From Arthrobacter jiangjiafuii (GTDB lineage Bacteria > Actinomycetota > Actinomycetes > Actinomycetales > Micrococcaceae), in assembly GCF_018622995.1 (NCBI RefSeq), contig NZ_CP076022.1, forward strand, positions 992,001 to 1,056,000: a stretch of DNA of 64,000 nucleotides, written 5' to 3'. The stretch's first letter is position 1, and every line of letters begins with the position of its first letter. The notes under the pieces were generated by a model that made no database searches, was not told the origin of the DNA, and saw only the letters and a program-made list of their open reading frames with translations. Of the stretch, positions 1 to 64,000 are shown in pieces. Made by a program: the position numbers and the translations under genes.

Positions 1-124
1 GTACGGCGCACGCATCAGCTCCCTCAGCGAGGACTCGAAGATCAAAACCGAGGGCTGTTGCAGCCGGGGCCATCATCCGGGCCAGCTGGCCGCCGCCGAC
101 AACGCCAATAATAGGGAAGTTCAC
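1..124 (-). CDS. purK: 5-(carboxyamino)imidazole ribonucleotide synthase PurK, N-terminal fragment
   Basis: Only the first 41 codons lie in the window; the gene runs off its left edge. Read on the minus strand from a GTG at 122-124, it gives VNFPIIGVVGGGQLARMMAP, the start of the ATP-grasp enzyme PurK, with its conserved GGGQLARM motif. PurK carboxylates AIR with ATP and bicarbonate in purine synthesis. An in-frame TAA sits only three codons upstream of the GTG, with no other start codon between, which fixes the start. It is divergent from the GtrA-like gene. Confidence 0.85.
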   Translation of the reverse strand, partial: MNFPIIGVVGGGQLARMMAPAATALGFDLRVLAEGADACAV

Positions 125-311
125 GGTCCAAGGTTACCGAAAAGAGACAGAAAACCCCTTCACCGCCTCCGCCGCGGGCCCAGTCTTCAGCAAACGCCCG
201 CAAACCGGAGGTAACATTGAGCCTTACCGTCTGCCTTCAATGTGCGGCGGATTCTTGTGTCCAGCTCAGGCAATCCCGGCCAGCGGCGCACCAACGGCCT
301 CGGAGGAACCC

Positions 312-929
312 TTGTTATCATCACTGTCCACGCGTTTCAGAGGCCTTTTCTCCCTGTTTTGGCGGGAAGTATCCAAGTTCGGCACCGTGGGCGCCTTCGC
401 CTTCGTCCTGGACAACGGCCTCTGGTGGATCCTGCTCCACGGACCCCTGGACGGCAGCGCCACCAAGGCCCGGATCATCAGCGCCTGCACGGCAACCCTC
501 TTCTCCTGGGTGGCCAACCGCCTGTGGACCTTCCGCCACCGGCGCCAGGCGAACATCACCCGTGAAGTGGTGCTGTTCTTCATCATTAACGGTGTGGGCA
601 TCATCATCTCCAGCGGCTTCACCTGGATCGCCCAGTACCCGCTGGGCATCACTGACGCGAAGTGGCTCGGATTCGCCGGTGTCGTTGGCATCGGTGTGGC
701 TACGATCCTGCGGTTCTTCGCCTACCGTTTTTGGGTCTTCAATGCCGAGCTGGACGACGAGCCCGGCTTCCAGACAGACCACGAGCTGCTCGATGATGCC
801 GGTTCCAAGAATCCGGCACGCCCTATGGAGGCCGAAACCACTCCCGGCAGCACCAGCAGCGGTTTCCGCGCCGGCGGCGCAGGGTCCAGCATGGAAGCCG
901 AGCCGACTAGGCCTGAAGCCGCGCCGTAA
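312..929 (+). CDS. GtrA-family membrane protein
   Basis: A 205-residue integral membrane protein with four predicted helices (residues about 23-42, 56-77, 86-107 and 120-145) and the GtrA-like pattern of a basic, aromatic Asn-Arg-Leu-Trp-Thr-Phe segment after helix 2. GtrA proteins are thought to help flip or present polyprenyl-linked sugars for glycosylation of surface polymers. The TTG start at 312 is chosen because a GGAGG lies 5 nt upstream (302-306) and the hydrophobic core follows directly; the frame is open back to 240, but that extension has no ribosome site. The last 60 residues are low-complexity and hydrophilic. The 3' end overlaps the converging TIGR03089 gene by 23 bp. Its substrate cannot be told from the sequence. 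Confidence 0.75.
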   Translation: MLSSLSTRFRGLFSLFWREVSKFGTVGAFAFVLDNGLWWILLHGPLDGSATKARIISACTATLFSWVANRLWTFRHRRQANITREVVLFFIINGVGIIISSGFTWIAQYPLGITDAKWLGFAGVVGIGVATILRFFAYRFWVFNAELDDEPGFQTDHELLDDAGSKNPARPMEAETTPGSTSSGFRAGGAGSSMEAEPTRPEAAP

Positions 930-1653
930 TCCGCTCGGCGGCCAGCAGCCGCTCGGTCACTTCCACTTCTGAAGCCGCCAGCACAATGGTGCCGCCGGCA
1001 GCCCAGGTCCGCAGCGCCGCAGTGAGCACCGACGGCAGGTCCACGGAGGCGGGGATGAGCAGCGTCTGGCGCGTGCCGCCGTCGGCCGCTTCGGCCAGCT
1101 GGCCGTAGCTGAGGTTAAGGCCCGAGCCCAGGAAACTGTGCAGCGCTGTATAGCCCTCCTCTGCTTCCTCCCCGGACAGGTAGGTGTCGGCATAACTGCG
1201 CACCTCCGCCGCGTAATCCACTGCCCCCGCCGGAAGGTCTCCGGGCCAGCGCAGCTCCAGGGCGCCCTGCGCCACGGCCACCACGGTGCCGCCGGCGGTG
1301 TCGAGCAGCTCCTGGGACGCGGTCACGGTAACGTCCGAAACGGCAACGTCTGCGGCCGCACCGCCTGGATGCGCAGGTTCGCCGAGCTGGACCGTGCACC
1401 CGGTCTGCCAGGCAGCCAGTGCCCAGACCAGGGTCTTCCAATGTGCCGGCAGATCAAGCCGGATCCGGATGCCCGGTTCGGCGTCAAGTTCGTCAACCAG
1501 CAGGTTGGACGTCTTCGCCACCCAGTTGTCCATGACCTTGCCGGACAGCTCGATCCGCTCTCCTGAGGGTCCGTACCAGATCAGCGCCGGGGACGTGGCT
1601 TGGCGGGTACGCAGCGTGGACAGCAGGGCGGGGACGGATGGCTGTGCAGGCAT
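907..1653 (-). CDS. TIGR03089 family protein (acyl-adenylate ligase-like)
   Basis: A 248-residue protein of an actinobacterial family related to the N-terminal part of AMP-dependent synthetases, but much shorter than a working ligase (500-600 aa). The N-terminus reads like an adenylation domain (LIWYGPSGERIELSG, then a segment resembling the NLLVDEL region). I see neither the phosphate-binding YTSGTTG-type loop nor the C-terminal catalytic lysine, so adenylation is doubtful and the role is unknown. The start is the ATG at 1651-1653; the only nearby -10-like box (TAAGTT, minus strand, 1687-1692) would give a short leader. It converges with and overlaps the GtrA gene. Confidence 0.7.
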   Translation of the reverse strand: MPAQPSVPALLSTLRTRQATSPALIWYGPSGERIELSGKVMDNWVAKTSNLLVDELDAEPGIRIRLDLPAHWKTLVWALAAWQTGCTVQLGEPAHPGGAAADVAVSDVTVTASQELLDTAGGTVVAVAQGALELRWPGDLPAGAVDYAAEVRSYADTYLSGEEAEEGYTALHSFLGSGLNLSYGQLAEAADGGTRQTLLIPASVDLPSVLTAALRTWAAGGTIVLAASEVEVTERLLAAERITARLQA

Positions 1654-1819
1654 GGAGTCTCATTTCGTGGACATGGTGTGGCGCGGAACTTACGTAGGTG
1701 CGCAAAAATCGGTGTTGATCCCGGCAAATGCAATAGCGGCGCGCCGGGGAAGCGGGCTGAAATCCGGGCGTGGCGTGCCCCGGATCCGCGGACTTGACTC
1801 TATAGGATGCCGAAACAGC

Positions 1820-1848
1820 TTGACGGCATCGTATTACACGCGTGTAAT
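1820..1848 (+). promoter_or_regulatory. whiB promoter with a palindromic operator over its -10
   Basis: TTGACG (1820-1825), a 17-bp spacer and TGTAAT (1843-1848) form a good vegetative promoter. A perfect 16-bp palindrome, ATTACACGCGTGTAAT, spans 1833-1848 and covers the spacer half and the -10. Transcription would begin near 1855, about 110 nt before the whiB ATG. A protein bound to the palindrome should block RNA polymerase. The binding protein is unknown. Confidence 0.6.
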
Positions 1849-1963
1849 TAGGTGAATCGGATTTGTTCCGGCAATCCACCACCGATATGCATTCCACGCA
1901 GGCTGATTGTGCCTGGCGCGGCTCAAGATCCGCTGCAGGGACAATAACACCGGGAGGACTTCC

Positions 1964-2503
1964 ATGGGGCAGGCAGAATACACGCACGATCAGTCCATTG
2001 CCGCACAGGCATCAGCGAGCTACGGCTCTCGGGGCGTGCCTGTGGACTGGTATGTGGACCCCGCAGACCCCGGTGCGGCTGAGCGGTACCGCCGGGATGC
2101 GGCGGGCCTTGAAGACCAGGCCACCGCCTTCCTCGCGGCCCATGAGGCCCTGGCGCCGGACACTGAAGAGCAGGATCTGCTCCTGGATCCTCCCGTTGCC
2201 CTCTTTCCCGCGCCGGCGGAAAAGGACTCCCGCCCCGTCTGGATTGGCCTGCCGGGCCTGGGCAATGACTACGACGACGGCGGTGAACTCGGCTGGCAGT
2301 CCGACGCCCTGTGCGCCCAAACGGATCCCGAAGCCTTCTTCCCGGAAAAGGGCGGCTCCACCCGGGACGCCAAAAAGGTCTGCGCGGCCTGCAACGTGCG
2401 CTCCCAGTGCCTGGAATATGCGCTGGCAAATGACGAGCGGTTCGGTATCTGGGGCGGCCTCTCCGAGCGAGAACGCCGCCGGCTTCGAAAGCAGGCAGTC
2501 TAA
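1964..2503 (+). CDS. WhiB-family Fe-S transcriptional regulator (WhiB2-like)
   Basis: A 179-residue Wbl protein. The four cluster ligands are C117, C140, C143 and C149 (C-X22-C-X2-C-X5-C), followed by the GIWGG turn and a basic C-terminus (SERERRRLRKQ) that contacts DNA. Wbl proteins bind a [4Fe-4S] cluster and usually act with the primary sigma factor; WhiB2/WhmD types govern septation and division. The ATG at 1964 has GGGAGG seven nt upstream (1952-1957); an in-frame extension to 1907 lacks a ribosome site. About 115 acidic residues precede the Wbl domain, longer than in mycobacterial WhiB2. The stop codon overlaps the next gene. The neighbourhood (glycosyltransferase, DUF5719, zincin-like, DUF3499, ahcY) matches the whiB2 region of mycobacteria. 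Confidence 0.92.
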   Translation: MGQAEYTHDQSIAAQASASYGSRGVPVDWYVDPADPGAAERYRRDAAGLEDQATAFLAAHEALAPDTEEQDLLLDPPVALFPAPAEKDSRPVWIGLPGLGNDYDDGGELGWQSDALCAQTDPEAFFPEKGGSTRDAKKVCAACNVRSQCLEYALANDERFGIWGGLSERERRRLRKQAV

Positions 2504-5500
2504 TTCCTTCGCACGTTCGTGTTTGCGCCGTTGTTGTAGCCCACAACGGCGCACAGTACCTTTCCGAAACACTCACCGCGCTGGCCGGCCAAACCCGGCC
2601 AGCTGATTTCTGTATCGGCGTCGACGCCGGGTCCGCCGATGCCTCGGCAGCTCTGCTGTTGCAGGGGCTGCCGTCCGGAAGCCCCATAGTGACCGTCCCG
2701 GCCCGAAGCGGCTTCGGCGAAGCAGTGCGCGCAGGCCTTGCCGAGCTTCCCCCCGCCGCGGAGAACGGAACCGTGGACTGGCTCTGGCTGCTCCACGATG
2801 ATTCAGCCCCCGCCCCGGAGGCACTCGAGGAACTTCTCCTGGCCGTGGAGCGCGCTCCCTCGGTCACCATTGCCGGCACCAAGCAGGTGGACTGGGAGAA
2901 CGAACGGCGGCTCGTGGACGTCGGAGTTTCCATCAGCCGGTGGGCCGAACGCGTCACCCTCATCGACGCTGACGAACTGGACCAGGGCCAGTACAACGCC
3001 CGCAGCGATATCTTCGCCGTGAATTCAGCCGGCATGATGGTCCGCCGGGACGTCTGGGACGCCTTGGGCGGCTTCGACCCCGCCCTGCCCGGCACCGGCG
3101 ATGACATAGACCTGTGCTGGCGCAACCGCCTGGCCGGGCACCGCGTCGTCGTCGTTCCGGCTGCCAGGGTGCGCCATGCCGGAAACCGGCCCAACACCGC
3201 CGCCTCTGCCCGGGCCTCCCGACGGGCCGAAATCTTCCTCCGGCTCAAGCATGCAGCCCTGTGGCAGGTGCCCTTCCTCGCCGTCGGGGCAGTCCTGGGC
3301 GGCTTCGGCCGGCTCTTCCTTGGCATGCTGGCCAAGGATCCCGGGTACGCCGTCGGCTCCCTGACCTCCAGCATCGGCGCCGTCCTGCGCCCGGTGGACC
3401 TGTACCGCTCACGCCGTGCCGCCGCAGCCACCCGGACCCGGCCGCGCAGCGCCGTCAACGCACTGCGCAGCGGCCGGCGCGAGGTCCGCGAACACCGCCG
3501 GTCCCTGTTCGAATCTGATCCCACGGCACCGGCGGGGGACTTCCCGGGCCTCGTGCCCGGAACCGGCGATACCGGGCTGGCCGGTACCAGCCGGGATGCC
3601 GGGTCCTTGGAACCCAGCGGCGACTCCAACGACGACTTCGCCTCGCTCGCAGCACCGTCCCGGACCTGGGTGGGGGTCGGCGCCGTTGCCGCAGTCCTGC
3701 TGCTGCTAGCTGCCTCGTTGATCGGCATGTACCGGTTTGTCAGCGCTCCGGCCTTGGCCGGAGGAGCCTTGCTGCCGCTGTCCGACAGCCTCGGCGCGAT
3801 CTTCGCCAACGCCTCCACCTGGTGGATTGAACTCGGATCCGGATATCCCGGCCACGGCGACCCCTTCGACTATGTATTGTGGCTGCTCGGCGCCGCCGGC
3901 CTGGGCCAGACAAACACCGCAGTCGTCGCCCTGGTGCTGACCGCCCTGCCGCTGGCCGGGCTCAGCGCCTGGTTTGCGGCCGGCGCCTTCACCCGGCGCC
4001 GTGGCCTGCGCTTTTGGGCCGCTCTGTTCTGGGGCTCCGCGCCGGCTCTCCTGGCCGCGTTGGGAGATGGCCGGCTCGGCGCACTGATCGCCCATATCCT
4101 GCTGCCCCTGATCGTCCTGGCGATGGCTCGTGCCGTGGGAAGCGGACAACCCGCCGCCCCGGCGTCCGAGACCGCCGGCACCGGCGCGCCGAGCTGGACC
4201 GCCGCCGCCGCTGCGGGATTGCTGCTGGCAGCAGTCACTGCCGCCGCGCCGACGCTGTTCCTCCTTGCGGCCGTTGCCGTCCTCGTGGTGTCGCTGCGGC
4301 TGCGCCGCCGGGCCCGGACCCTGTGGTGGTCCCTGCTGCCGTCTGCGGCCCTGCTGCTTCCCGTGGCGCTGTCCACGCTGGACCGGCCACGGGCCCTGCT
4401 GGCTGATCCCGGTGTTCCGCTCGGCTTTGATCCCGCACAGCTGTGGCAGCAACTGCTGGGCTTCCCGGCCGCATTCGACATCAACGGCCCGCTGCCGATG
4501 CTGGGCTTCCTGCCCGCAGGGCCGTGGGCGCTGGTACTGGCGCTGGTTATCGGAGCTCCGGTCCTGCTGCTGTCCGCCGCCGCACTCTTTACCGGACCCC
4601 GCACGGCCGCGGCCCGGCTGGCGTGGGGCCTGAGCCTCGCCGCCCTGGCCTTGAGCGCGCTGTCCGCCTTCGTCGCCACCGGCACCGCGCCGGGTGTGCT
4701 GGTCACGCCGTTCCCCGGCCCCCTGGTTTCGGCCGCCGTCCTGCTGCAGCTGTGCGCAGCGCTCCTGGCCGGCGACGCCCTGCTGAACAGACCCTCCCGC
4801 GCCGCTTCGGGCGCCGGCCGGGCGGACGCTTCGGGCCGGACCCGGCCGTCCGGCCGTCCAACCGCCGTGCTCTTGGGCATGGTGCTGGCGCTGGGTCCGG
4901 CCGCAGGCCTGGTGCTGTGGAGCGTGCCGCTGGCCACGGGTACCACCGTGGCTGACGGCAGCAACGGCGTTCACGGCGCCCTGCCGCTGGTCTCCGCGAC
5001 AGCGGAACGGACACTGCCTGCCACCGCCGCGGACAAGGGAAACAGCGGCAACCGCACGCAAACCCTGCTGCTGCGCACCGATGCGAACGACAATGTCACC
5101 GCAGCATTGATGCGCGACGGCGGTACGACCCTTGACGGGCTCTCGGCGATCTACGCTGCACGAACCATCACCGGTCCCGTGAACGGGGAAGGTCTGGCCC
5201 TCGACGATGACGCCAGTGCCGACCTCAGGCGCGCTGTCGCGATGATCACTGCCGGCACCGGAGTGGACCCCCGCGCGGAGCTCTCCCGGCTGGGTGCGGG
5301 CTACGTCGTCCTGCAACAGTCCGATACCTCGGCCGAACTGCTGGCCAGCAAGATGGATTCCGTACCGGGCCTGGCTCCGGTGGGGCAGACTGGTTCGGGC
5401 TGGCTGTGGCGCGTGGTCGGAACGCTGGATGAGAAGGGCACCGAGTCACTGTCCGAAGACACCGGCCGGGTCCGCATCATCGCCGCAGACGGCAGCGTCC

Positions 5501-5991
5501 AGGCCGTGGTGCCTTCACAGCGCACCGGCGTCAGGACCAGCATCCCTGAAGGAGAAGAAGGTCGGCTCCTGGTCCTCTCCGAACGCTCCGACACCGGCTG
5601 GCAGGCCACGCTGAACGGCTCGGAGCTGCCGGCCACCACGCAGGGCTGGGCACAGGCCTTTGAACTTCCCTCCTCCGGCGGGGAACTCGAAGTCCAATAC
5701 CGATCGGTTTGGGAACCCTGGCTGGGTGCCGGCCAGGCGCTGGTCCTGGCGCTGACCGTGCTGTTGGCAGTGCCGACCCGCACCCGCACCGGAACCCTCC
5801 GTCTGCCCGGCAGGCAGGAACCGGTCCGACGGAAGGCAACCGGTTCGCCGGCCGCCGGCGCCGACACCCACGCTGCCGCTGCCGACACGGTACCGGCGGC
5901 AGAAACGCTTCCTCCCGGGCAAAGCCGCTCGGACTCCCGGGCAAGCATAGGGGCCTCCGGGGAACCCGGCACGCGCGAAGGAAAGCACTGA
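2503..5991 (+). CDS. Giant membrane glycosyltransferase (GT2 domain plus multi-span membrane region)
   Basis: An 1162-residue protein. Residues 1-230 form a GT2 fold: VRVCAVVVAHNG at the N-terminus, DAGSAD, a nucleotide-sugar/metal DD pair at residues 99-100 (LLHDDSAP), and a DALGGFDPALPGTGDDIDLCWR acceptor region. Then come a hydrophilic linker rich in Ala, Arg and Asp, about a dozen membrane helices (about 385-850) and an extracellular C-terminal domain. Such proteins probably move sugars into envelope polysaccharide. The frame has no ATG, GTG or TTG between its opening at 2434 and 2659, yet conserved GT2 sequence begins near 2515. The best start is ATT at 2503, overlapping the whiB TAA by one base, with AGCAGG about 7 nt upstream. 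Starting at 2659 would delete the first strand of the fold. Translation is probably coupled to whiB. Confidence 0.8.
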   Translation: MPSHVRVCAVVVAHNGAQYLSETLTALAGQTRPADFCIGVDAGSADASAALLLQGLPSGSPIVTVPARSGFGEAVRAGLAELPPAAENGTVDWLWLLHDDSAPAPEALEELLLAVERAPSVTIAGTKQVDWENERRLVDVGVSISRWAERVTLIDADELDQGQYNARSDIFAVNSAGMMVRRDVWDALGGFDPALPGTGDDIDLCWRNRLAGHRVVVVPAARVRHAGNRPNTAASARASRRAEIFLRLKHAALWQVPFLAVGAVLGGFGRLFLGMLAKDPGYAVGSLTSSIGAVLRPVDLYRSRRAAAATRTRPRSAVNALRSGRREVREHRRSLFESDPTAPAGDFPGLVPGTGDTGLAGTSRDAGSLEPSGDSNDDFASLAAPSRTWVGVGAVAAVLLLLAASLIGMYRFVSAPALAGGALLPLSDSLGAIFANASTWWIELGSGYPGHGDPFDYVLWLLGAAGLGQTNTAVVALVLTALPLAGLSAWFAAGAFTRRRGLRFWAALFWGSAPALLAALGDGRLGALIAHILLPLIVLAMARAVGSGQPAAPASETAGTGAPSWTAAAAAGLLLAAVTAAAPTLFLLAAVAVLVVSLRLRRRARTLWWSLLPSAALLLPVALSTLDRPRALLADPGVPLGFDPAQLWQQLLGFPAAFDINGPLPMLGFLPAGPWALVLALVIGAPVLLLSAAALFTGPRTAAARLAWGLSLAALALSALSAFVATGTAPGVLVTPFPGPLVSAAVLLQLCAALLAGDALLNRPSRAASGAGRADASGRTRPSGRPTAVLLGMVLALGPAAGLVLWSVPLATGTTVADGSNGVHGALPLVSATAERTLPATAADKGNSGNRTQTLLLRTDANDNVTAALMRDGGTTLDGLSAIYAARTITGPVNGEGLALDDDASADLRRAVAMITAGTGVDPRAELSRLGAGYVVLQQSDTSAELLASKMDSVPGLAPVGQTGSGWLWRVVGTLDEKGTESLSEDTGRVRIIAADGSVQAVVPSQRTGVRTSIPEGEEGRLLVLSERSDTGWQATLNGSELPATTQGWAQAFELPSSGGELEVQYRSVWEPWLGAGQALVLALTVLLAVPTRTRTGTLRLPGRQEPVRRKATGSPAAGADTHAAAADTVPAAETLPPGQSRSDSRASIGASGEPGTREGKH

Positions 5992-7655
5992 TGAGCCAGA
6001 AAAACCCGCAGGAATTCTCCGGGCAGAAGGAAAACGCCCCGGAGAAGTCCGCTCCCACGGGCAACGTCCAGGCAGGCGGCCGGAGTGAAATCCGCAAGCG
6101 GCGCCGGCAGCGGGCGGCAACGGCAGCGGCCGGCGTGCTGGTCCTTGCCGCCGCGGGCGCCGTAGTGGCCGGATCCCTGGTGGTTCCCACCGGCGAGGCC
6201 GGCGGCCCGGTGGACATCGCTGCGGCAGATGTGCCCGCGGGCCCACTGACAGCTGTCTGCCCGGCGCCCCTGCGTCTGCTGACGGGCAGCGTGGCCGGAA
6301 CGGATCCCCAGTTCAGCCCGGTTTCGGAATCAGCGAAGACCAATCTCAGTGCCGTGGTGCTCAGCGGTCCGGGGAACCCCGTTCCAGTGTCCGAGCTGCT
6401 TCAGCCTGATGCCACCACTTCAATCAAGGCCATCGCTGAAAACGTGCCCGATGCCCGGCCGCTTGCCGGGGTCCGCAGCGCCGGGGTCCTCAACGGCTTC
6501 TCCGTCTCGGACACCACGCTGCTCAGCGCCGAACCGTCCGGCACCCTGCAGGCCACGGCCAACGCCGTGGTGGGGTTCAGCGCCACCGACGGGGACCTTT
6601 CCGGTCTCGCCGCGGCAAACTGCCAGTCTCCGGGCAACGACATGTGGCTGATGGGTGCCCGCACCACTGTGGGCGCCACGGCTGTATTGCGCCTGACCAA
6701 TCCCTCCGAAAGCGCAGCCACCGCTGACCTGGAACTCTACGGTTCCAAAGGACGGATAGAGGAGGGTGCGGGCAGCCGTGGAATCCTGGTTCCGCCCGGC
6801 GAAACCAAGCAGATTGTCCTGGCCGGCCTGGCCGCGAACGAGGCCAGCCTCGCCGTCCGGGTGCGCACCTCAGGCGGGCCGGTTACCGCATTGGTGCAGC
6901 AGAGCATCCTGCGCGGTGTCACGCCCGGAGGCGTGGAGCTGATCCAGCCGGCCACCCCCGCGTCGCCACAGCAGGTGATCAGTGGTGTCCGGATCCAGAA
7001 CCCCGCTGATACCAAGAAGGTTGCAGCCCAGAGCGGTTACGAATCGGTCGCTCCGGCCCTGCAGGTCGCCGTTCCCGGCAGTACCAACGCGGTGGTCTCG
7101 GTCCGGATCCTCGACGCCGGCGGCGACGTGAGCGTGCCCGGAGGCGGAGTCTTTACCGTTCCCGCCGGCGGCGTCGGCCAGCTGCCGCTGGACTCCCTGC
7201 CGGAGGGAACCTACGCGGTGGAGGTGACAGCGGACGTATCGGTGGTGGCCGCAGCGGTCACCGGCCGGGGCGCCAAGGAGGACGCCCCGGTAGATCTGGC
7301 CGTGGCGCCGGCCGGTGAGCGCCTGGGCAGTGAGCACCTGGCGGTATTGACGGAAGGGGCCGAGTCTGTGCTGTCGTTTGCCGCGCCGTCCGGTGCCGCT
7401 GAAGTGCGCCTGACCGGGGTTGGCAAGGATGGAAGCCTGAAGGAAGAGCGCGTCGTGGCGGTCAAGGGCGGTTCGACCGTTGCCGTGAAGCCGGCCGACG
7501 TGGGCTCCGACCTTGCTGCCCTGCTGGTGAGCACCACGGGAGACGCCGTGTACGGTGCCCAGGTCCTCACCTCCGGAGATGCCGGTGTCTCGGTGCTCCC
7601 GCTGCCCAAGGGCAATGTGGGCGGCCTGAGTGTTCCGGTGGGGCTCGGCTACTGA
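5991..7655 (+). CDS. DUF5719 family protein, membrane-anchored, extracellular
   Basis: A 554-residue protein whose ATG overlaps the stop of the glycosyltransferase gene (TGATG), so the two are translationally coupled. After a basic cytoplasmic segment (RKRRRQRAA) comes one membrane helix (about residues 42-62); the rest is predicted outside the cell and is rich in Ala, Gly, Val and Ser with beta-type repeats, as in actinobacterial DUF5719 proteins that follow this glycosyltransferase. No catalytic motif is visible. The conserved pairing suggests it assists the glycosyltransferase at the outer membrane face; that is inference. It converges on the next gene with six bases between them. Confidence 0.75.
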   Translation: MSQKNPQEFSGQKENAPEKSAPTGNVQAGGRSEIRKRRRQRAATAAAGVLVLAAAGAVVAGSLVVPTGEAGGPVDIAAADVPAGPLTAVCPAPLRLLTGSVAGTDPQFSPVSESAKTNLSAVVLSGPGNPVPVSELLQPDATTSIKAIAENVPDARPLAGVRSAGVLNGFSVSDTTLLSAEPSGTLQATANAVVGFSATDGDLSGLAAANCQSPGNDMWLMGARTTVGATAVLRLTNPSESAATADLELYGSKGRIEEGAGSRGILVPPGETKQIVLAGLAANEASLAVRVRTSGGPVTALVQQSILRGVTPGGVELIQPATPASPQQVISGVRIQNPADTKKVAAQSGYESVAPALQVAVPGSTNAVVSVRILDAGGDVSVPGGGVFTVPAGGVGQLPLDSLPEGTYAVEVTADVSVVAAAVTGRGAKEDAPVDLAVAPAGERLGSEHLAVLTEGAESVLSFAAPSGAAEVRLTGVGKDGSLKEERVVAVKGGSTVAVKPADVGSDLAALLVSTTGDAVYGAQVLTSGDAGVSVLPLPKGNVGGLSVPVGLGY

Positions 7656-7661
7656 GGACAG

Positions 7662-8228
7662 CTAGAACGGACGGAACCGGCCATAGGTCGGGTCCACCGT
7701 TTCGGGATCCATTCCCATGAGCAGGGCAAGTTGCTCCACCACCACGTCGTGGATCAGCTCGCTGACCGGAACCAGGCCGCGGGCCGCCGACTCTACCGGA
7801 TGCCGGTACACGGTGATTACGGCAGGCCGGGGACCCTCCGCGGGTGCGCCGGCGGCGCAGGGGATGTGGCCACCGGTCCGGGCAAGTTCCTCCAGGCCAG
7901 GCGGGATGTCCTGCACCACGAACTGGTAGGACTGGATGCTCTCGCCCCAGAGCCGCTCCAGCCGTTGGGCCGATTCCAGCACCCAGAGGTCGAAGCGTTC
8001 CGAGCGGGACCTGAATCCGGCCAGATGTGCGGGAACCAGCTCCCCGCGCAATCCGCGTCCGTGCCGGTTGCGGCGGCGGCGGTGATAGGGGCGCGGGCGT
8101 ACTGAGGCCCGCGTGCCAGGTCCGGCGGCCGGGGGAGCGGAGGGGTCGGCGGGGCCGGTCACCGGGGGATCAGCCGGCAGGCCATTCTCGGGGCCGAGGT
8201 ACACCCTGAAGGTTTCTCCGGTGGACAT
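7662..8228 (-). CDS. Zincin-like metallopeptidase family protein with a degenerate active site
   Basis: A 188-residue protein resembling the small zincin family encoded beside whiB2 in actinobacteria (Rv3259 in Mycobacterium tuberculosis). Residues 1-65 are Pro/Arg-rich and disordered; the folded part starts near RGELVPAHLAG. Active members carry HExxH in the helix near the C-terminus; here that helix reads ELIHDVVVEQLALLMGM, so neither the glutamate nor the second histidine is present. It therefore probably does not cleave peptides and may be a binding protein. The C-terminal DPTYGRFRPF is typical of the actinobacterial group. It is transcribed against DUF5719 and away from DUF3499. Confidence 0.7.
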   Translation of the reverse strand: MSTGETFRVYLGPENGLPADPPVTGPADPSAPPAAGPGTRASVRPRPYHRRRRNRHGRGLRGELVPAHLAGFRSRSERFDLWVLESAQRLERLWGESIQSYQFVVQDIPPGLEELARTGGHIPCAAGAPAEGPRPAVITVYRHPVESAARGLVPVSELIHDVVVEQLALLMGMDPETVDPTYGRFRPF

Positions 8229-8345
8229 ACAAGAACTGTAACCGCTGCGCCCCGGTCACGGCACTGCATTTTTGGCGGGGTGCCCGCGGCATTTATGCAG
8301 GGGTGCTCACCGGCGAGCCTGCCCGGGCATCGTTCCCCGGGCGGG

Positions 8346-8351
8346 TAGAGT
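8346..8351 (+). promoter_or_regulatory. Possible leaderless -10 box of the DUF3499 gene
   Basis: TAGAGT ends 8 nt before the GTG start at 8360, and no ribosome-binding sequence precedes that GTG. This fits transcription starting at or next to the start codon. Confidence 0.4.
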
Positions 8352-8359
8352 AATCCTCC

Positions 8360-8743
8360 GTGGAATCCTTAAGACTGTGCTCAAGATCAGCGTGCCGACA
8401 GGCAGCTGTTGCCACCCTGACCTACGTCTATGCAGATTCCACTGCCGTGCTGGGGCCGCTTGCCACCTACGCCGAACCCCATTGTTACGATTTGTGCAGC
8501 GCCCATGCCGCGCGCCTGACGGTCCCGCTGGGGTGGGAAGTCCTCAGGCTGAACCTCTCCGGACAGCCCCGCAGCGCCAGCCGCGATGATCTCTCCGCAC
8601 TCGTGGACGCCGTGCGGGAAGCCGCCGCAGAAGAGCCCGTTGCAGAGGCACCCAAACGTTCCGGCCGGCACGCCCTGGAACCGCCCGCTGATGCTGTCGG
8701 CGGCCGCCGCTCACACCTGCGGATGCTGCCCGAACAGAGCTGA
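8360..8743 (+). CDS. DUF3499 family protein
   Basis: A 127-residue protein of an actinobacterial family of unknown function. The conserved part is residues 5-68: RLCSRSACRQAAVATLTYVY, then HCYDLCSAHAARLTVPLGWEV. The paired cysteines (CSRSAC and CYDLC) and nearby histidines look like a small zinc site, but this is a guess from spacing. The C-terminal 50 residues are variable and charged. The GTG start at 8360 puts the cysteine motif at the very N-terminus as in relatives. In mycobacteria the homologue lies next to manB; here the next gene is Trm112-like. Confidence 0.75.
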   Translation: MESLRLCSRSACRQAAVATLTYVYADSTAVLGPLATYAEPHCYDLCSAHAARLTVPLGWEVLRLNLSGQPRSASRDDLSALVDAVREAAAEEPVAEAPKRSGRHALEPPADAVGGRRSHLRMLPEQS

Positions 8744-8840
8744 CCGCAGCGCCGGCCGGCAGCTAAAGGATAGTCTGGGGTCCCTGCGCCGCGCTTTTTA
8801 CAGGCGGCATCTACGTATCCAAGGAAGTGCGGTTACCCCC

Positions 8841-9017
8841 ATGGCTAAACTCAGTGCCGATATCATGGCCGTTTTGCGTTGCCCCGTGACCGGCTCCGCG
8901 CTGGAGGAGGAGGACGGCTGGCTGGTCTCGACCGTTCCGGATGCTTCCGGCGCCCGCCTCCGGTACGCCTTGGAAGAAGGAATTCCCGTGCTGCTGGCCC
9001 CTCGGGCCACAGTTTAA
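8841..9017 (+). CDS. Trm112 family small protein
   Basis: A 58-residue protein, [20 protein letters not shown] at its N-terminus, matching the short Trm112/UPF0434 family. Members bind zinc and act as partners that stabilise methyltransferases. This one has only one cysteine of the usual set (C14 in LRCPVTGS) and ends in the conserved [10 protein letters not shown] stretch, as in many actinobacterial members. The ATG at 8841 is the natural start; the frame is open further upstream only because it runs through DUF3499 sequence. It ends 34 bp before ahcY, so the two are probably co-transcribed, a plausible tie between a methyltransferase helper and S-adenosylhomocysteine removal. Confidence 0.7.
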
Positions 9018-9051
9018 GCATCCGACACACTCCAAACTGAGGATCTTCCGC

Positions 9052-10530
9052 GTGAGTATCGATTTCAAAGTTGCCGACCTGTCCCTGGCCGAAGCCGGAC
9101 GCCACCAGATCCGCCTGGCCGAGCATGAGATGCCAGGCCTCATGGCCCTGCGCCGTGAATTCGGTCCCTCCCAGCCGCTGAAGGGGGCGCGGATCGCCGG
9201 CTCCCTGCATATGACCGTGCAGACGGCCGTGTTGATCGAAACCCTCACCGCCCTGGGCGCGGAAGTCCGCTGGGCCTCCTGCAATATCTTCTCGACCCAG
9301 GACGAGGCCGCAGCCGCCGTCGTCGTTGGCTCCGGAACCCCGGAGGAACCGGCCGGTGTGCCGGTCTTCGCCTGGAAAAACGAGACGCTGGAAGAATACT
9401 GGTGGACGGCGCAGCAGATCCTGACCTGGCCCGAGGGATCCGGCGGCCCGAACATGATCCTGGACGACGGCGGCGACGCCACCATGCTGCTGCACGACGG
9501 GGTGAAGTTCGAAGCCGCGGGCGCCGTGCCGGAGAACCCGGTCGAGGGCGACCCGGACTACGCGCATGAATACACGATCGTGCTGGACGTACTGCGTAAG
9601 TCCCTGGCCGAAAACCCGGGGAAATGGACCGAAATCGCCAAGGGCATCCGCGGCGTCACCGAGGAAACGACCACCGGCGTCCTTCGGCTTTACCAGCTCG
9701 CCGCCGAGGGGCAGCTGCTCTTCCCGGCCATCAACGTCAACGACTCGGTCACCAAGTCCAAGTTCGACAACAAATACGGCATCCGGCACTCCCTCCCGGA
9801 CGGACTGAACCGTGCCACCGATACCCTGATCGGCGGCAAGGTGGTTGTGGTCTGCGGCTACGGCGACGTCGGCAAGGGCGCTGCCGAAGCGCTGCGCGGC
9901 CAGGGAGCACGGGTGATCGTCACGGAAATCGATCCGATCTGCGCCCTGCAGGCAGCCATGGACGGCTACCAGGTGGCCAGGCTGGAATCAGTGCTTGGCT
10001 CCGCCGATATGTTCATCACCGCCACTGGCAACAAAGACATCATCATGGCCGAACACATGGCCGGGATGAAGCACCAGGCAATCGTGGGCAACGTGGGACA
10101 CTTCGACAACGAGATCGACATGGCCGGACTCGCCAAGGTTCCGGGCATCCGCAAGGTCGAAATCAAGCCGCAGGTGCACGAGTGGATCTTCGATGAGGGA
10201 ACCGACTCGCAGCGCAGCATCATTGTGCTCTCCGAGGGCCGGCTGCTGAACCTGGGCAACGCCACCGGACATCCGTCCTTTGTCATGTCCAACTCCTTCA
10301 CGAACCAGACCATCGCGCAGATTGAGCTGTTCACCAAGCACGGCAAGTCCGTGGAAGAGGGCGGCTACGCCAACCAGGTCTACGTGCTGCCCAAGGTGCT
10401 GGACGAAAAGGTGGCCCGCCTGCACCTGGACGCCCTGGGGGTTGAACTGACGCAGCTGTCCAAGAGCCAGGCCGAATATCTTGGCGTGGACGTGGCCGGG
10501 CCCTTCAAGCCGGAGCACTACCGCTACTAG
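9052..10530 (+). CDS. ahcY: Adenosylhomocysteinase (SAH hydrolase)
   Basis: A 492-residue enzyme, the usual length of actinobacterial SahH. It splits S-adenosylhomocysteine into adenosine and homocysteine, relieving product inhibition of methyltransferases. Visible are the N-terminal substrate domain ([20 protein letters not shown]), the NAD-binding loop [20 protein letters not shown], the ribose-binding [15 protein letters not shown], and the C-terminal tail ending KPEHYRY that reaches the neighbouring subunit. The GTG at 9052 is chosen because TGAGGA lies 8 nt upstream and the protein then begins [17 protein letters not shown]; the frame is open to 8941 but that extension is not conserved. 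Confidence 0.96.
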
Positions 10531-10548
10531 CACCACCCGGTACTGGAA

Positions 10549-10584
10549 CCGGCGGCCGGACCGCGACACACGGACGGCCGCCGG
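10549..10584 (+). terminator. Hairpin after ahcY
   Basis: A perfect 10-bp stem (CCGGCGGCCG at 10549-10558 with CGGCCGCCGG at 10575-10584) and a 16-nt loop lie 18 nt after the ahcY stop. There is no T-run, so it may end transcription only weakly or protect the 3' end. Confidence 0.4.
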
Positions 10585-10659
10585 GTGGCCGATGGCGTAA
10601 AATGTGCCGGGGGCCAAGCGTGCTCCGCGTTTAACGAGAGCACCGGGAAAGTAATGGTT

Positions 10660-11901
10660 ATGGCAAAGGGTTCACACAGCCGCAAAGGCTGGATTATCGG
10701 TTCAGTCGTCGCCGGAGTTCTGCTTTTGGGCGGCGGCGCAGCAGCCTTCACGGCCTCATCCTGGACGGGCGGGACCGGCACCGGGGCCTCGGAGTCCTCG
10801 ACCTCCGCTTCCGCCAGCCCCAGCAAGCCTGCCGTCCCCAAACCGGTGGCAGTGGTGACGCCGGACGCCGGAGCGGTCGAAGTCAATCCGGTCACCGCCC
10901 CGGTCATCACCGTGAGCGAAGGGACCGTGAAGTCCGCCGTCCTGGCCCCTGAATCCGGCGGCGAGCCGGTCCCGGGAGAGCTCAGCGCCGGCGGCACAGT
11001 CTGGACCGCGTCCGGCAAACTGGCCTTCAACACCGCCTACGCCCTGAAATACACGCTGGCCGACGCCAACGGCGACACCAGCACCGAGACCCGGAAGTTC
11101 ACCACCGTTTCCGAGGCCAACGAGGCCAACGCCTTCATGTACCCCGCCTCGGGCTCCACCGTGGGCACCGGACAGCCGATCGAGCTGAGCTTCAGCGAAC
11201 CCGTCCTCAATAAGCCCGCTGTGGAAGCTGCCATCACCGTGACCTCGACCTCCGGGCAGGTGGGGGCGTTCTACTGGATCAGCGACACAAAGGTCCGCTA
11301 CCGGGCCGAGGAGTTCTGGGCGCCGAACAGCACCGTGACCGTGGATATGCAGCTGTTCGGCGTGGACTTCGGCAACGGCATGATCGGCAACTTCAACGAA
11401 ACCGCCAGCTTCACCACGCACAACACCCGGCTGGCCGTCGTGGACAACGCAGACAAGATGATGCGCGTCTACATCGATGGCGTGCTCACGCGGACCTTCC
11501 CGGTCACGCTGGGCACCCAGGACTGGCCCTCCACCATCGGCTACCACGTGATCATGGACCAGCACGAAACCATCCCGTTCCGGGCCGAGTCGATCGGGCT
11601 GAAGCCCGGCGACAAGGACTACTACGAGCCGGTCACCGCCAAGAACGCCTCCCGCCTGTCCCAGGGCGGGGCCTTCATCCACGAGGCACTGCCTGCCGCC
11701 CAGTCCATCCTGGGCGTGATGAACGTGTCCCACGGCTGCATCGGGATGAGTCCCGAGGGCGCGAAATACATGTACGACAATTTCGACGCCGGCGACGTGG
11801 TCCAGGTCCTGAACACCGGCTACGGACCCATGTTTGTCTGGGACGGCTTCGGCGACTGGAACGTGCCCTGGGCGGAGTGGGTCAGCCAGCCCAAGCAGTA
11901 G
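10660..11901 (+). CDS. L,D-transpeptidase with Ig-like domains, membrane-anchored
   Basis: A 413-residue cell-wall crosslinking enzyme. A basic N-terminus and one helix (about residues 10-33, GWIIGSVVAGVLLLGGGAAA) anchor it; a Ser/Ala-rich linker, two Ig-like domains (about 60-260) and a YkuD domain (about 265-390) follow. The catalytic motif is SHGCIGMS with C360 as nucleophile. L,D-transpeptidases form 3-3 crosslinks that resist most penicillins. Of two ATGs, 10660 has GGGAAAG 8 nt upstream, while 10654 lies only 2 nt from it. The C-terminal tail (VWDGFGDWNVPWAEW) is the aromatic extension seen in mycobacterial LdtMt2-type enzymes. Confidence 0.9.
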   Translation: MAKGSHSRKGWIIGSVVAGVLLLGGGAAAFTASSWTGGTGTGASESSTSASASPSKPAVPKPVAVVTPDAGAVEVNPVTAPVITVSEGTVKSAVLAPESGGEPVPGELSAGGTVWTASGKLAFNTAYALKYTLADANGDTSTETRKFTTVSEANEANAFMYPASGSTVGTGQPIELSFSEPVLNKPAVEAAITVTSTSGQVGAFYWISDTKVRYRAEEFWAPNSTVTVDMQLFGVDFGNGMIGNFNETASFTTHNTRLAVVDNADKMMRVYIDGVLTRTFPVTLGTQDWPSTIGYHVIMDQHETIPFRAESIGLKPGDKDYYEPVTAKNASRLSQGGAFIHEALPAAQSILGVMNVSHGCIGMSPEGAKYMYDNFDAGDVVQVLNTGYGPMFVWDGFGDWNVPWAEWVSQPKQ

Positions 11902-11910
11902 GGGCGGCTT

Positions 11911-12714
11911 CTACTGCTCGAAGGGCAGCCGGTGCAGCCGGCGCCCGACCCTCTCCGATTGCTCCCGCTGCCGGGTCAGGGCGCGGAAACTGCGCTCGCG
12001 CCGCTCGACCATGACCGCGCGGAGATAGTCTCCGGCGGCAGTGCCGGGCGGAGGCTGCGGCGAGACGAAAGCAGCAACCTCCGCCGCCAGCTCCGCGGCC
12101 AAAGCGGCACGGGAGCGCGGGGAGAGCCTGGCGCTCTGGTCCAGGAAACGCGACACCCGCCGGGCCAGGGCATCGGGCAGCCGGCCAATGTCGGCAAGCC
12201 CGGCCCAGCCCCTCAGGGCCGGCGGCATCACGGCCGGCACAGGTGCGGGAGCGCCCACCCGCTCCCGAAGGGCGTACGTTCCGGCCATCAGGTCCCCGAG
12301 ACGCTTGGACTTCTCATTGAACAACGCCACCACAAAGGCAAGGGACCCGGCGGTCAGGTAGATTTCCAGCACGGCGGCCATGCCGCGGATAAACGCGTGG
12401 CGGAAGCGCACCGCCCCGCCGTCGTCACGCACTATCCGCAGTCCCATGGCCAGCCGGCCCAGCGACTTGCCGCGGGACAGCGTCTCCACAGCCACCGGAA
12501 CCACCACCAGGACCAGCACCACGATGACCAGGATCAGTGCCCGGCCCAGCGCGGGATCCAGTGATTCGCTCAACGTCTGCGCGAACAGCACCAGCAGCGC
12601 CAAAAGCAGCAGGAGCTGGACAAAGACATCGATGATTGAGCTCAGGGCGCGGGCGGCAAACGACGCCGGCCGCAGCTCCAGGACCACTGCCTCTCCGGTG
12701 ACGATCGAACTCAC
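11911..12714 (-). CDS. RDD family membrane protein
   Basis: A 267-residue protein with the RDD domain in its first 150 residues: the arginine-aspartate start (SFAARALSSIIDVFVQ), two strongly hydrophobic helices (about 31-52 and 60-80), the GKSLGRLAMGLRIVRDDGG motif and a third helix before NEKSKRLGDLMAGTYALR. The rest is cytoplasmic and Ala/Arg-rich. RDD proteins are poorly understood; some act as ion antiporters. It stands divergent to the SpoIIM gene, the same pairing as Rv3695/Rv3694c in mycobacteria. Confidence 0.8.
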   Translation of the reverse strand: MSSIVTGEAVVLELRPASFAARALSSIIDVFVQLLLLLALLVLFAQTLSESLDPALGRALILVIVVLVLVVVPVAVETLSRGKSLGRLAMGLRIVRDDGGAVRFRHAFIRGMAAVLEIYLTAGSLAFVVALFNEKSKRLGDLMAGTYALRERVGAPAPVPAVMPPALRGWAGLADIGRLPDALARRVSRFLDQSARLSPRSRAALAAELAAEVAAFVSPQPPPGTAAGDYLRAVMVERRERSFRALTRQREQSERVGRRLHRLPFEQ

Positions 12715-12772
12715 GGTTCTCCTCCTGGCCGGCGCTGCGATGGAAAGTCCACTGTACCCAGCAGGCGGGCGC

Positions 12773-12778
12773 TAGGGT
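12773..12778 (+). promoter_or_regulatory. Leaderless -10 box of the SpoIIM gene
   Basis: TAGGGT ends 6 nt before the GTG at 12785, so transcription should begin on the start codon. No ribosome-binding sequence lies between. Confidence 0.5.
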
Positions 12779-12784
12779 GTAAGC

Positions 12785-13780
12785 GTGGATATGGAATCCT
12801 TCAGCGCCGTACATGCCTCCGACTGGCAGCGGCTGGACGAGCTTGCCGGGCGGCGCCGGCTCAGCGGCGAGGAAGCCGATGAGCTGCTGCGCCTCTACCA
12901 GCGGACCTCGGCCCACCTGTCCATGGTCCGTTCCGTGGCCCCCGAGAGCCCCCTCTCCGCCACCCTGTCCATGCGGCTGTCCCGGGCACGGACCCGCTTC
13001 ACCGGTGCCCGGTCCAATGTCGCCGAGGACCTGGTGCACTTCTTCGTTTTCGCGCTGCCGGCGGGCTTCTACCGGGTGCGGTGGCTCACGGTTGCCGTGG
13101 GTGCCGTCTTCATCCTGATCGCCGTGCTGGCCGGAATCTGGGCCGCCACCACGCCGGGGGTCATCGCGGCGACTCTGGGGTCGGAGAGCGAGATCCGGCA
13201 GTACGTCGAGCAGGACTTCGCGGCCTATTACACGGAGAACCCCGCGGCCTCCTTCGCCGGACTGGTCTGGACCAACAATGCGTGGATAGCACTGCAGGCC
13301 GTAGCCTTCGGCATCACCGGGATCTGGGGCCCGTTTGTGCTCTACCAAAACGCCATGGGTGTCGGAACCGCTGGCGGCGTCATGGCTGCCTACGGCGAGC
13401 TGGGCCAATTCTTCTCCCTGATCCTGCCGCACGGCCTGATGGAGCTGACGGCAGTGTTCATTGCCGTGGCCGCAGGGTTGCGGATCTTCTGGGCCTGGGT
13501 GGCGCCCGGCCGGCGGACCCGCGCGGCATCACTGGCTGCCGAGGGGCGGTCACTGTTCACCGTGGCCCTGGGCCTGGTGATCGTGCTGTTCCTGTCCGGG
13601 CTGGTGGAGGGCTTTGTCACCGGATCGTCGATGCCGACCTGGCTGCGGATCGGCATCGGAGCAGCACTGCTTGCCGCCTACTGGGCCTACACGCTTATTC
13701 TGGGCGGCCGGGCCTACCGGGCAGGGCACCGGGGAGACCTGTCCAGGCGGGACACCGGGGATGTCCTGCGCACCGCGTGA
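12785..13780 (+). CDS. SpoIIM-family (stage II sporulation protein M-like) membrane protein
   Basis: A 331-residue protein with an N-terminal helical cytoplasmic part and about six membrane helices; conserved features include the HLSMVR segment, NNAWIALQAVAFGITGIWGP and LPHGLMELTAVFIA, which mark the SpoIIM family. In Bacillus the family is part of the engulfment machinery, but these non-sporulating actinobacteria keep it beside RDD and MoxR/DUF58 genes, so the role must differ; it may concern envelope stress or transport. The GTG at 12785 follows a -10 box directly; a second start (ATG 12791) is two codons inside. The MoxR/DUF58/transglutaminase genes expected nearby lie about 10 kb downstream here. 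Confidence 0.82.
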   Translation: MDMESFSAVHASDWQRLDELAGRRRLSGEEADELLRLYQRTSAHLSMVRSVAPESPLSATLSMRLSRARTRFTGARSNVAEDLVHFFVFALPAGFYRVRWLTVAVGAVFILIAVLAGIWAATTPGVIAATLGSESEIRQYVEQDFAAYYTENPAASFAGLVWTNNAWIALQAVAFGITGIWGPFVLYQNAMGVGTAGGVMAAYGELGQFFSLILPHGLMELTAVFIAVAAGLRIFWAWVAPGRRTRAASLAAEGRSLFTVALGLVIVLFLSGLVEGFVTGSSMPTWLRIGIGAALLAAYWAYTLILGGRAYRAGHRGDLSRRDTGDVLRTA

Positions 13781-13977
13781 GCCGTCATGCCGGCACTCAT
13801 CCCGCTGCTCAAGGAACCAAATAGGTAACGGTCCGCGCAGTCCGCGCCGGGCCCCGGGGTGGCGGCGCCGTCATGATGCGCTTGCCCGGTAGGGTCGAAG
13901 AAGGATGGGAGCCGGAAAGCGCACCGGTCTCCGCAAACAGGCCATGAAGACAGGCCAGGGAAGTGAAAGAGGAAGTA

Positions 13978-15570
13978 GTGGCAAGCCAGGACGATACCCC
14001 CCAGCAGCACCCGACGTCCGGAGGCTCCGCCGAACCGGAGCGTACCCGTCCCGGGCAGAACCGCCATAGCCCGGACAGCCTCAGCGATGCCAGCGAGACC
14101 ATTGTGCGCGGAGAGCATGCGGTGGGAACCGAAACGGCTGCGCTTGCGGCCGACGACGGCGCCGCAGCTGCGCCCGCGGCCAACGGCAGCACCGCAGCCG
14201 GTCTTGCCGATGACGGCTCAAACCACGAGGACTGGGACGCTGCCTTCGCCGACGCCGCCGGAACCGCCCCTGCTGACGCGTCACCCGCAGCGGACGCTGC
14301 CGGTGACGCACGAGCGGTGCAGCGGGACGCCGGGGCGGCCGAGGCCGACGTGGTACCGGGCGGCCATCCCTCCCTGGCCCAGCGCAGCACCCTGCCGATG
14401 CGGCGGGCCAGCACCATGCCCGACGTCAGCGGCTATGGAGAGCTCTCCCCGGAGGAGACCGAACAGGCCGGCGCACTTGATGCACCCATGGGCGACTCCC
14501 CAGCGGCGGCGCCAGCTAAGGACACCGGCGCAGCCAAGGACACCGGGGCCGCAGACGGCTCTGCTGCAGCCGGGGCATCAGCGGCTGCCGTAGCGGCAGC
14601 AGGCGTCACGTCTTCAGCGGATCCGAACCCTCAAACCGCCGCTCTGGAGACCGCGGCCGTGGAAGGCACAGACGCCGGACGCACAGACGCCGGACGCGCA
14701 GACGCCGGACAGACGGACGCCGAGCGCTCGGACGCCGACAGCGCCGAATCCGGCCAGCCGTTGGATGCGCGCACGGCCGACGACGAGATCTCCGCCGAGG
14801 AGGCCCGCCGCCGGGCTGAGGAACGCGAACGGGCGGGGAAGGCCAAGCCGATCCTGGCCCGTGTCCTGCAGGTGATGGTTGCCGTCTTCTTCCCGGTCAT
14901 GCTCCTGGCCGCTGCCATCCGGGCCGTAGCCACCCCGCTGTTCCTCTGGGCCGAGTACCACCGTCCGGGCTTCCCCGCGGACAGCTACGGGTTCTCCACC
15001 GACGACCGGATGACGTACGGCTCCTACGCCGTCGATTACCTGCTGAACTTCTCCGGCGCCCGCTACCTCGGCGACCTGGTGACGACCGGTGGCGAACGGC
15101 TGTACCTGGAGAGCGAAGTCAGCCATATGGCGGACGTGAAGACGGTCCTGACCATCGCGTTTGTGTCCGCACTGGCCATGGCCCTGCTCAGCCTGCTCGC
15201 CTGCTTCTATCTGGCCAAGCGCAGCCCCGGCGGCATCCGCCGGGCGTTCTTCTCCGGGGCCGTGCTGACCCTGGTCCTGATCGGCGCGCTGATCGTGACG
15301 GCAGTCCTGGGCTGGGAGAGTTTCTTCACCCAGGTGCATACGATCTTCTTCGCCCAGGGCAACTGGACGTTCCGGATGGACGACACGTTGATCCGGCTCT
15401 TCCCGGCCCAGTTCTGGATGGACGCGGGCATCGTGATTGCCTCCCTGGTCCTGCTGACCTGCACTGTGGTGCTGGTTGCCACCTGGCCTACCAAGGCCCG
15501 GCGGGAACGTTCGCGGAGCAAGGCCGAAGCGGCCCGCCGCCGCTACCTCGACTCGCTCGAAGCGGTCTGA
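13978..15570 (+). CDS. TIGR01906 (DUF1461) family membrane protein with a long disordered N-terminus
   Basis: A 530-residue protein. The C-terminal 250 residues match the TIGR01906/DUF1461 family: five helices and an outside loop (about residues 315-385) that reads RPGFPADSYGFSTDDRMTYG, with the family's YAVDYLLN and HMADVK motifs. The function of the family is unknown. The first 280 residues are unusual: almost wholly Ala, Asp, Gly, Thr and Glu, acidic, no hydrophobic core, with a short tandem DAGRTDAGRADAGQTDA stretch (about 235-255). The GTG at 13978 is used because AGAGGAAG lies 5 nt upstream; another GTG at 13963 has worse spacing. Confidence 0.78.
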   Translation: MASQDDTPQQHPTSGGSAEPERTRPGQNRHSPDSLSDASETIVRGEHAVGTETAALAADDGAAAAPAANGSTAAGLADDGSNHEDWDAAFADAAGTAPADASPAADAAGDARAVQRDAGAAEADVVPGGHPSLAQRSTLPMRRASTMPDVSGYGELSPEETEQAGALDAPMGDSPAAAPAKDTGAAKDTGAADGSAAAGASAAAVAAAGVTSSADPNPQTAALETAAVEGTDAGRTDAGRADAGQTDAERSDADSAESGQPLDARTADDEISAEEARRRAEERERAGKAKPILARVLQVMVAVFFPVMLLAAAIRAVATPLFLWAEYHRPGFPADSYGFSTDDRMTYGSYAVDYLLNFSGARYLGDLVTTGGERLYLESEVSHMADVKTVLTIAFVSALAMALLSLLACFYLAKRSPGGIRRAFFSGAVLTLVLIGALIVTAVLGWESFFTQVHTIFFAQGNWTFRMDDTLIRLFPAQFWMDAGIVIASLVLLTCTVVLVATWPTKARRERSRSKAEAARRRYLDSLEAV

Positions 15571-15594
15571 CCCAACACAAGCCGCACCAACAAG

Positions 15595-15640
15595 AACTGC
15601 CCGTCTCGGATCCACGGATCCGGGACGGGCAGTTTTGTTT
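15595..15640. terminator. Bidirectional intrinsic terminator
   Basis: A 19-bp stem (one G-T pair) runs from AACTGCCCGTC at 15595 to GACGGGCAGTT ending at 15634, followed by TTTGTTT. It lies between two converging genes and has T-rich flanks on both strands, so it can end both transcripts. Confidence 0.85.
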
Positions 15641-15667
15641 ACCGGGAGTACCGGTGGCGGCTGCGCG

Positions 15668-17485
15668 CTACTTGGCGTAGAGCTTTTCCACCTCGGCGGA
15701 GTAATCGGCGATGACGGCACTGCGGCGAAGCTTCAGCGTGGCCGTCAGATGACCGGATTCCAGCGAGAAGTCCTGGGGCAGGACAGTGAACTTGCGGATC
15801 TGTTCGGCCTGGGACACGGTGGCATTCGCTGAATCCACTGCCTGCTGCAGCAGGGCCCGGACCCGGGGATCATCTGCAGCGGTCTCGGATGCCGGCTGCG
15901 CAGATCCGTTCTCCCGCGCCCAGGCGGCGAGGGTTTCCTCATCCAAGGTCAGCAGCGCCGTAACGAAGGGCCGGCCCTCGCCGACGACGATGGCCTGGGA
16001 TACCAGCCGGTGCTCGCGGATTTTCTCCTCCAGCGGCCCCGGAGCCACGTTCTTGCCGCCGGCAGTAACCAGGATGTCCTTCTTCCGGCCGGTGATGGTG
16101 AGGAAGCCGTCGTCATCCAGTGAGCCCACGTCGCCGGAATGGAACCACTCGCCGGTGAAGGCGGCAGCGTTGGCTTCCGGGTTGTTGTGGTAGCCCGCAA
16201 AGACACCGGCGCCGCTGATCAGCACCTCGCCGTCGTCGGCGATCCGCACAGTGGTACCCGGCAGCGGCAGGCCCACGGAGCCCACCCGTGCCAGCGGCAC
16301 GGTGTTGACCGTGGCCGGGGCGGTGGTCTCGGTCAGGCCGTAGCCTTCCAGGACCATGACGCCGGCTCCGCGGAAGAAGTGTGCCAGCTGCGGGCTCAGC
16401 GCCGAGGCGCCGCTGATCGCGTAGGTCAGCTTGCCGCCGAAGACGTTGCGGACCTTCGGGTAGAGCATCTTGTCGAAGAGCTTGTGCCGCAGCTTCAGGG
16501 CAGCGGACGGGCCCTTGCCGCCGGCAGCTGCCGAGTTCAGCGCGGTGGAGTAGGCGACGGCGGTGTCAGCGGCTGCAGCGAACAGCTTGCCCTTGCCGGC
16601 GGCCTCCGCGGACTGCTGCGCACCGGCGTAGATCTTTTCGAAGATCCGGGGCACGGCGAGCAGGAATGTCGGCTGGAAGGACTTCAGGTCGGCCATCAGG
16701 TCCGACGCGCTGCCCGAGTGGCCCACCCGCACACCGGCGGCCAGGCAGCCTACCTGCACGGCGCGGGCCAGCACGTGCGCCAGCGGCAGGAACATCAGCG
16801 TGCTGACGTCCTTTTCCTTGAGCATCTCGGGGAGGAACTCCACGATGTTCACCCCGAACAGGGCGAAATTGCCGTGCGTGATTTCGCAGCCCTTGGGGCG
16901 GCCCGTGGTCCCGGAGGTATAGACCATGGAGGCGACGGAATCGAGGCCGGCCGTGGTGCGGGCCGTTTCCAGCTCGTCATCGGTGACGGCGGAACCGGCA
17001 GCGGCCAACTCCGCGAAGGTGCCCTCGGCGCCGTCGGCCTGCATGAGCCAGACCCGGGCCTCGAAGTCGCCGGACGCAGCGGCCGCCGAGACTACCGCGG
17101 CTTTGCGGCCATCTTCGACGAACACGTGGGCGGCGCCGGAATCCTCGAGGATCCACTCCACCTGCGAGGGGGAGGAGGTTTCGTAGATGGGTACCGTGAC
17201 GGCACCGGCGAACCAGACCGCAAGGTCCACCAGGGTCCACTCGTAGCTGGTCTTGGACATGACGGCTACGCTGTCGCCGGGGCGGACACCCAGTCCGATC
17301 AGGCCTTTGGCCAGTTCGCTGACCTGGGTGAGGAAGTCATTGGCACTAACGTTTTTCCAGCCGCCGTCGCTCTTCAGTGAGAACAGGGGATGGTCGGGGG
17401 TCTTTGCATGCAGTCCCACCAGGATGTCGGTGATATTCGACTCCGCAGCGAGATGGACCAGTAAATCAGTGGCGGATTCGCGCAC
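15668..17485 (-). CDS. Long-chain acyl-CoA synthetase (AMP-dependent ligase, FadD15-like)
   Basis: A 605-residue enzyme of usual length for FadD15-type ligases. It activates fatty acids with ATP to acyl-AMP, then acyl-CoA. Motifs: the phosphate loop MVYTSGTTGRPKGCEITHGN (about residues 188-207), GYGLTETTAP, the hinge GDVGSLDDDGFLTITGRKKD and the C-terminal ATLKLRR region where the catalytic lysine sits. The GTG start at 17485 gives MRESATDLLVHL. It lies 42 bp downstream of the mannosyltransferase gene on the same strand, so the two may share a transcript. Chain-length preference cannot be read from sequence. Confidence 0.9.
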   Translation of the reverse strand: MRESATDLLVHLAAESNITDILVGLHAKTPDHPLFSLKSDGGWKNVSANDFLTQVSELAKGLIGLGVRPGDSVAVMSKTSYEWTLVDLAVWFAGAVTVPIYETSSPSQVEWILEDSGAAHVFVEDGRKAAVVSAAAASGDFEARVWLMQADGAEGTFAELAAAGSAVTDDELETARTTAGLDSVASMVYTSGTTGRPKGCEITHGNFALFGVNIVEFLPEMLKEKDVSTLMFLPLAHVLARAVQVGCLAAGVRVGHSGSASDLMADLKSFQPTFLLAVPRIFEKIYAGAQQSAEAAGKGKLFAAAADTAVAYSTALNSAAAGGKGPSAALKLRHKLFDKMLYPKVRNVFGGKLTYAISGASALSPQLAHFFRGAGVMVLEGYGLTETTAPATVNTVPLARVGSVGLPLPGTTVRIADDGEVLISGAGVFAGYHNNPEANAAAFTGEWFHSGDVGSLDDDGFLTITGRKKDILVTAGGKNVAPGPLEEKIREHRLVSQAIVVGEGRPFVTALLTLDEETLAAWARENGSAQPASETAADDPRVRALLQQAVDSANATVSQAEQIRKFTVLPQDFSLESGHLTATLKLRRSAVIADYSAEVEKLYAK

Positions 17486-17527
17486 CGTTGGCCTCTCTTT
17501 CTGTGCCTGAGCACATGGGTATTGAGA

Positions 17528-19171
17528 CTAAATCCAGCTGGGCATCCACATACGCAGCCGCCAGTCAGAATACGGGATAGTTTCGGCCGTCCAGACCGGC
17601 AGGAAGAATGCGGAGGCCAGCACGGCAGCCAGGATGAAGATCGCAACCGCCGCTTTTCCGGCGCGCCGCCTGGCCGCCGGGTCGCCCGGCCTGCCCAGCA
17701 GCAGCCCCAGCACATAGGTCAGGGCAAGGATCAGGAACGGTTCGAAGGACACCGAATAGAAGAAAAAGGTGGTGCGTTCCGGATAAGCGAACCAGGGCAG
17801 GTAGCCGGCAGCGACCCCGGCAAGGATGGCTCCGGCGCGCCAGTCGCGCCGGCCGATCCAGCAGAAGAGGAGCACCAGCAGCGAGACCGCCGCCGCCCAC
17901 CAGATCAGCGGGTTGCCCAGCGAGGTGACGGCGGTGGAACAGCTTTCGGCGGTGCAGCCGTCGGTGCCGCCAGGGGTGGACTCGTAAAAGAACGACGTCG
18001 GCCGGCCCATGACCAGCCAGGTCCAGGCGCTGGACTCGTACGTGTGCTCGGAGCTGAGCCCGTTGTGGAAGGCGTACGCGCTGCGGTGGTATTCGGCCAG
18101 GGAACGCAGCCAGTCCGGCAGCCAGCCCCAGGTCCCGGACGGGTTGTCCGCGGCCCAGTTCCTGTCATAGGCGCCGGTCGAGCGGAGCCAGCCGGTCCAG
18201 GAGGCAAGGTAGGCCAGGGCGGCGGCCGGAATGATGGTGAAAAATGCGGGAATGCCATCCTTGAGCAGCCCCGCGGTGCGCCAGCTCCGGAAACCTGCAA
18301 CCCGACGGGCGCCCACATCCCAGAGGACGGTCATCAGCCCGAACACCGCCACGAACGCCAGCGCCGACCATTTGGTCCCTACCGCCAGGCCGAGGAATAC
18401 GCCGGCTGCCAGCCGCCACGGCCGCCACAGCAGCCAGGGCCCGTACAACAGGGCCTGGGCCGTTGGCCTGCCGGAACCGTCCGGGGCCAGGGCAGCGGTC
18501 TTCCGGGCCAGCCGGAGCCGGCCGTCGGTGCGGTCCAGCAGCAGCGCGCCGAAGGCTGCCACAATCCAGAAGGTCAGGAATACGTCCAGCAGCGAGGTGC
18601 GCGAATGCACCAGATGGTGCCCGTCCACCGCCAGCAGCAGCCCGGCCAGTCCGCCCAGGAGCGGGGACCGGAACAGCTTCACCGCGATCAGCCCCACCAG
18701 CAGGACGGTCAGGGTGCCGGTCAGTGCCGCACTGAAACGCCAGCCGAAGCTGTTGTCCGCGCCGAACAGCTCCATGCCGGCGGCGATCATCCACTTGCCC
18801 ACCGGGGGATGGACCACGTATTCGGGGCTGGCGAGCAGAACGTCCGGCGTACCGGCATTGAAGGAGTCGTTCGCGCCGTCGGGCCATTCCCGTTCATATC
18901 CGGAGAGCAGGTACGAGTAGGCATCCTTGACGTAATAGGTTTCGTCGAAGACCAACGAGCGGGGTTCAGCCAGCCGGACAAACCGCAGCACGCCGCCGAT
19001 CACGGCGGCCAGCAGGGGAGCCAGCCAGCCCCAGAGGCCCAGGGAGGCCGTGGTGCCCGGAGCCCAGCCCAGCAGCCGGTTCCTCAACTCGCCGAGGCGG
19101 AAGGCGGCACCCGGTTCGCTGACGAGGGGTGCCGCGGGCGGGGGAGGGGTGTCGCTGGCGGTCAGAGTCAC
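17528..19171 (-). CDS. pmt: Dolichyl(polyprenyl)-phosphate-mannose protein mannosyltransferase (Pmt)
   Basis: A 547-residue GT-C enzyme with about eleven membrane helices. The catalytic acidic pair is in the first outside loop, RSLVFDETYYVKDAYSYLL; GAPFVVHPPVGKW-like sequence follows (VVHPPVGKWMIAAG) and RTSLLDVF matches the family's ARLLDVF box. It moves mannose from polyprenyl-phosphate-mannose to Ser/Thr of exported proteins as they cross the membrane (Rv1002c in mycobacteria). The GTG at 19171 lies 7 nt after a minus-strand TAGAGT box, which suggests a leaderless start; the frame is open to 19276, but that extension would run into the divergent rsmI gene. The Pro-, Thr- and Ser-rich wall protein and the extracellular DUF5719 protein nearby are plausible substrates. 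Confidence 0.9.
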   Translation of the reverse strand: MTLTASDTPPPPAAPLVSEPGAAFRLGELRNRLLGWAPGTTASLGLWGWLAPLLAAVIGGVLRFVRLAEPRSLVFDETYYVKDAYSYLLSGYEREWPDGANDSFNAGTPDVLLASPEYVVHPPVGKWMIAAGMELFGADNSFGWRFSAALTGTLTVLLVGLIAVKLFRSPLLGGLAGLLLAVDGHHLVHSRTSLLDVFLTFWIVAAFGALLLDRTDGRLRLARKTAALAPDGSGRPTAQALLYGPWLLWRPWRLAAGVFLGLAVGTKWSALAFVAVFGLMTVLWDVGARRVAGFRSWRTAGLLKDGIPAFFTIIPAAALAYLASWTGWLRSTGAYDRNWAADNPSGTWGWLPDWLRSLAEYHRSAYAFHNGLSSEHTYESSAWTWLVMGRPTSFFYESTPGGTDGCTAESCSTAVTSLGNPLIWWAAAVSLLVLLFCWIGRRDWRAGAILAGVAAGYLPWFAYPERTTFFFYSVSFEPFLILALTYVLGLLLGRPGDPAARRRAGKAAVAIFILAAVLASAFFLPVWTAETIPYSDWRLRMWMPSWI

Positions 19172-19178
19172 GCGCTCC

Positions 19179-19225
19179 ACTCTATCGGCGGGCGGAGGAT
19201 CCCGCGGCGCCAACTCGCGTAGGGT
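19179..19225. promoter_or_regulatory. Divergent leaderless promoters of pmt and rsmI
   Basis: On the minus strand TAGAGT (19184-19179) ends 7 nt before the pmt GTG at 19171. On the plus strand TAGGGT (19220-19225) ends 6 nt before GTG 19232. Both genes therefore seem to start transcription on the start codon, with the two -10 boxes only 35 bp apart. Confidence 0.5.
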
Positions 19226-19231
19226 TAGATG

Positions 19232-20146
19232 GTGAATTCCAGCAAGCAGAGCACCGGGACCGGATCTACCAAGCACCTAGAGAACGACGGCGGGAAGACC
19301 GGCGCCGCCGTCGCCGGACAGATCGTGCTCGCCGCCACTCCCATCGGCAACATGGGCGACGCCACCAACCGGCTGATCGGGCTGCTGGAAACGGCAGACG
19401 TTATTGCCGCCGAAGACACCAGGCGGCTGCACCGGCTGGTCTCCGCCCTGAAAATCACCACCACCGGCAAGATCATCAGTTACCACGAACACAACGAAGC
19501 GACCCGCACCGCCGATCTGCTGGAGATGGTGCGCGGCGGTGCGACCCTGCTCATGGTGACCGATGCCGGCATGCCCGCCGTTTCGGACCCCGGCTTCCGG
19601 CTGGTCGAGGCCGCCGCCAGTGAAGGCCTGACCGTCACCGCAGCACCCGGCCCCTCGGCCGTCCTCACCGCGCTGGCGCTGTCCGGGCTGCCGACGGACC
19701 GGTTCTGCTTCGAAGGCTTCCTCCCGCGCAAGGCCGGGGAACGCAGCGCACGCCTGAACGAGCTGGCCCGGGAGCAGCGCACCATGGTGTTCTTCGAAGC
19801 CCCGCACCGCCTGGAGCCGATGCTGCGTGCCCTGGACGCCGCGTTCGGCGGTGACCGCCGCGCCGCCGTCGCCCGTGAACTCACCAAACTGCACGAGCAG
19901 GTGCTGCGTGCCCCGCTGCGTGAACTGCTCGAATGGGCGGAAACGTCCGAGGTGCGCGGGGAGATCGCCGTCGTGGTCGCCGGCGCCGGCGAGGCAGCCC
20001 CCGAACAGCCCGAAGACCATGTGGCGGCCGTGAACGGCCTCATCGCGCAGGGGGCCCGCCTGAAGGATGCGGTGGCCACTGTGGCCGAAGATGCCCGGAT
20101 CAGCAAGCGCGAGCTGTATTCAGCGGTCCTGGCTGCGCGCAGCTGA
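19232..20146 (+). CDS. rsmI: 16S rRNA (cytidine-1402-2'-O)-methyltransferase RsmI
   Basis: A 304-residue SAM-dependent enzyme of the tetrapyrrole-methylase fold that methylates the ribose of C1402 in the ribosomal P site. Motifs: VLAATPIGNMGDATNR, AAEDTRRLHRLV, SYHEHNEATR, VTDAGMPAVSDPGFRLV and AAPGPSAVLTAL. The first 25 residues are Ser/Thr/Gly-rich and not conserved. GTG 19232 is preferred to the ATG at 19229 because it lies exactly 6 nt after the TAGGGT box; the proteins differ by one residue. The C-terminal region (GARLKDAVATVAEDARISKRELYSAVL) is the usual helical tail. Confidence 0.93.
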   Translation: MNSSKQSTGTGSTKHLENDGGKTGAAVAGQIVLAATPIGNMGDATNRLIGLLETADVIAAEDTRRLHRLVSALKITTTGKIISYHEHNEATRTADLLEMVRGGATLLMVTDAGMPAVSDPGFRLVEAAASEGLTVTAAPGPSAVLTALALSGLPTDRFCFEGFLPRKAGERSARLNELAREQRTMVFFEAPHRLEPMLRALDAAFGGDRRAAVARELTKLHEQVLRAPLRELLEWAETSEVRGEIAVVVAGAGEAAPEQPEDHVAAVNGLIAQGARLKDAVATVAEDARISKRELYSAVLAARS

Positions 20147-20289
20147 TCGCGGCCTTTGGCCAACTGCACAGTGGCGTGGCACCTGCATGGTGCACTTCTG
20201 TATTTACAGCCTGAACGCCCCGCGCCTACCGTGAAGTGGATGACGGGCGGAGCGCCCGGGAACCGACGTCGAACCTGGAGGCATTCCCC

Positions 20290-21771
20290 ATGGGTATTAC
20301 CGCTGACCGCGAAGCCGCACTGCTGGCACAGGTCCCCACCGGCCTGTTGATCAATGGCGAGTGGAGGGACGCCGCCGGCGGGGCGACCTTCGACGTCGAA
20401 GACCCCGCCACCGGCAAGGTGCTGCTCAGCATTGCCGATGCCAGCGCCGAGGACGGCGCCGCCGCGCTGGATGCCGCCGCTGCCGCCCAGGAGTCCTGGG
20501 CGAAGACCGCACCGCGGGAGCGCGGGGAAATCCTGCGCCGCGCCTTTGATCTGGTGACCGAACGGGCCGAGGACTTCGCCCTGCTGATGACACTGGAAAT
20601 GGGCAAGCCGCTGGCTGAAGCCCGCGGCGAGGTCACCTACGGTGCCGAGTTCCTGCGCTGGTTTTCCGAGGAGGCCGTGCGCATCTCGGGCCGCTACGGC
20701 ATGTCTCCGGACGGCAAGTCCCGCCTGATGGTGAACAAGAAGCCGGTGGGCCCGTGCCTGCTGATCACCCCGTGGAACTTCCCGCTGGCGATGGCCACCC
20801 GCAAGATCGCCCCCGCAGTGGCCGCCGGCTGCACCATGGTGCTCAAGCCCGCCAAGCTCACGCCGCTGACCTCCCAGCTGTTCGCCGCCGTGATGATCGA
20901 GGCCGGCCTGCCCGCCGGCGTACTGAACATCGTTTCCACCACCTCTGCCGGTGAAGTCACCGGTCCGATCATGAAGGACGAGCGGCTGCGCAAGGTCTCC
21001 TTCACGGGCTCCACTCCCGTGGGCCAGGGCCTGATCCGCGACGCCGCCGACCGGGTGCTGCGGACCTCCATGGAGCTCGGCGGCAACGCGCCGTTCGTGG
21101 TCTTCGAGGACGCAGACCTGGAGAAGGCAGTGGACGGCGCCATGGCAGCGAAGCTGCGCAACATGGGCGAGGCCTGCACCGCAGCCAACCGCTTCATCGT
21201 GCACGAGTCCGTTGCCGAGGAGTTCGCGGAGAAGTTCGCCGCGAAGGTCGGCGCCATGACCACCGCACGCGGCACCGAGGACGAGTCGAAGATCGGCCCG
21301 CTGATCGATGCCAAGTCCCGCGACAAGGTCCACGCCCTCGTCACGGACGCGGTCGACGGCGGCGCCACGGCCGTTGTGGGCGGAGCACCGGTGGACGGTC
21401 CCGGCTACTTCTACCAGCCGACCGTCCTCAAGAACGTGGCCCCGGATGCCCGGATCCTGCAGGAGGAGATCTTCGGACCGGTGGCTCCGATCGTCACGTT
21501 CGCCACCGAGGCTGAAGCAGTGGCCCTGGCCAACAACACCGAATACGGCCTGGTCGCCTATGTCTTTACGCAGGACCTGAACCGCGGGCTGCGGATCGGC
21601 GAGAAGCTGGAAACCGGGATGCTCGGCCTGAACGCCGGCGTGGTTTCCAACGCCGCAGCCCCCTTCGGCGGGGTCAAGCAGTCCGGGCTGGGCCGCGAAG
21701 GCGGTGCCGAGGGCATCGAGGAATACCTGTACACGCAGTACATCGGCATCGCTGATCCCGCTGCCGGCTAA
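20290..21771 (+). CDS. gabD: NAD(P)-dependent succinate-semialdehyde dehydrogenase (aldehyde dehydrogenase)
   Basis: A 493-residue aldehyde dehydrogenase. The catalytic cysteine is C296 (GEACTAAN); the general base is the glutamate of MELGGNAPFVVF; cofactor-binding ITPWNFPLAMATRKIAPA and FTGSTPVGQGL are present. GEACTAANR and the ending EEYLYTQYIGI resemble the GabD group, which oxidises succinate semialdehyde from GABA breakdown, though a related aldehyde cannot be excluded. ATG 20290 has GGAGG 8 nt upstream. No transaminase or transporter for GABA lies nearby. A short palindrome-like CTGTATTTACAG at 20198-20209 upstream could be a regulator site, but the evidence is slight. Confidence 0.85.
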   Translation: MGITADREAALLAQVPTGLLINGEWRDAAGGATFDVEDPATGKVLLSIADASAEDGAAALDAAAAAQESWAKTAPRERGEILRRAFDLVTERAEDFALLMTLEMGKPLAEARGEVTYGAEFLRWFSEEAVRISGRYGMSPDGKSRLMVNKKPVGPCLLITPWNFPLAMATRKIAPAVAAGCTMVLKPAKLTPLTSQLFAAVMIEAGLPAGVLNIVSTTSAGEVTGPIMKDERLRKVSFTGSTPVGQGLIRDAADRVLRTSMELGGNAPFVVFEDADLEKAVDGAMAAKLRNMGEACTAANRFIVHESVAEEFAEKFAAKVGAMTTARGTEDESKIGPLIDAKSRDKVHALVTDAVDGGATAVVGGAPVDGPGYFYQPTVLKNVAPDARILQEEIFGPVAPIVTFATEAEAVALANNTEYGLVAYVFTQDLNRGLRIGEKLETGMLGLNAGVVSNAAAPFGGVKQSGLGREGGAEGIEEYLYTQYIGIADPAAG

Positions 21772-21847
21772 GCTGCCGATCCCGTTTATGGGGCTGGCCA
21801 TCGGCGCCGGGGGCAGGACCTGCCCCCGGCGCCTGGCGGTCCCGCCC

Positions 21848-24295
21848 CTACCGGCGGAGCCGCGAGGACAGCGAGGCCGGGAACAGCAACGCCCGCAGCC
21901 GTTTACCCGGCGGGGCCGAAGCGGCAAAACTCTCCCGGATGGTGCTGACGTCCGCCCACAGACGCTCCGCGTCGGGAGCGCCGGAGCCCGGCAAGGACCC
22001 TAAGGGTCCGGAGCCTGTAATTCCGGAGCCTGTAGTTCCTGATCCTGCGGCAAGGCCCGGAGCAGCATAGGCTTCCTGCTCGTAGGCGCTGCGCAACCGC
22101 TCCAAAGCCAGCGCGGCGCCCTCCGGCAGCCCTGCGTCGTGCGCCAGCCGTTGCGCAAACGCCCGGGGCGAGTCGGCCAGGCGGGGGACGTGCCCGTAGT
22201 CCAGTCCGGTGTCGGCTGCCTCGTCCCAGGCCAGGGTGGCGGGCCCTCCCCGCTGGTCCGCACCGGCTCCACCTGCAATGCCGGAACCGTCCAGCCAGCG
22301 CCGTCGAAGAGTGCGCCGGCGGCGGCGCAGCGCCCACGGGGCCAGTACTGCGCCGGCGGCAGCGAGGACCCCGGCCGCCACACCCAGATAGCGGCCCGCG
22401 CCGGTTTCGGCCGGTGCCACGGGCGCGGCGTTGGCCGGCGCGGTGGGTGCCGGCGTCGCGGGGGCGGTCGCCGCCGGGGCCGGGCGCTCCCGTTCGAGCG
22501 CCTCGTCGCGCAGCGCCTGGCCCACATCGGGCCGCGACTGAACCGAGTAGGCGGGAACCGAACCGCGGGACGGGGTCGGCTCAAAGCGCACCCAGCCCAT
22601 CCCATGGAAGTAGAGTTCAGGCCAGGCATGCGCGTCGCGGGAATCAACTTCGTATTCCTGCAGAACCGTGCCATCGGTCCCGGTCACCGTGTTGCCAGTG
22701 GTCCGTCCGGGGGCGAATCCCAGTGCCATGCGGCTGGGGATTCCGGCTTCCCGGGCCATGACAGCCATCGCTGCCGCATAGTGGGTGCAGTAGCCGGACT
22801 TCTCCTCCATGAACCTGTCCAGCACTCCCATGCCGTTGCCGTCGTACCCGCCCTCCACCGGAGCATCGAGGGAGTAGCTGAATTCCGGGCCGCGGAGGTA
22901 CCCCTGAATGGCCATGGCCTGTTCATAGGGGCCTTGCGCCGTTGCGGTTGCTGTTTCCACCGCCTCGCGAATACTCTCCGGCACATCCGCCGGAAGGTCG
23001 GTGAAGACCGGGTCCACCGCATTTTCCGGGGCCACCCCAATCTGTTCCAGGGTTGACGGCGTGATCTGCGGGCTCAGGCTCTGCACCTCGTAACTGAGCC
23101 GGGGCGATCCGAGCTGATCCTCGGCGATTACCGTCATCGTCTTGGGATCCCAGCTCCATCTTCCGGCGGCTCCATACACGCTGGCCGGAGCATACGGCGC
23201 CAGCAGCCAGGGGCTGGCGTAGGACTCAGAGGTGACTTGGGTGGTGACCGTCTGCGCGTTTGCGGCCAGCCCGTCATCCTCGAGCGGGCTCATGCCCTGC
23301 AGCCCGGCACGGCGGCTGTCGGTACGCAGGTCCGGCGCCCAGCGCTGTCCGGAAAAGTCCTCCAGCGTCGTTGAGCGCAGGTACAGGGCCTGCGCCGAAT
23401 CAGTCGCGTAGCGGATACGGCCTGAAGCCGACGGCTGGCGCAGGTCATTGCCCAGGGCCACCACGGGGTTCAGGCCGGATCCGCCGGTCCACAGGTTCAG
23501 CCGCGAACCCTGCGGAAACGTGCCCTGGGTGAAACCCGGGAGCACTGCGGGCAGCGCCAGGGCGGCGACGAGCGCAACGGCACCGATTCCCGCCGCTGTG
23601 CCCACCTGGCGGCGGGGCGGCCGGCGCTCGGGACCTGCCGAGCTGCGTGGCCGTTCCTGCCAGGTTCCGGTGGCGAGCACCAGCAGATACCCGGCTGCGG
23701 CCAGCAAAAACGGAAGTACCCCCACGCTGTCGGGCTTCAGGATCGCAGGAACAATGAGTAGTGACAGCAGTCCCAAGCCGCTTGCAGCGGGCATCCGGAG
23801 GGTCGTGGCCAGGGTGTCGACCAGCAGGGCGATCAGCCCCGTTCCCAGACACGCCACAAACACGATCCCCGGTTCGGCGAGCACGGGCGGCACCTGGTTC
23901 ATGATCGTGGCCTGGGCCTCGCTCAGCAGTACGGCTGCGTGCTCAAGGGTGTCGCCAGTGGGAATCAGCCCAAAAAACGCTCTGGACGAGGCGAACAGCC
24001 AGGTCAGGACGACGACGAGCGCGGCCAGTCCGGCAGCGGGAACCGCGGCGGTGGGGAACCGAAAGCGCCGGGCGGCAGCCATGGCGCTGACCACGGTGAC
24101 GGTCGTCAGCGCCAGCGGCGCAAACCAGGACCAGCCTTCAAAGACGCCGTGCAGGCCAACCATGCACAGCAGGACGGCAACGGCGCTTGCTCCTGCCGCG
24201 GCTCCGTCCCAGGGCGGTCTGGCCGGCTTCCGCGGCACCCGTACTCCAGATGCGCCGGGGGCCTCGGCGGGGTTGCGGGTTTGCGTGGCGGTCAT
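21848..24295 (-). CDS. Membrane-bound transglutaminase-like protein (DUF3488/TgpA type)
   Basis: An 815-residue protein. Eight or so helices fill residues 30-270 (TgpA-like DUF3488 part). An outside region holds the transglutaminase core: the cysteine in EEKSGYCTHYAAAMAVMARE, the histidine in DSRDAHAWPELYF and a later aspartate. After a Pro/Ala/Thr stretch comes another helix and a DUF4129-like cytoplasmic tail. The ATG at 24295 overlaps the DUF58 stop (ATGA), giving a coupled operon moxR-DUF58-tgpA. Such proteins are probably envelope proteases or amidases. The C-terminus contains short SGTTGSGITGSG repeats (about residues 765-780). Confidence 0.87.
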   Translation of the reverse strand: MTATQTRNPAEAPGASGVRVPRKPARPPWDGAAAGASAVAVLLCMVGLHGVFEGWSWFAPLALTTVTVVSAMAAARRFRFPTAAVPAAGLAALVVVLTWLFASSRAFFGLIPTGDTLEHAAVLLSEAQATIMNQVPPVLAEPGIVFVACLGTGLIALLVDTLATTLRMPAASGLGLLSLLIVPAILKPDSVGVLPFLLAAAGYLLVLATGTWQERPRSSAGPERRPPRRQVGTAAGIGAVALVAALALPAVLPGFTQGTFPQGSRLNLWTGGSGLNPVVALGNDLRQPSASGRIRYATDSAQALYLRSTTLEDFSGQRWAPDLRTDSRRAGLQGMSPLEDDGLAANAQTVTTQVTSESYASPWLLAPYAPASVYGAAGRWSWDPKTMTVIAEDQLGSPRLSYEVQSLSPQITPSTLEQIGVAPENAVDPVFTDLPADVPESIREAVETATATAQGPYEQAMAIQGYLRGPEFSYSLDAPVEGGYDGNGMGVLDRFMEEKSGYCTHYAAAMAVMAREAGIPSRMALGFAPGRTTGNTVTGTDGTVLQEYEVDSRDAHAWPELYFHGMGWVRFEPTPSRGSVPAYSVQSRPDVGQALRDEALERERPAPAATAPATPAPTAPANAAPVAPAETGAGRYLGVAAGVLAAAGAVLAPWALRRRRRTLRRRWLDGSGIAGGAGADQRGGPATLAWDEAADTGLDYGHVPRLADSPRAFAQRLAHDAGLPEGAALALERLRSAYEQEAYAAPGLAAGSGTTGSGITGSGPLGSLPGSGAPDAERLWADVSTIRESFAASAPPGKRLRALLFPASLSSRLRR

Positions 24296-25713
24296 TGGCG
24301 CGGCTCCCGGAAGGAGGTGCGGCCAGGGACGGCATAAGGAGCAGCCGGCGGGTTCATCGGATCCGGGGCAGGGGAATCGGCAAATGAATCTCCCAATGCA
24401 GCCCAAGAGCGAGCGAGGTCCGTCTTCGGCGCCGCGGCGACGGCTTCCCATCCGCCCGCACGCAGGATCGCCAGGGCCGGAGCAGCGTCCTGCGGCCGGT
24501 CAACCGCCAGGATGGCGTAGGCCCTGGACGCGTGGTCTGCCGCCGGTGCCAGCTGCCGTGCTTCAGCCACGGACAAACGGCCTAAGACCGCGATCAAGGG
24601 ACCACGGTGCCGCTGCACCAGCGAACTCAGCAGCTCGTCGCCGAAGGCTCCGCTGCCGTCCGGAACTCCGGAGCCGGCCGCCGCGGATTTCGGGTCGAGT
24701 TCCAGCGCCGCCAGCCCCTCGGCGAGGTCCTTCAGGCCTTCCACCCCGTCGAAGTCGCGCTGCTGCCGGTCCGGGGCGGAGGCTGAACGTTCGAGGGCAG
24801 GCCGGGCATGGGCATCCAGCAGATGCAGCGCGTAGCCACTCTCCACCAGATAGGCGGCCACTGACACCGCTGCGGACACTGCCCGCTCAAAGGACTCGGA
24901 CGTGGCCAATCCGTTGTCGCCGGAGCCATCGAGCCATAATGAGGACCCCGCACCGTCGGCATGGGAGCCTTCCCTGGTATCCAGCAGGAGGGTGGCACGG
25001 GGGGAGGTGACGGGTTCCTCCTGGCGGACCATCAACTCGCCGTGACGAGCCGTGGCCGCCCAATGCACCCGGCGCATTGGATCACCCGGCCGGTACTCGC
25101 GTGTGGACACATCGTCTTCGCTCGGGCTGCCCCGTTGCGGGCCGGTCAGGGCGCCGTCCTTGCCCCGTGGCCCGCCCAGCGCGAGGCGGGGCAGGGCCAG
25201 TGGTGCCGGCGCCACGACCAGCGGATCAGAGCCGCCTACCGTGCGGAGCACGCGGGCCAATCCGAACATGTCCTGGAACTCCGCCGATACCGGGCCGATC
25301 GGGAACAGGCCGCGCCGCGTGGACAGCAACTGATACTCATACATGCTGCCGCCGTCGGGGCCCGGGACCCGGGCCGGAAACCGGAACACCGGGCTCTGGC
25401 CGAAGCGCAGCGGCAGGCCCTCGCGCATATCGGCGCTCTGCCGGAAGGGGCGGGAGCTGTGCAGGGAGAGGGTGACAATGACAGGCGCGCCGGCTTCCGC
25501 AGTTGCAGGACTGAACGTGCGCTCGACGTCGAGCGCCGGCCGCACCAGCCGCAGCGACAGCGCAGCCAGCAGCGGAAGGGCCAGGAGGAACACTGCCAGG
25601 ACCAACACGTCCCGGCGTCCCATTACCTGGGCCGCCAGCAGCGCCACCACTGCGGAGAGCGCCAGCCCCCAGCCTCGGGCAGTCAGCAGCCGGGGTGCGG
25701 TGGTGAAATCCAT
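24292..25713 (-). CDS. DUF58 family protein
   Basis: A 473-residue protein with two N-terminal helices (about residues 14-55), a beta-rich part, and the DUF58 signature REYRPGDPMRRVHWAATARHG at about 215-235; a vWA-like fold follows (ATLLLDTREG as the metal-site-like segment). DUF58 proteins work with MoxR ATPases, perhaps in assembling metal- or envelope-linked complexes. The ATG at 25713 is the only sensible start. It is the middle gene of the moxR-DUF58-transglutaminase set, 117 bp after moxR, and overlaps the next gene by four bases. Confidence 0.87.
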   Translation of the reverse strand: MDFTTAPRLLTARGWGLALSAVVALLAAQVMGRRDVLVLAVFLLALPLLAALSLRLVRPALDVERTFSPATAEAGAPVIVTLSLHSSRPFRQSADMREGLPLRFGQSPVFRFPARVPGPDGGSMYEYQLLSTRRGLFPIGPVSAEFQDMFGLARVLRTVGGSDPLVVAPAPLALPRLALGGPRGKDGALTGPQRGSPSEDDVSTREYRPGDPMRRVHWAATARHGELMVRQEEPVTSPRATLLLDTREGSHADGAGSSLWLDGSGDNGLATSESFERAVSAAVSVAAYLVESGYALHLLDAHARPALERSASAPDRQQRDFDGVEGLKDLAEGLAALELDPKSAAAGSGVPDGSGAFGDELLSSLVQRHRGPLIAVLGRLSVAEARQLAPAADHASRAYAILAVDRPQDAAPALAILRAGGWEAVAAAPKTDLARSWAALGDSFADSPAPDPMNPPAAPYAVPGRTSFREPRQ

Positions 25714-25830
25714 GGATCCTTCCCGGAGCTGATGATGCGAAGTGGAGTGCAGCTTTTCCCTAAGGCCGCGCAGCTTTGCCGCGTGCTTGCCGCCGCAGGC
25801 CGCCCAACTCTGCCGCCGCAGTCGCGGACG

Positions 25831-26907
25831 TTACCGTCGCAGGCGCTCGCCGGCCGGGCTTCGGGGAACCGGAACCCGGGAGAGCAGGTGCGCCAGCAGG
25901 CCCGACGGCGTCTCGCCGGAGCTGGCGGCCTTGCGGTCCAAAATCAGGCGGTGCCCCAGCACCGCGTCAGCGAGGTGGGACACGTCGTCGGGCAGGACAA
26001 AATCGCGTCCGGCCAGCGCCGCGTGCGCCTTGGCCGCGCGCAGCAGCTGCAGCAGGGCCCGGGGGCTGGCACCGAGCCGCAGCTGCGGATGTTCGCGCGT
26101 GGCCTGGCCGATCGCCACCGTGTATTCCTTGACCGCGGAGGAGACGAAGATGTTCCGCACGCGGGCGGTCATGGCAGCGACTTCGGCCACGTCGACGACG
26201 GCCCCCACCCGGTCCAGGGGCGAGGTCGATTGGTGGGACTCGAGCATTTCGATTTCGGACTGCGTGTCCGGGTATCCCAGGGAGATCCGGGCCATGAACC
26301 GGTCGCGTTGGGCCTCGGGCAGCGGATAGGTGCCCTCCATCTCAATCGGATTCTGCGTGGCCACCACCATGAAGGGCTCCGCCAGCCGGTAGGTACCGCC
26401 GTCGACAGTGACCTGCCGTTCCTCCATGCACTCCAGCAGGGCGGACTGGGTCTTGGCCGAGGCGCGGTTGATCTCGTCGCCGATCACGATGTTGGCGAAG
26501 ACAGGACCCTGCCGGAACTCGAACCGGTGGGTGTCCTGGTTGTAGATGGACACCCCGGTCACATCCGAGGGGAGCAGATCAGGGGTGAACTGGATGCGGG
26601 TCACCGAACAGTCGATGGTGCGCGCCAGTGTCTTGGCGAGAAGGGTCTTCCCGACGCCGGGCACGTCCTCCAGCAGCACATGTCCCTGGGCGAGGAGCAC
26701 GGTCAGGACCAGCGACGCTGCCTGCTGCTTGCCGTCGATCACGGTGTTGATGGCGGAAAGGATGCTGGACGCCGCCTGTGCAAAGGACTCCGCGTCGTGC
26801 GGCGCAGCGCTCTGGCGGCTCCAGGCTGCGGATTGCCCGTCCGCTGCCTCCCCGGGGGAGGCCCCGACAAAAGCGGAGGGGGGTGCAGCTGGATTTCGAG
26901 CGTCCAT
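25831..26907 (-). CDS. MoxR-family AAA+ ATPase
   Basis: A 358-residue chaperone-like ATPase. Walker A is DVPGVGKTLLAKTLA, Walker B is ANIVIGDEINRASAKTQSAL, sensor 1 lies in FMVVATQNPIEMEGTYPLPE and the RFMARISLGYP arginine finger region follows. MoxR proteins act with vWA/DUF58 partners. The ATG at 26907 is chosen because GGAAGG lies 5 nt upstream; the frame is open to 27042 but that extension overlaps the likely tatD promoter. About 40 Ala/Pro/Ser-rich residues precede the AAA core. Confidence 0.9.
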   Translation of the reverse strand: MDARNPAAPPSAFVGASPGEAADGQSAAWSRQSAAPHDAESFAQAASSILSAINTVIDGKQQAASLVLTVLLAQGHVLLEDVPGVGKTLLAKTLARTIDCSVTRIQFTPDLLPSDVTGVSIYNQDTHRFEFRQGPVFANIVIGDEINRASAKTQSALLECMEERQVTVDGGTYRLAEPFMVVATQNPIEMEGTYPLPEAQRDRFMARISLGYPDTQSEIEMLESHQSTSPLDRVGAVVDVAEVAAMTARVRNIFVSSAVKEYTVAIGQATREHPQLRLGASPRALLQLLRAAKAHAALAGRDFVLPDDVSHLADAVLGHRLILDRKAASSGETPSGLLAHLLSRVPVPRSPAGERLRR

Positions 26908-27040
26908 GGATACCTTCCAAGCCTCGGCGGGTGCAGGCCGGGCCCGCTGAAGGGACCGGATTGCGGCGCTGGGATCCCCTCGCACTTGTGTGGAAGGGCC
27001 CATGTCACTACAGGGTACAAGCTCACTTAAGGTTAAAGAC

Positions 27041-27964
27041 ATGTGTAATGACAGCGGTTATGTTCCGGGGCAAATCCCCGCAGCCTATCTGGACTTCGAG
27101 TCCGCTTCCGGCAAACCCTACCCTCCCGGACCGGAACCGCTGCCCGTTCCGGTGATCGATAACCATACACACCTGGACTTCGCCCCGGGCAAGGCCGGCA
27201 CCGCCGGGGTACGCGCCGCCATGGACGCGGCCGGGGCGGCCGGGGTACGCGGCGCGGTCCAGGTCGGAACCGATCTGGCCTCCTCCCGCTTTACCGTGCA
27301 GGTCCTGGATGAGGAGCCGCGGCTGCTGGGAGCGGTAGCCATCCATCCCAACGACGCACCGGTCCTGGCAGCCGAGGGCACCCTGGACGCCGCGCTTGAA
27401 GAGATCGAGGCACTGGCCCGCCACCCACGGGTCCGGGGCATCGGCGAGACCGGACTCGACTACTTCCGCACTGGCCCCGACGGCGTGGAACGCCAGCAGT
27501 ATTCCTTCCGCCGGCACATCGATATCGCCAAGCGGCTCGGCCTGGCCCTGCAGATCCACGACCGGGAAGCGCATGACGACGTCGTCCGCGTGCTGCTCGA
27601 GGAAGGGGCGCCGGAGAACGTCGTCTTCCACTGTTTCTCGGGTGATGCCGGACTCGCCAGGATCTGCAACACCAACGGGTGGCGGATGTCCTTCGCCGGG
27701 ACCCTCACCTTCAAGAACGCAGGGAACCTCCGCGAGGCGCTCGCGGTCGCTGACCCGCGGCTGCTCCTGGTGGAAACCGATTCCCCGTTCCTGACCCCGC
27801 ATCCCTTCCGCGGGCGGCCAAATGCCAGCTACATGGTGCCGCACACGGTCCGGTTCATGGCGTCCGAGCTGGGGGCTGACCTCGCGGAGCTGGGCCAACT
27901 GCTGGTGGACAACACCGTCGACGTTTACGGGTCCTGGAGTACGGACGACGGCGCTTCGGCGTAG
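27041..27964 (+). CDS. tatD: TatD family metal-dependent DNase
   Basis: A 307-residue TIM-barrel hydrolase. Metal ligands: DNHTHLDF, the glutamate of GIGETGLDYFR, QIHDREAHDD, VFHCFSGD and LLVETDSPFLTP. TatD proteins are 3'-5' nucleases for damaged DNA or RNA ends. Three in-frame starts exist: GTG 26990, ATG 27002 (GGAAGG 4 nt upstream) and ATG 27041 (AAGG 8 nt upstream); 27041 is preferred because a possible promoter (TTGTGT at 26986, TACAGG at 27009) would start transcription between the last two. The upstream gene moxR is divergent. metG, which often precedes tatD in this family, is not here. Confidence 0.9.
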   Translation: MCNDSGYVPGQIPAAYLDFESASGKPYPPGPEPLPVPVIDNHTHLDFAPGKAGTAGVRAAMDAAGAAGVRGAVQVGTDLASSRFTVQVLDEEPRLLGAVAIHPNDAPVLAAEGTLDAALEEIEALARHPRVRGIGETGLDYFRTGPDGVERQQYSFRRHIDIAKRLGLALQIHDREAHDDVVRVLLEEGAPENVVFHCFSGDAGLARICNTNGWRMSFAGTLTFKNAGNLREALAVADPRLLLVETDSPFLTPHPFRGRPNASYMVPHTVRFMASELGADLAELGQLLVDNTVDVYGSWSTDDGASA

Positions 27965-28018
27965 GTGATCCGCATCACTTCCACCACTCGGGTAGCTGTA
28001 GGCAGCAGAAAACCCAGG

Positions 28019-28047
28019 TTGCCCTCAGGTCACGGTTCGGTTACGGT
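28019..28047 (+). promoter_or_regulatory. Possible rpf promoter
   Basis: TTGCCC (28019-28024), 17 bp, TACGGT (28042-28047). Transcription would begin near 28054 and leave a leader of about 200 nt before the rpf start. The match is moderate. Confidence 0.4.
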
Positions 28048-28054
28048 AGGGAGC

Positions 28055-28252
28055 TATTAGCCGGGGTCGGGGAAGGCACCGGACTGATATCGAACCACAC
28101 ACCGTCCTGTGACAGTTGTGCCCCGCACCTCGTTTGACGTGCCGGGACACCGCTGTGCCCGGTAGCGGTAGAGGTCCTGCCTGCACAACGCACCGCCCCG
28201 TGAGATCCGGGGACAACGACTGCCGCGTGCCTAATCCCCGTGCCCGGACGCT
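28055..28252 (+). other. Structured 5' leader of the rpf gene
   Basis: About 200 nt without a gene. It contains two clear hairpins: CCGGGACA (28142-28149) pairing with TGT-CCCGG (28154-28162, one bulged G), and CCCCG (28196-28200) pairing with CGGGG (28208-28212). Some actinobacterial rpf genes are controlled by cyclic-di-AMP riboswitches; I could not find that motif's conserved blocks here, so any control by this leader is unproven. Confidence 0.35.
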
Positions 28253-29410
28253 TTGAACGTTTGGGATTCCGTGGCAAGTGCACTTGTGAGGCGTGGGGTA
28301 AAACTAACCGGGCAGGCCGTAGTCATGGTCGCCCTCATTCTGGGGCTGGTCGCCTTTGTAGGCACCAACAAGTCCGTGGTCCTGACCGTCGACGGCCAGA
28401 GCAGCGACGTCCAGACCTTCGGCGGAACGGTTGCCGAAGTCCTCCAGAAAGCGGATGTCCAGCTCTCCGCAGCGGACCGCGTAAGCCCGGATCCGGACAC
28501 CGAAGTCACCGACGGCGCCACCATTGAAGTTTTCAAGGCCAAGACCGTGGACCTCACGCTGGACGGCGAGGGCCGCACGGTCAGCACCACAGGCAAGACC
28601 GTCGCAGACCTCGTTTCAGAGCTGCGGGTGTCCTCCAACTCGGCCGTCTCGGCCTCGCTGGACACCGCCCTGGAAGGACTGGATGATCCGCTGTCGATCT
28701 CCACTCCCAAGACCGTCACCATCATGATGGACGGCACCTCCTACGACCGCCCCACCACGGCGGGAACCGTCAAGGACCTCCTGGACGAAACCGGCATTAC
28801 CCTCGCCGCCACCGACCGCGTTTCGGCTCCAACCAGCGCCGCACTGGTGGACGGCATGGTCCTGAAAGTTACCCGGGTGCAGTCCGGTGCCGAAGAGACG
28901 GTGAAGGAACCCGTTCCCTTCGACAGCACCGAAGTGCCTGACCCGGAGCTCACCGCCGGCGAGAAAAAGACCACCACCAAGGGAACCGCCGGCGAGATGG
29001 TCCGCGTTTTCCGCACCGTTCTGGTCGACGGCCGTGAGGTCAGCCGGACCCTGGTCAGTGAAACCGTGTCCGTGCCGCCCGTGGCCGAAACCATCGCCGT
29101 AGGCACCAAGAAGAAGGAAGCCGCCCCGGCACCGGCAGCTCCGGCCGGCGGCACCGCTCCCTCCGGCGGGAACTGGGCAGCCCTGGCCCAGTGCGAGTCC
29201 GGAGGCAACTGGCACATCAACACCGGCAACGGCTACTCCGGCGGACTTCAGTTCAGTGCTTCCAGCTGGCTCGGCGCCGGCGGCGGCCAGTACGCGCCGA
29301 TTGCCGCAGGAGCCACGCCCGAGCAGCAGATCGCCGTGGCCGAGAAGCTGCGCGCCAACGGCGGCTGGGGCCACTGGCCCGCCTGCGCCTCCAAGCTGGG
29401 GCTGCTTTAA
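28253..29410 (+). CDS. Resuscitation-promoting factor, RpfB type
   Basis: A 385-residue secreted or anchored muralytic enzyme. Order: signal or anchor helix (about residues 20-40), three DUF348 repeats (about 42-100, 100-155, 155-210), a G5 domain (about 212-285), a Pro/Ala linker and a lysozyme-like transglycosylase domain (about 300-385). The catalytic glutamate is E315 in WAALAQCESGGNW; NGYSGGLQFSASSW and the paired cysteines (C314, C379 region) are typical. Rpf cuts peptidoglycan and wakes dormant cells. The TTG start at 28253 lacks a strong ribosome site; GTG 28271 is an alternative six codons in. It precedes rsmA and ispE, as in many actinobacteria, but here an XRE regulator gene intervenes. 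Confidence 0.92.
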   Translation: MNVWDSVASALVRRGVKLTGQAVVMVALILGLVAFVGTNKSVVLTVDGQSSDVQTFGGTVAEVLQKADVQLSAADRVSPDPDTEVTDGATIEVFKAKTVDLTLDGEGRTVSTTGKTVADLVSELRVSSNSAVSASLDTALEGLDDPLSISTPKTVTIMMDGTSYDRPTTAGTVKDLLDETGITLAATDRVSAPTSAALVDGMVLKVTRVQSGAEETVKEPVPFDSTEVPDPELTAGEKKTTTKGTAGEMVRVFRTVLVDGREVSRTLVSETVSVPPVAETIAVGTKKKEAAPAPAAPAGGTAPSGGNWAALAQCESGGNWHINTGNGYSGGLQFSASSWLGAGGGQYAPIAAGATPEQQIAVAEKLRANGGWGHWPACASKLGLL

Positions 29411-29453
29411 CCGCACCACCTGCTGCAGCCACACTGCAGCCAGTCGAACAGGC

Positions 29454-29489
29454 AGCGGACCGGGACCTCTCACCAGGGCCCGGTCCGCT
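29454..29489. terminator. Hairpin between rpf and the XRE regulator gene
   Basis: A perfect 11-bp stem (AGCGGACCGGG at 29454-29464, CCCGGTCCGCT at 29479-29489) with a 14-nt loop. It follows rpf by 43 nt and covers the stop codon of the converging regulator gene. There is no long T-run. Confidence 0.5.
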
Positions 29490-30708
29490 CCGTTAAGCCC
29501 ACCGGAGCCCCGGACTGCACCTGGGCTGACAGCCGGGCCGCATGCCCGGCCCGGTCCGGGGCGCCGGCGCGGGAAAAGGCCGCGGCGCTGTCCTCAAACG
29601 CCTGCACAGCCTGCCAGGTCCGGCCAAGAGCCGCCAGGCTAAGGCCCAGATGCAGGGCCACCTCGCCGGTACTTTGCGGCGGAAGCACCCCGCGCCGGCC
29701 ATAAACCGTGCTCAGCACATCAACTGCGGACGGGTGGTTTCCGGACAGCTGAAGCCACCGGCCCTGGTTGTGCAGGTTGTCCAACCCGTCTTCTTCGGTC
29801 CCGCCGACCACGGACAGTGCAGTCTCGGCGTGCGCCAGGCACTCACGGGTGGCGTCGTCGTGCACCCCCTCGGCCAGCCGCATCGCAGCTGAAGCGCGGT
29901 TAAAGGCGGCCCAGACCTCCAAATCTGCCGTAGGGCTCAACAGTGACGCTGCCCGTGTGTGGTAGCGCAGGCCGTTGGCTATGTCGCCGCGGCGGAACGC
30001 CACATTTCCCACCGCCCAGAACCCCTTGCCCGCCGTCTGCCGGTCGGTGCCCGATTCGAGCAGTGGAACCAGCAGCGTCCGGCAGTGTCCCCAGGCTTCG
30101 TCCTGCAGCCCGCTCTCCGAGAGCGCGGCGATGAAGGCCTGGTAGGCCTCCACCAGATACTCCGGGCCCACCTTCAGCGAAACGCCAAGGTCCAGGGCCC
30201 GCCGGGCATGTACAACGGCATCGGCGAGCTGCCCGGCGCCCTGGCAGGCCGTGGCCAGCAGGGTCTCGGCCAGCGGCCGCAGCGGCTGTCCCTCGCCCGC
30301 CAGTGGATGCTGCGCCAGCCGTTCCGCCTCGGCTATGCACTGCCGGTAGGCATGCTGCCGGCGCAGGCATACCGCTGCCAGGTAGGAGAGCTCCCACTCG
30401 CCGGTTTCATCCCCTGCAGCCAAAGCCGCCGCAGCAGCCCGGAGCGCAAATCCGCGGGCGGCGGAGTAATCCCGCTCGTCCCACGCCTGCGCGGCGGACA
30501 GCTCGAAGTAAACCCGCGGCAGCCCGGCAACCGTGGCCAGCCGCTCCGCCAGGAGCCGGACGGCACCCGGCGGGGGCTCCCGCCGGCCCCTTTCCAGCAA
30601 GGACACCTCCCGGGCCGGCAGCTCGCTGCCACCCAGGGCAGCCTGCGTTAGGTGCCCGGTCCGTCGAAAAAAATGCAGCCGTTGTCCGAAGGTTTCGCCC
30701 ATAGTCAT
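29470..30708 (-). CDS. XRE-family regulator with C-terminal TPR repeats
   Basis: A 412-residue protein: an N-terminal helix-turn-helix (residues 5-60: FGQRLHFFRRTGHLTQAALG, then VSLLERGRREPPPGAV) and a long all-helical region with TPR-like repeats (about 75-395). The layout, HTH plus TPR, is that of peptide-sensing regulators such as Rgg, PlcR and PrgX in Firmicutes, and of uncharacterised actinobacterial regulators. The ATG at 30708 is used because AGGG lies 5 nt upstream on the minus strand; an ATG two codons in (30702) is possible. A 9-bp inverted repeat lies just upstream, and a 23-codon ORF with a strong ribosome site starts 109 bp away on the other strand. It interrupts the usual rpf-rsmA order, which hints at insertion. 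Confidence 0.75.
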   Translation of the reverse strand: MTMGETFGQRLHFFRRTGHLTQAALGGSELPAREVSLLERGRREPPPGAVRLLAERLATVAGLPRVYFELSAAQAWDERDYSAARGFALRAAAAALAAGDETGEWELSYLAAVCLRRQHAYRQCIAEAERLAQHPLAGEGQPLRPLAETLLATACQGAGQLADAVVHARRALDLGVSLKVGPEYLVEAYQAFIAALSESGLQDEAWGHCRTLLVPLLESGTDRQTAGKGFWAVGNVAFRRGDIANGLRYHTRAASLLSPTADLEVWAAFNRASAAMRLAEGVHDDATRECLAHAETALSVVGGTEEDGLDNLHNQGRWLQLSGNHPSAVDVLSTVYGRRGVLPPQSTGEVALHLGLSLAALGRTWQAVQAFEDSAAAFSRAGAPDRAGHAARLSAQVQSGAPVGLTERTGPW

Positions 30709-30714
30709 TTCCGC

Positions 30715-30743
30715 CCTTCCCAGGCCGCGGGACACTGGGAAGG
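30715..30743. promoter_or_regulatory. Inverted repeat, likely operator of the XRE-TPR regulator
   Basis: CCTTCCCAG (30715-30723) and CTGGGAAGG (30735-30743) are perfect inverted copies with 11 bp between, so their centres are 20 bp (two helix turns) apart. It lies 7 bp from the regulator start codon and overlaps its ribosome-binding site, so it could be a dimer operator or an mRNA hairpin hiding that site. Confidence 0.5.
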
Positions 30744-30816
30744 TGCCCGAAGCGAAAATGCTACCGGCCGGATTTCAGGGACGGCAGAGTGGCGGCCCAG
30801 ACTGGAGGCAAAGACC

Positions 30817-30888
30817 ATGAACAGGTTTATCGGAGCCCGGAAGACAGCGGTAGAGGCCGTAGCCAGGGTGGGAAACTGGCCGGACTGA
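30817..30888 (+). CDS. Candidate 23-residue peptide gene beside the XRE-TPR regulator
   Basis: ATG 30817 is preceded by GGAGG with ideal 8-nt spacing (30804-30808) and opens a 23-codon frame (MNRFIGARKTAVEAVARVGN and three more residues) ending at 30888. The peptide is basic at its N-terminus, amphipathic, and ends in VGNWPD. It is transcribed away from the HTH-TPR regulator, an arrangement like that of peptide-pheromone genes next to their receptors in Firmicutes. The ribosome site and GC-rich third positions argue for translation, but length and lack of homology evidence keep this a hypothesis. It may instead be a leader ORF ahead of rsmA. Confidence 0.4.
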   Translation: MNRFIGARKTAVEAVARVGNWPD

Positions 30889-30937
30889 GCACTCCCGGGC
30901 TGCCGGGTCCGGCCCGGGGGAGCGGCCCCGGCTCGGC

Positions 30938-30943
30938 TAGTAT
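30938..30943 (+). promoter_or_regulatory. Leaderless -10 box of rsmA
   Basis: TAGTAT ends 6 nt before the rsmA GTG at 30950, with no ribosome-binding sequence. Transcription should begin on the start codon. Confidence 0.55.
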
Positions 30944-30949
30944 TACTGC

Positions 30950-31858
30950 GTGACTGAATCCGTTTCCGCCCCCCGCCCGCAGGTCAAACCGTTGCTGGGT
31001 GCCACCGACATCCGCGCCCTGGCCGAAGAGCTGGGTGTGCGCCCCACCAAGCAGCTCGGGCAGAACTTCGTCATCGACGGCAATACCATCCGGCGCATCG
31101 TTGCTGCCGCCGCCGTGGGACCAGAGGAGACCGTGCTGGAAGTCGGACCCGGGCTGGGCTCGCTCACCCTGGGGCTGTTGGATGCGGCCAAGTCCGTGGT
31201 TGCCGTCGAAATCGATCCCGTCCTGGCTGAACGCCTGCCCGCTACCGTCGCGTCCTGGCGTCCGGAAAAAGCCGACCAGCTGCATGTCGTCCTCGGCGAC
31301 GCGATGCGCATCACCGAACTGCCGGTTCAGCCCACGGCACTGGTAGCCAACCTGCCGTACAACGTGGCGGTGCCAGTGGTGCTGCACCTGCTCGAACGCT
31401 TCCCGTCGCTGCAGCACGGCCTGGTGATGGTCCAGGATGAGGTGGCGGACCGGCTGGCCGCCGTGCCCGGCTCCAAGGTCTACGGCGTGCCTTCGGTCAA
31501 GGCCGCCTGGTACACCACCATGCGCAAGGCCGGCGTGATCGGCATGAACGTTTTCTGGCCCGCTCCCAAGATTGCCTCCGGGCTGGTCGGCTTCACCCGA
31601 CACGAACCGCTGGAAACCACCGCCAGCCGCGAAGAGGTTTTCGCTGTGATTGATGCCGCTTTCGCCCAGCGCCGTAAGACGCTCCGGGCCGCCCTGTCCG
31701 GCTGGGCCGGCAGCCCGGCTCAGGCCGAAAACGCGCTGGTGGCGGCTGGCGTGGATCCCAAGGCCCGCGGCGAGGTCATCGACATCCACGCATTTGCCCG
31801 GATCGCCGAGGCCAAGGATGCCGGGGCCCCGGACGAGGGAGCAGCGGCCGGGCATTAA
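30950..31858 (+). CDS. rsmA: 16S rRNA dimethyladenosine transferase RsmA (KsgA)
   Basis: A 302-residue SAM-dependent enzyme that dimethylates A1518 and A1519 of 16S rRNA late in small-subunit assembly. Motifs: [36 protein letters not shown] (SAM-binding), [13 protein letters not shown], and the catalytic NLPYN ([13 protein letters not shown]). The C-terminal helical domain ([15 protein letters not shown]) is complete. The GTG at 30950 directly follows a -10 box. It is followed 34 bp later by ispE, the usual actinobacterial order. Confidence 0.95.
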
Positions 31859-31879
31859 CGGCACGGGCGGCCCGTCCTC

Positions 31880-31885
31880 TAAGTT
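31880..31885 (+). promoter_or_regulatory. Leaderless -10 box of ispE
   Basis: TAAGTT ends 7 nt before the ispE ATG at 31893. GGAAG also lies there, only 2 nt from the ATG, too close for normal ribosome binding, so a leaderless start from this internal promoter is the better reading. Confidence 0.45.
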
Positions 31886-31892
31886 GGAAGAT

Positions 31893-32873
31893 ATGAGTGC
31901 AGCCAATTCTCCTTCCGCACCGGCCCCGCCGCGGGCTCCGGCCTCCGTGCGGGTCAGCGCCCCGGGGAAGATCAATGTCTCCCTGCTGGTCGGCCCGCCC
32001 CGTCCGGACGGCTACCACGGCGTCGCCAGCGTCTATCTGGCCGTGTCGCTGTTTGAGGAAGTCCACGCGACGGCCACGGATACCGACGGCGTCACCGTCA
32101 CGGTCCAGAGCGACGGCGCCCTGCACGTTCCCGTTGCAGGCATCCCGCTGGGACCGGACAATCTGGCTGCGCGGGCGGCGCAGGCCCTGGCGGCCCACAC
32201 GGGCCACCCCGCCGCTGTCCACCTGCACATCATTAAGCGGGTTCCGGTGGCCGGCGGCATGGGCGGCGGATCGGCCGACGCCGCCGCCGCACTGGTAGCC
32301 TGCAACGCCCTCTGGAACACCGGCCTCTCCAACGAGGAACTGGCCGGCATCGCTGCCGGGCTTGGCGCCGACGTCCCCTTTTCCCTGCTCGGCGGCGCCG
32401 CCGTCGGACTGGGCGTGGGGGACCGGCTGGCTCCGGCACTCTCCGAGACCCCGCTGCACTGGGTCCTGGCCGCCTCCGATTCCGGGCTTTCCACACCTGC
32501 GGTGTACGGCGCCCTCGACGCGCTCCGTGCGGAACAGCAGATCCAGGTGCCGGAACCGGAGGCAGCGGATCCGTCGATCCTGGCCGCCGTGCGCTCCGGG
32601 AACGCCCGGGACCTCGCAGCCGTTATGTCCAACGACCTGCAGGACGCGGCCCTGGCCCTGGCGCCGGAGCTGGCCGGGCTGCTGCGCGCCGGTGAACGCC
32701 TCGGCGCGCTGGCCGGCATGGTGTCCGGTTCCGGCCCCACCATTGCCTTCCTGACAGCGGACACCGATGCCGCAGCGGAGCTCGAAACAGCCCTGCGCGC
32801 TGAAGGGCACCGCGCCCTCGCTGTCCTGGGCCCGGTGCCCGGAGCGCGGCTGCTGCCCGCCGTCGCCGGCTGA
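31893..32873 (+). CDS. ispE: 4-diphosphocytidyl-2-C-methyl-D-erythritol kinase IspE
   Basis: A 326-residue GHMP kinase of the MEP pathway; it phosphorylates CDP-methylerythritol on the way to isopentenyl diphosphate, hence to polyprenyl carriers used in wall synthesis. Motifs: the N-terminal APGKINVSLLVGPPRPDGYH, the glycine-rich ATP loop VPVAGGMGGGSADAAAALVA, GADVPFSLLGGAAVGLGVGD and the C-terminal MVSGSGPTIAFL. The N-terminal 18 residues are Ala/Pro-rich and variable. The length is usual. Confidence 0.95.
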   Translation: MSAANSPSAPAPPRAPASVRVSAPGKINVSLLVGPPRPDGYHGVASVYLAVSLFEEVHATATDTDGVTVTVQSDGALHVPVAGIPLGPDNLAARAAQALAAHTGHPAAVHLHIIKRVPVAGGMGGGSADAAAALVACNALWNTGLSNEELAGIAAGLGADVPFSLLGGAAVGLGVGDRLAPALSETPLHWVLAASDSGLSTPAVYGALDALRAEQQIQVPEPEAADPSILAAVRSGNARDLAAVMSNDLQDAALALAPELAGLLRAGERLGALAGMVSGSGPTIAFLTADTDAAAELETALRAEGHRALAVLGPVPGARLLPAVAG

Positions 32874-32929
32874 CTTTTCCTATCCTGCACAACACCCATA
32901 TTCCTGACATCACAAGAAAGTAGTACCGA

Positions 32930-34798
32930 TTGGCACACCTGCTTGGTGCTGAGAACCTCAGCATTTCCTTTGGCACCCGCACGATCCTGGACGGGGTTTC
33001 CCTGGGCCTGGAAGAGGGGGACCGGATTGGCGTCGTCGGCCGCAACGGCGACGGCAAGTCCACCCTGATGCGCCTGTTGGCCGAGCGGCAGACGCCCGAC
33101 GACGGCCGGGTCACCCGCCGCCGCGACGTCACCGTCGGCTATCTGGACCAGTCCGATGTGCTCGACGGCGACCTCACCGTCGGTGAAGCGATCGTGGGCG
33201 ACGCCGCCGACTACGAGTGGGCCTCGAACGCCCGCATCCGCGACGTCATGAGCGGACTGATCCAGGAAGTCGACTGGAACGCCCAGGTATCCTCCCTCTC
33301 CGGTGGACAGAAGCGCCGCGTGGCGCTGGCCAAGCTGCTGACCGGGGACGACGACGTCGTCATGCTGGATGAGCCCACCAACCACCTCGACGTCGAAGGC
33401 GTGGCCTGGCTGGCGCAGCACCTGAAGAACCGCTGGCGCGCCGACGCCGGCGGCCTGCTCGTGGTCACCCACGACCGGTGGTTCCTGGATGAAATCTGCA
33501 CCCGGACCTGGGAAGTCCACGACGCCGTGATCGACCCGTTCGACGGCGGCTACGCGGCCTACGTGCTGGCCCGCGCCGAGCGCGACCGGATGGCGAACGT
33601 CGTCGAGGGCAAGCGCCAGCAGCTCGTGAAGAAGGAACTGGCCTGGCTGCGCCGCGGCGCCCCGGCCCGGACCGCCAAGCCCAAGTTCCGCATCGAGGCG
33701 GCGAACAACCTGATCGCCGACGTTCCCGAGCCGCGCGACACCCTGTCACTGAACAAGATGGCCACCGCCCGCCTGGGCAAGGACGTCCTGGACCTCGAGG
33801 AAGTGTCGCTGACCCTGGGCGACACCGAATTGTTCAAGAACATCACCCTGCGCCTGGCGCCGGGGGAGCGGCTGGGCCTGGTGGGCGTCAACGGCGCCGG
33901 CAAGACCACCCTGCTGCGGCTGCTCAACGGTGAAATCGAACCCACCTCGGGCCGGCTCAAGCGCGGCAAGACGGTGCAGACCGCGGTGCTCACGCAGGAG
34001 GTCAAAGAGCTCGACGAGGTCGCCGACCTGCGCGTGATCGAGGTCATCGAAAACGAGAAGCGCGTCTTCAGCGTCGGCGGCCGGGAACTCTCGGCCGGCC
34101 AGCTGGTGGAGCAGCTGGGCTTCAACGCCCAGCGCCAGTGGACTCCGGTGCGCGAGCTTTCCGGCGGTGAGCGCCGCCGGCTGCAGCTGCTGCGCCTGCT
34201 GGTGGGCGAACCCAACGTGCTGATGCTCGATGAGCCCACCAACGACCTGGACACCGACACCCTGGCCGCCGTCGAAGATGTCCTGGACGGCTGGCCCGGC
34301 ACCCTCGTGGTGGTCTCGCACGACCGGTACCTGCTCGAACGCGTCACCGACCACCAGATGGCCCTGCTCGGCGACGGCAAACTGCGCGGTCTGCCCAACG
34401 GCGTGGACCAGTACCTCGAGCTGCGCGGTGCCGCCCTGGCGAAGAACTCCTCGGCGACGACGGCGGCGCGTGGTTCCTCGCAGGCGGCCCGTGCCGCAGC
34501 GGCGGGCTCCTCGCGTCCGGGCTCCGGTGGGGTTGCGACGGCGGTGGCCACCGGTTCCGGTGCCTCCGAGGCGGAAAAGCGCATTGCCAAGAAGGACCTG
34601 GTGCGGATCGACCGGCAGATGACCAAGCTGAAGGCCCAGGTCGAGAAGGTCAACGCCGAAATGACGGCCGCCACCGTGAAGTCCGGCGGAGCCGACTTTG
34701 ACCGGCTGGCAGAGCTGAACAAGAAACTGCAGACCCTGGCATCCGAGCAGGAAGACCTGGAGCTGCAGTGGCTGGAGGCCTCGGAGAAGCTCGAGTAG
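32930..34798 (+). CDS. ABC-F family ATPase (Uup-like)
   Basis: A 622-residue soluble protein with two ABC domains and no membrane part. Domain 1: Walker A GRNGDGKST (the usual NGAGKS alanine is Asp), signature LSGGQKRR, Walker B VVMLDEPTNHLD. Domain 2: GVNGAGKTT, LSGGERRR, VLMLDEPTNDLD. A linker with the charged helix expected of ABC-F proteins lies between. The C-terminus has a Ser/Ala-rich segment and a coiled coil (about residues 560-622), as in Uup. ABC-F proteins act on ribosomes or on replication/recombination intermediates. The start is TTG 32930; the frame has no earlier start nearby and homologous sequence begins there. Confidence 0.9.
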   Translation: MAHLLGAENLSISFGTRTILDGVSLGLEEGDRIGVVGRNGDGKSTLMRLLAERQTPDDGRVTRRRDVTVGYLDQSDVLDGDLTVGEAIVGDAADYEWASNARIRDVMSGLIQEVDWNAQVSSLSGGQKRRVALAKLLTGDDDVVMLDEPTNHLDVEGVAWLAQHLKNRWRADAGGLLVVTHDRWFLDEICTRTWEVHDAVIDPFDGGYAAYVLARAERDRMANVVEGKRQQLVKKELAWLRRGAPARTAKPKFRIEAANNLIADVPEPRDTLSLNKMATARLGKDVLDLEEVSLTLGDTELFKNITLRLAPGERLGLVGVNGAGKTTLLRLLNGEIEPTSGRLKRGKTVQTAVLTQEVKELDEVADLRVIEVIENEKRVFSVGGRELSAGQLVEQLGFNAQRQWTPVRELSGGERRRLQLLRLLVGEPNVLMLDEPTNDLDTDTLAAVEDVLDGWPGTLVVVSHDRYLLERVTDHQMALLGDGKLRGLPNGVDQYLELRGAALAKNSSATTAARGSSQAARAAAAGSSRPGSGGVATAVATGSGASEAEKRIAKKDLVRIDRQMTKLKAQVEKVNAEMTAATVKSGGADFDRLAELNKKLQTLASEQEDLELQWLEASEKLE

Positions 34799-34989
34799 CA
34801 GGGGGCCTTGCCGCTGGCCCGCATCCGGGCGGAGACGCCGTTCGCGGTGTTCCGTTTCCCGGGTGCGGGCTTTCGCGTGCCCTCAGCGGGGCTAGTCACC
34901 GGTCCGGTCTGGACGGGCTTCGAGTGTCGATGTCGTGCGCTGCGACGCCGTCCATTGTCGAGATGTTGCCGCTTTCGCTCGCTCTTTTC

Positions 34990-35071
34990 GGCGTGATCCC
35001 GACTCTCGGCGCCCCTGACGGGCGTGATCCCGACTCTCGGCGAGCCTGACGGGCGTGATCCCGACTCTCGG
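34990..35071. repeat. 31-bp tandem repeat, three copies
   Basis: GGCGTGATCCCGACTCTCGG occurs at 34990, 35021 and 35052, exactly 31 bp apart; the remaining 11 bases of each unit are alike in copies 1 and 2 and diverge after copy 3. Each unit holds a mini-hairpin (CCGA-CTC-TCGG). It lies between the converging ABC-F and TetR-Nudix genes. The 190 bp before it have no convincing gene. Confidence 0.85.
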
Positions 35072-35080
35072 TCAGTGCAG

Positions 35081-36160
35081 CTAGGCCCCGGCGAGCAGCT
35101 GGGGCAGGATGTGGTCGCGCAGCAGCGGGGAGAGATCGTCGCGCTCGAGCGCCTGTGCCGGGTCAAGCCACAGCAGTTCCTCGATCTCGGCGGCAGCAGC
35201 CAGTCCGCCGGCCTGCCCGGGATCGGAGATCGTGTAGGCGAACAGCCCCGCGTCGATGAAGGTGTTCTCCTCGTTGGCGGCCGGACCGTACCAGTGGCCC
35301 AGGACCTCGAGGTCCGTCTCGGCCAGGGCCAGGCCCAGCTCTTCCCGCACCTCGCGCACTGCAGCGCCGCTGAAGGACTCGCCGGGCTCCAGCTTGCCGC
35401 CGGGCTGCATGAACTTCGAGGTCCCGCGCTTGCGGACCAGGAGCACCCGGCCGGCGCCGTCGCGCACCAGGACCGCCGAGAGGGTCAGGACCACGTCGGG
35501 CTCCGTCCCCGGAGGCAGGAACGCCGGATCCATGTGGGTGAGCCGGGGATCCTTCTGCAGGCCGGTGAGCCCGTTCCAGGACAGGTTCACCAGGTGGGCC
35601 GCCACTGTGGCCTTGTCGGGGGTCCGGGCGTCCAGCCACCACTGGCCGGTCATCGCGACCATGCCCACCAACATCTGCGCGTACATCCCGCCTACCTCGG
35701 CGCTCAGCCCGCGGTTGCCGAATTCCTTGGACAGGATGTGCTCCACATGGACGGTTACACGGGAGAGCAAGGTGGCGAAGGTGCCTTCAGGCTGCGACGG
35801 CGGGGCATCGCGCACCAGAATCCGGAACCCGTCGGTATGGCCTTCGATGTAGTCCAGCATCGAGTACGCGGCCCGCTCGATCAGGATCCGCGGGCCGGCG
35901 TCGGCGCTGAGCGCTTCGGTAATCACGGCCAGCAGCCGGTCAAACTCGGCATCAACCACCTCGGTGTACAGCGCTTCCTTGGAACCGAAGTGCTCGTAGA
36001 CCACCGGCTTGGAGACCCCGGCAGCAGCGGCAATGTCCTCGATGGTGGCGCCGTCCAGCCCACGCAGGGCAAACAGGCCCCGGGCGACGTCGATAAGCTG
36101 GGCGCGCCGCTGCGCGCCGGTCATGCGCAGGCGTGCCCCGCGTGCCGGAATTCTAACCAC
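35081..36160 (-). CDS. TetR-family regulator fused to a Nudix hydrolase domain
   Basis: A 359-residue single frame. Residues 1-205 are a TetR regulator: HTH segment [20 protein letters not shown] and a helical ligand domain. Residues 225-359 are a Nudix domain with a complete box (GX5EX7REUXEEXGU), [20 protein letters not shown] then ELGLAL, about 250-275. The join reads [20 protein letters not shown] with no stop, where two separate genes would be expected. The Nudix part should hydrolyse a nucleoside-diphosphate-linked substrate, so the protein may sense or clear its own effector. Of three tandem GTGs, 36160 is 6 nt after the minus-strand TAGACT box (36172-36167), suggesting a leaderless start. 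Confidence 0.8.
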
Positions 36161-36166
36161 CACCAC

Positions 36167-36172
36167 AGTCTA
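36167..36172 (-). promoter_or_regulatory. Leaderless -10 box of the TetR-Nudix gene
   Basis: Minus-strand TAGACT ends 6 nt before the third of three tandem GTG codons (36160). This spacing, seen repeatedly in the window, decides the start. Confidence 0.4.
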
Positions 36173-36177
36173 CGGTC

Positions 36178-36208
36178 TTGACATCCGGGGCCGGCCGGCG
36201 CGTAATAC
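36178..36208 (+). promoter_or_regulatory. Possible promoter of tRNA-Gln and glmU
   Basis: A consensus -35 TTGACA (36178-36183) and TAATAC (36203-36208), 19 bp apart. It is 76 nt upstream of the tRNA from the expected start. The spacing is long, so this is tentative. Confidence 0.4.
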
Positions 36209-36290
36209 GGGCCCTGCGGCGGTTCAACTCGCGCCGGTGTCGCCGGACATGGCAAACTAAACACTTGTGTGCGGGGTGACCTGCACATTT

Positions 36291-36362
36291 TCCGCCCTGG
36301 TGTAATGGCAGCACCCCGGCCTTTGGAGCCGTGGAGTATAGGTTCGAATCCTATGGGCGGAA
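36291..36362 (+). tRNA. tRNA-Gln (anticodon TTG)
   Basis: A 72-nt cloverleaf. The acceptor stem TCCGCCC (36291-36297) pairs with GGGCGGA (36355-36361), discriminator A at 36362. The anticodon loop CTTTGGA has TTG at positions 34-36, reading CAA (and CAG by wobble) as glutamine. The T arm is ATAGG-TTCGAAT-CCTAT. CCA is not encoded. It lies 73 bp upstream of glmU and may be processed from the same transcript. Confidence 0.95.
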
Positions 36363-36435
36363 CGGCAAACGCCGGGCGCAGGCCCGGTTGCCTGCCACCA
36401 CTTCAGCGGCCGGACCACAACAGGAGCGCTTCTTC

Positions 36436-37971
36436 GTGACCAATCAGGATGCCGAATCCACCGATAGCGCCCCCAGCGGCGGACCAGCGGCCGTGATTGT
36501 CCTGGCCGCCGGAGCGGGGACCAGGATGAAGTCCCGCACTCCGAAAATCCTCCACCCGGTCGGCGGCACCTCGATGATCGGCCACGCCCTGGCCGCGGCG
36601 CAGGCGCTGTACCCCCGGGCCCTCGCCGTCGTCGTCCGGCACGAGCGGGACCTGGTGGCAGCGCACGTGGCAGCCGCCGCCCCGCAGGCTGTGATCGTGG
36701 ACCAGGACGAGATTCCCGGCACCGGCCGCGCTGTCCAGGTTGCCCTGGAGGCATTGGACGCCTTTGCACCGCTGGACGGCACCATCGTGGTGACCTACGG
36801 TGACGTTCCGCTGCTGGAGGCGGACACCCTGCGCCAGCTGGTAACCGTGCACCAGATCGACGGCAACGCCGTCACCGTGCTGACCGCGCACCTCGACGAT
36901 CCCACCGGCTACGGCCGGATCCTGCGCGCCGAAGACGGCACGGTCACCGCGATCGTCGAGCACAAGGACGCCGACGACGCCCAGCGCGCCGTCACCGAAA
37001 TCAACTCGGGCATCTACGCCTTCGACGCCGCCGTGCTGCGTGAAGCGCTGTCGAAGGTCACCTCCGACAACTCGCAGGGCGAGATGTACCTCACCGACGT
37101 CCTCGGCCTGGCCCGGGCCAACGGCGGCCGCGTTGCCGCCGTCGTTACCGGTGACTTCTGGCAGGTGGAAGGCGCCAATGACCGCGTCCAGCTCGCCGCG
37201 CTGAACGCCGAACACAACCGCCGGAACCTCGTCCGCTGGATGCGTGCCGGCGTCACGATCGCGGACCCCGCCACCACCTGGATCGACGCCGGGGTCACGC
37301 TGGCCGAGGACGTCACCATCCTGCCCGGCACCCAGCTGCACGGCACCACCACGGTGGCGCGCGACGCCGTCGTCGGCCCCGACACCACCCTCACCAATGT
37401 GAGCGTGGGGGAGGGCGCCAAGGTGGTCCGCACCCACGGTTCCGACGCCCGCCTGGGCGACGGGGCCGACGTCGGGCCCTTCGCCTACCTGCGCCCGGGC
37501 ACCGTACTGGGCGCCAAGGGCAAGATCGGCACCTTCGTGGAGACCAAGAACGCGAACATCGGCGCCGGATCCAAGGTGCCGCACCTTTCCTATGTGGGGG
37601 ACGCCACCATCGGCGAGCAGTCCAACATCGGTGCGGCGTCCGTTTTCGTGAACTACGACGGCGTAAACAAGCACCACACGACCATCGGATCGCACGTGCG
37701 CATGGGCAGCGACAACATGTATGTGGCCCCCGTTACAGTGGGCGACGGCGCGTACAGTGGAGCTGGAACGGTGGTCCGCAAGGACGTTCCGGCCGGCTCC
37801 CTGGCCATCAATGTGGCGCCTCAGCGCAACCTCGACGGCTGGGTGCTGACCAACCGGCCGGGCACTGCGGCAGCCGACGCAGCGGCCGCGGCCAACGCCT
37901 CCGCTTCAGCCACAGATTCCATAACCTCTTCCTCAGAAACTGATTCCCCCACGCGAGAAAGCGATCATTAA
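36436..37971 (+). CDS. glmU: Bifunctional UDP-N-acetylglucosamine pyrophosphorylase / glucosamine-1-phosphate N-acetyltransferase GlmU
   Basis: A 511-residue enzyme making UDP-GlcNAc for peptidoglycan and glycans. The N-terminal uridylyltransferase carries LAAGAGTRMKSRTPKILHPV, VTYGDVPLLEADTL and TEINSGIYAFD; the C-terminal left-handed beta-helix acetyltransferase shows hexapeptide repeats from about residue 270 (ADVGPFAYLRPGT, NIGAASVFVNYDGVNKHHTT). A 50-residue Ala/Ser tail follows, as in other actinobacteria. The GTG start at 36436 has AGGAG 9 nt upstream. Its stop overlaps the ATG of prs. Confidence 0.96.
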   Translation: MTNQDAESTDSAPSGGPAAVIVLAAGAGTRMKSRTPKILHPVGGTSMIGHALAAAQALYPRALAVVVRHERDLVAAHVAAAAPQAVIVDQDEIPGTGRAVQVALEALDAFAPLDGTIVVTYGDVPLLEADTLRQLVTVHQIDGNAVTVLTAHLDDPTGYGRILRAEDGTVTAIVEHKDADDAQRAVTEINSGIYAFDAAVLREALSKVTSDNSQGEMYLTDVLGLARANGGRVAAVVTGDFWQVEGANDRVQLAALNAEHNRRNLVRWMRAGVTIADPATTWIDAGVTLAEDVTILPGTQLHGTTTVARDAVVGPDTTLTNVSVGEGAKVVRTHGSDARLGDGADVGPFAYLRPGTVLGAKGKIGTFVETKNANIGAGSKVPHLSYVGDATIGEQSNIGAASVFVNYDGVNKHHTTIGSHVRMGSDNMYVAPVTVGDGAYSGAGTVVRKDVPAGSLAINVAPQRNLDGWVLTNRPGTAAADAAAAANASASATDSITSSSETDSPTRESDH

Positions 37972-38954
37972 TGAGCAGCGAGATCACCGCACAAGGTGAA
38001 AAGAAGCTTGTCCTAGCCACTGGCCGGGCCCACCCGGAGCTGGCCGAGGAGATCGCACGCTGTCTTGACACGGACCTGCTGCCGCTGGCCTCGTATGACT
38101 TCGCCAACGGCGAGATCTACGTCCGCCCCGGCGAGAGTGTCCGAGGCACCGACGCCTTCGTAATCCAGGCGCACCCCGCGCCGATGAACAACTGGCTGAT
38201 GGAACAGCTGATCACCGTTGACGCCTTGAAGCGGGCCTCCGCCAAGCGCATCACTGTGGTCTCCCCGTTCTACCCGTACGCCCGCCAGGACAAGAAGGGC
38301 CGCGGCCGCGAGCCGATCTCGGCCCGCCTGATCGCGGACCTGTACAAGACGGCCGGCGCTGACCGCATCATGAGCGTTGACCTGCACACCTCGCAGATCC
38401 AGGGCTTCTTCGACGGCCCCGTGGACCACCTGATGGCCATCCCGCTGCTGGCCGACTACATCCGCACCCGCGTGGATGTCTCCAATGTCACTGTCGTGTC
38501 CCCGGACACCGGCCGCGTCCGGGTCGCCGAGCAGTGGGCCGAGCGCCTGGGCGGCTCGCCGCTGGCATTCGTGCACAAGAGCCGGGACCTGACCGTCCCG
38601 AACCAGGCTGTGTCCAAGCAGGTTGTCGGCCAGGTCGCAGGACGCACCTGCGTGCTGATCGACGACATGATCGACACCGGCGGCACCATCGCCGGCGCCG
38701 TGCGCGTGCTGAAGGAGGCAGGCGCCAAGGATGTCATCATCGCCGCCACCCATGCCGTGTTCTCCGATCCGGCCGCCCGCACCCTGGCCGAATCCGGCGC
38801 CCGGGAGGTAGTGGTTACCAACACGCTGCCGATTCCCGCGGCCAAGCGCTTCGACCAGCTGACCGTCCTCTCGATCGCCCCGCTGATTGCCCGGGCCATC
38901 AAGGAGGTCTTCGAAGACGGCTCGGTGACGAGCCTCTTCGACGGTAAGGCCTAA
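37971..38954 (+). CDS. prs: Ribose-phosphate pyrophosphokinase
   Basis: A 327-residue class I PRPP synthase; it transfers pyrophosphate from ATP to ribose-5-phosphate, feeding purine, pyrimidine, histidine and (in actinobacteria) arabinan precursor synthesis. Motifs: FANGEIYVRPGESVRG, VVSPFYPYARQDKKGRGREP, VDLHTSQIQGFFD, VVSPDTGRVRVAEQWAE and the PRPP loop CVLIDDMIDTGGTIAGA. Its ATG overlaps the glmU stop (TAATG), so the two are coupled. Confidence 0.96.
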   Translation: MSSEITAQGEKKLVLATGRAHPELAEEIARCLDTDLLPLASYDFANGEIYVRPGESVRGTDAFVIQAHPAPMNNWLMEQLITVDALKRASAKRITVVSPFYPYARQDKKGRGREPISARLIADLYKTAGADRIMSVDLHTSQIQGFFDGPVDHLMAIPLLADYIRTRVDVSNVTVVSPDTGRVRVAEQWAERLGGSPLAFVHKSRDLTVPNQAVSKQVVGQVAGRTCVLIDDMIDTGGTIAGAVRVLKEAGAKDVIIAATHAVFSDPAARTLAESGAREVVVTNTLPIPAAKRFDQLTVLSIAPLIARAIKEVFEDGSVTSLFDGKA

Positions 38955-38988
38955 GGCCCGCCGGTCCGCACGGACCAACCGCTTTGCT

Positions 38989-39022
38989 GCTGCCCGTTCG
39001 GACTCCGGTTCGGACGGGCAGC
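38989..39022 (+). terminator. Long hairpin after prs
   Basis: A 15-bp stem with two G-T pairs (GCTGCCCGTTCGGAC at 38989-39003, GTTCGGACGGGCAGC at 39008-39022) and a 4-nt loop. No T-run follows. Its right arm contains the likely -35 box of rplY. Confidence 0.6.
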
Positions 39023-39038
39023 GTGCTGCTGGTAGGAT
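39009..39038 (+). promoter_or_regulatory. Possible rplY promoter
   Basis: TTCGGA (39009-39014), 18 bp, TAGGAT (39033-39038). Transcription would start near 39045, leaving a leader of about 180 nt. Confidence 0.5.
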
Positions 39039-39060
39039 GGTCTGCGATGCCTAGGCGAGG

Positions 39061-39180
39061 GAGAGGTCCGGATAGATCCGGGCAATACTCCGTTATCGAC
39101 GGTGGCTGGCAACTTCTGACCGCACGGACCTGATTCTCGGATCGGTGACCAAAGTGCGGCGCTGTTCCCATACCGGCGCC
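39061..39180 (+). promoter_or_regulatory. Structured rplY leader with competing stems (candidate cis-regulatory RNA)
   Basis: The leader holds a long-range stem, AGGTCCG (39064-39070) with CGGACCT (39125-39131), which cannot form together with a local hairpin CCGGA-TAGA-TCCGG (39068-39081). Further stems are CCGT/ACGG just downstream and GGCGC (39158-39162) with GCGCC (39176-39180). Mutually exclusive stems are typical of control elements. Ribosomal-protein genes often have leaders that bind their own product, so feedback by L25 is a reasonable guess. Confidence 0.45.
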
Positions 39181-39223
39181 TTCGTCCCGGCAACCACGGA
39201 ACATCCATAATCAGGAGTTTGAA

Positions 39224-39832
39224 ATGTCTGAGCAGAAGCTCGCAGGAACCGTCCGCACCGAATTCGGCAAGGGCGCTGCCCGCAAGGCACGCGTTGCCAA
39301 CCTCATCCCCGCCGTCATCTACGGCCACGGCGCCGAGGTCATGCACATCCTGCTGCCGGCCAAGGCCACCACGCTGGCTGTCCGCACCTCCAACGCCCTG
39401 CTGGAAATCGACGTCGACGGCGAATCCCACCTGGCCCTGGCCAAGGACATCCAGCGCGACCCGATCAAGCAGATCATCGAGCACATCGACCTGCTGACCG
39501 TCCGCAAGGGCGAAAAGGTCGAGGTTGAGGTCAACGTCCACGTTGACGGCGAACTGGCACCGGGCTCCTCCGTCTACAACCAGGAAGCCAACACGGTCCT
39601 GGTTGCCGCAGACGCCACGAACCTGCCGGAAACCATCGTGGTCAACATCGAAGGCCGCGTCGCCGGCGAGCACATCTACGCCAAGGACCTGGACCTGCCG
39701 GCCGGCGTCGAGCTGCTGCTGGACCCCGAAACCATGATCATCAACATCTCCGAGTCCGTTGTTCAGGACCTGGGCGCACCGTCGGATGAGCAGATCGCCG
39801 TTGCAGCTGCCGAAGTTGACGCAGAGGTCTAA
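39224..39832 (+). CDS. rplY: 50S ribosomal protein L25 / general stress protein Ctc
   Basis: A 202-residue L25 of the long, two-domain Ctc (TL5) type. The N-terminal domain (about 1-92) binds 5S rRNA: MSEQKLAGTVRTEFGKGAAR, then LIPAVIYGHG; the C-terminal beta domain (about 93-190) includes LLTVRKGEKVEVEVNVHVDG. A short acidic Ala/Glu tail ends the protein. The ATG at 39224 has AGGAG 7 nt upstream. It is followed by pth after 66 bp. Confidence 0.95.
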   Translation: MSEQKLAGTVRTEFGKGAARKARVANLIPAVIYGHGAEVMHILLPAKATTLAVRTSNALLEIDVDGESHLALAKDIQRDPIKQIIEHIDLLTVRKGEKVEVEVNVHVDGELAPGSSVYNQEANTVLVAADATNLPETIVVNIEGRVAGEHIYAKDLDLPAGVELLLDPETMIINISESVVQDLGAPSDEQIAVAAAEVDAEV

Positions 39833-39898
39833 TTCATCTCCGGGGTCTGCTCCCCGTAACGGAGCCGTCCGGTTCTTGTCGAAGGAGCAGTACCTGTA

Positions 39899-40486
39899 GT
39901 GAACAGCAACACCTGGCTTGTAGTCGGGCTCGGGAATCCCGGGCCCGGCTACAGCCGTAACCGGCACAATATCGGCCAGATGGTCCTCGATGACCTGGCC
40001 TCCCGCGTGGGCGGGAACTTCAAGACCCACAAGTCCCGGGCGCAGATCCTGGAGGGCCGGCTGGGCATCGGCGGGCCGCGCGTGATTCTGGCCAAGCCCC
40101 TGACCTACATGAACCTCTCCGGCGGACCGGTCTCGGCGCTGAGCAAATTCTTCGACATTCCGGCCGGGAACGTAGTGGCCGTCCATGACGAGATCGACAT
40201 TCCGTTCAACACCATCAAGCTCAAAGCCGGCGGCGGCGAGGGCGGGCACAACGGCCTGCGGGACATGAGCCGGGCCCTGGGCACCAAGGACTATCTCCGG
40301 GTGCGTGTGGGCGTCGGCCGTCCACCCGGGCGGATGGACACCGCCGACTACGTGCTGAAGGACTTCCCCTCCGTGGAGGCCAAGGAACTGCCGGTCCTTA
40401 TCGGCGATGCGGCCGACGCCGTTGAACTGCTGCTGACCGAGGGGCTCACCGCCGCGCAGCAGAAGTTCCACTCGACCGGGTCCTGA
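39899..40486 (+). CDS. pth: Peptidyl-tRNA hydrolase
   Basis: A 195-residue enzyme that frees tRNA from stalled peptidyl-tRNA. Motifs: VVGLGNPGPGYSRNRHNIGQ with the catalytic histidine in RHNIG, KPLTYMNLSGGPV, VHDEIDIPF (catalytic Asp) and GGGEGGHNGLRDM. The GTG at 39899 follows a GGAG about 12 nt upstream. The mfd gene that commonly follows pth in relatives is absent; the LAL array comes next. Confidence 0.95.
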   Translation: MNSNTWLVVGLGNPGPGYSRNRHNIGQMVLDDLASRVGGNFKTHKSRAQILEGRLGIGGPRVILAKPLTYMNLSGGPVSALSKFFDIPAGNVVAVHDEIDIPFNTIKLKAGGGEGGHNGLRDMSRALGTKDYLRVRVGVGRPPGRMDTADYVLKDFPSVEAKELPVLIGDAADAVELLLTEGLTAAQQKFHSTGS

Positions 40487-40582
40487 TACCGCCGATCAGT
40501 GCAAAGCCGTCCCGGGATGCGAGCAAAAGGTCCTGCTCCGACAGGTAATCCGTTCGTGAAAACGGGTACGGCACCCGTCATC

Positions 40583-40630
40583 CCCAACGTGCCTATCCCC
40601 ATTGTTGGGTGCCTGCAACGGGCCTAGAAT
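40583..40630 (+). promoter_or_regulatory. Promoter of the LAL array with an inverted repeat over the -35
   Basis: TTGTTG (40602-40607), exactly 17 bp, TAGAAT (40625-40630): one of the best promoters in the window. CCCAAC (40583-40588) and GTTGGG (40604-40609) form an inverted repeat whose centres are 21 bp apart, two helix turns, with the right arm on the -35 box. Transcription should start near 40637. Confidence 0.6.
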
Positions 40631-40636
40631 TGTTAC

Positions 40637-40795
40637 GTGCCTTCGGGCAACGCAAAGCTGGGGCCGGCGTCGGGAGGCCTCCGAGACTGGGCCACCCCCA
40701 TCTCGGCGCCGGTCCCTTTTGCAAGCAAGCAGGTCTTCGCGGCGACCCGCTCACAGCACCGTCCCCACCGCTCACAGCACTGTTTCCACCGCTGA
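40637..40795 (+). CDS. Candidate leaderless 52-residue leader ORF
   Basis: A GTG lies 6 nt after the -10 box, at the predicted transcription start, and opens 52 codons ending at 40795. The product begins VPSGNAKLGPASGGLRDW and ends with a repeated RSQHRPH/RSQHCFH sequence, giving four histidines and a cysteine in the last 14 residues. It is in a different frame from the regulator gene downstream, and ends 18 bp before the earliest plausible ATG (40813). It may be a leader peptide whose translation controls the LAL gene. No relative is known to me; existence as a protein is inferred only from signals. Confidence 0.35.
   Translation: MPSGNAKLGPASGGLRDWATPISAPVPFASKQVFAATRSQHRPHRSQHCFHR
40747..40793 (+). 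repeat. 21-bp direct repeat in the leader of the first LAL gene
   Basis: CCGCTCACAGCACCGTCCCCA (40747-40767) is repeated at 40768-40788 with four changes, then the first five bases recur. The repeat encodes the duplicated RSQHxxH part of the leader ORF but could equally be a pair of protein-binding sites two turns apart. Confidence 0.7.
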
Positions 40796-40926
40796 CTGCT
40801 CGATGCGTTTGTATGTTGTGGACGAAATACGGCATCCGGCGTACGCTCACAACAGTAGCCGCCCGTTATGCTTCAGCTGGGTTGCTGAAAACAGCTGTGA
40901 AAGCCGCGGGGGGCGTGGACAAACAT

Positions 40927-43536
40927 ATGTGGGGTGACACCAAAGGGCGGAACCTGCTTGTGGCCCGCACCGATTCGCTGGCGGAGCTGGGAGCGGCCCT
41001 GCAGGCAGGAGCAGGCGCGGTTGTCGTCGGGCCCGCGGGGATCGGCAAGACCGCACTCGTTCGTGCCGCCGCCGCTGCCGCCCACTTCCACGTGGTCAAT
41101 ATCCGGGGCAGCCAGATGTCGGGCCAAACCCCGTTCGGCGCGCTGGCCTGGCTCATCTCCGAGCTTCCGGCGGGCGTCTCCGAACGGCCGGTGCAGCTGC
41201 TGCCGCAGTTGGAGGCCCTGCTTATCAAGCAGGCAGCGGGGCTGCCGGTGCTGCTCCTGCTGGACAACGCAGAGCATCTGGACGGCTCCACCACCATGGC
41301 CGTCTCACAGCTGGTACGACGTTCCGCTGTCAAGGTTCTGGCCACAGTCGAGAATCTCGGTGCCGCCGCTCCCGATTTCCTGGCGTTGTGGCGTGACGGG
41401 CTGCTGCGCCGCATTGATCTGATCCCCTTTACCCTTGCCGAGACCGGGGCACTGATGGAATCGCTCCTGGGCGGCCGCGTGTCCTCTACGGCAGCGTTGG
41501 CCATGCAGAGCCATTCCGCGGGCAACCCCCATCTGATCAGGCTGAATACGCCTGTCCAGGCGAATTGCAAGAGCCTGGTCCAGAAGGGAGGCGTCTGGGT
41601 CCTGGCCAAGCCCCTGGTGTATTCGGCCCAGGTTGGGGAAGTCATGGCGGCCCGGCTGAAGCGCCTTGCACCACCTGAACGCTCCCTGGTTGAACTGCTG
41701 GCCCTGGCCGGGGGACTTCCGCTCCCGGCGCTCGTCCAGCTGGTTGGTTCCGAGGCCGTCGAAGCACTCGAGGAAATGCGGGTGGTCGAGGTCACGGAAA
41801 CCGGCACCGCCCGGTTGGCCGACTTCACCTCAGCGCCCGCTATCGCCGGCAGCGTTCCGCCCGGACGCAGCCGTGAACTTTGGGAGGCGCTCTCCGGCAT
41901 CATGGACCCCGAGCAACTCGATGCGCCGGCGCTGGCCGGTTTCGCGGGGTGGACTTTGGCCTGTTATGGCACCCTGGCACCAGCCACGGCACTGCGCGCC
42001 GCAGCCCTGGCCAACGCCGGTGACGACCCGGCGTCCGCGTTGAGCTATATCCGCTCCGTGCCGGCTGCCCGGCGGAGCCCGGGCATGGTGTTGGAAGAGG
42101 TAGGGGCGCTCATGGCATCCGGGTCCAACCTCGAAGCGTTGAAGGTGGTGGAGAGGTTTGAGGCTTCAAATGCTGCTGTCGCGGACACGCACACCAGGGG
42201 CGCGCTGATGCTCGGCAAGGCCGAACTGCTGCGGCTCGTGCCCACGCAGGGCGACCCGGACGTGGCACTGCGGGAGGCGGCCGCTGTCCTTGGCACGGGT
42301 AAGGACACGGCAGAACAGCGCACCACGGTACTGCTGACTCGCGCCGCCCTGGCAATCAACACCGGGCGCCTGCAGGAGATTCCGGCAGAACTGGAGCACA
42401 TCCCGACGCGAAAGGGCCTCCCGGCGGCCCTCCGAATCCAGGCGGCCTCGCTGCGGGCGCAATTCCTTGCGCTGACCGGCCGCGCCAATGAAGCGCTTGC
42501 CCTGATGAAGCCAATGGGCTGGGACACAGGCCGGACGTTGCCGCCCGGGGCCCGCTACCGGGTCTACACAAGGACCGTGATGGGGTTGATCAGCGCGGGA
42601 GAGCTTCGCCTTGCCGGGGAGCAGGTAGAGGCACTGTCCGAATGGGGAACCCGCAAGGCCTTCCGCGGCAGTTCCGGGGAAGTGGCAGCAGGCCTGGTCC
42701 ATGCGCTGGCAGGCAGGGCTGACAAGGCAATGCGGGCTCTGACATCCTCCATAAACCAGCTGCAGGTGCAGGATCCCACCGATGTCCTGCCCGTGGCGCA
42801 AACGCTGGCCGCTTATGCCTGCAGTCTGCAGGAAGACCACACCGCGGCCAAACAGTACCTCGCCGACGCGGCGGAATTTGCCTATCCACCAACTGCACAG
42901 GCAAAGCTGTTGACCGCCATGTTGCGGCTGCAGGCGGAACTGGCGCAGGATCCCGAGGCGCTGGGCGCACAGTTGCGTGCCATGGCCTCGAACTGTCTCG
43001 ACTCCGGGATGGTGGCAGCCGGCCTGGACTGCCTCACGGCTGCGGCCAGGGCCGGAGACCTGGAGGCAGCCCGCGAGCTCGCGGCAGCGGCAGAGCCTTT
43101 GGATGGCACATGGACCCGGGCCCAGTTCTGTTTCGGGGCAGGTCTGGCCGGCAGCGACCCGGAACTGCTGCTGGAATCGGCGCAGCTGTCCCTGGAGCTG
43201 CAGAACCATCTGCACTGCCATGCGGCAGCCAGTGCCGCCCAGCGCCTCCTGCGCGGCCGGCGCGATCAGCTTGGCCGCGCCCAGGGCCGGAGCGCCCGCC
43301 GGCTTGAGCATCTGAGCTTCCGGGAACTGCGCGACGCCAACTCCATCAAAGCGCGGCTTGAGACCCTCAGCCCCTTCGAGGCCGATTTGGCCCGCCGCGC
43401 AGCCGGCACCGCTACCCGGGAGGAAATCAGCCGTGCCTTGAACCTGTCTCCGCGGACCATCGACTGGCACCTCGGCAAGATCTTTGACAAGCTGCGTGTC
43501 TCCGGACGCCCGGAACTTGTCGAGGTCCTAGGCTAG
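40927..43536 (+). CDS. LuxR-family regulator with STAND ATPase domain (LAL 1 of 5)
   Basis: An 869-residue regulator. P-loop GPAGIGKT at residues 35-42; Walker B VLLLLDNAEHLD, with Asn where many have a second Asp; a typical segment after the P-loop, SGQTPFGALAWLIS; then a long helical, TPR-like sensor region (about 330-790); C-terminal LuxR helix-turn-helix (about 805-869) with SPRTIDWHLGKIFDKLRVSG. LAL (MalT-like) proteins bind ATP and an inducer, oligomerise and activate transcription. The start is uncertain: ATG 40927, ATG 40813, GTG 40915 and GTG 40961 are all in frame and none has a strong ribosome site; the extra N-terminal sequence is not LAL-like. Closest in the array to LAL 3 by its DWHL recognition helix. 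Confidence 0.85.
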   Translation: MWGDTKGRNLLVARTDSLAELGAALQAGAGAVVVGPAGIGKTALVRAAAAAAHFHVVNIRGSQMSGQTPFGALAWLISELPAGVSERPVQLLPQLEALLIKQAAGLPVLLLLDNAEHLDGSTTMAVSQLVRRSAVKVLATVENLGAAAPDFLALWRDGLLRRIDLIPFTLAETGALMESLLGGRVSSTAALAMQSHSAGNPHLIRLNTPVQANCKSLVQKGGVWVLAKPLVYSAQVGEVMAARLKRLAPPERSLVELLALAGGLPLPALVQLVGSEAVEALEEMRVVEVTETGTARLADFTSAPAIAGSVPPGRSRELWEALSGIMDPEQLDAPALAGFAGWTLACYGTLAPATALRAAALANAGDDPASALSYIRSVPAARRSPGMVLEEVGALMASGSNLEALKVVERFEASNAAVADTHTRGALMLGKAELLRLVPTQGDPDVALREAAAVLGTGKDTAEQRTTVLLTRAALAINTGRLQEIPAELEHIPTRKGLPAALRIQAASLRAQFLALTGRANEALALMKPMGWDTGRTLPPGARYRVYTRTVMGLISAGELRLAGEQVEALSEWGTRKAFRGSSGEVAAGLVHALAGRADKAMRALTSSINQLQVQDPTDVLPVAQTLAAYACSLQEDHTAAKQYLADAAEFAYPPTAQAKLLTAMLRLQAELAQDPEALGAQLRAMASNCLDSGMVAAGLDCLTAAARAGDLEAARELAAAAEPLDGTWTRAQFCFGAGLAGSDPELLLESAQLSLELQNHLHCHAAASAAQRLLRGRRDQLGRAQGRSARRLEHLSFRELRDANSIKARLETLSPFEADLARRAAGTATREEISRALNLSPRTIDWHLGKIFDKLRVSGRPELVEVLG

Positions 43537-43565
43537 GCCGGGCCGGTTGGAAGACAGGGGGACTG

Positions 43566-46286
43566 GTGACACACGGATTTGAGCTGCAGCCGCTGGTGGG
43601 ACGGGACGATGTCCTGGCCTCAGTGCTGGCCAGCGTCCAGCGTCCGGCGGGCCACGGAGCTGTAGTGGTGGCCGACGCCGGCATGGGCAAGAGTGCGCTG
43701 GCCGGCGCTGTCGCCGCGCAGTTGGAGGGCCGGATCCCGATTCACCGGATCCACACCAGCTCATCGCTTTCCGCGGTCCCCTACGGCGCTCTCGCTCCGC
43801 TGATCGCCGAGCTGGATCCGCGGGATACCGATTCCCCGATTGCCGTCATGCGGGCCCTGCTCCACCAGCTCTTTCCCGATGGTAGCCACGGAACCGGCGA
43901 CGGCGGTGGACAGGATCCTGCGCATGCACCGCTGGTCATTGTGGACGACGCCGAAGCGCTGGACGGTCAGGCCGCGGACCTGCTGGCCCAACTCGTGGCT
44001 TCGGCCAGGATCCGGATCCTGGTCCTGACCCGGAGGATCTCCGATATTTCCGAAGGCCTCTCACACCAGATTTGGGAAGGGACGTTGTCCCGGCACGAGC
44101 TGCTGCCGCTCACCGAGGACCAGATCCATGAGCTCTGCGTGCAGGCGCTCGGAGGCCCGGTCCTTACGGGCACCAGCACTGACCTGGCCAGGGCCAGCGG
44201 CGGCAATCCCATGCTGGCCCTGGCGCTGCTGTCCGAAACGGTACGCACCGGCAGCCTGATTTTCCGACGCGGGATCTGGCTGCTGCACGAACAGGTCCTC
44301 ACCCCGGGGGGCCGGTTGGGTGATCTGCTCCGGGCGCAGCTGGCTGACCTGACCGAGGAGGAACGCGACGCCCTGGAAATCATTGCCCTGGCCGAGCCGC
44401 TGCCCGCGGCCACGGCGTTCCGGCTGGGCCTCCATAGCGCCGTGGATTCGCTCACCCAAGCCCGCCTGGTAAGCCTCTCCGCTGATCCGGCCCGGCTGCT
44501 GCGCCCTATGCACCCGATGTACGGGGAAGTGATCCGCCGGATGGTTCCGGCTGCCCGCAGCGCCCGGCTGCGACGGCGCCTCCTGGCGGTCGGGAAGCCC
44601 GATACCGGCGGTGAGAACCTGCTGCGGTGGGTTTGCTGGTCCCTGGACTGCGGGGAAACGGTCAGTGATGCGGAATTGGTGAACGCAGCGTACCGAGCCA
44701 ACAATATTTTCGACAGTGCCGCGGCCCTGCGGGCAGCGGGCGCCGTCAAGGGCCCCGATCATGCCGTGGCCGCCAGGGTCCAGGCTGCACGGGCCTGCTT
44801 CCAGGATGGCAGCATGGCCTCGGCGGCAGACCTGCTTGCCGGAGCCACGGAAACTGCCGCAGACCTCACCACGGTCAAAATGGCGGTGCTCATAAGGGTG
44901 CAGTTGAGTATTAACAACGACGGGTATTCTCCGGCATTGGCCTCCATCGCCCGGGATTGGCAGGGCGCCGTCGACCGGATCGAACGGACCAGTGAAACGC
45001 ATCCCGAGGCTGACCCGGAGCTGGCTGCCGACATTGCCTCCTCACGCCGCGGCGCCTGCCTGTTGGCGCTGATGGCCGAGGTCGCAGCCGGCAGCTTCAA
45101 CTCGGCGGAAGAGCAGCTGGACGATATCCTCGCTGCTGCCCGCGACGCCGGTGACGAAGAGGCGATCCTCATTGGGAAGGCGCTGCTCAGCGAGCTCATG
45201 GCCGCAACAGGCCGGGTCCGGGCGGCGGCACGACTGTCCCGCGATGCGATGGCCATCCTCACCCGCGGCGGGCAGAGTTTCCTCTCCTATTACCAGTTCG
45301 TGCTGCACCGCCGCCTGGTCGCCCTCTCCTGGACGGGGGAATGGACCCAGATGCAGGACACAGTGCAGCGCGGCATGGGAGGTATGTTCGGGTCGCTGGT
45401 GCACATCGCCGGCGTCGTCGATTTCGCCGTAGGGATCATGCACCTGCGGACCTCTAAACCGGCGGCTGCCCTGACCCACTTTGCCGCCGCCGTGGAAGGG
45501 CTGCGGACCCACGATCCAGAGGGGCTGCTGCCGCTGGCGATCGCCCTGGGGGCGTTCGTTGCCGCTTCGGAGCGTTCCTCCACCATGGCCGAAGAACTGC
45601 TGGCCGAAGGCTCGGCTTTGGAACCGCGTGGAGCGGCGCCCTATCGGCTGCTGGCAAAGGGGTACCTGGCTGCCGCGACTTCCGTGCTGGCTATGGAGGC
45701 CCAGCCGCCGGCCTCCCTGCAGGTGCTCGCCGCTGAAGCTGAGAAGGCCGGATTCATTTCGGCGGAGTTCGAGTTGCGGTTCCTTTCCCTGTCTTTGGGC
45801 GACCAGGACGGTTTGAACCGGCTACGGAAGATCTCCGGGGACTTCGAGGGCCCGCAGGCACGGGTATTGGACCGCTTCGCCAGGGCAGTCCTGGACGAGG
45901 ACGCCGAGGAGCTGGCACGATTCGGGACCGAAACGGTTGAACCGGGCTGGAAGCGGCTGGCGGAGCGGTGCGCAGCCGAGGCGCTCCGGCTCGCGAAGGC
46001 CAACGGGGACGCGGCGCTCCTGCTCCGTGTCCAGCGCATACTCAGTAAAAAGGCCGGAGATGCTCCTGTGCAGCGGCTAAGCCCCGGAGCGCCCGTGCTG
46101 ACCCGACGGGAACGCGACGTCGCATCACTTGTTATGCAGGGCTACCGCAACGCCGAAATCGCGGAGCGGCTCTCCCTGTCGGTGCGGACGGTGGAGGGAC
46201 ACATCTACCGGACCTTCGAAAAGCTGGGGATCAGCAAGCGCGAGGAGCTGAAGAGCGAGCTGCTCGCCGATCGGCCCATTACCTGA
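43566..46286 (+). CDS. LuxR-family regulator with STAND ATPase domain (LAL 2 of 5)
   Basis: A 906-residue protein. P-loop ADAGMGKS (36-43), Walker B PLVIVDDAEALD, SAVPYGALAPLI after it, a helical sensor region and a canonical C-terminal LuxR domain: LTRRERDVASLVMQGYRNAE, then LSLSVRTVEGHIYRTFEKLG. The GTG at 43566 has AGGGGG 4 nt upstream and is only 29 bp after LAL 1, so the two form an operon. Helix and P-loop type group it with LAL 5. No inducer can be named. Confidence 0.88.
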   Translation: MTHGFELQPLVGRDDVLASVLASVQRPAGHGAVVVADAGMGKSALAGAVAAQLEGRIPIHRIHTSSSLSAVPYGALAPLIAELDPRDTDSPIAVMRALLHQLFPDGSHGTGDGGGQDPAHAPLVIVDDAEALDGQAADLLAQLVASARIRILVLTRRISDISEGLSHQIWEGTLSRHELLPLTEDQIHELCVQALGGPVLTGTSTDLARASGGNPMLALALLSETVRTGSLIFRRGIWLLHEQVLTPGGRLGDLLRAQLADLTEEERDALEIIALAEPLPAATAFRLGLHSAVDSLTQARLVSLSADPARLLRPMHPMYGEVIRRMVPAARSARLRRRLLAVGKPDTGGENLLRWVCWSLDCGETVSDAELVNAAYRANNIFDSAAALRAAGAVKGPDHAVAARVQAARACFQDGSMASAADLLAGATETAADLTTVKMAVLIRVQLSINNDGYSPALASIARDWQGAVDRIERTSETHPEADPELAADIASSRRGACLLALMAEVAAGSFNSAEEQLDDILAAARDAGDEEAILIGKALLSELMAATGRVRAAARLSRDAMAILTRGGQSFLSYYQFVLHRRLVALSWTGEWTQMQDTVQRGMGGMFGSLVHIAGVVDFAVGIMHLRTSKPAAALTHFAAAVEGLRTHDPEGLLPLAIALGAFVAASERSSTMAEELLAEGSALEPRGAAPYRLLAKGYLAAATSVLAMEAQPPASLQVLAAEAEKAGFISAEFELRFLSLSLGDQDGLNRLRKISGDFEGPQARVLDRFARAVLDEDAEELARFGTETVEPGWKRLAERCAAEALRLAKANGDAALLLRVQRILSKKAGDAPVQRLSPGAPVLTRRERDVASLVMQGYRNAEIAERLSLSVRTVEGHIYRTFEKLGISKREELKSELLADRPIT

Positions 46287-46376
46287 CCAGCACTGCGCCT
46301 GCGGACGTAGCGGACCACGTACCGCACCATCCAGGCCGCGTAACCGATACCCGTGCAGCAGCGGGCCGCGCGAGCC

Positions 46377-46423
46377 TAGGGTGAACATGGCCTTCGGCGG
46401 CAATTCCGCTGAACAACCGGTCC
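46377..46423 (+). promoter_or_regulatory. Possible promoter and ACCGGTCC site before LAL 3
   Basis: A 194-bp gap precedes LAL 3. It holds a TAGGGT box (46377-46382) without a clear -35, and ACCGGTCC (46416-46423), the same octamer that occurs before LAL 4. The GAGG ribosome site of LAL 3 lies at 46469-46472. Confidence 0.35.
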
Positions 46424-46480
46424 GGGAACGGCTGTGAACCACCAGCCGCTTATCGCGGCCCTGATATTGAGGTCCAACCG

Positions 46481-49216
46481 ATGAGCATGCTGCGGCGGCC
46501 GTGCCCGCCCACGGACAATACGGCGCTGCCAAACTCGGCGACGTCGGACGTTTCCATGACCCATGCCTTCGCGGAGAGGAGGGCGGCACCGCAGGCCCGA
46601 ACCGCGCGTGATGCTGCACTCTCTGCAGTGCTGGCGGCGCTCGACGGCCAGGGAGCGGTCATCTTGGGCGGGCCCGGAATCGGCAAATCGACTCTGGCCA
46701 GGGAGGCAGTGAACGCCATGCCCGGCGGGACGGCCGTCCATTTGCGCGGCAGCACGGTCTCGGCGCAGACTCCCTACGGAGCCCTGGCCTGGCTGCTGAG
46801 CGATTTATCCGCCGCTGAACTGGAGAGCCCGGTCCTGGTTCTGCGGGCGCTGGAATCGAAGCTGCTCCGGCAGGCTGCCGGCCGGCGGATCGTCCTGGTT
46901 GTCGACAATACAGAGGATATGGATGATCAGGCTGCCCTGGTGACAACCCAGCTTTGCCGGCGGGGTACCGTGTCACTGCTGCTCATCACGGGAGACCTGA
47001 TCCGCTGCCACCGGGAGTATGTACGGTTATGGATGGACGGGGTGTTGAAACGGGTGGATCTGTCCCCGCTGGATGTGCAGCAGACCGCTGAACTGCTGGC
47101 AGATACCGCCGGTGGCCCGCTGACCGGGCTGGCGCAGCGTGTGCTTTGGGAGCGCAGCAGGGGAAATCCACTTGCGGCAACCTTGCTGTGCCGGGACCAG
47201 ATTGCTGCCGGATCGCTGGTGCGCCGCCGCGGATTCTGGGTCTGGACGGGTCCCCTGGCGCATGCCGGTGAACTGCCGGAGCGGGTTGAAACCATGTTGC
47301 GCCGATTCAGTGCCGAGGAACGCCGGGCCGTGGAGATCCTGGCGCTGGGCCGGGAGCTGCCGCTGAACACTTTCCTGGAACTGGTTCCTGCCCGCACCGT
47401 GGACGCCTTGGAGGAGGGTTCGGTCATTACGGTCAGCGCAGGGTCGGAGCAGCCGGTCCGGCTGGCCAGGCACCTGCAGGCGCCTGCCATAGCCGCCAGG
47501 ATCCCCTACAACCGGAGCCGCGGGCTCTGGTCGGAACTGAGCCGTGTGGTGGACTTTCGGAGCCTGACCGGATCAGCCGCAGCAGGACTGGCCGAGTGGT
47601 CTCTGACCTGCGGGGTGGTGCTGGATCCTTGGGTTGCCCTGCCAGCAGCACAGTGGGCCAACCACATCGGTGATTCCGGGGCCGCGCTGCGGTTCGCGCA
47701 GGCACTTCCCGCCCACGGACGCCCGTTGGCGGTGATCCTCGAAGAAGCGGACGCGCTCCGGGCCGAGGGGCAGCACGCCCGGGCACATCGGGTTCTCGTA
47801 ACGGCCGGGGACACCTTCGCTGAGGAAAAGGACGCCTCGGAGGAGCTGCGTCTTCGCTACCTCACGTCCCGGGCCGTAACCGCAGCCATTTCGCAGAGTG
47901 GCGAGGACCCCTGGACGCTGCTGGATCAAGCCGACCGGGTGCTGGAATCAGACTCCGGAGCCCGCCCCGGCCCGGCACTCCAAGTGAACCTGGCCCGGGC
48001 TGAGCTGCTGATGATGGAGGGCCGGCTTGCCGAGCTGCCGGTTTCGCTGCGGGATGACTTCGCGGACCCGGCTGCCCCGCCCGTGCTCCAGCTCTGGGCC
48101 GGGATCCGGCTCGCCCAGCAGGCGGCCGCCGTCGGGCGCTTTGCCGAAGCGCTGACCCTGGCGGCGGCGGTCCGCTCCCGGCTGCGGACGGGTGTTTCCG
48201 CCGGGGAGCGTACCCGGGAGTGCTTGTTCCTGGCTCTCTTTTTTCTCCTGGTCCGGTGCGGGGAGCTCGGTGAAGCACTGGCGCTGACTAGGTCTGCTGC
48301 CAACCCCGGCACTGCGTCAGGATTGCGTTTATCAACCGGCGCCGAACTTCCCACCGGGCTGGTCCATGCCTACGCCGGCCGCGGCCCTGCTGCCCTGGAA
48401 TCGCTGCGACCGGCGCTGGCCCAGCTGGAATGCCGCGATCCGGACGGACTGCTGCCGCTGGCCCAGGCGGCCGCCGCCTACGCCGAGTCGTTGACGGCTG
48501 AGCCGGATTCCGCAGGTCCGGCCCAGATACCGGGGTTCCATCCCCTACCCGACCCTGTGATTGGCTCGGCCGCACACTACTTTCGGATCCTTGCTTCCGC
48601 GGACGAGGCACGGGCCGGGGAAACGTCCGCTGCCCTGACCTCCTACGCACAGCAAGCCCTGGCCGCAGGCAATCTGCCGGACGGGCTGCTCGGGCTGGCC
48701 GGCGCCTCCCTGCGGGGCGATCTCCAGGCGGCGGCTGACCTGGGCGCCGCAGCCGCTGCTGCGAACGGCGCACCCGCTTCCATCTATTCCGCGCTGTCCG
48801 TGGGACTGCTGCACAACAGCGCCGCGTCGCTGATCTCGGCCAGCCGGGCGGCGCTGCGGCAGCAGAACGCCAGGCTCGCCCACGCGGCAGCACAGCGGGC
48901 GCGCGTGCTGGCGGCCGACGGCGGCAGCCGCGCCGAATCTCGACGGGCCCGGCACCTGGAGTTTCAGTGTTTCCGCCTGCTCTCGCCGGAAAACAGCGTA
49001 GAACGCGCATTGACCCGACTCGGAAATTTTGAGCGGGAACTGGCGCTACGCGCGGCTGCCGGAGAGACCAGCGTGGCGCTCGGCGAGCGGTTCCATCTGT
49101 CTGCCCGCACGGTGGACTGGCATCTGGGCCGGGTTTTTGGGCTGCTCCATGTCTCGGGGCGGAACGATCTTCGCGACGTCTTGTCGGCTGCGCACTCGAA
49201 CCCGCTGCCCGGGTAG
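46481..49216 (+). CDS. LuxR-family regulator with STAND ATPase domain (LAL 3 of 5)
   Basis: A 911-residue protein. P-loop GGPGIGKS (63-70), Walker B IVLVVDNTEDMD (Asn variant as in LAL 1), SAQTPYGALAWLLS, long helical sensor region, and a C-terminal HTH SARTVDWHLGRVFGLLHVSG. The first 60 residues are not conserved. ATG 46481 has GAGG 8 nt upstream; an internal ATG at 46556 is possible. LAL 1 and LAL 3 share the P-loop context and the DWHL helix, suggesting duplication. The LuxR domain lacks the usual LTxRExEV opening, reading LGNFERELALRAAAGETSVA. Confidence 0.87.
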   Translation: MSMLRRPCPPTDNTALPNSATSDVSMTHAFAERRAAPQARTARDAALSAVLAALDGQGAVILGGPGIGKSTLAREAVNAMPGGTAVHLRGSTVSAQTPYGALAWLLSDLSAAELESPVLVLRALESKLLRQAAGRRIVLVVDNTEDMDDQAALVTTQLCRRGTVSLLLITGDLIRCHREYVRLWMDGVLKRVDLSPLDVQQTAELLADTAGGPLTGLAQRVLWERSRGNPLAATLLCRDQIAAGSLVRRRGFWVWTGPLAHAGELPERVETMLRRFSAEERRAVEILALGRELPLNTFLELVPARTVDALEEGSVITVSAGSEQPVRLARHLQAPAIAARIPYNRSRGLWSELSRVVDFRSLTGSAAAGLAEWSLTCGVVLDPWVALPAAQWANHIGDSGAALRFAQALPAHGRPLAVILEEADALRAEGQHARAHRVLVTAGDTFAEEKDASEELRLRYLTSRAVTAAISQSGEDPWTLLDQADRVLESDSGARPGPALQVNLARAELLMMEGRLAELPVSLRDDFADPAAPPVLQLWAGIRLAQQAAAVGRFAEALTLAAAVRSRLRTGVSAGERTRECLFLALFFLLVRCGELGEALALTRSAANPGTASGLRLSTGAELPTGLVHAYAGRGPAALESLRPALAQLECRDPDGLLPLAQAAAAYAESLTAEPDSAGPAQIPGFHPLPDPVIGSAAHYFRILASADEARAGETSAALTSYAQQALAAGNLPDGLLGLAGASLRGDLQAAADLGAAAAAANGAPASIYSALSVGLLHNSAASLISASRAALRQQNARLAHAAAQRARVLAADGGSRAESRRARHLEFQCFRLLSPENSVERALTRLGNFERELALRAAAGETSVALGERFHLSARTVDWHLGRVFGLLHVSGRNDLRDVLSAAHSNPLPG

Positions 49217-49286
49217 GTGCTAATCAAGGTCCTGCACGGAGATCACTTGCTTGGCTGAGTACCGCCTTACCCGAACCTAGGTACAA

Positions 49287-49343
49287 ACCGGTCCAATCAG
49301 CCGCCCAAACCTGAGTAGTGGACCGGTGCGACTGGTGACCGGT
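49287..49343 (+). promoter_or_regulatory. Three ACCGGT sites before LAL 4
   Basis: ACCGGTCC at 49287-49294 and its inverse GGACCGGT at 49320-49327, plus a third ACCGGT at 49338-49343, five bases from the GTG start. ACCGGT is itself a palindrome. The spacing (35 and 16 bp) and position fit an operator cluster; no good -10/-35 pair stands out nearby. Confidence 0.35.
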
Positions 49344-49347
49344 ACTC

Positions 49348-52323
49348 GTGTCCGCCCCTCGGATCACTTCTACGCTGGCCGCAGACATCCCACCTGAACT
49401 ACCTGCCGCGGATAACTCCGGGCGGCTAGGATCACCGGCAGAAACGGGTCTCACCGTGCAGAACAGTTTTCACCACACCTATGCCAGGCAGCAGCCAGCC
49501 CCGGAAACGGGCGCAGCAGAGCGCAAAGCGGATGCGCATCCCGGACGAACCGGGACTCTCCCGGCTGCCCGGCCTGAAACAACAGTTCCGACCTTTGTCG
49601 GACGGCGGGAGGTGACCCAGTCCATCCTCGACCAGTTGGCCGCTGGCGGCGGTGCCGGCTGTGTCCTGGTGGGGGAGCCCGGCAGCGGCAAGACCGCCCT
49701 GATCCACCACGTGCTGCGCCAGTGCAGCAATACCTATGTGGTGCACGTGCGTGGCTCTGCCTTCTCCGGCCGCACCGCATTTGGTGCCCTCACCTTCCTG
49801 CTCTCCGACCTGGATCCGGAGGTGGCCGCACATCCGGTGCTGATCCTGCGCGGGCTCACCCAGCTCATCCAGGAGCGGGCGAAGGGCCGGGCCGTGCTGC
49901 TGGCTGTGGACAACGGCGAGGAACTGGACGAGTTTTCCGCCATGGCGCTGAGCCAGCTGGTCTTGAACCGGACGGCCGGCCTGCTCGCCTCCTTCCGGGA
50001 TTTCAGCAAGGCTCCGGCGGAGTTGATGGGCCTGTGGCGGGAAGGCATCCTGTCCCGGGTGGACCTCGAACCGCTTGAGACGGCGGAGACAGCCGAACTG
50101 CTCGAGGCAGAACTCCGCGGACCGGTCTCCGGTGCCGCCGTCGCAAACCTGCACCGGCACGCCGGTGGGAACCCGCACCTGCTCAGGCTGGCCTGCGCTG
50201 ACTTCCGTGAGGCTGGGCGGCTGCGCTCCAGCGGCCCCGTTTGGGTGCTTGATCCCCGGCGGCCAACACCGGCCGGACGCATGGCAGAAGCCGTCCTCTC
50301 ACGCCTGGACGGGCTTAGCGAGACGCAGGTTGGCCTGGTCCGCACAGTGGCGCTGGCCGGCTCCCTGCCGCTGGCGCACGCCCTGGATACAGTCGAGCCA
50401 GCCGAAGTGGATATCCTGCAGGAGCGCGGATTCCTGACTGTGGACCGCGAAAGCGTGCCCAGCATCCGGGTGCGGGATGCTGTGCTTGCCCGGTCTGTCT
50501 CCCTGGCCCTGGACGGTGCCACGCAATCCGCCCTGCTTCAGGGCCTCCGGGCGCAGACTGCAGCGGCGGTACCTGCAACAGGGGAGTCCGGTGCCGATCA
50601 ACCGGACCCGGCAGCGGCCATCGTTGATCCGGTCCGCCTGGCACTGTGGCGGCTGGACAGCGGCGAAGCCCTGGACCCCGCATCTGCCGTTGCTGCCGCA
50701 CGGGAGGCCAACGCTGCCGGACATCCGGCCCGCGCCGTCCGGTTCCTTACCGGGTTGCAAGACCACCTGGCCATCCCCGCCGCGGTCCTGGAGCTGGTTC
50801 AGGCGCGGATGAGTCAGGGCGAATATGGCGCGGCCTTGTCCGCGATGAGCAGCTACCGCAGCCTCGAGGCAGATCCGGATCCGCTGGACGAAATCCGGTT
50901 GCTGCTGGCCGAGAGCCGCGTGTTGTGCATGGCTGCCACCGGCGCAGTGTCCGAGTCCGCCCACACCGGCCTGCTTGCCGAAGGTGCTGCCCGCAAACAT
51001 GACGGGCTGCTGGCGAAGGCCACCGAACGAACAGCGGAGTTAGCCGCCGCCGGTGACATCAGCCGCTCCGACGCAGCAGCCCTGGAGCGGGAAATGATCG
51101 TGGCCCGCGCCGCCTGCAACTCGGCGCACGGCCGCTTTCTCGAAAACGCCGCGTACCTGGGACCGCTGCAGGCCCAGGCTGCCGGCTACGACAACGGTTT
51201 CCGCGTCCTGATCGGATCCTGGCTCTGTGAGGCGCTGGGCCTGACGAACCGGCAGGATGAAGCGCTTGAACTCGCCCAGGAGATCGAGCGGCTGCTGGAT
51301 GGCCCGGGCATCGGGCGCGCGGACCTGGCCCGGTCCTTCGCCCGGGTGCTGCATGTGCATCTGGCCATGGGAGCGCTGAAACGTGCCGGGCAGCTGCTGG
51401 ACCAGCAACGTTCCCACGGGCGGACGGTTTTCCCCGGGCTTACTGCTGAGCTGGCCGACGGCTTGCTCCATGCCTACGCCGGTGATCCGGAGCCGGCGCT
51501 GCGCTGCCTTGTTCCCGCAGTGGCTCAGCTGAGGCTTGGCGGGCCCGCGTCCCTGGTCCCGCTGGCCGCATCCGCAACAGCCTATTGCCTGGCCTTGAGC
51601 GGTGACGCCAAAGGAGCCGCGCTGCACCTGCAGCTGAAGACCAAGGCGGCCGACGGCGGTCCCTGGTCCGTTCGCCGCGGAACCCGGCATTTCGCCGCAC
51701 TGGCCGAAGCAGCCCTGGGCTCGCCGCACGCTGTCCGGCGCTTTCTCGACCTTGCCGCCCACGACCACCGGCGCGGTGTTTACGCGTACGAACTGTTGTC
51801 GCTGCTCAGCGCCATGCGGCTGGGGGACCGGGAAAACCTGGACCGGCTCCTGGCCGTTTCCGCCCAGCAGCAGGGGCCGTTCGCGCGGATGTGCGAAACC
51901 TATGCCAAGGGCACCGGAAGTTACGACACCCAGCTGCTGATCCAGGCCGGGGCCATGGCCGAACAGGCCGGCCACATCCGGTTTGGCAGGGAGGCCTCCG
52001 AGAGCGCGCTGGCGGTGGCCTCCGGCTCAGGGGACCGCGCCACCGTCCGGTTCATCCACCGCAGCCGGCGCGGTACCGTGGCGCCACAACCCCACGAGGG
52101 GCCGGACTCCACCGACGAGTACCTCAGGGCGCTAACCTTCCGCGAACGGGCGATCGCACGTATGGCAGCGGCAGGAACCAGCAACAAGTCCATTGCGGCG
52201 GATCTGAACATCTCGGTACGCACGGTGGAAGGCCACTTGTACCAGGTCTATTCCAAGCTGCACGTCGGGAGCCGCCGTGAGTTGGGCAAGATCATGGCCG
52301 AAAAAGCCGGAGGCGGAAAGTGA
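49348..52323 (+). CDS. LuxR-family regulator with STAND ATPase domain (LAL 4 of 5)
   Basis: The largest of the set, 991 residues. P-loop GEPGSGKT (109-116), Walker B AVLLAVDNGEELDE, SGRTAFGALTFLLS, helical sensor region and a standard C-terminal LuxR domain (LTFRERAIARMAAAGTSNKS, SVRTVEGHLYQVYSKLHVGS). The first 100 residues are Pro/Ala/Thr-rich and poorly ordered. No ribosome site precedes the GTG at 49348, and GTG 49456 is an alternative start 36 codons in. It mixes traits: the ATPase resembles LAL 1 and 3, the HTH resembles LAL 2 and 5. Its stop overlaps the start of LAL 5. Confidence 0.86.
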   Translation: MSAPRITSTLAADIPPELPAADNSGRLGSPAETGLTVQNSFHHTYARQQPAPETGAAERKADAHPGRTGTLPAARPETTVPTFVGRREVTQSILDQLAAGGGAGCVLVGEPGSGKTALIHHVLRQCSNTYVVHVRGSAFSGRTAFGALTFLLSDLDPEVAAHPVLILRGLTQLIQERAKGRAVLLAVDNGEELDEFSAMALSQLVLNRTAGLLASFRDFSKAPAELMGLWREGILSRVDLEPLETAETAELLEAELRGPVSGAAVANLHRHAGGNPHLLRLACADFREAGRLRSSGPVWVLDPRRPTPAGRMAEAVLSRLDGLSETQVGLVRTVALAGSLPLAHALDTVEPAEVDILQERGFLTVDRESVPSIRVRDAVLARSVSLALDGATQSALLQGLRAQTAAAVPATGESGADQPDPAAAIVDPVRLALWRLDSGEALDPASAVAAAREANAAGHPARAVRFLTGLQDHLAIPAAVLELVQARMSQGEYGAALSAMSSYRSLEADPDPLDEIRLLLAESRVLCMAATGAVSESAHTGLLAEGAARKHDGLLAKATERTAELAAAGDISRSDAAALEREMIVARAACNSAHGRFLENAAYLGPLQAQAAGYDNGFRVLIGSWLCEALGLTNRQDEALELAQEIERLLDGPGIGRADLARSFARVLHVHLAMGALKRAGQLLDQQRSHGRTVFPGLTAELADGLLHAYAGDPEPALRCLVPAVAQLRLGGPASLVPLAASATAYCLALSGDAKGAALHLQLKTKAADGGPWSVRRGTRHFAALAEAALGSPHAVRRFLDLAAHDHRRGVYAYELLSLLSAMRLGDRENLDRLLAVSAQQQGPFARMCETYAKGTGSYDTQLLIQAGAMAEQAGHIRFGREASESALAVASGSGDRATVRFIHRSRRGTVAPQPHEGPDSTDEYLRALTFRERAIARMAAAGTSNKSIAADLNISVRTVEGHLYQVYSKLHVGSRRELGKIMAEKAGGGK

Positions 52324-55076
52324 GCGCCGGTATCGCGGGCCAGCGCACACCTGCCCTGCTCCTGGGCCGGGACCGGGAAATCGCGGAGATAACGGCGAAG
52401 CTGCTGGAACCGGGGATGCGCGGCGTCGTGATCCTCGGCGCCGGCGGAATGGGTAAGACGGCGCTCGCCGACCAGGTGCTGCACCGCCTTGACGGGATAG
52501 TGACCGCTTCCTTCATTCACGGCAGCCCGGTTCTCTCCCGGATGCCGTACGGCGTGCTCTCGCCCTTTCTCGACGCGGCAAACCCGGCAGACATGGAATC
52601 GCCGCTGGCGGTGCTGCGGACCATCCGCCGCTATTTTCACCGCGTCAGTGAGCAGGGCAGCCCGCAGCCGCTTTTGGTCGTTGATGACGCGCACTGGCTG
52701 GACGAGGCCAGCTGCCATGTCCTGACGCAGCTGGCCATGTCCGGGGAGCTTCGGCTGCTGGTGCTCAGCAGGACCCGGGCCCCGCGGATCCAGGAGCTGC
52801 TGTCCCTGGCCCGCGACGGGCTGCTGGCACGCGTGGACCTTGGGGCGCTGGCCCCGGACGCGGTCCATGACGTCTGTGTCGGCCTGCTGGGCGGCCCGTT
52901 GCTGCGCGCCTCCTCGGCGTTGCTGGCCACTGCATCGGGCGGCAATCCACTCTATCTGAGGGCCCTGCTCGCCCGGACCCGCCGGCTCGGCCAGCTGGTC
53001 GAGGGCAACGGTGCATGGTTCCTTCGCCGCGAGCCCGACGGGCTGGACGCCGCCGTGGTGGATCTGGTCAAGGGACAGCTGGGAAACCGGACCCCCGAGG
53101 AACGGGAAACACTGGAGACCCTCGCCCTGTCCCAGCCGCTGCCCCGCGCCGTCCTCACCGCAGTTTGTGGGCCTGCCGCCGTCCACGCCCTGCTGGCAGA
53201 TGGTTTGGCGGCGGCCGGCCCCGGTGCGGCTGAACCGCTCCGGGTGGCTCAGCCGCTGCATGCCGAAGTGATCCGGTCCCTGGTGCCCGCCGTCCGCAGC
53301 TCCGCAATCCGATCCCGGGTCACGGCCGCCCTGGACGATGACCGCAGCATGGATACGGACGATGAGACCCGGAGTGAGGCGATGTTCCGCCGCCTGGAAT
53401 GGGCGCTGGACTGCGGCGACGGCGTGGAGGATGAGCAGTTGCTCGCGGCGGCACGTATGGCGAACGACGACGGCCGGCCGCTCCTCGCCGTCCGCTTCGG
53501 GGCTGCAGTGCAGGCCGCCCCGCATCTGCTGGCCGCCCGGGCCGAAATCGCTGCAGCTTATGTGGAAACCGCCGACTATGCCCAGGCCCGGGTGCTGCTG
53601 GAGGGAATGCTGGAACCGGATCTGCCGACCCTGGCCCCGGACGAGGAAACGCTGACCCGTGCCGCCCTGGCAGCGGCCCGGCTGTGCCAGCGCACCGGCG
53701 GGGGGCGCGGGCTCGATGTTCTGGCCGCGACGTGGTGCTCGGCCTCGGCGGACCTGTCCGTCCGGAACGGCGGTGCGCAGGAACCGGGCCCCGGGGTGCC
53801 GGCCGGTGCCGAGCTGCTGCGGATCATGGGGCTGATGGTGCGGGGCGATTACAGCCAGGCGCTTGGACGCTTGAAGCCCTACACCGACCGGCCATTGCCC
53901 GCGGCCCCCGGATATGACGCGCAGTGGGCGGTGCTGGCACACAGCCTCGCGGCCGAAATACTGGTGTCGGGTGGGAGGATCAGCAGCGCCCTCGAACATT
54001 CCGGAACCGCCATGGACCTGATCCACCGTTTCGGCGGGCAACTCCACGCCGGCTGCGGCTCGGTGCTGGTCCGCCACGCGCAGGCGCTGCTGCACGGTGG
54101 CTACTTCGCCGAACTCGAGCGGCTCTTGGCGGCCAAGCTGCGGGAACCGGCGCACCGCCTGCTGGCCTTTGGCGGCACTCTGGGGGTGTTCGAGGGCGCC
54201 GTCGAAATCCACCAGGGCCGGCTGCGTGAAGGCCTGGCGCGCCTGCACCCCGCGGTGGAAGCCCTGCGGGCAGCCGATCCCGAGATGCTGCTGCCCTATG
54301 CGCTGGGACTTGCCGGCTACGCCTCGACTGTCGTCGGGGACCAGATCCAGACCGCGCGTTACGCCAAGGAGCTGCGCGGCCTCGCATACATCGGACCGCT
54401 GCCGCTGTGGCTGGTGGGACGCGCCTGTGCCGCCGCTGCCCTTGCCGGCCAGGAAACGGACGGCAAGGCAGCAGCGGACCTCGCCCGGATAGCCGCCGAA
54501 GCACGTGCCGCCGGCCTGCTGTCGGCGGAGAAGGACATCCTTGAACTCTGCCTGGCCACGGGGGACCTGCACCAGGCGGACCGCCTGCAGGAAGTGGCCG
54601 CAGCCTTCGAAGGCGGCGCCGCGGAAGCACTCCTCGCGTACGCAGGTGCCGTGGCGTCAGGCAACCCGGACCGGATGGTGGCGGCAGCGGATGAAGCGGT
54701 GCGGCACCGCAAATATCTGCTCGCGGTGGAGAGCATCGGGCACGCGATCCGGTTCTACGGATCGCACGGCAACCTCCGGCGGCAGCGTGCCCTGATCCAG
54801 CAACTGCGCCGGCGCCGCGGGGAACTGGCAGGGGTCACTGTCTCCTACCTGAGCCCCTCGCTGCACCTGGTCCGGCTGACGCGCAGGGAGCATGAAATTG
54901 TTGACCTGCTGCTTTCCGGTGCGAGCACCAAAGACGTGGCCGCCCACTTCACCCTCTCGCAGCGGACGGTGGAGGGCCACGTGTACCGGATCTACGTGAA
55001 GTTGGGCATCAGCCGGCGCGCCGATCTCGAGGCGGCGTACCGGGCGCTGGAGCCGGGAGCGTCAATGGCACCCTAG
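52320..55076 (+). CDS. LuxR-family regulator with STAND ATPase domain (LAL 5 of 5)
   Basis: A 918-residue protein whose GTG overlaps the LAL 4 stop (GTGA) with GGAGG 6 nt upstream, so translation is coupled. P-loop GAGGMGKT (40-47), Walker B PLLVVDDAHWLDE (classic DD form), helical sensor region, and a complete LuxR domain: LTRREHEIVDLLLSGASTKD, LSQRTVEGHVYRIYVKLGIS. It is the most canonical LAL of the five. No structural gene follows for 540 bp, so its target is probably elsewhere. Confidence 0.9.
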   Translation: MSAGIAGQRTPALLLGRDREIAEITAKLLEPGMRGVVILGAGGMGKTALADQVLHRLDGIVTASFIHGSPVLSRMPYGVLSPFLDAANPADMESPLAVLRTIRRYFHRVSEQGSPQPLLVVDDAHWLDEASCHVLTQLAMSGELRLLVLSRTRAPRIQELLSLARDGLLARVDLGALAPDAVHDVCVGLLGGPLLRASSALLATASGGNPLYLRALLARTRRLGQLVEGNGAWFLRREPDGLDAAVVDLVKGQLGNRTPEERETLETLALSQPLPRAVLTAVCGPAAVHALLADGLAAAGPGAAEPLRVAQPLHAEVIRSLVPAVRSSAIRSRVTAALDDDRSMDTDDETRSEAMFRRLEWALDCGDGVEDEQLLAAARMANDDGRPLLAVRFGAAVQAAPHLLAARAEIAAAYVETADYAQARVLLEGMLEPDLPTLAPDEETLTRAALAAARLCQRTGGGRGLDVLAATWCSASADLSVRNGGAQEPGPGVPAGAELLRIMGLMVRGDYSQALGRLKPYTDRPLPAAPGYDAQWAVLAHSLAAEILVSGGRISSALEHSGTAMDLIHRFGGQLHAGCGSVLVRHAQALLHGGYFAELERLLAAKLREPAHRLLAFGGTLGVFEGAVEIHQGRLREGLARLHPAVEALRAADPEMLLPYALGLAGYASTVVGDQIQTARYAKELRGLAYIGPLPLWLVGRACAAAALAGQETDGKAAADLARIAAEARAAGLLSAEKDILELCLATGDLHQADRLQEVAAAFEGGAAEALLAYAGAVASGNPDRMVAAADEAVRHRKYLLAVESIGHAIRFYGSHGNLRRQRALIQQLRRRRGELAGVTVSYLSPSLHLVRLTRREHEIVDLLLSGASTKDVAAHFTLSQRTVEGHVYRIYVKLGISRRADLEAAYRALEPGASMAP

Positions 55077-55203
55077 CGCGGGCCTTCGGCGCCGGCGGCG
55101 GGAAACCGCCCCGAAGAGCATTCGTGCTGGTCCGGGCCGGAAAAGGCGCATAAGTAGGGAGCAGGTAAACCTACGGCAAAAGGGGAAAATAGCATTGGGC
55201 AGT

Positions 55204-55384
55204 CGAGTAGGCATTACTCGTGCTGGGGGGAAAGGCCGCTTCTATGCTTTTGTTTGTTGATTGATTTCTGCAGAACACCGGGTTCCACAATCCACGGTTT
55301 GTACGGTACTTCCCCCAGGGAATAACTACCCGTACAGACCGCTGCCCGTGTCGCAGCCAATCATCCGGCGCCTGCGGGCGCCGG
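55204..55384. other. Structured intergenic region between LAL 5 and sufS
   Basis: The 538-bp gap 55077-55614 has no convincing gene. It contains a hairpin CGAGTA-GGCAT-TACTCG (55204-55220), an 11-bp stem with one G-T pair (GGTTTGTACGG at 55296-55306 with CCGTACAGACC at 55330-55340), and a perfect 8-bp stem with a TGCG loop (CCGGCGCC at 55365-55372, GGCGCCGG at 55377-55384). It could be a small RNA, a sufS leader or operator sites. Short frames on both strands here lack start signals. Confidence 0.4.
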
Positions 55385-55614
55385 CCCCCGAGCGGGGTCG
55401 ACGGCGTAGAGGCCTCTTGAGACCAAGGCTTCCCCCCAGCCGTCGTCGGCCCCTTCGGAAGCCCCCTGAGCAAGGGGAGACCGCTGTGGCCCAAACTAAG
55501 GCCCGGCTCAGGTGCGCGCACGGCGCAGCAGTGGGATGATTAGCACAGACTTTACTTGCGTAATGGTGCAGCTCACCCCACCGCAACCCGACGGCCAGCC
55601 AAGGAGTTTCCCCC

Positions 55615-56931
55615 GTGCCTGTGGTTTCCACCCCCGAGACGCTCAAGCCCTTCGCCGGGCCGCTGGACAACGCCGAAGCGCTGCGCATCCGCAACGACTT
55701 CCCGATCCTGGACCAGCAGGTCAACGGGCATCCGCTGGTGTACCTGGACTCGGGTGCCACGTCGCAGAACCCGCTCAGTGTCATCGAGGCCGAGCAGGAA
55801 TTCTACGAACAGCGCAACTCGGCCGTGCACCGCGGGGCGCATACCCTCGCCGTTGCTGCCACCGATGTGTATGAGGACGCCCGCGCCAAGGTGGCCGGCT
55901 TTATCAACGCCCGTCCGAGCGAGATTGTCTGGACCTCCAACGCCACCGAGGCCCTGAACCTGCTGGCGTACTCATTCTCCAACGCCACGGCCGGCCGCGG
56001 CGGGGAGGCGGCCCGCCGCTTCGCCCTCGGCGCCGGAGACGAGATTGTGGTGACCGAAATGGAACACCACGCCAACCTGATTCCCTGGCAGGAGCTGGCC
56101 GCCCGCACCGGTGCCACCCTGCGGTTCATCCCGGTGGACGACGACGGCGCGCTGCGCCTCGAGGAGGCCGAGCGCCTGATCACCGGGCGCACCCGGATCC
56201 TGGCGTTCAGCCACGCCTCGAACGTGCTCGGCACCATTAATCCCGTGGAAACCCTGGTGCGCCTCGCGCGCAACGCCGGGGCGCTCGTCGTGCTCGATGC
56301 CTGCCAGTCCGTGCCGCACCTGCCGGTGGATGTGAAGGCGCTGGACGTTGATTTCGCTGCGTTCTCCGGGCACAAGATGCTCGGCCCCACCGGTATCGGT
56401 GTCCTCTACGGGAAGGTGGAGCTGCTTGACGCCATGCCGCCGTTCCTCACCGGCGGGTCCATGATCACCACCGTGACTATGGAACGCGCCGAGTACCTTC
56501 CGGCGCCGCAGCGCTTCGAGGCCGGTACCCAGCGCATTTCCCAGGCCATGGCGCTGGGCACCGCCGTGGATTACCTGCAGGAAACCGGAATGGACCGCGT
56601 CCATGCCTGGGAGAACACGCTCGGCCAGCGCCTGGTCACAGGCCTGGAAGCCATTGAGGGCATCCGGGTGCTCGGCCCGCGCGCCGGGGTGGAGCGGATC
56701 GGGCTGGCGGCGTTCGACGTCGCCGGCGTCCACTCCCACGACGTCGGGCAGTTCCTTGATGACCAGGGCATCGCGGTGCGTGTGGGCCACCACTGCGCGC
56801 AGCCGCTGCACCGCCGGCTCGGACTGGTCTCCACCACCCGCGCCAGCACCTACCTGTACAACACCACCGACGACGTCGACGCGTTCCTGCGCGCGGTGGC
56901 CGGCGTCCGTCCGTTCTTTGGAGTGAAGTAG
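55615..56931 (+). CDS. sufS: Cysteine desulfurase SufS
   Basis: A 438-residue PLP enzyme that takes sulfur from cysteine for Fe-S cluster assembly. PLP lysine K254 lies in FSGHKMLGPTGIG; the persulfide cysteine is C394 in VRVGHHCAQPLHRR; TEMEHHANLIPWQ and DACQSVPHLPVDVK are group II SufS motifs. The GTG at 55615 has GGAG 8 nt upstream. It is directly followed by sufU with no gap, but the sufB, sufD and sufC genes are not in the window. WhiB proteins, which need [4Fe-4S] clusters, depend on this pathway. Confidence 0.95.
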   Translation: MPVVSTPETLKPFAGPLDNAEALRIRNDFPILDQQVNGHPLVYLDSGATSQNPLSVIEAEQEFYEQRNSAVHRGAHTLAVAATDVYEDARAKVAGFINARPSEIVWTSNATEALNLLAYSFSNATAGRGGEAARRFALGAGDEIVVTEMEHHANLIPWQELAARTGATLRFIPVDDDGALRLEEAERLITGRTRILAFSHASNVLGTINPVETLVRLARNAGALVVLDACQSVPHLPVDVKALDVDFAAFSGHKMLGPTGIGVLYGKVELLDAMPPFLTGGSMITTVTMERAEYLPAPQRFEAGTQRISQAMALGTAVDYLQETGMDRVHAWENTLGQRLVTGLEAIEGIRVLGPRAGVERIGLAAFDVAGVHSHDVGQFLDDQGIAVRVGHHCAQPLHRRLGLVSTTRASTYLYNTTDDVDAFLRAVAGVRPFFGVK

Positions 56932-57396
56932 ATGAGCGCCGAACTGCAGCAGCTGTACCAGCAGATCATCCTCGACCATGCCAAGGCACGGCACGGGGCC
57001 GGTCTGCTGGATGCGCCGGCCGAGGCGCGGTCGGGGGAGTCGCACCAGTTGAACCCCACCTGCGGCGATGAGATCACGCTGCGTGCCGTCGTCGGGGAGT
57101 CCGCCGCCGGAGATGCCGCTGTGGAGGGCATCAGTTGGGACGGGCAGGGTTGCTCGATCTCGATGGCCTCGGCCTCGGTCCTCACCGATTTGGCTGCCGG
57201 GCTGCCCCGGGACGAGGTGCTGGGCCTGGTGGAGAACTTCCGCGAGGTGATGCGCTCCCGTGGCACTGTGGAGGCCGATGAAGAGGTGCTCGGCGACGCC
57301 GCGGCCTTCTCCGGGGTCTCCCGGTATCCGGCGCGGGTCAAGTGCGCCATGCTCGCCTGGGTGGCGCTGGAGGAAGCACTCCTGGCCGCTAACTGA
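56932..57396 (+). CDS. sufU: Fe-S assembly sulfur-transfer protein SufU
   Basis: A 154-residue Zn-dependent sulfurtransferase that receives sulfur from SufS. The three cysteines are C44 (NPTCGD), C74 (GQGCSIS) and C138 (RVKCAMLAW); D46 completes the metal site. The ATG follows the sufS stop immediately (TAGATG), so the two are coupled. SufU replaces SufE in Gram-positives. Length is usual. Confidence 0.95.
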   Translation: MSAELQQLYQQIILDHAKARHGAGLLDAPAEARSGESHQLNPTCGDEITLRAVVGESAAGDAAVEGISWDGQGCSISMASASVLTDLAAGLPRDEVLGLVENFREVMRSRGTVEADEEVLGDAAAFSGVSRYPARVKCAMLAWVALEEALLAAN

Positions 57397-57443
57397 CGGC
57401 CCCGATGGGGCGTCGTCCGCTGCTGGTTGAATAGGACGTAACG

Positions 57444-57480
57444 GCCAGTGGCCCCGGGAAACCGGGGCCACTGGCTATTT
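57444..57480. terminator. Strong intrinsic terminator after sufU
   Basis: A perfect 14-bp stem (GCCAGTGGCCCCGG at 57444-57457, CCGGGGCCACTGGC at 57462-57475) closed by a GAAA tetraloop and followed by TATTT. It lies between converging genes and probably serves the wall-protein gene too. Confidence 0.88.
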
Positions 57481-57506
57481 AACGCCGGTGTTGATGGTCG
57501 TGCTGC

Positions 57507-58712
57507 TTACTGCACTGCGTGGCGTCCACGGCGGCTGAGGGCAATGGCAGCGCCGCCCATGAGCAGCGTCCCCAGTCCGGCAGCACCCCAAAGCATCGTG
57601 TTCTCCGCGCCGGTGCTGGCCAGGACCATCGGCGAGTTCGGAGTCGCCGCCGTCCGGATGGCCGGAGTTACGCCGGGCGCCGTCACAGTCACAACAACCG
57701 TGGCCGGAGGAACAACCGTTGCCGGGGGATCGATGAGCAGGACCGGATCGGCCGGGTCGGTCGGGTCAACTGGATCGGCCTGGTCAACAGGGTCGGTGGG
57801 ATCCGTCGGGTCGGTCGGAGGAATCTCGATCTCGACGACCGGGGGATCGGTCGGATCGGTCGGCTCTTCCGGATCCTCGCAATCGGGCTTGTCGTGGCCG
57901 TGACCCGGCTTCTCCGGCTTGTCGTGGCCGTGACCGGGCTTACCTGGCTTGTCCTTGTCGGGCTTGCCGTGGCCGTCGCCCTTGTCGGGCTTGCCGTGGC
58001 CGTCGCCCTTGTCGGGCTTGCCGTGGCCGTCGCCCTTGTCGGGCTTGCCGTGGCCGTCGCCCTTGTCAGGCTTGTTGTCGCCCTTGCCGTCGCCGGGCTT
58101 GTTGTCGCCCTTGCCGTCGCCGGGCTTGTTGTCACCCTTGTCAGGCTTGTTGTCGCCCTTGCCGTCGCCGGGCTTGCTGTCGTCTTTGTCGGGCTTGCCG
58201 TGGCCGTCACCCTGGTTGGGCTTGCCGTGGCCGGGCTTGCCGTTGTTGTCGTCCTTGTCGCCCTTGCCGTCGCCCTTGTCGCCCTTGCCGGAATGACCTC
58301 GGTCCGAGCCGGACTTTTCAGGCACGACAGTTATGGGGGCGGCAGCCGGAGCAGCTTCCTCTACCGGAGCAACTTCCTCAGCCGCAACGGGCTCAGCCGC
58401 AACGGGCTCAGCCACCGGAACCTCGGGAACAGCTACGGGAGCGGCCTGGGGAGCGTCAGCCACCGGAGCCACAACAACATCGTTAGCCGCAGGAACCGGA
58501 GCAGGCTCCGCCGGAACAGGAACAACCGGAGCAGCCGGGACGGTCGGTGCAGCTTCAGGCTCGACTGTCGGTGTGGCAGCGGCCGTATCGGTGGCGGTGG
58601 AGAACTGGTCATTGTTCTCCGCGGGCACCTCGGTCTCGCCGGCTTGGGCAGCGCCGGCGCCGGCGAGCATCAGAGCCCCGGATAGCATCAGGGCAGAGGT
58701 GGTTTTCTTCAT
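57507..58712 (-). CDS. Repeat-rich wall-anchored surface protein with LAXTG sorting signal
   Basis: A 401-residue exported protein. Order: signal peptide (MKKTTSALMLSGALMLAGAG, cut near AQA); a Pro/Val/Ala-rich stalk with PV repeats (about 35-135); a Lys/Asp/Gly-rich repeat region (about 140-285) built from KPDKGDGHG, KPGDGKGDN and KPGHGHD units; a PTDPTDP stretch; and a C-terminal sorting signal, LASTG followed by a helix and SRRGRHAVQ. LASTG fits LAXTG, the motif of class E sortases of high-GC Gram-positives. The ATG at 58712 has GGGGG 8 nt upstream; the frame is open to 58778 but is not needed. The charged region may bind ions or polysaccharide. No sortase gene is in the window. Confidence 0.82.
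   Translation of the reverse strand: MKKTTSALMLSGALMLAGAGAAQAGETEVPAENNDQFSTATDTAAATPTVEPEAAPTVPAAPVVPVPAEPAPVPAANDVVVAPVADAPQAAPVAVPEVPVAEPVAAEPVAAEEVAPVEEAAPAAAPITVVPEKSGSDRGHSGKGDKGDGKGDKDDNNGKPGHGKPNQGDGHGKPDKDDSKPGDGKGDNKPDKGDNKPGDGKGDNKPGDGKGDNKPDKGDGHGKPDKGDGHGKPDKGDGHGKPDKGDGHGKPDKDKPGKPGHGHDKPEKPGHGHDKPDCEDPEEPTDPTDPPVVEIEIPPTDPTDPTDPVDQADPVDPTDPADPVLLIDPPATVVPPATVVVTVTAPGVTPAIRTAATPNSPMVLASTGAENTMLWGAAGLGTLLMGGAAIALSRRGRHAVQ
57954..58061 (-). repeat. 27-bp tandem repeat in the surface-protein gene, four copies
   Basis: Four head-to-tail 27-bp units, nearly identical, encode KPDKGDGHG. Related but diverged units (KPGDGKGDN) continue to about 58200. Such arrays change copy number easily by slippage or recombination. 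Confidence 0.9.
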
Positions 58713-59247
58713 TCGATATCCCCCAGAATCAGTAAGTGTTGTGTGGCCAGAAGATGCGGGCAGAAGCCCCGCTGGCAAGGGGGAATTTAGCAGTCAGACC
58801 AAACCAACTAAACGCGCAATCGACAGGTACGTCGCGGAATTACTTGGAGAAAAGCAGTGGCCCGCCAGTGGCGTTTGAGGCAGGTCGAGGAGGCCGGCTG
58901 CCTGCTTCCCCCGGCTCCACCGGGTGATATCTGCCCATGTCAGAGCGTGTCGGGGGAGGAGCATCCCCGCTTTGGACTACGCGGCCAGGCACGGCGCCCC
59001 ACTACCTAGTGAATACTCACACGAATCACCGGGGAAGGGCCGATTGATACCAACACCGCAAGGTTTTCCCGCAAAACCACGACAAGGCGGCCGACAAAAA
59101 ACCGTTCGTTGTGAGGACTAAAACACAGGGCATAAACTATGGAGCAACAAATGCCGGGTTGTTGCTTGGCGACGGACCAAAAATTCAATAAGTTGCACAA
59201 TTCGTGTCGGCGGAAGACTTCCACGGGCAGCACCGTACGCTGACGGA
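58713..59247. other. Divergent intergenic region with several inverted repeats
   Basis: This 535-bp gap separates the wall-protein gene (minus) from the next operon (plus). It has no convincing gene. Inverted repeats: CACTA-CC-TAGTG (59000-59011), GGTTTT-CCCGC-AAAACC (59062-59078) and AGCAACAA-N8-TTGTTGCT (59143-59166). All lie far upstream of the wall-protein gene and may be operators. No clear -35/-10 for that gene was found. Confidence 0.5.
59236..59241 (+). promoter_or_regulatory. Leaderless -10 box of the 59248 gene
   Basis: TACGCT ends 6 nt before the GTG at 59248. GGAG overlaps the GTG itself and is too close for use. Confidence 0.45.
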
Positions 59248-60324
59248 GTGAGCAGCCAACTGGATATGTCAGCCTTCCTGGATCCCGTGACCGCTGACGA
59301 CGTCGCGGCCTATCCGCTGACGGGCATTGCGGGGATCCTTGCGGCACCGAAACGGGTGCTGGCAGGACTCGCCGCTGCCGGTCTTCTCGTGTGGCTGGTG
59401 TGCTCCATGGGTATCGCCCGGGCAGCAGCGGAGTCCTTCGGCCCGCAGCTATCGGCCCTCAACATCGGCTCGGGCATCTTCCTGGGCGGGATCCTGCTGG
59501 CCGCAGTGGGTTTCCTGCTGGGCGGGCCGCGGGAGGACCCCCGGATTGCAGCCGTGCGGCGGAACCGCTTCGTGGACCGGAACGGACTGTTCTACCAGGC
59601 GGACCCCGGGCTCCCCAAGATGGACGCCACCATTTTCGGCCAAGGCCACCACCGGCGGACGTGGCACCGGTTCCGGAGCGGTCCAACGCAGACCCTTCCG
59701 TTTGAGGTCGCCCACTACTCCTACCAGACCGGTTCGCCAGGCGGTGACGGACGGGACCGCCGGCCCTCCGTCACCGCCTGGACCTATGCCGCCGTCGGCG
59801 TCGACCGCCACCTGCCCCGGATGCTGCTCGACAAAGGCAACGACCCCTGGGTCGGTTCCAGCGTGCCGGCCAGCCTGGCCAAGTCGCAGCGGATCCCGCT
59901 GGCCGACGGGCTGGACGGCAGCTTCACGCTGTACGCCCCGCAGGGGCAGGAGGATGTGGCCGGCGCCGTCTTCACTCCGGAGGTCCTGCGCCGGCTGCTC
60001 ATTGACGCGCCGGAGTTCGACGTCGAAACCATTGACGACCAGATCATCTTCTTCACCCGCAAACAGCTGGACCTCAGCCGTGAAGAAGCCTGGGACCGCC
60101 TGTCCAGCCTCATCTTTGGCGTCGGAGCGGCGATGGCGGGCCTGGCCAACCGTCCGGCTTCGACGGCACGCTTCGCCAGCGGGGCACCCAAACCCGTTCC
60201 TCCGAGCGGCCGCATCCTGAAACGCCGCACCGTTACCCCTGCCCTGCTCTGGACGGCGGGCGGCCTGGCCGTCCTCGTCCTGGCCCGGGCACTCCTCACC
60301 GGACCACTGAACGGAATCATCTAA
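59248..60324 (+). CDS. Uncharacterised membrane protein
   Basis: A 358-residue protein of no known function. Two N-terminal helices (about residues 35-55 and 72-92), a large soluble part, and a C-terminal helix (about 330-352). The soluble part contains DRHLPRMLLDKGN, SFTLYAPQGQEDVAG and VFTPEVLRRLLIDAPEFDVE, a pattern I recognise from widespread unnamed actinobacterial membrane proteins with an HxPxxxLD motif. The GTG at 59248 follows a -10 box directly. The stop overlaps the start of the next gene, so the two form an operon. Confidence 0.6.
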   Translation: MSSQLDMSAFLDPVTADDVAAYPLTGIAGILAAPKRVLAGLAAAGLLVWLVCSMGIARAAAESFGPQLSALNIGSGIFLGGILLAAVGFLLGGPREDPRIAAVRRNRFVDRNGLFYQADPGLPKMDATIFGQGHHRRTWHRFRSGPTQTLPFEVAHYSYQTGSPGGDGRDRRPSVTAWTYAAVGVDRHLPRMLLDKGNDPWVGSSVPASLAKSQRIPLADGLDGSFTLYAPQGQEDVAGAVFTPEVLRRLLIDAPEFDVETIDDQIIFFTRKQLDLSREEAWDRLSSLIFGVGAAMAGLANRPASTARFASGAPKPVPPSGRILKRRTVTPALLWTAGGLAVLVLARALLTGPLNGII

Positions 60325-61205
60325 TGGGACTCTTCGACGTACTTTCCAGCTCCCGGCGCGCTGCCAAGGACACCGCGGAGGCCATGGTGACGGCACTGAC
60401 TGCCGCCGCGCCCCGTGAGGCACAGGTGTCGGCGGAACGCTCCGGGGTCGGGCTCCAACACCTGTCCACGACCCTTAAAGTCTCGGTGGTGGGCACCCGC
60501 CGGGGGATGTCCGCGCTGGTGGACCGGCTGGCAGAGCCGATCGGCCAGTTGGGAAAGGCGGACGAACTGGAGCTGCGCATCACCGAGTCGGCGGACGATG
60601 CGGCGATCTTCTCGTCGCTGCTGATCGGCGGCTGGAGGCGGGACCGGGAGGATCTGGACTTCCTGGTGCGGGCGCACGATGAGCTGGTGGCCCGGATTCC
60701 GGGGGAGTCGGTGCTGGTGGACGGCCATTATGCCGGGTTCACGGTCAGCGGAGTGGCGCGCGACGATGCCGTGGCCACCGCCGGTGTGCTGGGGGCCGTG
60801 TGGGAGGACATCCTCACGGATGGCCTGGGTAATTGGCCGGAAACCTGCATTGCGGTGGAGATCGGCGGGACGGCCGAGGAACCGGAGATCAGCTACGCGG
60901 TGGAACTGGGTGGGGACGGGGAGGACGACGACGTCGGGACGCTTCCGGTGCCGCTGGCGGAGCGGCAGGAGGAAGCCCGTCGGGCGATAGCCGCGTGGAG
61001 GGAGAGTCTTGCTGATCTGGATGCCCTGATGAAGGTGCGTCCACGCGCGGGGTATGGCGTGCGGTTCGGCTTCACGCCGCTGAAGTTCAAACCGCGGCTT
61101 GCGGTGGAGGATTGGGAAAGCGGCGATGAGGATGAGGGCGAGGCTGATGAGGTCGTCGCGTCAGTCAAGCACCACCACCCGGCGTCGAAGCTCACGGTGA
61201 AGTAG
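60324..61205 (+). CDS. Uncharacterised soluble protein
   Basis: A 293-residue protein I do not recognise. It has no signal peptide or membrane segment. Residues 1-35 are a basic-amphipathic start (MGLFDVLSSSRRAAKDTAEA); the middle (about 50-180) looks like a mixed alpha/beta fold; residues 195-215 and 268-285 are acidic (GGDGEDDDVG, ESGDEDEGEADE); the C-terminus is basic with three histidines (VKHHHPASKLTVK). Its ATG overlaps the stop of the membrane protein gene (TAATG), so they are made together and may form a membrane-bound complex. It converges on the kinase gene with 13 bp between. Confidence 0.55.
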   Translation: MGLFDVLSSSRRAAKDTAEAMVTALTAAAPREAQVSAERSGVGLQHLSTTLKVSVVGTRRGMSALVDRLAEPIGQLGKADELELRITESADDAAIFSSLLIGGWRRDREDLDFLVRAHDELVARIPGESVLVDGHYAGFTVSGVARDDAVATAGVLGAVWEDILTDGLGNWPETCIAVEIGGTAEEPEISYAVELGGDGEDDDVGTLPVPLAERQEEARRAIAAWRESLADLDALMKVRPRAGYGVRFGFTPLKFKPRLAVEDWESGDEDEGEADEVVASVKHHHPASKLTVK

Positions 61206-61218
61206 TTCGTGGTTTGTC

Positions 61219-62916
61219 CTATTTCAAGGGGACAGCAGCTGTTGACCTCAGGATCGGCAAGGACACATGGAAGGTCGTACCCGCACCGAGTTCCGAGTGG
61301 AAAGAGATTTGTCCGCCGTGTGCCTCCACGATCGACTTGGTGATGACCAGCCCAAGGCCGACGCCAGGGATGGCTGCCTTCTTGACCTGACCCGTGCGGA
61401 AGAACTTGGTGAATACCTCACGCTGGTCTGCCTCGCTCATGCCGATGCCTGCGTCTTCAACTTCCAGCACAAGGTTGGAACCTTCGGTCCGGGCACGGAC
61501 GGTGACCTTGCCGCCGTCGGGGGAGTACTTGATGGCATTCGAGAGCAGGTTGTCCAGCACCTGGGACATTCGGTCAGGATCCACTAATGCATTGGCTTCC
61601 GGCTCGCAGTCGAAGCTCAAGGCCACTCCTGCCGCGCCGGCGCGCACCTCGGCGGCATTCAGACAGGCCTGCACCAGCGCCGCCATGTCGGTTTCTTCCT
61701 TGTGCAGGTGCATGGTGCCAGAGGCTGTGGTGAGCAGGTCCGCCACCAGCAGCAGCAGCCGCTCGGCGTTGCGTTGGGCCACCTGCAAAGAGGTGTTCAC
61801 ATGGGCCGGAACCGACTCGGGGTCCAGATCATCCAGCACCAGGTCCAGATAGCCGATGATCGAGGTCAGGGGAGTGCGCAGCTCGTGCGAGACGCTGGAG
61901 ACAAAGTCCTCCCGGGCGTTGAGCGCGTTGACCATATCGGTGACGTCGCTGTAGGCCACCACCGACCCGGCAAACGCACCGTTGGTCCGCAGCGCCCGCG
62001 CACAGACCGTCAGCGCCCGCTGACGCTCACCGGCACCCACCCAGACGATGACATCCGAAAAGGATTCCTCGCGCATCGCCCGCTCGGACGGGCGCTGACC
62101 GACCGGTATCCGCGTGACCTGGTCCAGGTCGAAGATCAGTGCGTTCTCGCTGGACTCCGGCCGGCCGTCCAGCCGGGCCAGAGCGTGGTTGGTCCGCTGC
62201 CGGCTGTTCATCAGCACCGTGCGCCCGGCCGCGTCCATCGCCACAACCCCGACGTCGACCGTTTCCAGCACGGCGTCCAGCAGCTGTGAACGCAGGCTGG
62301 TCTCTTCCAGGCTGCTCTGCAGCTCCGCTTCGGTGGCGGCAAGCCGCTCGTGCTGCGCTGCGGTGTCGCCCTGCACAATCGCCACCGTGGAGAAGATGGC
62401 CAGCATGATCACCGGAATCAGCAGCGGGCCGGCCAGCTCGGCCACCGAGTTGGCGCCGGTGCTGATGGCCGGAGACCACACCACCGCCAGGGTACCCAGG
62501 AACGACAACACCGCCCCCAGCCGGTGCGCGGCTCCTGACCAGGCCAGCCAGAACACCGGAAACAGGCATAGCAGGCTCAGCCCGGTCACAGAGGACCGGC
62601 CGCCGGTGTACAGGCAGCCGATGGCAGCGAAATCCAACAGCGGAATCACCCAGTACGCCGGAACAGACCAGCGGCTCAGCCGCCCCCAGGGCACGATGAC
62701 GGACGCCGCGCTGGCTACGGCCAGCAGCAGCAGCCCCAGCTGGAAGGCGTCCCGCGTGAAGGTTACAGGGCTTACCGCGGCCACAATGGGCAGGGCGAGG
62801 ATCACCGACAGGACAAGCGGCAGCTGGCTGGCGGCCACGCGCAGGCGCAGAGGTAATTTGTGAAGCGCGGTGCGGATGCCAAGTAGCTCCAGAGCGCGGC
62901 GCTCGAGACTGTACAT
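61219..62916 (-). CDS. Membrane sensor histidine kinase
   Basis: A 565-residue kinase. Six membrane helices (about residues 25-195), a coiled segment, a PAS-like part (about 225-310), the HisKA helix with phospho-acceptor H344 (FVSSVSHELRTPLTSIIGYL), and an ATPase domain with N-box DNLLSNAIKYSP, G1 DAGIGMS, F-box FTKFFR and G2 GVGLGLVITKSIVEAHGG. The ATG at 62916 is the first good start; the open frame to 63030 would overlap the response-regulator promoter. A perfect minus-strand TATAAT lies 41 nt upstream. The regulator gene is divergent rather than in the same operon. The signal is unknown; the small outside loops suggest membrane sensing. Confidence 0.9.
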   Translation of the reverse strand: MYSLERRALELLGIRTALHKLPLRLRVAASQLPLVLSVILALPIVAAVSPVTFTRDAFQLGLLLLAVASAASVIVPWGRLSRWSVPAYWVIPLLDFAAIGCLYTGGRSSVTGLSLLCLFPVFWLAWSGAAHRLGAVLSFLGTLAVVWSPAISTGANSVAELAGPLLIPVIMLAIFSTVAIVQGDTAAQHERLAATEAELQSSLEETSLRSQLLDAVLETVDVGVVAMDAAGRTVLMNSRQRTNHALARLDGRPESSENALIFDLDQVTRIPVGQRPSERAMREESFSDVIVWVGAGERQRALTVCARALRTNGAFAGSVVAYSDVTDMVNALNAREDFVSSVSHELRTPLTSIIGYLDLVLDDLDPESVPAHVNTSLQVAQRNAERLLLLVADLLTTASGTMHLHKEETDMAALVQACLNAAEVRAGAAGVALSFDCEPEANALVDPDRMSQVLDNLLSNAIKYSPDGGKVTVRARTEGSNLVLEVEDAGIGMSEADQREVFTKFFRTGQVKKAAIPGVGLGLVITKSIVEAHGGQISFHSELGAGTTFHVSLPILRSTAAVPLK

Positions 62917-62956
62917 ATAAACCGGAACCCCCGGGATTCTTTTAGCTATAGCAGAG

Positions 62957-62962
62957 ATTATA
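62957..62962 (-). promoter_or_regulatory. -10 box of the histidine-kinase gene
   Basis: A perfect TATAAT on the minus strand, 41 bp upstream of the ATG. A convincing -35 is not seen. On the plus strand TAGTAT (62974-62979) may serve the response regulator, so the two promoters overlap. Confidence 0.45.
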
Positions 62963-63036
62963 GGGGGAGGCTGTAGTATCTCAGCGTAGGGGAGCGGGTT
63001 ATCAGAAGGTCTCGCAGGACGGAAAACCACTAACGT

Positions 63037-63921
63037 ATGGAAACACAGCGCGTTGCAGTCATCATTGAGGACGACAGAGATATCCGCGACCTGTTAAACG
63101 CGGTGTTGCAGCAGTCCGGATTCAAGGTCTATACCAGCCCGAACGGTGCCGAGGGTGTGAAGGCCGTTCGCGAACACAATCCAGCGGTCGTGACCCTGGA
63201 CCTAGGCCTGCCGGATATTGACGGTTTTGAAGTGATTCGACAGCTGCGCCTGTTTTCGGATGCCTACATCGTCATGCTCACCGCCCGCGCCGAAGAGCTG
63301 GACACGCTCATGGGTCTGGAAGCCGGGGCCGATGACTACATCACCAAGCCCTTCCGCCCGCGGGAACTGCGCGCCCGCATCTCCGCCATGCTGCGCCGCC
63401 CGCGCTCCGGTGACGAGGCCGCTGACACTGCACCGCAGGCGGTTGCGCCCGCCGTTGCCGGCGCAGCATCACCGGCAATCTCCGGCATGTCCGGGGCCGG
63501 TGCCAGCGACCGGGCGGTGCCGTCTGAATTCCTGCCCGCACCTGCGTCGTCGCCGGCACCGTCCGCCGCACCGGTTTCCGTCGACCAGGGTGACGGGCGC
63601 TTTGTGCACAACGGCCTGAGCCTGGACTTCAACACCCGGACCACCGAAATTGACGGATCGGCCGTTGAGCTGACCCGTACCGAGTTTGAGCTGCTTCACG
63701 CCGTCATGGAGAGCGGGCGTCGGGTTCGTACCAAGACCGACCTCGTCCGGCGCCTGCGCGGCGATGAATATGATGCCGCAGGGTTCATCAGTGAGGCCGA
63801 CGAGCGCACTGTCGAAGTCCACGTGGGCAACGTCCGCCGCAAGCTCGGCGATGATTCGCGTTCACCGCGCTGGCTGGAGACGGTCCGCGGCGTCGGCTAT
63901 CGGTTGGCGCCGCGCCGCTAG
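63037..63921 (+). CDS. OmpR/PhoB-family response regulator
   Basis: A 294-residue regulator. The receiver domain (1-120) has the acidic pair E11/D12, phospho-acceptor D55 (VVTLDLGLPDIDGFEV) and the YITKPF lysine near 105. The C-terminal winged helix (about 200-294) shows LTRTEFELLHAVMESGRRVR and TVEVHVGNVRRKLGDD. The linker between is long (about 75 residues), Ala/Pro/Ser-rich and flexible. It is probably paired with the kinase divergent to it, sharing a 120-bp promoter region. No strong ribosome site precedes the ATG. Confidence 0.9.
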   Translation: METQRVAVIIEDDRDIRDLLNAVLQQSGFKVYTSPNGAEGVKAVREHNPAVVTLDLGLPDIDGFEVIRQLRLFSDAYIVMLTARAEELDTLMGLEAGADDYITKPFRPRELRARISAMLRRPRSGDEAADTAPQAVAPAVAGAASPAISGMSGAGASDRAVPSEFLPAPASSPAPSAAPVSVDQGDGRFVHNGLSLDFNTRTTEIDGSAVELTRTEFELLHAVMESGRRVRTKTDLVRRLRGDEYDAAGFISEADERTVEVHVGNVRRKLGDDSRSPRWLETVRGVGYRLAPRR

Positions 63922-63939
63922 CTGCCGGCAGCTAGCGGC
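63914..63939. terminator. 26-bp perfect palindrome over the response-regulator stop codon
   Basis: From GCCGCTAGCTGCC to GGCAGCTAGCGGC, 63914-63939, including the TAG stop at 63919-63921. As RNA it folds into an 11-bp stem with a 4-nt loop. No T-run follows, so its role as a terminator is likely but not certain. Confidence 0.55.
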
Positions 63940-64000
63940 AGGGCTTCTGCAAGGCTTTGAATGGGACGCATCGAAAGCGGCATATCGTCCCAAGGAGCCC

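Follow-up and report, generated by a model that had tools for sequence, protein, structure and literature searches.

Related regulators and leader elements

Regulators of the LAL/STAND type are usually treated as single homomeric switches. MalT of E. coli, a protein of ~900 aa with an N-terminal STAND NTPase and a C-terminal LuxR HTH, is the product of a single homomeric gene. The proteins of the array described here share this domain organization with MalT, whereas the array contains two kinds of paralogues with a fixed A-B order and split ATPase motifs. None of the five is MalT: the NCBIfam MalT model matches genes 2, 4, and 5 in the HTH only (best 32 bits against the NF003420 cut-off of 537) and gives no match to genes 1 and 3 at E 0.01. 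According to the available text of PMC6468293, MalT multimerizes head-to-tail with ATP between protomers. IniR of mycobacteria, like the array proteins an actinobacterial STAND-LuxR protein, is described in the available part of PMC5760070 as the activator of one cell-envelope operon that binds directly upstream, and as a single gene, unlike the paired array; its model (NF038181) matches genes 2 and 5 weakly (best 41 bits against a cut-off of 750). The top NCBIfam match of all five proteins is the LuxR regulator AbsR2 (NF050132), mainly in the NTPase region, with 65 to 96 bits; as its cut-off is 850 bits, none of the five is AbsR2.

Closer in taxonomy, Arthrobacter sp. UMCV2 has RevU-like large LuxR (AirR) proteins, two of which are induced >10-fold by DMHDA (PMC9659744). 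These proteins of another Arthrobacter resemble the array proteins, and the available text of that paper does not describe pairing, exopolysaccharide (EPS) linkage, or synteny. PMC3466318, in the part available, counts AAA + LuxR architectures in three Arthrobacter genomes and names no pair or array. In the open-licence literature, to the extent of the text available and including PMC10427625, we found nothing on A-B pairs, their EPS linkage, or the leader. For the leader, the nearest described elements are JUMPstart and epsC (EAR), conserved structured 5' UTR elements of polysaccharide genes (available text of PMC2864571). The array-linked leader is likewise a conserved structured element in the putative 5' UTR of a polysaccharide operon; however, JUMPstart and EAR are gamma-proteobacterial and Bacillus elements, and the Arthrobacter leader has no Rfam match. 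Our main reading, to which we give a probability of about 0.58, is that the array is built from STAND-LuxR (LAL-type) activators arranged as A-B pairs, with one orphan A besides, and would form a short cascade ending at an EPS operon.

Five STAND-LuxR genes of two protein lines

The window, i.e., the whole stretch of 64,000 nucleotides analyzed here, contains five consecutive same-strand ORFs of 870 to 991 aa that span 40927 to 55076 with zero intervening genes (Table 1), and the ORFs and Pfam agree with the original prediction of five STAND-LuxR genes on one strand with no structural gene between them. The intergenic gaps along the array are 29, 194, 131, and −4 bp, and gene 5 and sufS are 538 bp apart. 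At the N terminus of each protein, AAA_16, AAA_22, or both exceed the Pfam cut-off, and the C terminus has a GerE (LuxR) match, which is above the cut-off in four proteins and below it in gene 3 (17.3 versus 23.5 bits). This is the LAL/STAND LuxR architecture, in which a large protein combines an N-terminal nucleotide-binding domain with a C-terminal LuxR HTH. Of the winged-helix and TPR-type sensor domains of MalT-like proteins, TPR families are absent from the five proteins in Pfam at E 0.01, although a TPR-type fold could still escape Pfam, and the best 60 of 163 sequences matched in a PDB profile search are HTH domains and P-loop ATPases only. An origin of the array as foreign DNA was rejected, as its GC content is within the range of the remaining window and the site behind pth is common to the genus.

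Table 1. Features of the array region, in window positions
Feature	Position	Strand	Remarks
pth, conserved upstream flank	39899..40486	+	Pfam, family search
Upstream divergent leader copy, pth/gene 1 interval	40647..40720	+	Covariance model R1, 44.4 bits
Gene 1 (A1), type A	40927..43536	+	Walker A intact, Walker B DN, DWH helix
Gene 2 (B2), type B, paired with gene 1	43566..46286	+	Walker A + B complete
Candidate operator and promoter before gene 3, GCGTA-N5-TACCC then TAGGGT	46338..46382	+	One of two genome pattern matches; footprint aligned with 5 relatives
Gene 3 (A3), unpaired type A, sister to gene 1	46481..49216	+	
Candidate promoter box before gene 4, TACTCGTG, 20 nt, TACGCT; left half-site degenerate	49343..49376	+	Footprint aligned with 5 relatives; coordinates derived by hand
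Gene 4 (A4), type A	49348..52323	+	Walker B DN, EGH helix
Gene 5 (B5), type B, paired with gene 4	52320..55076	+	Walker A + B complete
Candidate operator GAGTA-N5-TACTC, −10 TATGCT, of lost EPS operon	55205..55248	+	Pattern and spacing in relatives
Structured leader of lost EPS operon	55381..55457	+	Covariance model; no Rfam match
Island-loss junction, leader/sufS upstream region	55480..55490	.	blastn versus relatives
sufS, downstream flank	55615..56931	+	Class V aminotransferase; then NifU/SufU-type gene; Pfam, family search

The true start of gene 4 is probably downstream of the annotated one, because the annotated GTG is part of the conserved TACTCGTG promoter box and because a stop codon interrupts that frame in relative L004 (alignment read by eye).

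In a tree of 179 full-length proteins, genes 1, 3, and 4 fall in one half (type A) and genes 2 and 5 in the other (type B) (midpoint split, support 1.0), and trees of the NTPase only and of the middle region return the same split with zero errors (support 0.95 and 0.99, respectively). The main tree leaves out L042_2, L044_1, and L056_5, which are cut or frameshifted and were classified by best BLAST match; the domain trees additionally leave out L022_3 and L025_3. In the HTH tree (60 columns), the lines are unseparated, with 37 errors; gene 4 is still placed among A proteins only. The HTH helix reads DWH in genes 1 and 3 and EGH in genes 2, 4, and 5, residue states that had been seen correctly. 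The two lines that were drawn along them exist, but with a different membership, and gene 4, which had been taken to mix both, is with A in every domain tree and is not a mosaic. The domain phylogeny that had been proposed as a check did not return the five as unrelated, since all are alignable over their length.

The EPS island behind the array and its loss from the window strain

In all 15 other contiguous arrays of the same genus, a homologue of PF02397, the initiating sugar transferase of the EPS island, lies 49 to 583 bp behind gene 5. Overall, it lies behind the array in 38 of 55 array loci, and the EPS islands sampled contain Wzy, Wzz, and glycosyltransferases. The 60 loci studied were chosen partly for an array or a wide pth-sufS gap and are not a frequency sample; at the family level, 85 of 149 genomes have an A3 match (E 1e-40). 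Among 150 listed PF02397 places in the 149 family genomes, at least 49 are preceded by an A/B gene on the same strand within 5 kb, versus ~0.15 expected, and 5 are followed by one; these counts are lower bounds, as they use best matches only and leave out the window genome's own three rows. The linkage extends to the second-family locus L041, in which a PF02397 homologue likewise lies behind the pair. PF02397 is present in 79 of the 85 family genomes with an A3 match and 50 of the 64 without (Fisher p = 0.014). We note that PF02397 is common in the family regardless of the array.

The window strain is among the 6 of 85 A3-match family genomes without PF02397, this transferase being absent from its entire genome. 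Compared with relatives by blastn, the EPS island is missing, and the promoter and leader remain before sufS; the island has been deleted from this strain. The original description of the array as lacking target genes is thus true of this genome and does not extend to relatives, which carry the EPS island directly downstream.

The dyad promoter pattern has two matches genome-wide, both in the array region, while the control pattern has none, and the single perfect GAGTA-N5-TACTC in the genome is the candidate operator behind gene 5. An operator-like motif lies behind 33 of 81 B genes (34 of 82 as computed, with L056_5 dropped as an artefact), versus ~0.1 expected from shuffles, and is absent behind the other 48; 21 of the 33 matches belong to the window's own genus. 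It lies before the first array gene in 1 of 56 cases only. Operator spacing was taken from 14 chosen genus loci, with the same-genus loci L006 and L014, which have no motif, outside the choice. Consensus scans of 55060 to 55640 found neither a sigma-70-type promoter nor an intrinsic terminator. An activator-dependent promoter need not match the sigma-70 consensus, and the scan adds no support either.

In Rfam, the whole window matched tRNA only at gathering level, the junction had no match at E 1, and relative L028 had one chance match only (E 1.6, opposite strand). A known riboswitch or leader is ruled out at gathering level for the window and at E 1 for the junction. The window genome has one NusG domain, i.e., no LoaP/NusG paralogue as a partner for the leader, which says little because this genome has lost the EPS operon.

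Given a genome without PF02397 and a promoter left behind by the island, the array of the window strain might be a nonfunctional leftover of a recent loss, which would be compatible with our main reading for the relatives. We regard this as rather unlikely. All five reading frames are open with normal codon-position GC, the operator and leader are intact, and the 6 genomes with an A3 match and without PF02397 indicate that pairs can persist. Besides the window, 14 mapped loci have sufS behind the array, with no PF02397 homologue detected; pairs thus persist without an adjacent EPS operon, which weighs against our main reading.

A-B gene pairs with mostly complementary ATPase motifs

By type, the array reads A-B, A, A-B. 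B genes are directly behind an A gene in 80 of 82 cases, and the median stop-to-Walker-A distance is 117 nt for A-B versus 429 nt for B-A. An A gene followed closely by a B gene is the unit in Micrococcaceae and in a second family, with the pair present in 9 of 9 loci fetched from the latter and in 3 further Micrococcaceae loci. Of 77 pairs that could be judged, 73 have their A and B members in matching subclades (in the remaining 4, one member is unplaced), and none joins two different types, which favors fixed partners over free mixing of the kind in the originally suggested combinatorial oligomer of five members. Relatives of both pair types, 1-2 and 4-5, occur outside the genus (L056_1-2, L051_1-2), so the array is not a recent local doubling; of the repeated pair duplication originally proposed, what remains is that the pair is the unit and that pairs have multiplied.

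The Walker A motif, GxxxxGK[ST], is intact in all five array genes, with A as the first residue in gene 2. By motif reading, Walker B is the acidic DD in genes 2 and 5 and DN in genes 1, 3, and 4, in line with the three DN motifs predicted, and all 17 genus copies of gene 2 have kept K, DD, and the sensor R. With relatedness corrected for in part only, exactly one complete site (Walker A plus acidic Walker B) per pair was found in 67 of 80 pairs, while 13 break this rule (both complete in 4, none in 9). The tree has three reciprocal switches of the complete site between partners (loci L027-L029 are examples from a lineage with swapped motifs), and 3 of 5 site gains in A share a branch with one of 7 B losses, a test to which the same partial correction applies. 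These motif states suggest that a pair usually has one ATP-hydrolyzing subunit and one that only binds ATP.

Plant NLR pairs are paired sensor/executor STANDs. As a works-like comparison that claims no homology, linked, coinherited paralogues of which one has degenerate NTPase motifs are also seen in the 67 pairs, for which a heteromer would be the inferred counterpart.

If the pairs were mere neighbors, ordinary gene duplication would have given rise to five LAL activators that each act independently as a homomer, and they would mix neither in a fixed nor in a combinatorial way. Regulators are commonly duplicated in tandem, and both the lone gene 3 and the 13 exceptions to the one-site rule fit such an origin. 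However, the regular placement of B behind A, at a spacing much shorter than that of other neighbors, the matching subclades, and the complementary motif states within most pairs argue against independence, which we consider clearly unlikely. Gene 3, having no B partner, is a point against the pair model.

A proposed cascade toward the EPS operon

In our proposal, A-B pairs are stacked in the array together with a single orphan A, and the whole is linked to the EPS island that begins behind gene 5 in the genus. Each pair would form a mixed A/B assembly, usually with one hydrolyzing subunit and another only binding ATP, and on a signal this assembly would bind a GTA-N5-TAC dyad in the promoter that follows the pair, where the dyad overlaps the −35 region, and would activate transcription. 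Pair 1-2 would switch on gene 3 and, with less certainty, the 4-5 unit. Pair 4-5 would activate the EPS operon, with the conserved structured leader on the transcript of that operon. With the EPS island deleted, the last promoter of the stack now faces sufS in the window strain, making this strain a natural target knock-out with the regulators kept. The pairing and order of the genes, their motif states, the linkage to EPS, the leader, the operator-like motif, and the scar of the deletion are seen in the sequences; the heteromers, DNA binding, activation, and direction of the cascade are what we infer.

More tentatively, and at somewhat less than even odds, we suggest that these are obligate heteromeric STAND-LuxR pairs of one ATP-hydrolyzing and one ATP-holding subunit, with the catalytic role swapped three times on the tree, arranged in a stack in which the promoter of every following unit is under the control of the pair before it and the final pair governs an EPS operon that has its own uncatalogued RNA leader. 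An A-B unit that holds across the family, with ATPase decay complementary between partners, would offer a natural way to test how many hydrolyzing subunits are required in a STAND assembly, and bacteria would have a counterpart to the paired STANDs of immunity. For Arthrobacter and its kin, it would provide a candidate control system for slime/capsule clusters with a predicted operator and leader RNA.

An alternative is that the pair regulates the neighboring sufS-sufU (iron-sulfur) genes and that the EPS island was inserted later. The 14 sufS-next loci would fit this, several of them with the leader element between B and sufS, and so would genomes in which the pth-sufS interval contains the leader but no regulators. 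We consider this alternative improbable, as the transferase also follows pairs that are away from sufS (L041, L060, and further genomes) and sufS lies ~14 to 23 kb beyond the array in the seven other genus genomes located by family search.

Two lines of regulators in the array

Five successive plus-strand ORFs occupy the array between pth and sufS in the window genome, a single contig of 3.59 Mb (see the table). In Pfam searches, all five have an N-terminal AAA_16 or AAA_22 match over the cut-off and a C-terminal GerE match, that of gene 3 being under the cut-off, and their GC content by codon position is as in real genes. By domain content, the five genes encode LAL/STAND LuxR proteins. PMC9659744 describes large LuxR genes responsive to DMHDA in Arthrobacter sp. 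UMCV2.

To place these proteins, we sampled 182 from the window and from 60 loci of relatives (L numbers) chosen behind pth or at related matches, and built a FastTree phylogeny of 179 of them (863 columns). Its midpoint split separates 99 type A from 80 type B proteins with a support of 1.0, placing genes 1, 3, and 4 in type A and genes 2 and 5 in type B. The split was recovered without error in trees of the NTPase only and of the middle part only; an HTH tree (60 columns) does not separate the types (37 errors). The original prediction had set genes 1 and 3 against genes 2, 4, and 5 and regarded gene 4 as a mixture of both lines. The full-length, NTPase, and middle trees overturn that division, and gene 4 falls among A proteins in every tree, the HTH tree included. 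Given these lines, one part of A is marked by the DWH/EWH helix seen in genes 1 and 3, and EGH is common to B and the remaining A. In the 179-protein tree, genes 1 and 2 cluster with the first two proteins of L056 and genes 4 and 5 with those of L051, and gene 3 is the sister of gene 1.

Coordinates of features in the window and at loci of relatives
Feature	Coordinates	Strand	Basis
pth, upstream flank	39899-40486		
Leader element, divergent copy	40647-40720		covariance model R1
Five-gene array	40927-55076	+	ORFs
Region aligning with gene 5-to-transferase intergenic region	55077-55479		alignment with close relatives
Candidate operator (dyad) and −10 hexamer	55205-55248		
Leader element	55381-55457		covariance model R1
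Scar of lost EPS island	55480-55490		alignment with relatives
sufS, downstream flank	55615-56931		
Third, B-type protein of ABB array	L022:6564-9155		
Third, B-type protein of ABB array	L025:6524-9187		
Acyl-CoA dehydrogenase genes (two)	L134:13931-16363		
PKD + laminin-G protein	L153:13202-18922	-	

Type A and type B genes form a pair

Among 82 B genes, 80 lie immediately downstream of a same-strand A gene; the remaining two, L022_3 and L025_3, come after another B. The median distance from stop codon to Walker A is 117 nt for A-B (n=80), 429 nt for B-A (n=27), and 453 nt for A-A (n=17). The ABAAB order of the window recurs in 15 of the 16 other fetched genus loci; at the sixteenth (genome G133), the fetched stretch has the first pair only, and the second lies ~30 kb further, beside a gene for a PF02397 sugar transferase. 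Elsewhere, the orders AB, ABA, ABB, ABAB, ABAAB, and ABABAB occur. We cut each half of the tree into four types (support for A type II, 0.23) and judged 77 of the 80 pairs, three containing a protein absent from the tree. Both members had the same type in 73 of 77 pairs and no pair joined two types; in four (L019, L041, L050, and L060) one member was unplaced. A second family of the same order has matches in 10 genomes, and all nine loci fetched from it (L041 and L130-L137) have an A-B pair. Nine loci of further families (L138-L146) have single or A/B-ambiguous proteins, including a lone A (L143) and an ambiguous tandem (L145). We consider it highly likely that A-B is a real functional pair.

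Several variants were observed. The third proteins of the ABB arrays have an altered GNP motif and no HTH motif in the aligned C terminus, and may perhaps be regulators turned inhibitors. Orthologues of the unpaired gene 3 in L002, L008, L009, L012, and L016 have only 736-802 aa and a Walker B beginning with E, which we read as decay of this partnerless A. Two acyl-CoA dehydrogenase genes lie beside the second-family pair in divergent orientation, and 7 of the 9 loci compared share them.

ATPase motifs are mostly divided between pair members

We defined a complete site as a Walker A lysine plus an acidic residue at both Walker B positions. By this definition, 53 of the 80 pairs have a complete site in B only, 14 in A only, 4 in both members, and 9 in neither (Fisher test, p ~1e-6, a naive value as the pairs are related). 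On the 80-pair tree, A becomes complete on five branches and B incomplete on seven, both on three branches. Within the genus, all 17 copies of gene 2 have K, DD, and the sensor arginine, all 16 of gene 4 have DN, and 5 of the 16 of gene 5 have N for the second D. Judging by P-loop ATPases in general, DN would block hydrolysis. We rate slightly below even the tentative reading that the pair functions as a heteromer in which a single subunit hydrolyses ATP. MalT forms a head-to-tail multimer with ATP between protomers (PMC6468293).

Arrays precede EPS islands in many genomes

In all 15 contiguous genus arrays besides the window, a sugar-transferase homologue (open frame of 505-626 aa) lies 49-583 bp behind gene 5. 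Of 55 array loci outside the window, 38 have such a homologue, not always adjacent (e.g., 6.3 kb off in L031 and within the array in L056). The other 17 have sufS behind the array in 14 cases, and neither was seen in the fetched stretches of L015, L018, and L024. The five transferases run against Pfam (L001, L029, L030, L056, and L041) match PF02397 (Bac_transf), the transferase that initiates EPS synthesis. Sampled genes behind the transferase encode an epimerase, glycosyltransferases, Wzz, Wzy/O-antigen ligase, an acyltransferase-SGNH protein, and a large PKD/laminin-G protein; the latter has 1907 aa in L153, and 9 of the 14 further loci compared have a homologue of it. The transferase also follows pairs outside the usual setting: 200 bp behind in L041, where the stretch contains neither pth nor sufS; 4 bp behind in L060, ~6 kb behind pth and with sufS outside the stretch; and 74 bp behind the second pair of L044, beyond sufS.

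Among 150 listed PF02397 places in 149 family genomes, at least 49 have a same-strand A/B gene ≤5 kb upstream (~0.15 expected) and at least 5 have one downstream; restricted to genomes with a listed A/B gene, the upstream count is at least 49 of 91 listed places. Counting against a specific association, PF02397 is common regardless of the array: of the family genomes, 79 of the 85 that have a match to gene 3 contain it, versus 50 of the 64 that have none (Fisher test, p 0.014). We consider that the A-B pair probably controls EPS in the genus.

A structured leader and candidate operators precede the EPS island

A two-helix element lies between the promoter and the EPS start. An alignment of 33 copies has 98.3 percent paired cells, and 12 of its 20 pairs are changed on both sides. 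None of 500 shuffles attained any of five measures, although relatedness by itself can let unstructured sequences outscore shuffles, a bias that is smaller for the changed-pair count; slid structures scored far worse. The element had no match in Rfam, and covariance model R1 detected it (E 1e-4) in 73 of the 149 family genomes and twice in the window genome. A divergent form lies behind pth, also in genomes where sufS comes straight after pth. Five genus loci (L002, L008, L009, L012, and L016) carry the strong form in the gap from gene 2 to gene 3; at E 0.1, the nine loci of the second family and L060 yielded no copy. We propose that the element is an uncatalogued structured RNA of EPS operons, also present behind pth.

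The dyad GAGTA-N5-TACTC (≤1 mismatch) lies behind gene 5 in the window and 12 of 15 other genus loci; L010 has a looser form only, and L006 and L014 have none. In L005 and L013, it lies between leader and transferase or at the start of the transferase frame, not before the leader. In 14 genus loci selected for inspection, a TANNNT hexamer starts 23 nt behind the dyad (24 nt in L010). If transcription starts ~7 nt behind the hexamer, the dyad centre is near −43, where classical LuxR-type activator sites lie. A perfect GAGTA-N5-TACTCG is present once in the genome, at 55205. When one mismatch is tolerated, the dyad pattern GAGTANNNNNTACTCG has 13 genome matches on both strands versus 65 for the reversed control; it is thus rare rather than common, as if avoided elsewhere. 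GTA-N5-TACYCGTG-N19-22-TANNNT has two genome matches, before gene 3 and at the EPS promoter, versus none for the control, and a related box whose left half is degenerate precedes gene 4. Over all loci, the looser motif is present in 33 of 81 segments behind B genes (21 in the genus, 12 elsewhere; ~0.1 expected from block shuffles) and before 1 of 56 first genes. The site before gene 3 reads GGGTA..TACCC in five close relatives and CAGTA..TACTC in five others. Two differing site sequences would suit two pairs in series, a cascade whose direction we infer.

Based on these observations, we favor a model in which A-B hetero-paired activators form a short cascade ending at the EPS operon (probability about 0.58, lowered from 0.60 because two loci of the genus lack the operator and 17 of 55 loci lack the transferase). 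IniR is a STAND-LuxR protein binding directly upstream of its single operon (PMC5760070). In arrangement, the array genes are a new variant among such proteins, with co-inherited, mostly motif-complementary pairs tied to EPS operons in many genomes; among open-licence papers, we found nothing on this A-B pairing.

Loss of the EPS island from the window strain

No PF02397 gene was found in the window genome. The segment behind gene 5 aligns blockwise with the corresponding region of close relatives, e.g., with 78 percent identity over 332 columns (L004) and 89-95 percent over ~110 bases (L001, L003, L007, and L011). From ~55491 onward, the sequence matches the sufS upstream region of most relatives fetched there at ~85-89 percent. 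The transferase is present in each of the 15 contiguous genus arrays and the window retains the promoter, from which we conclude that the island was lost and not primarily absent; the former EPS promoter and leader now face sufS, and might drive it.
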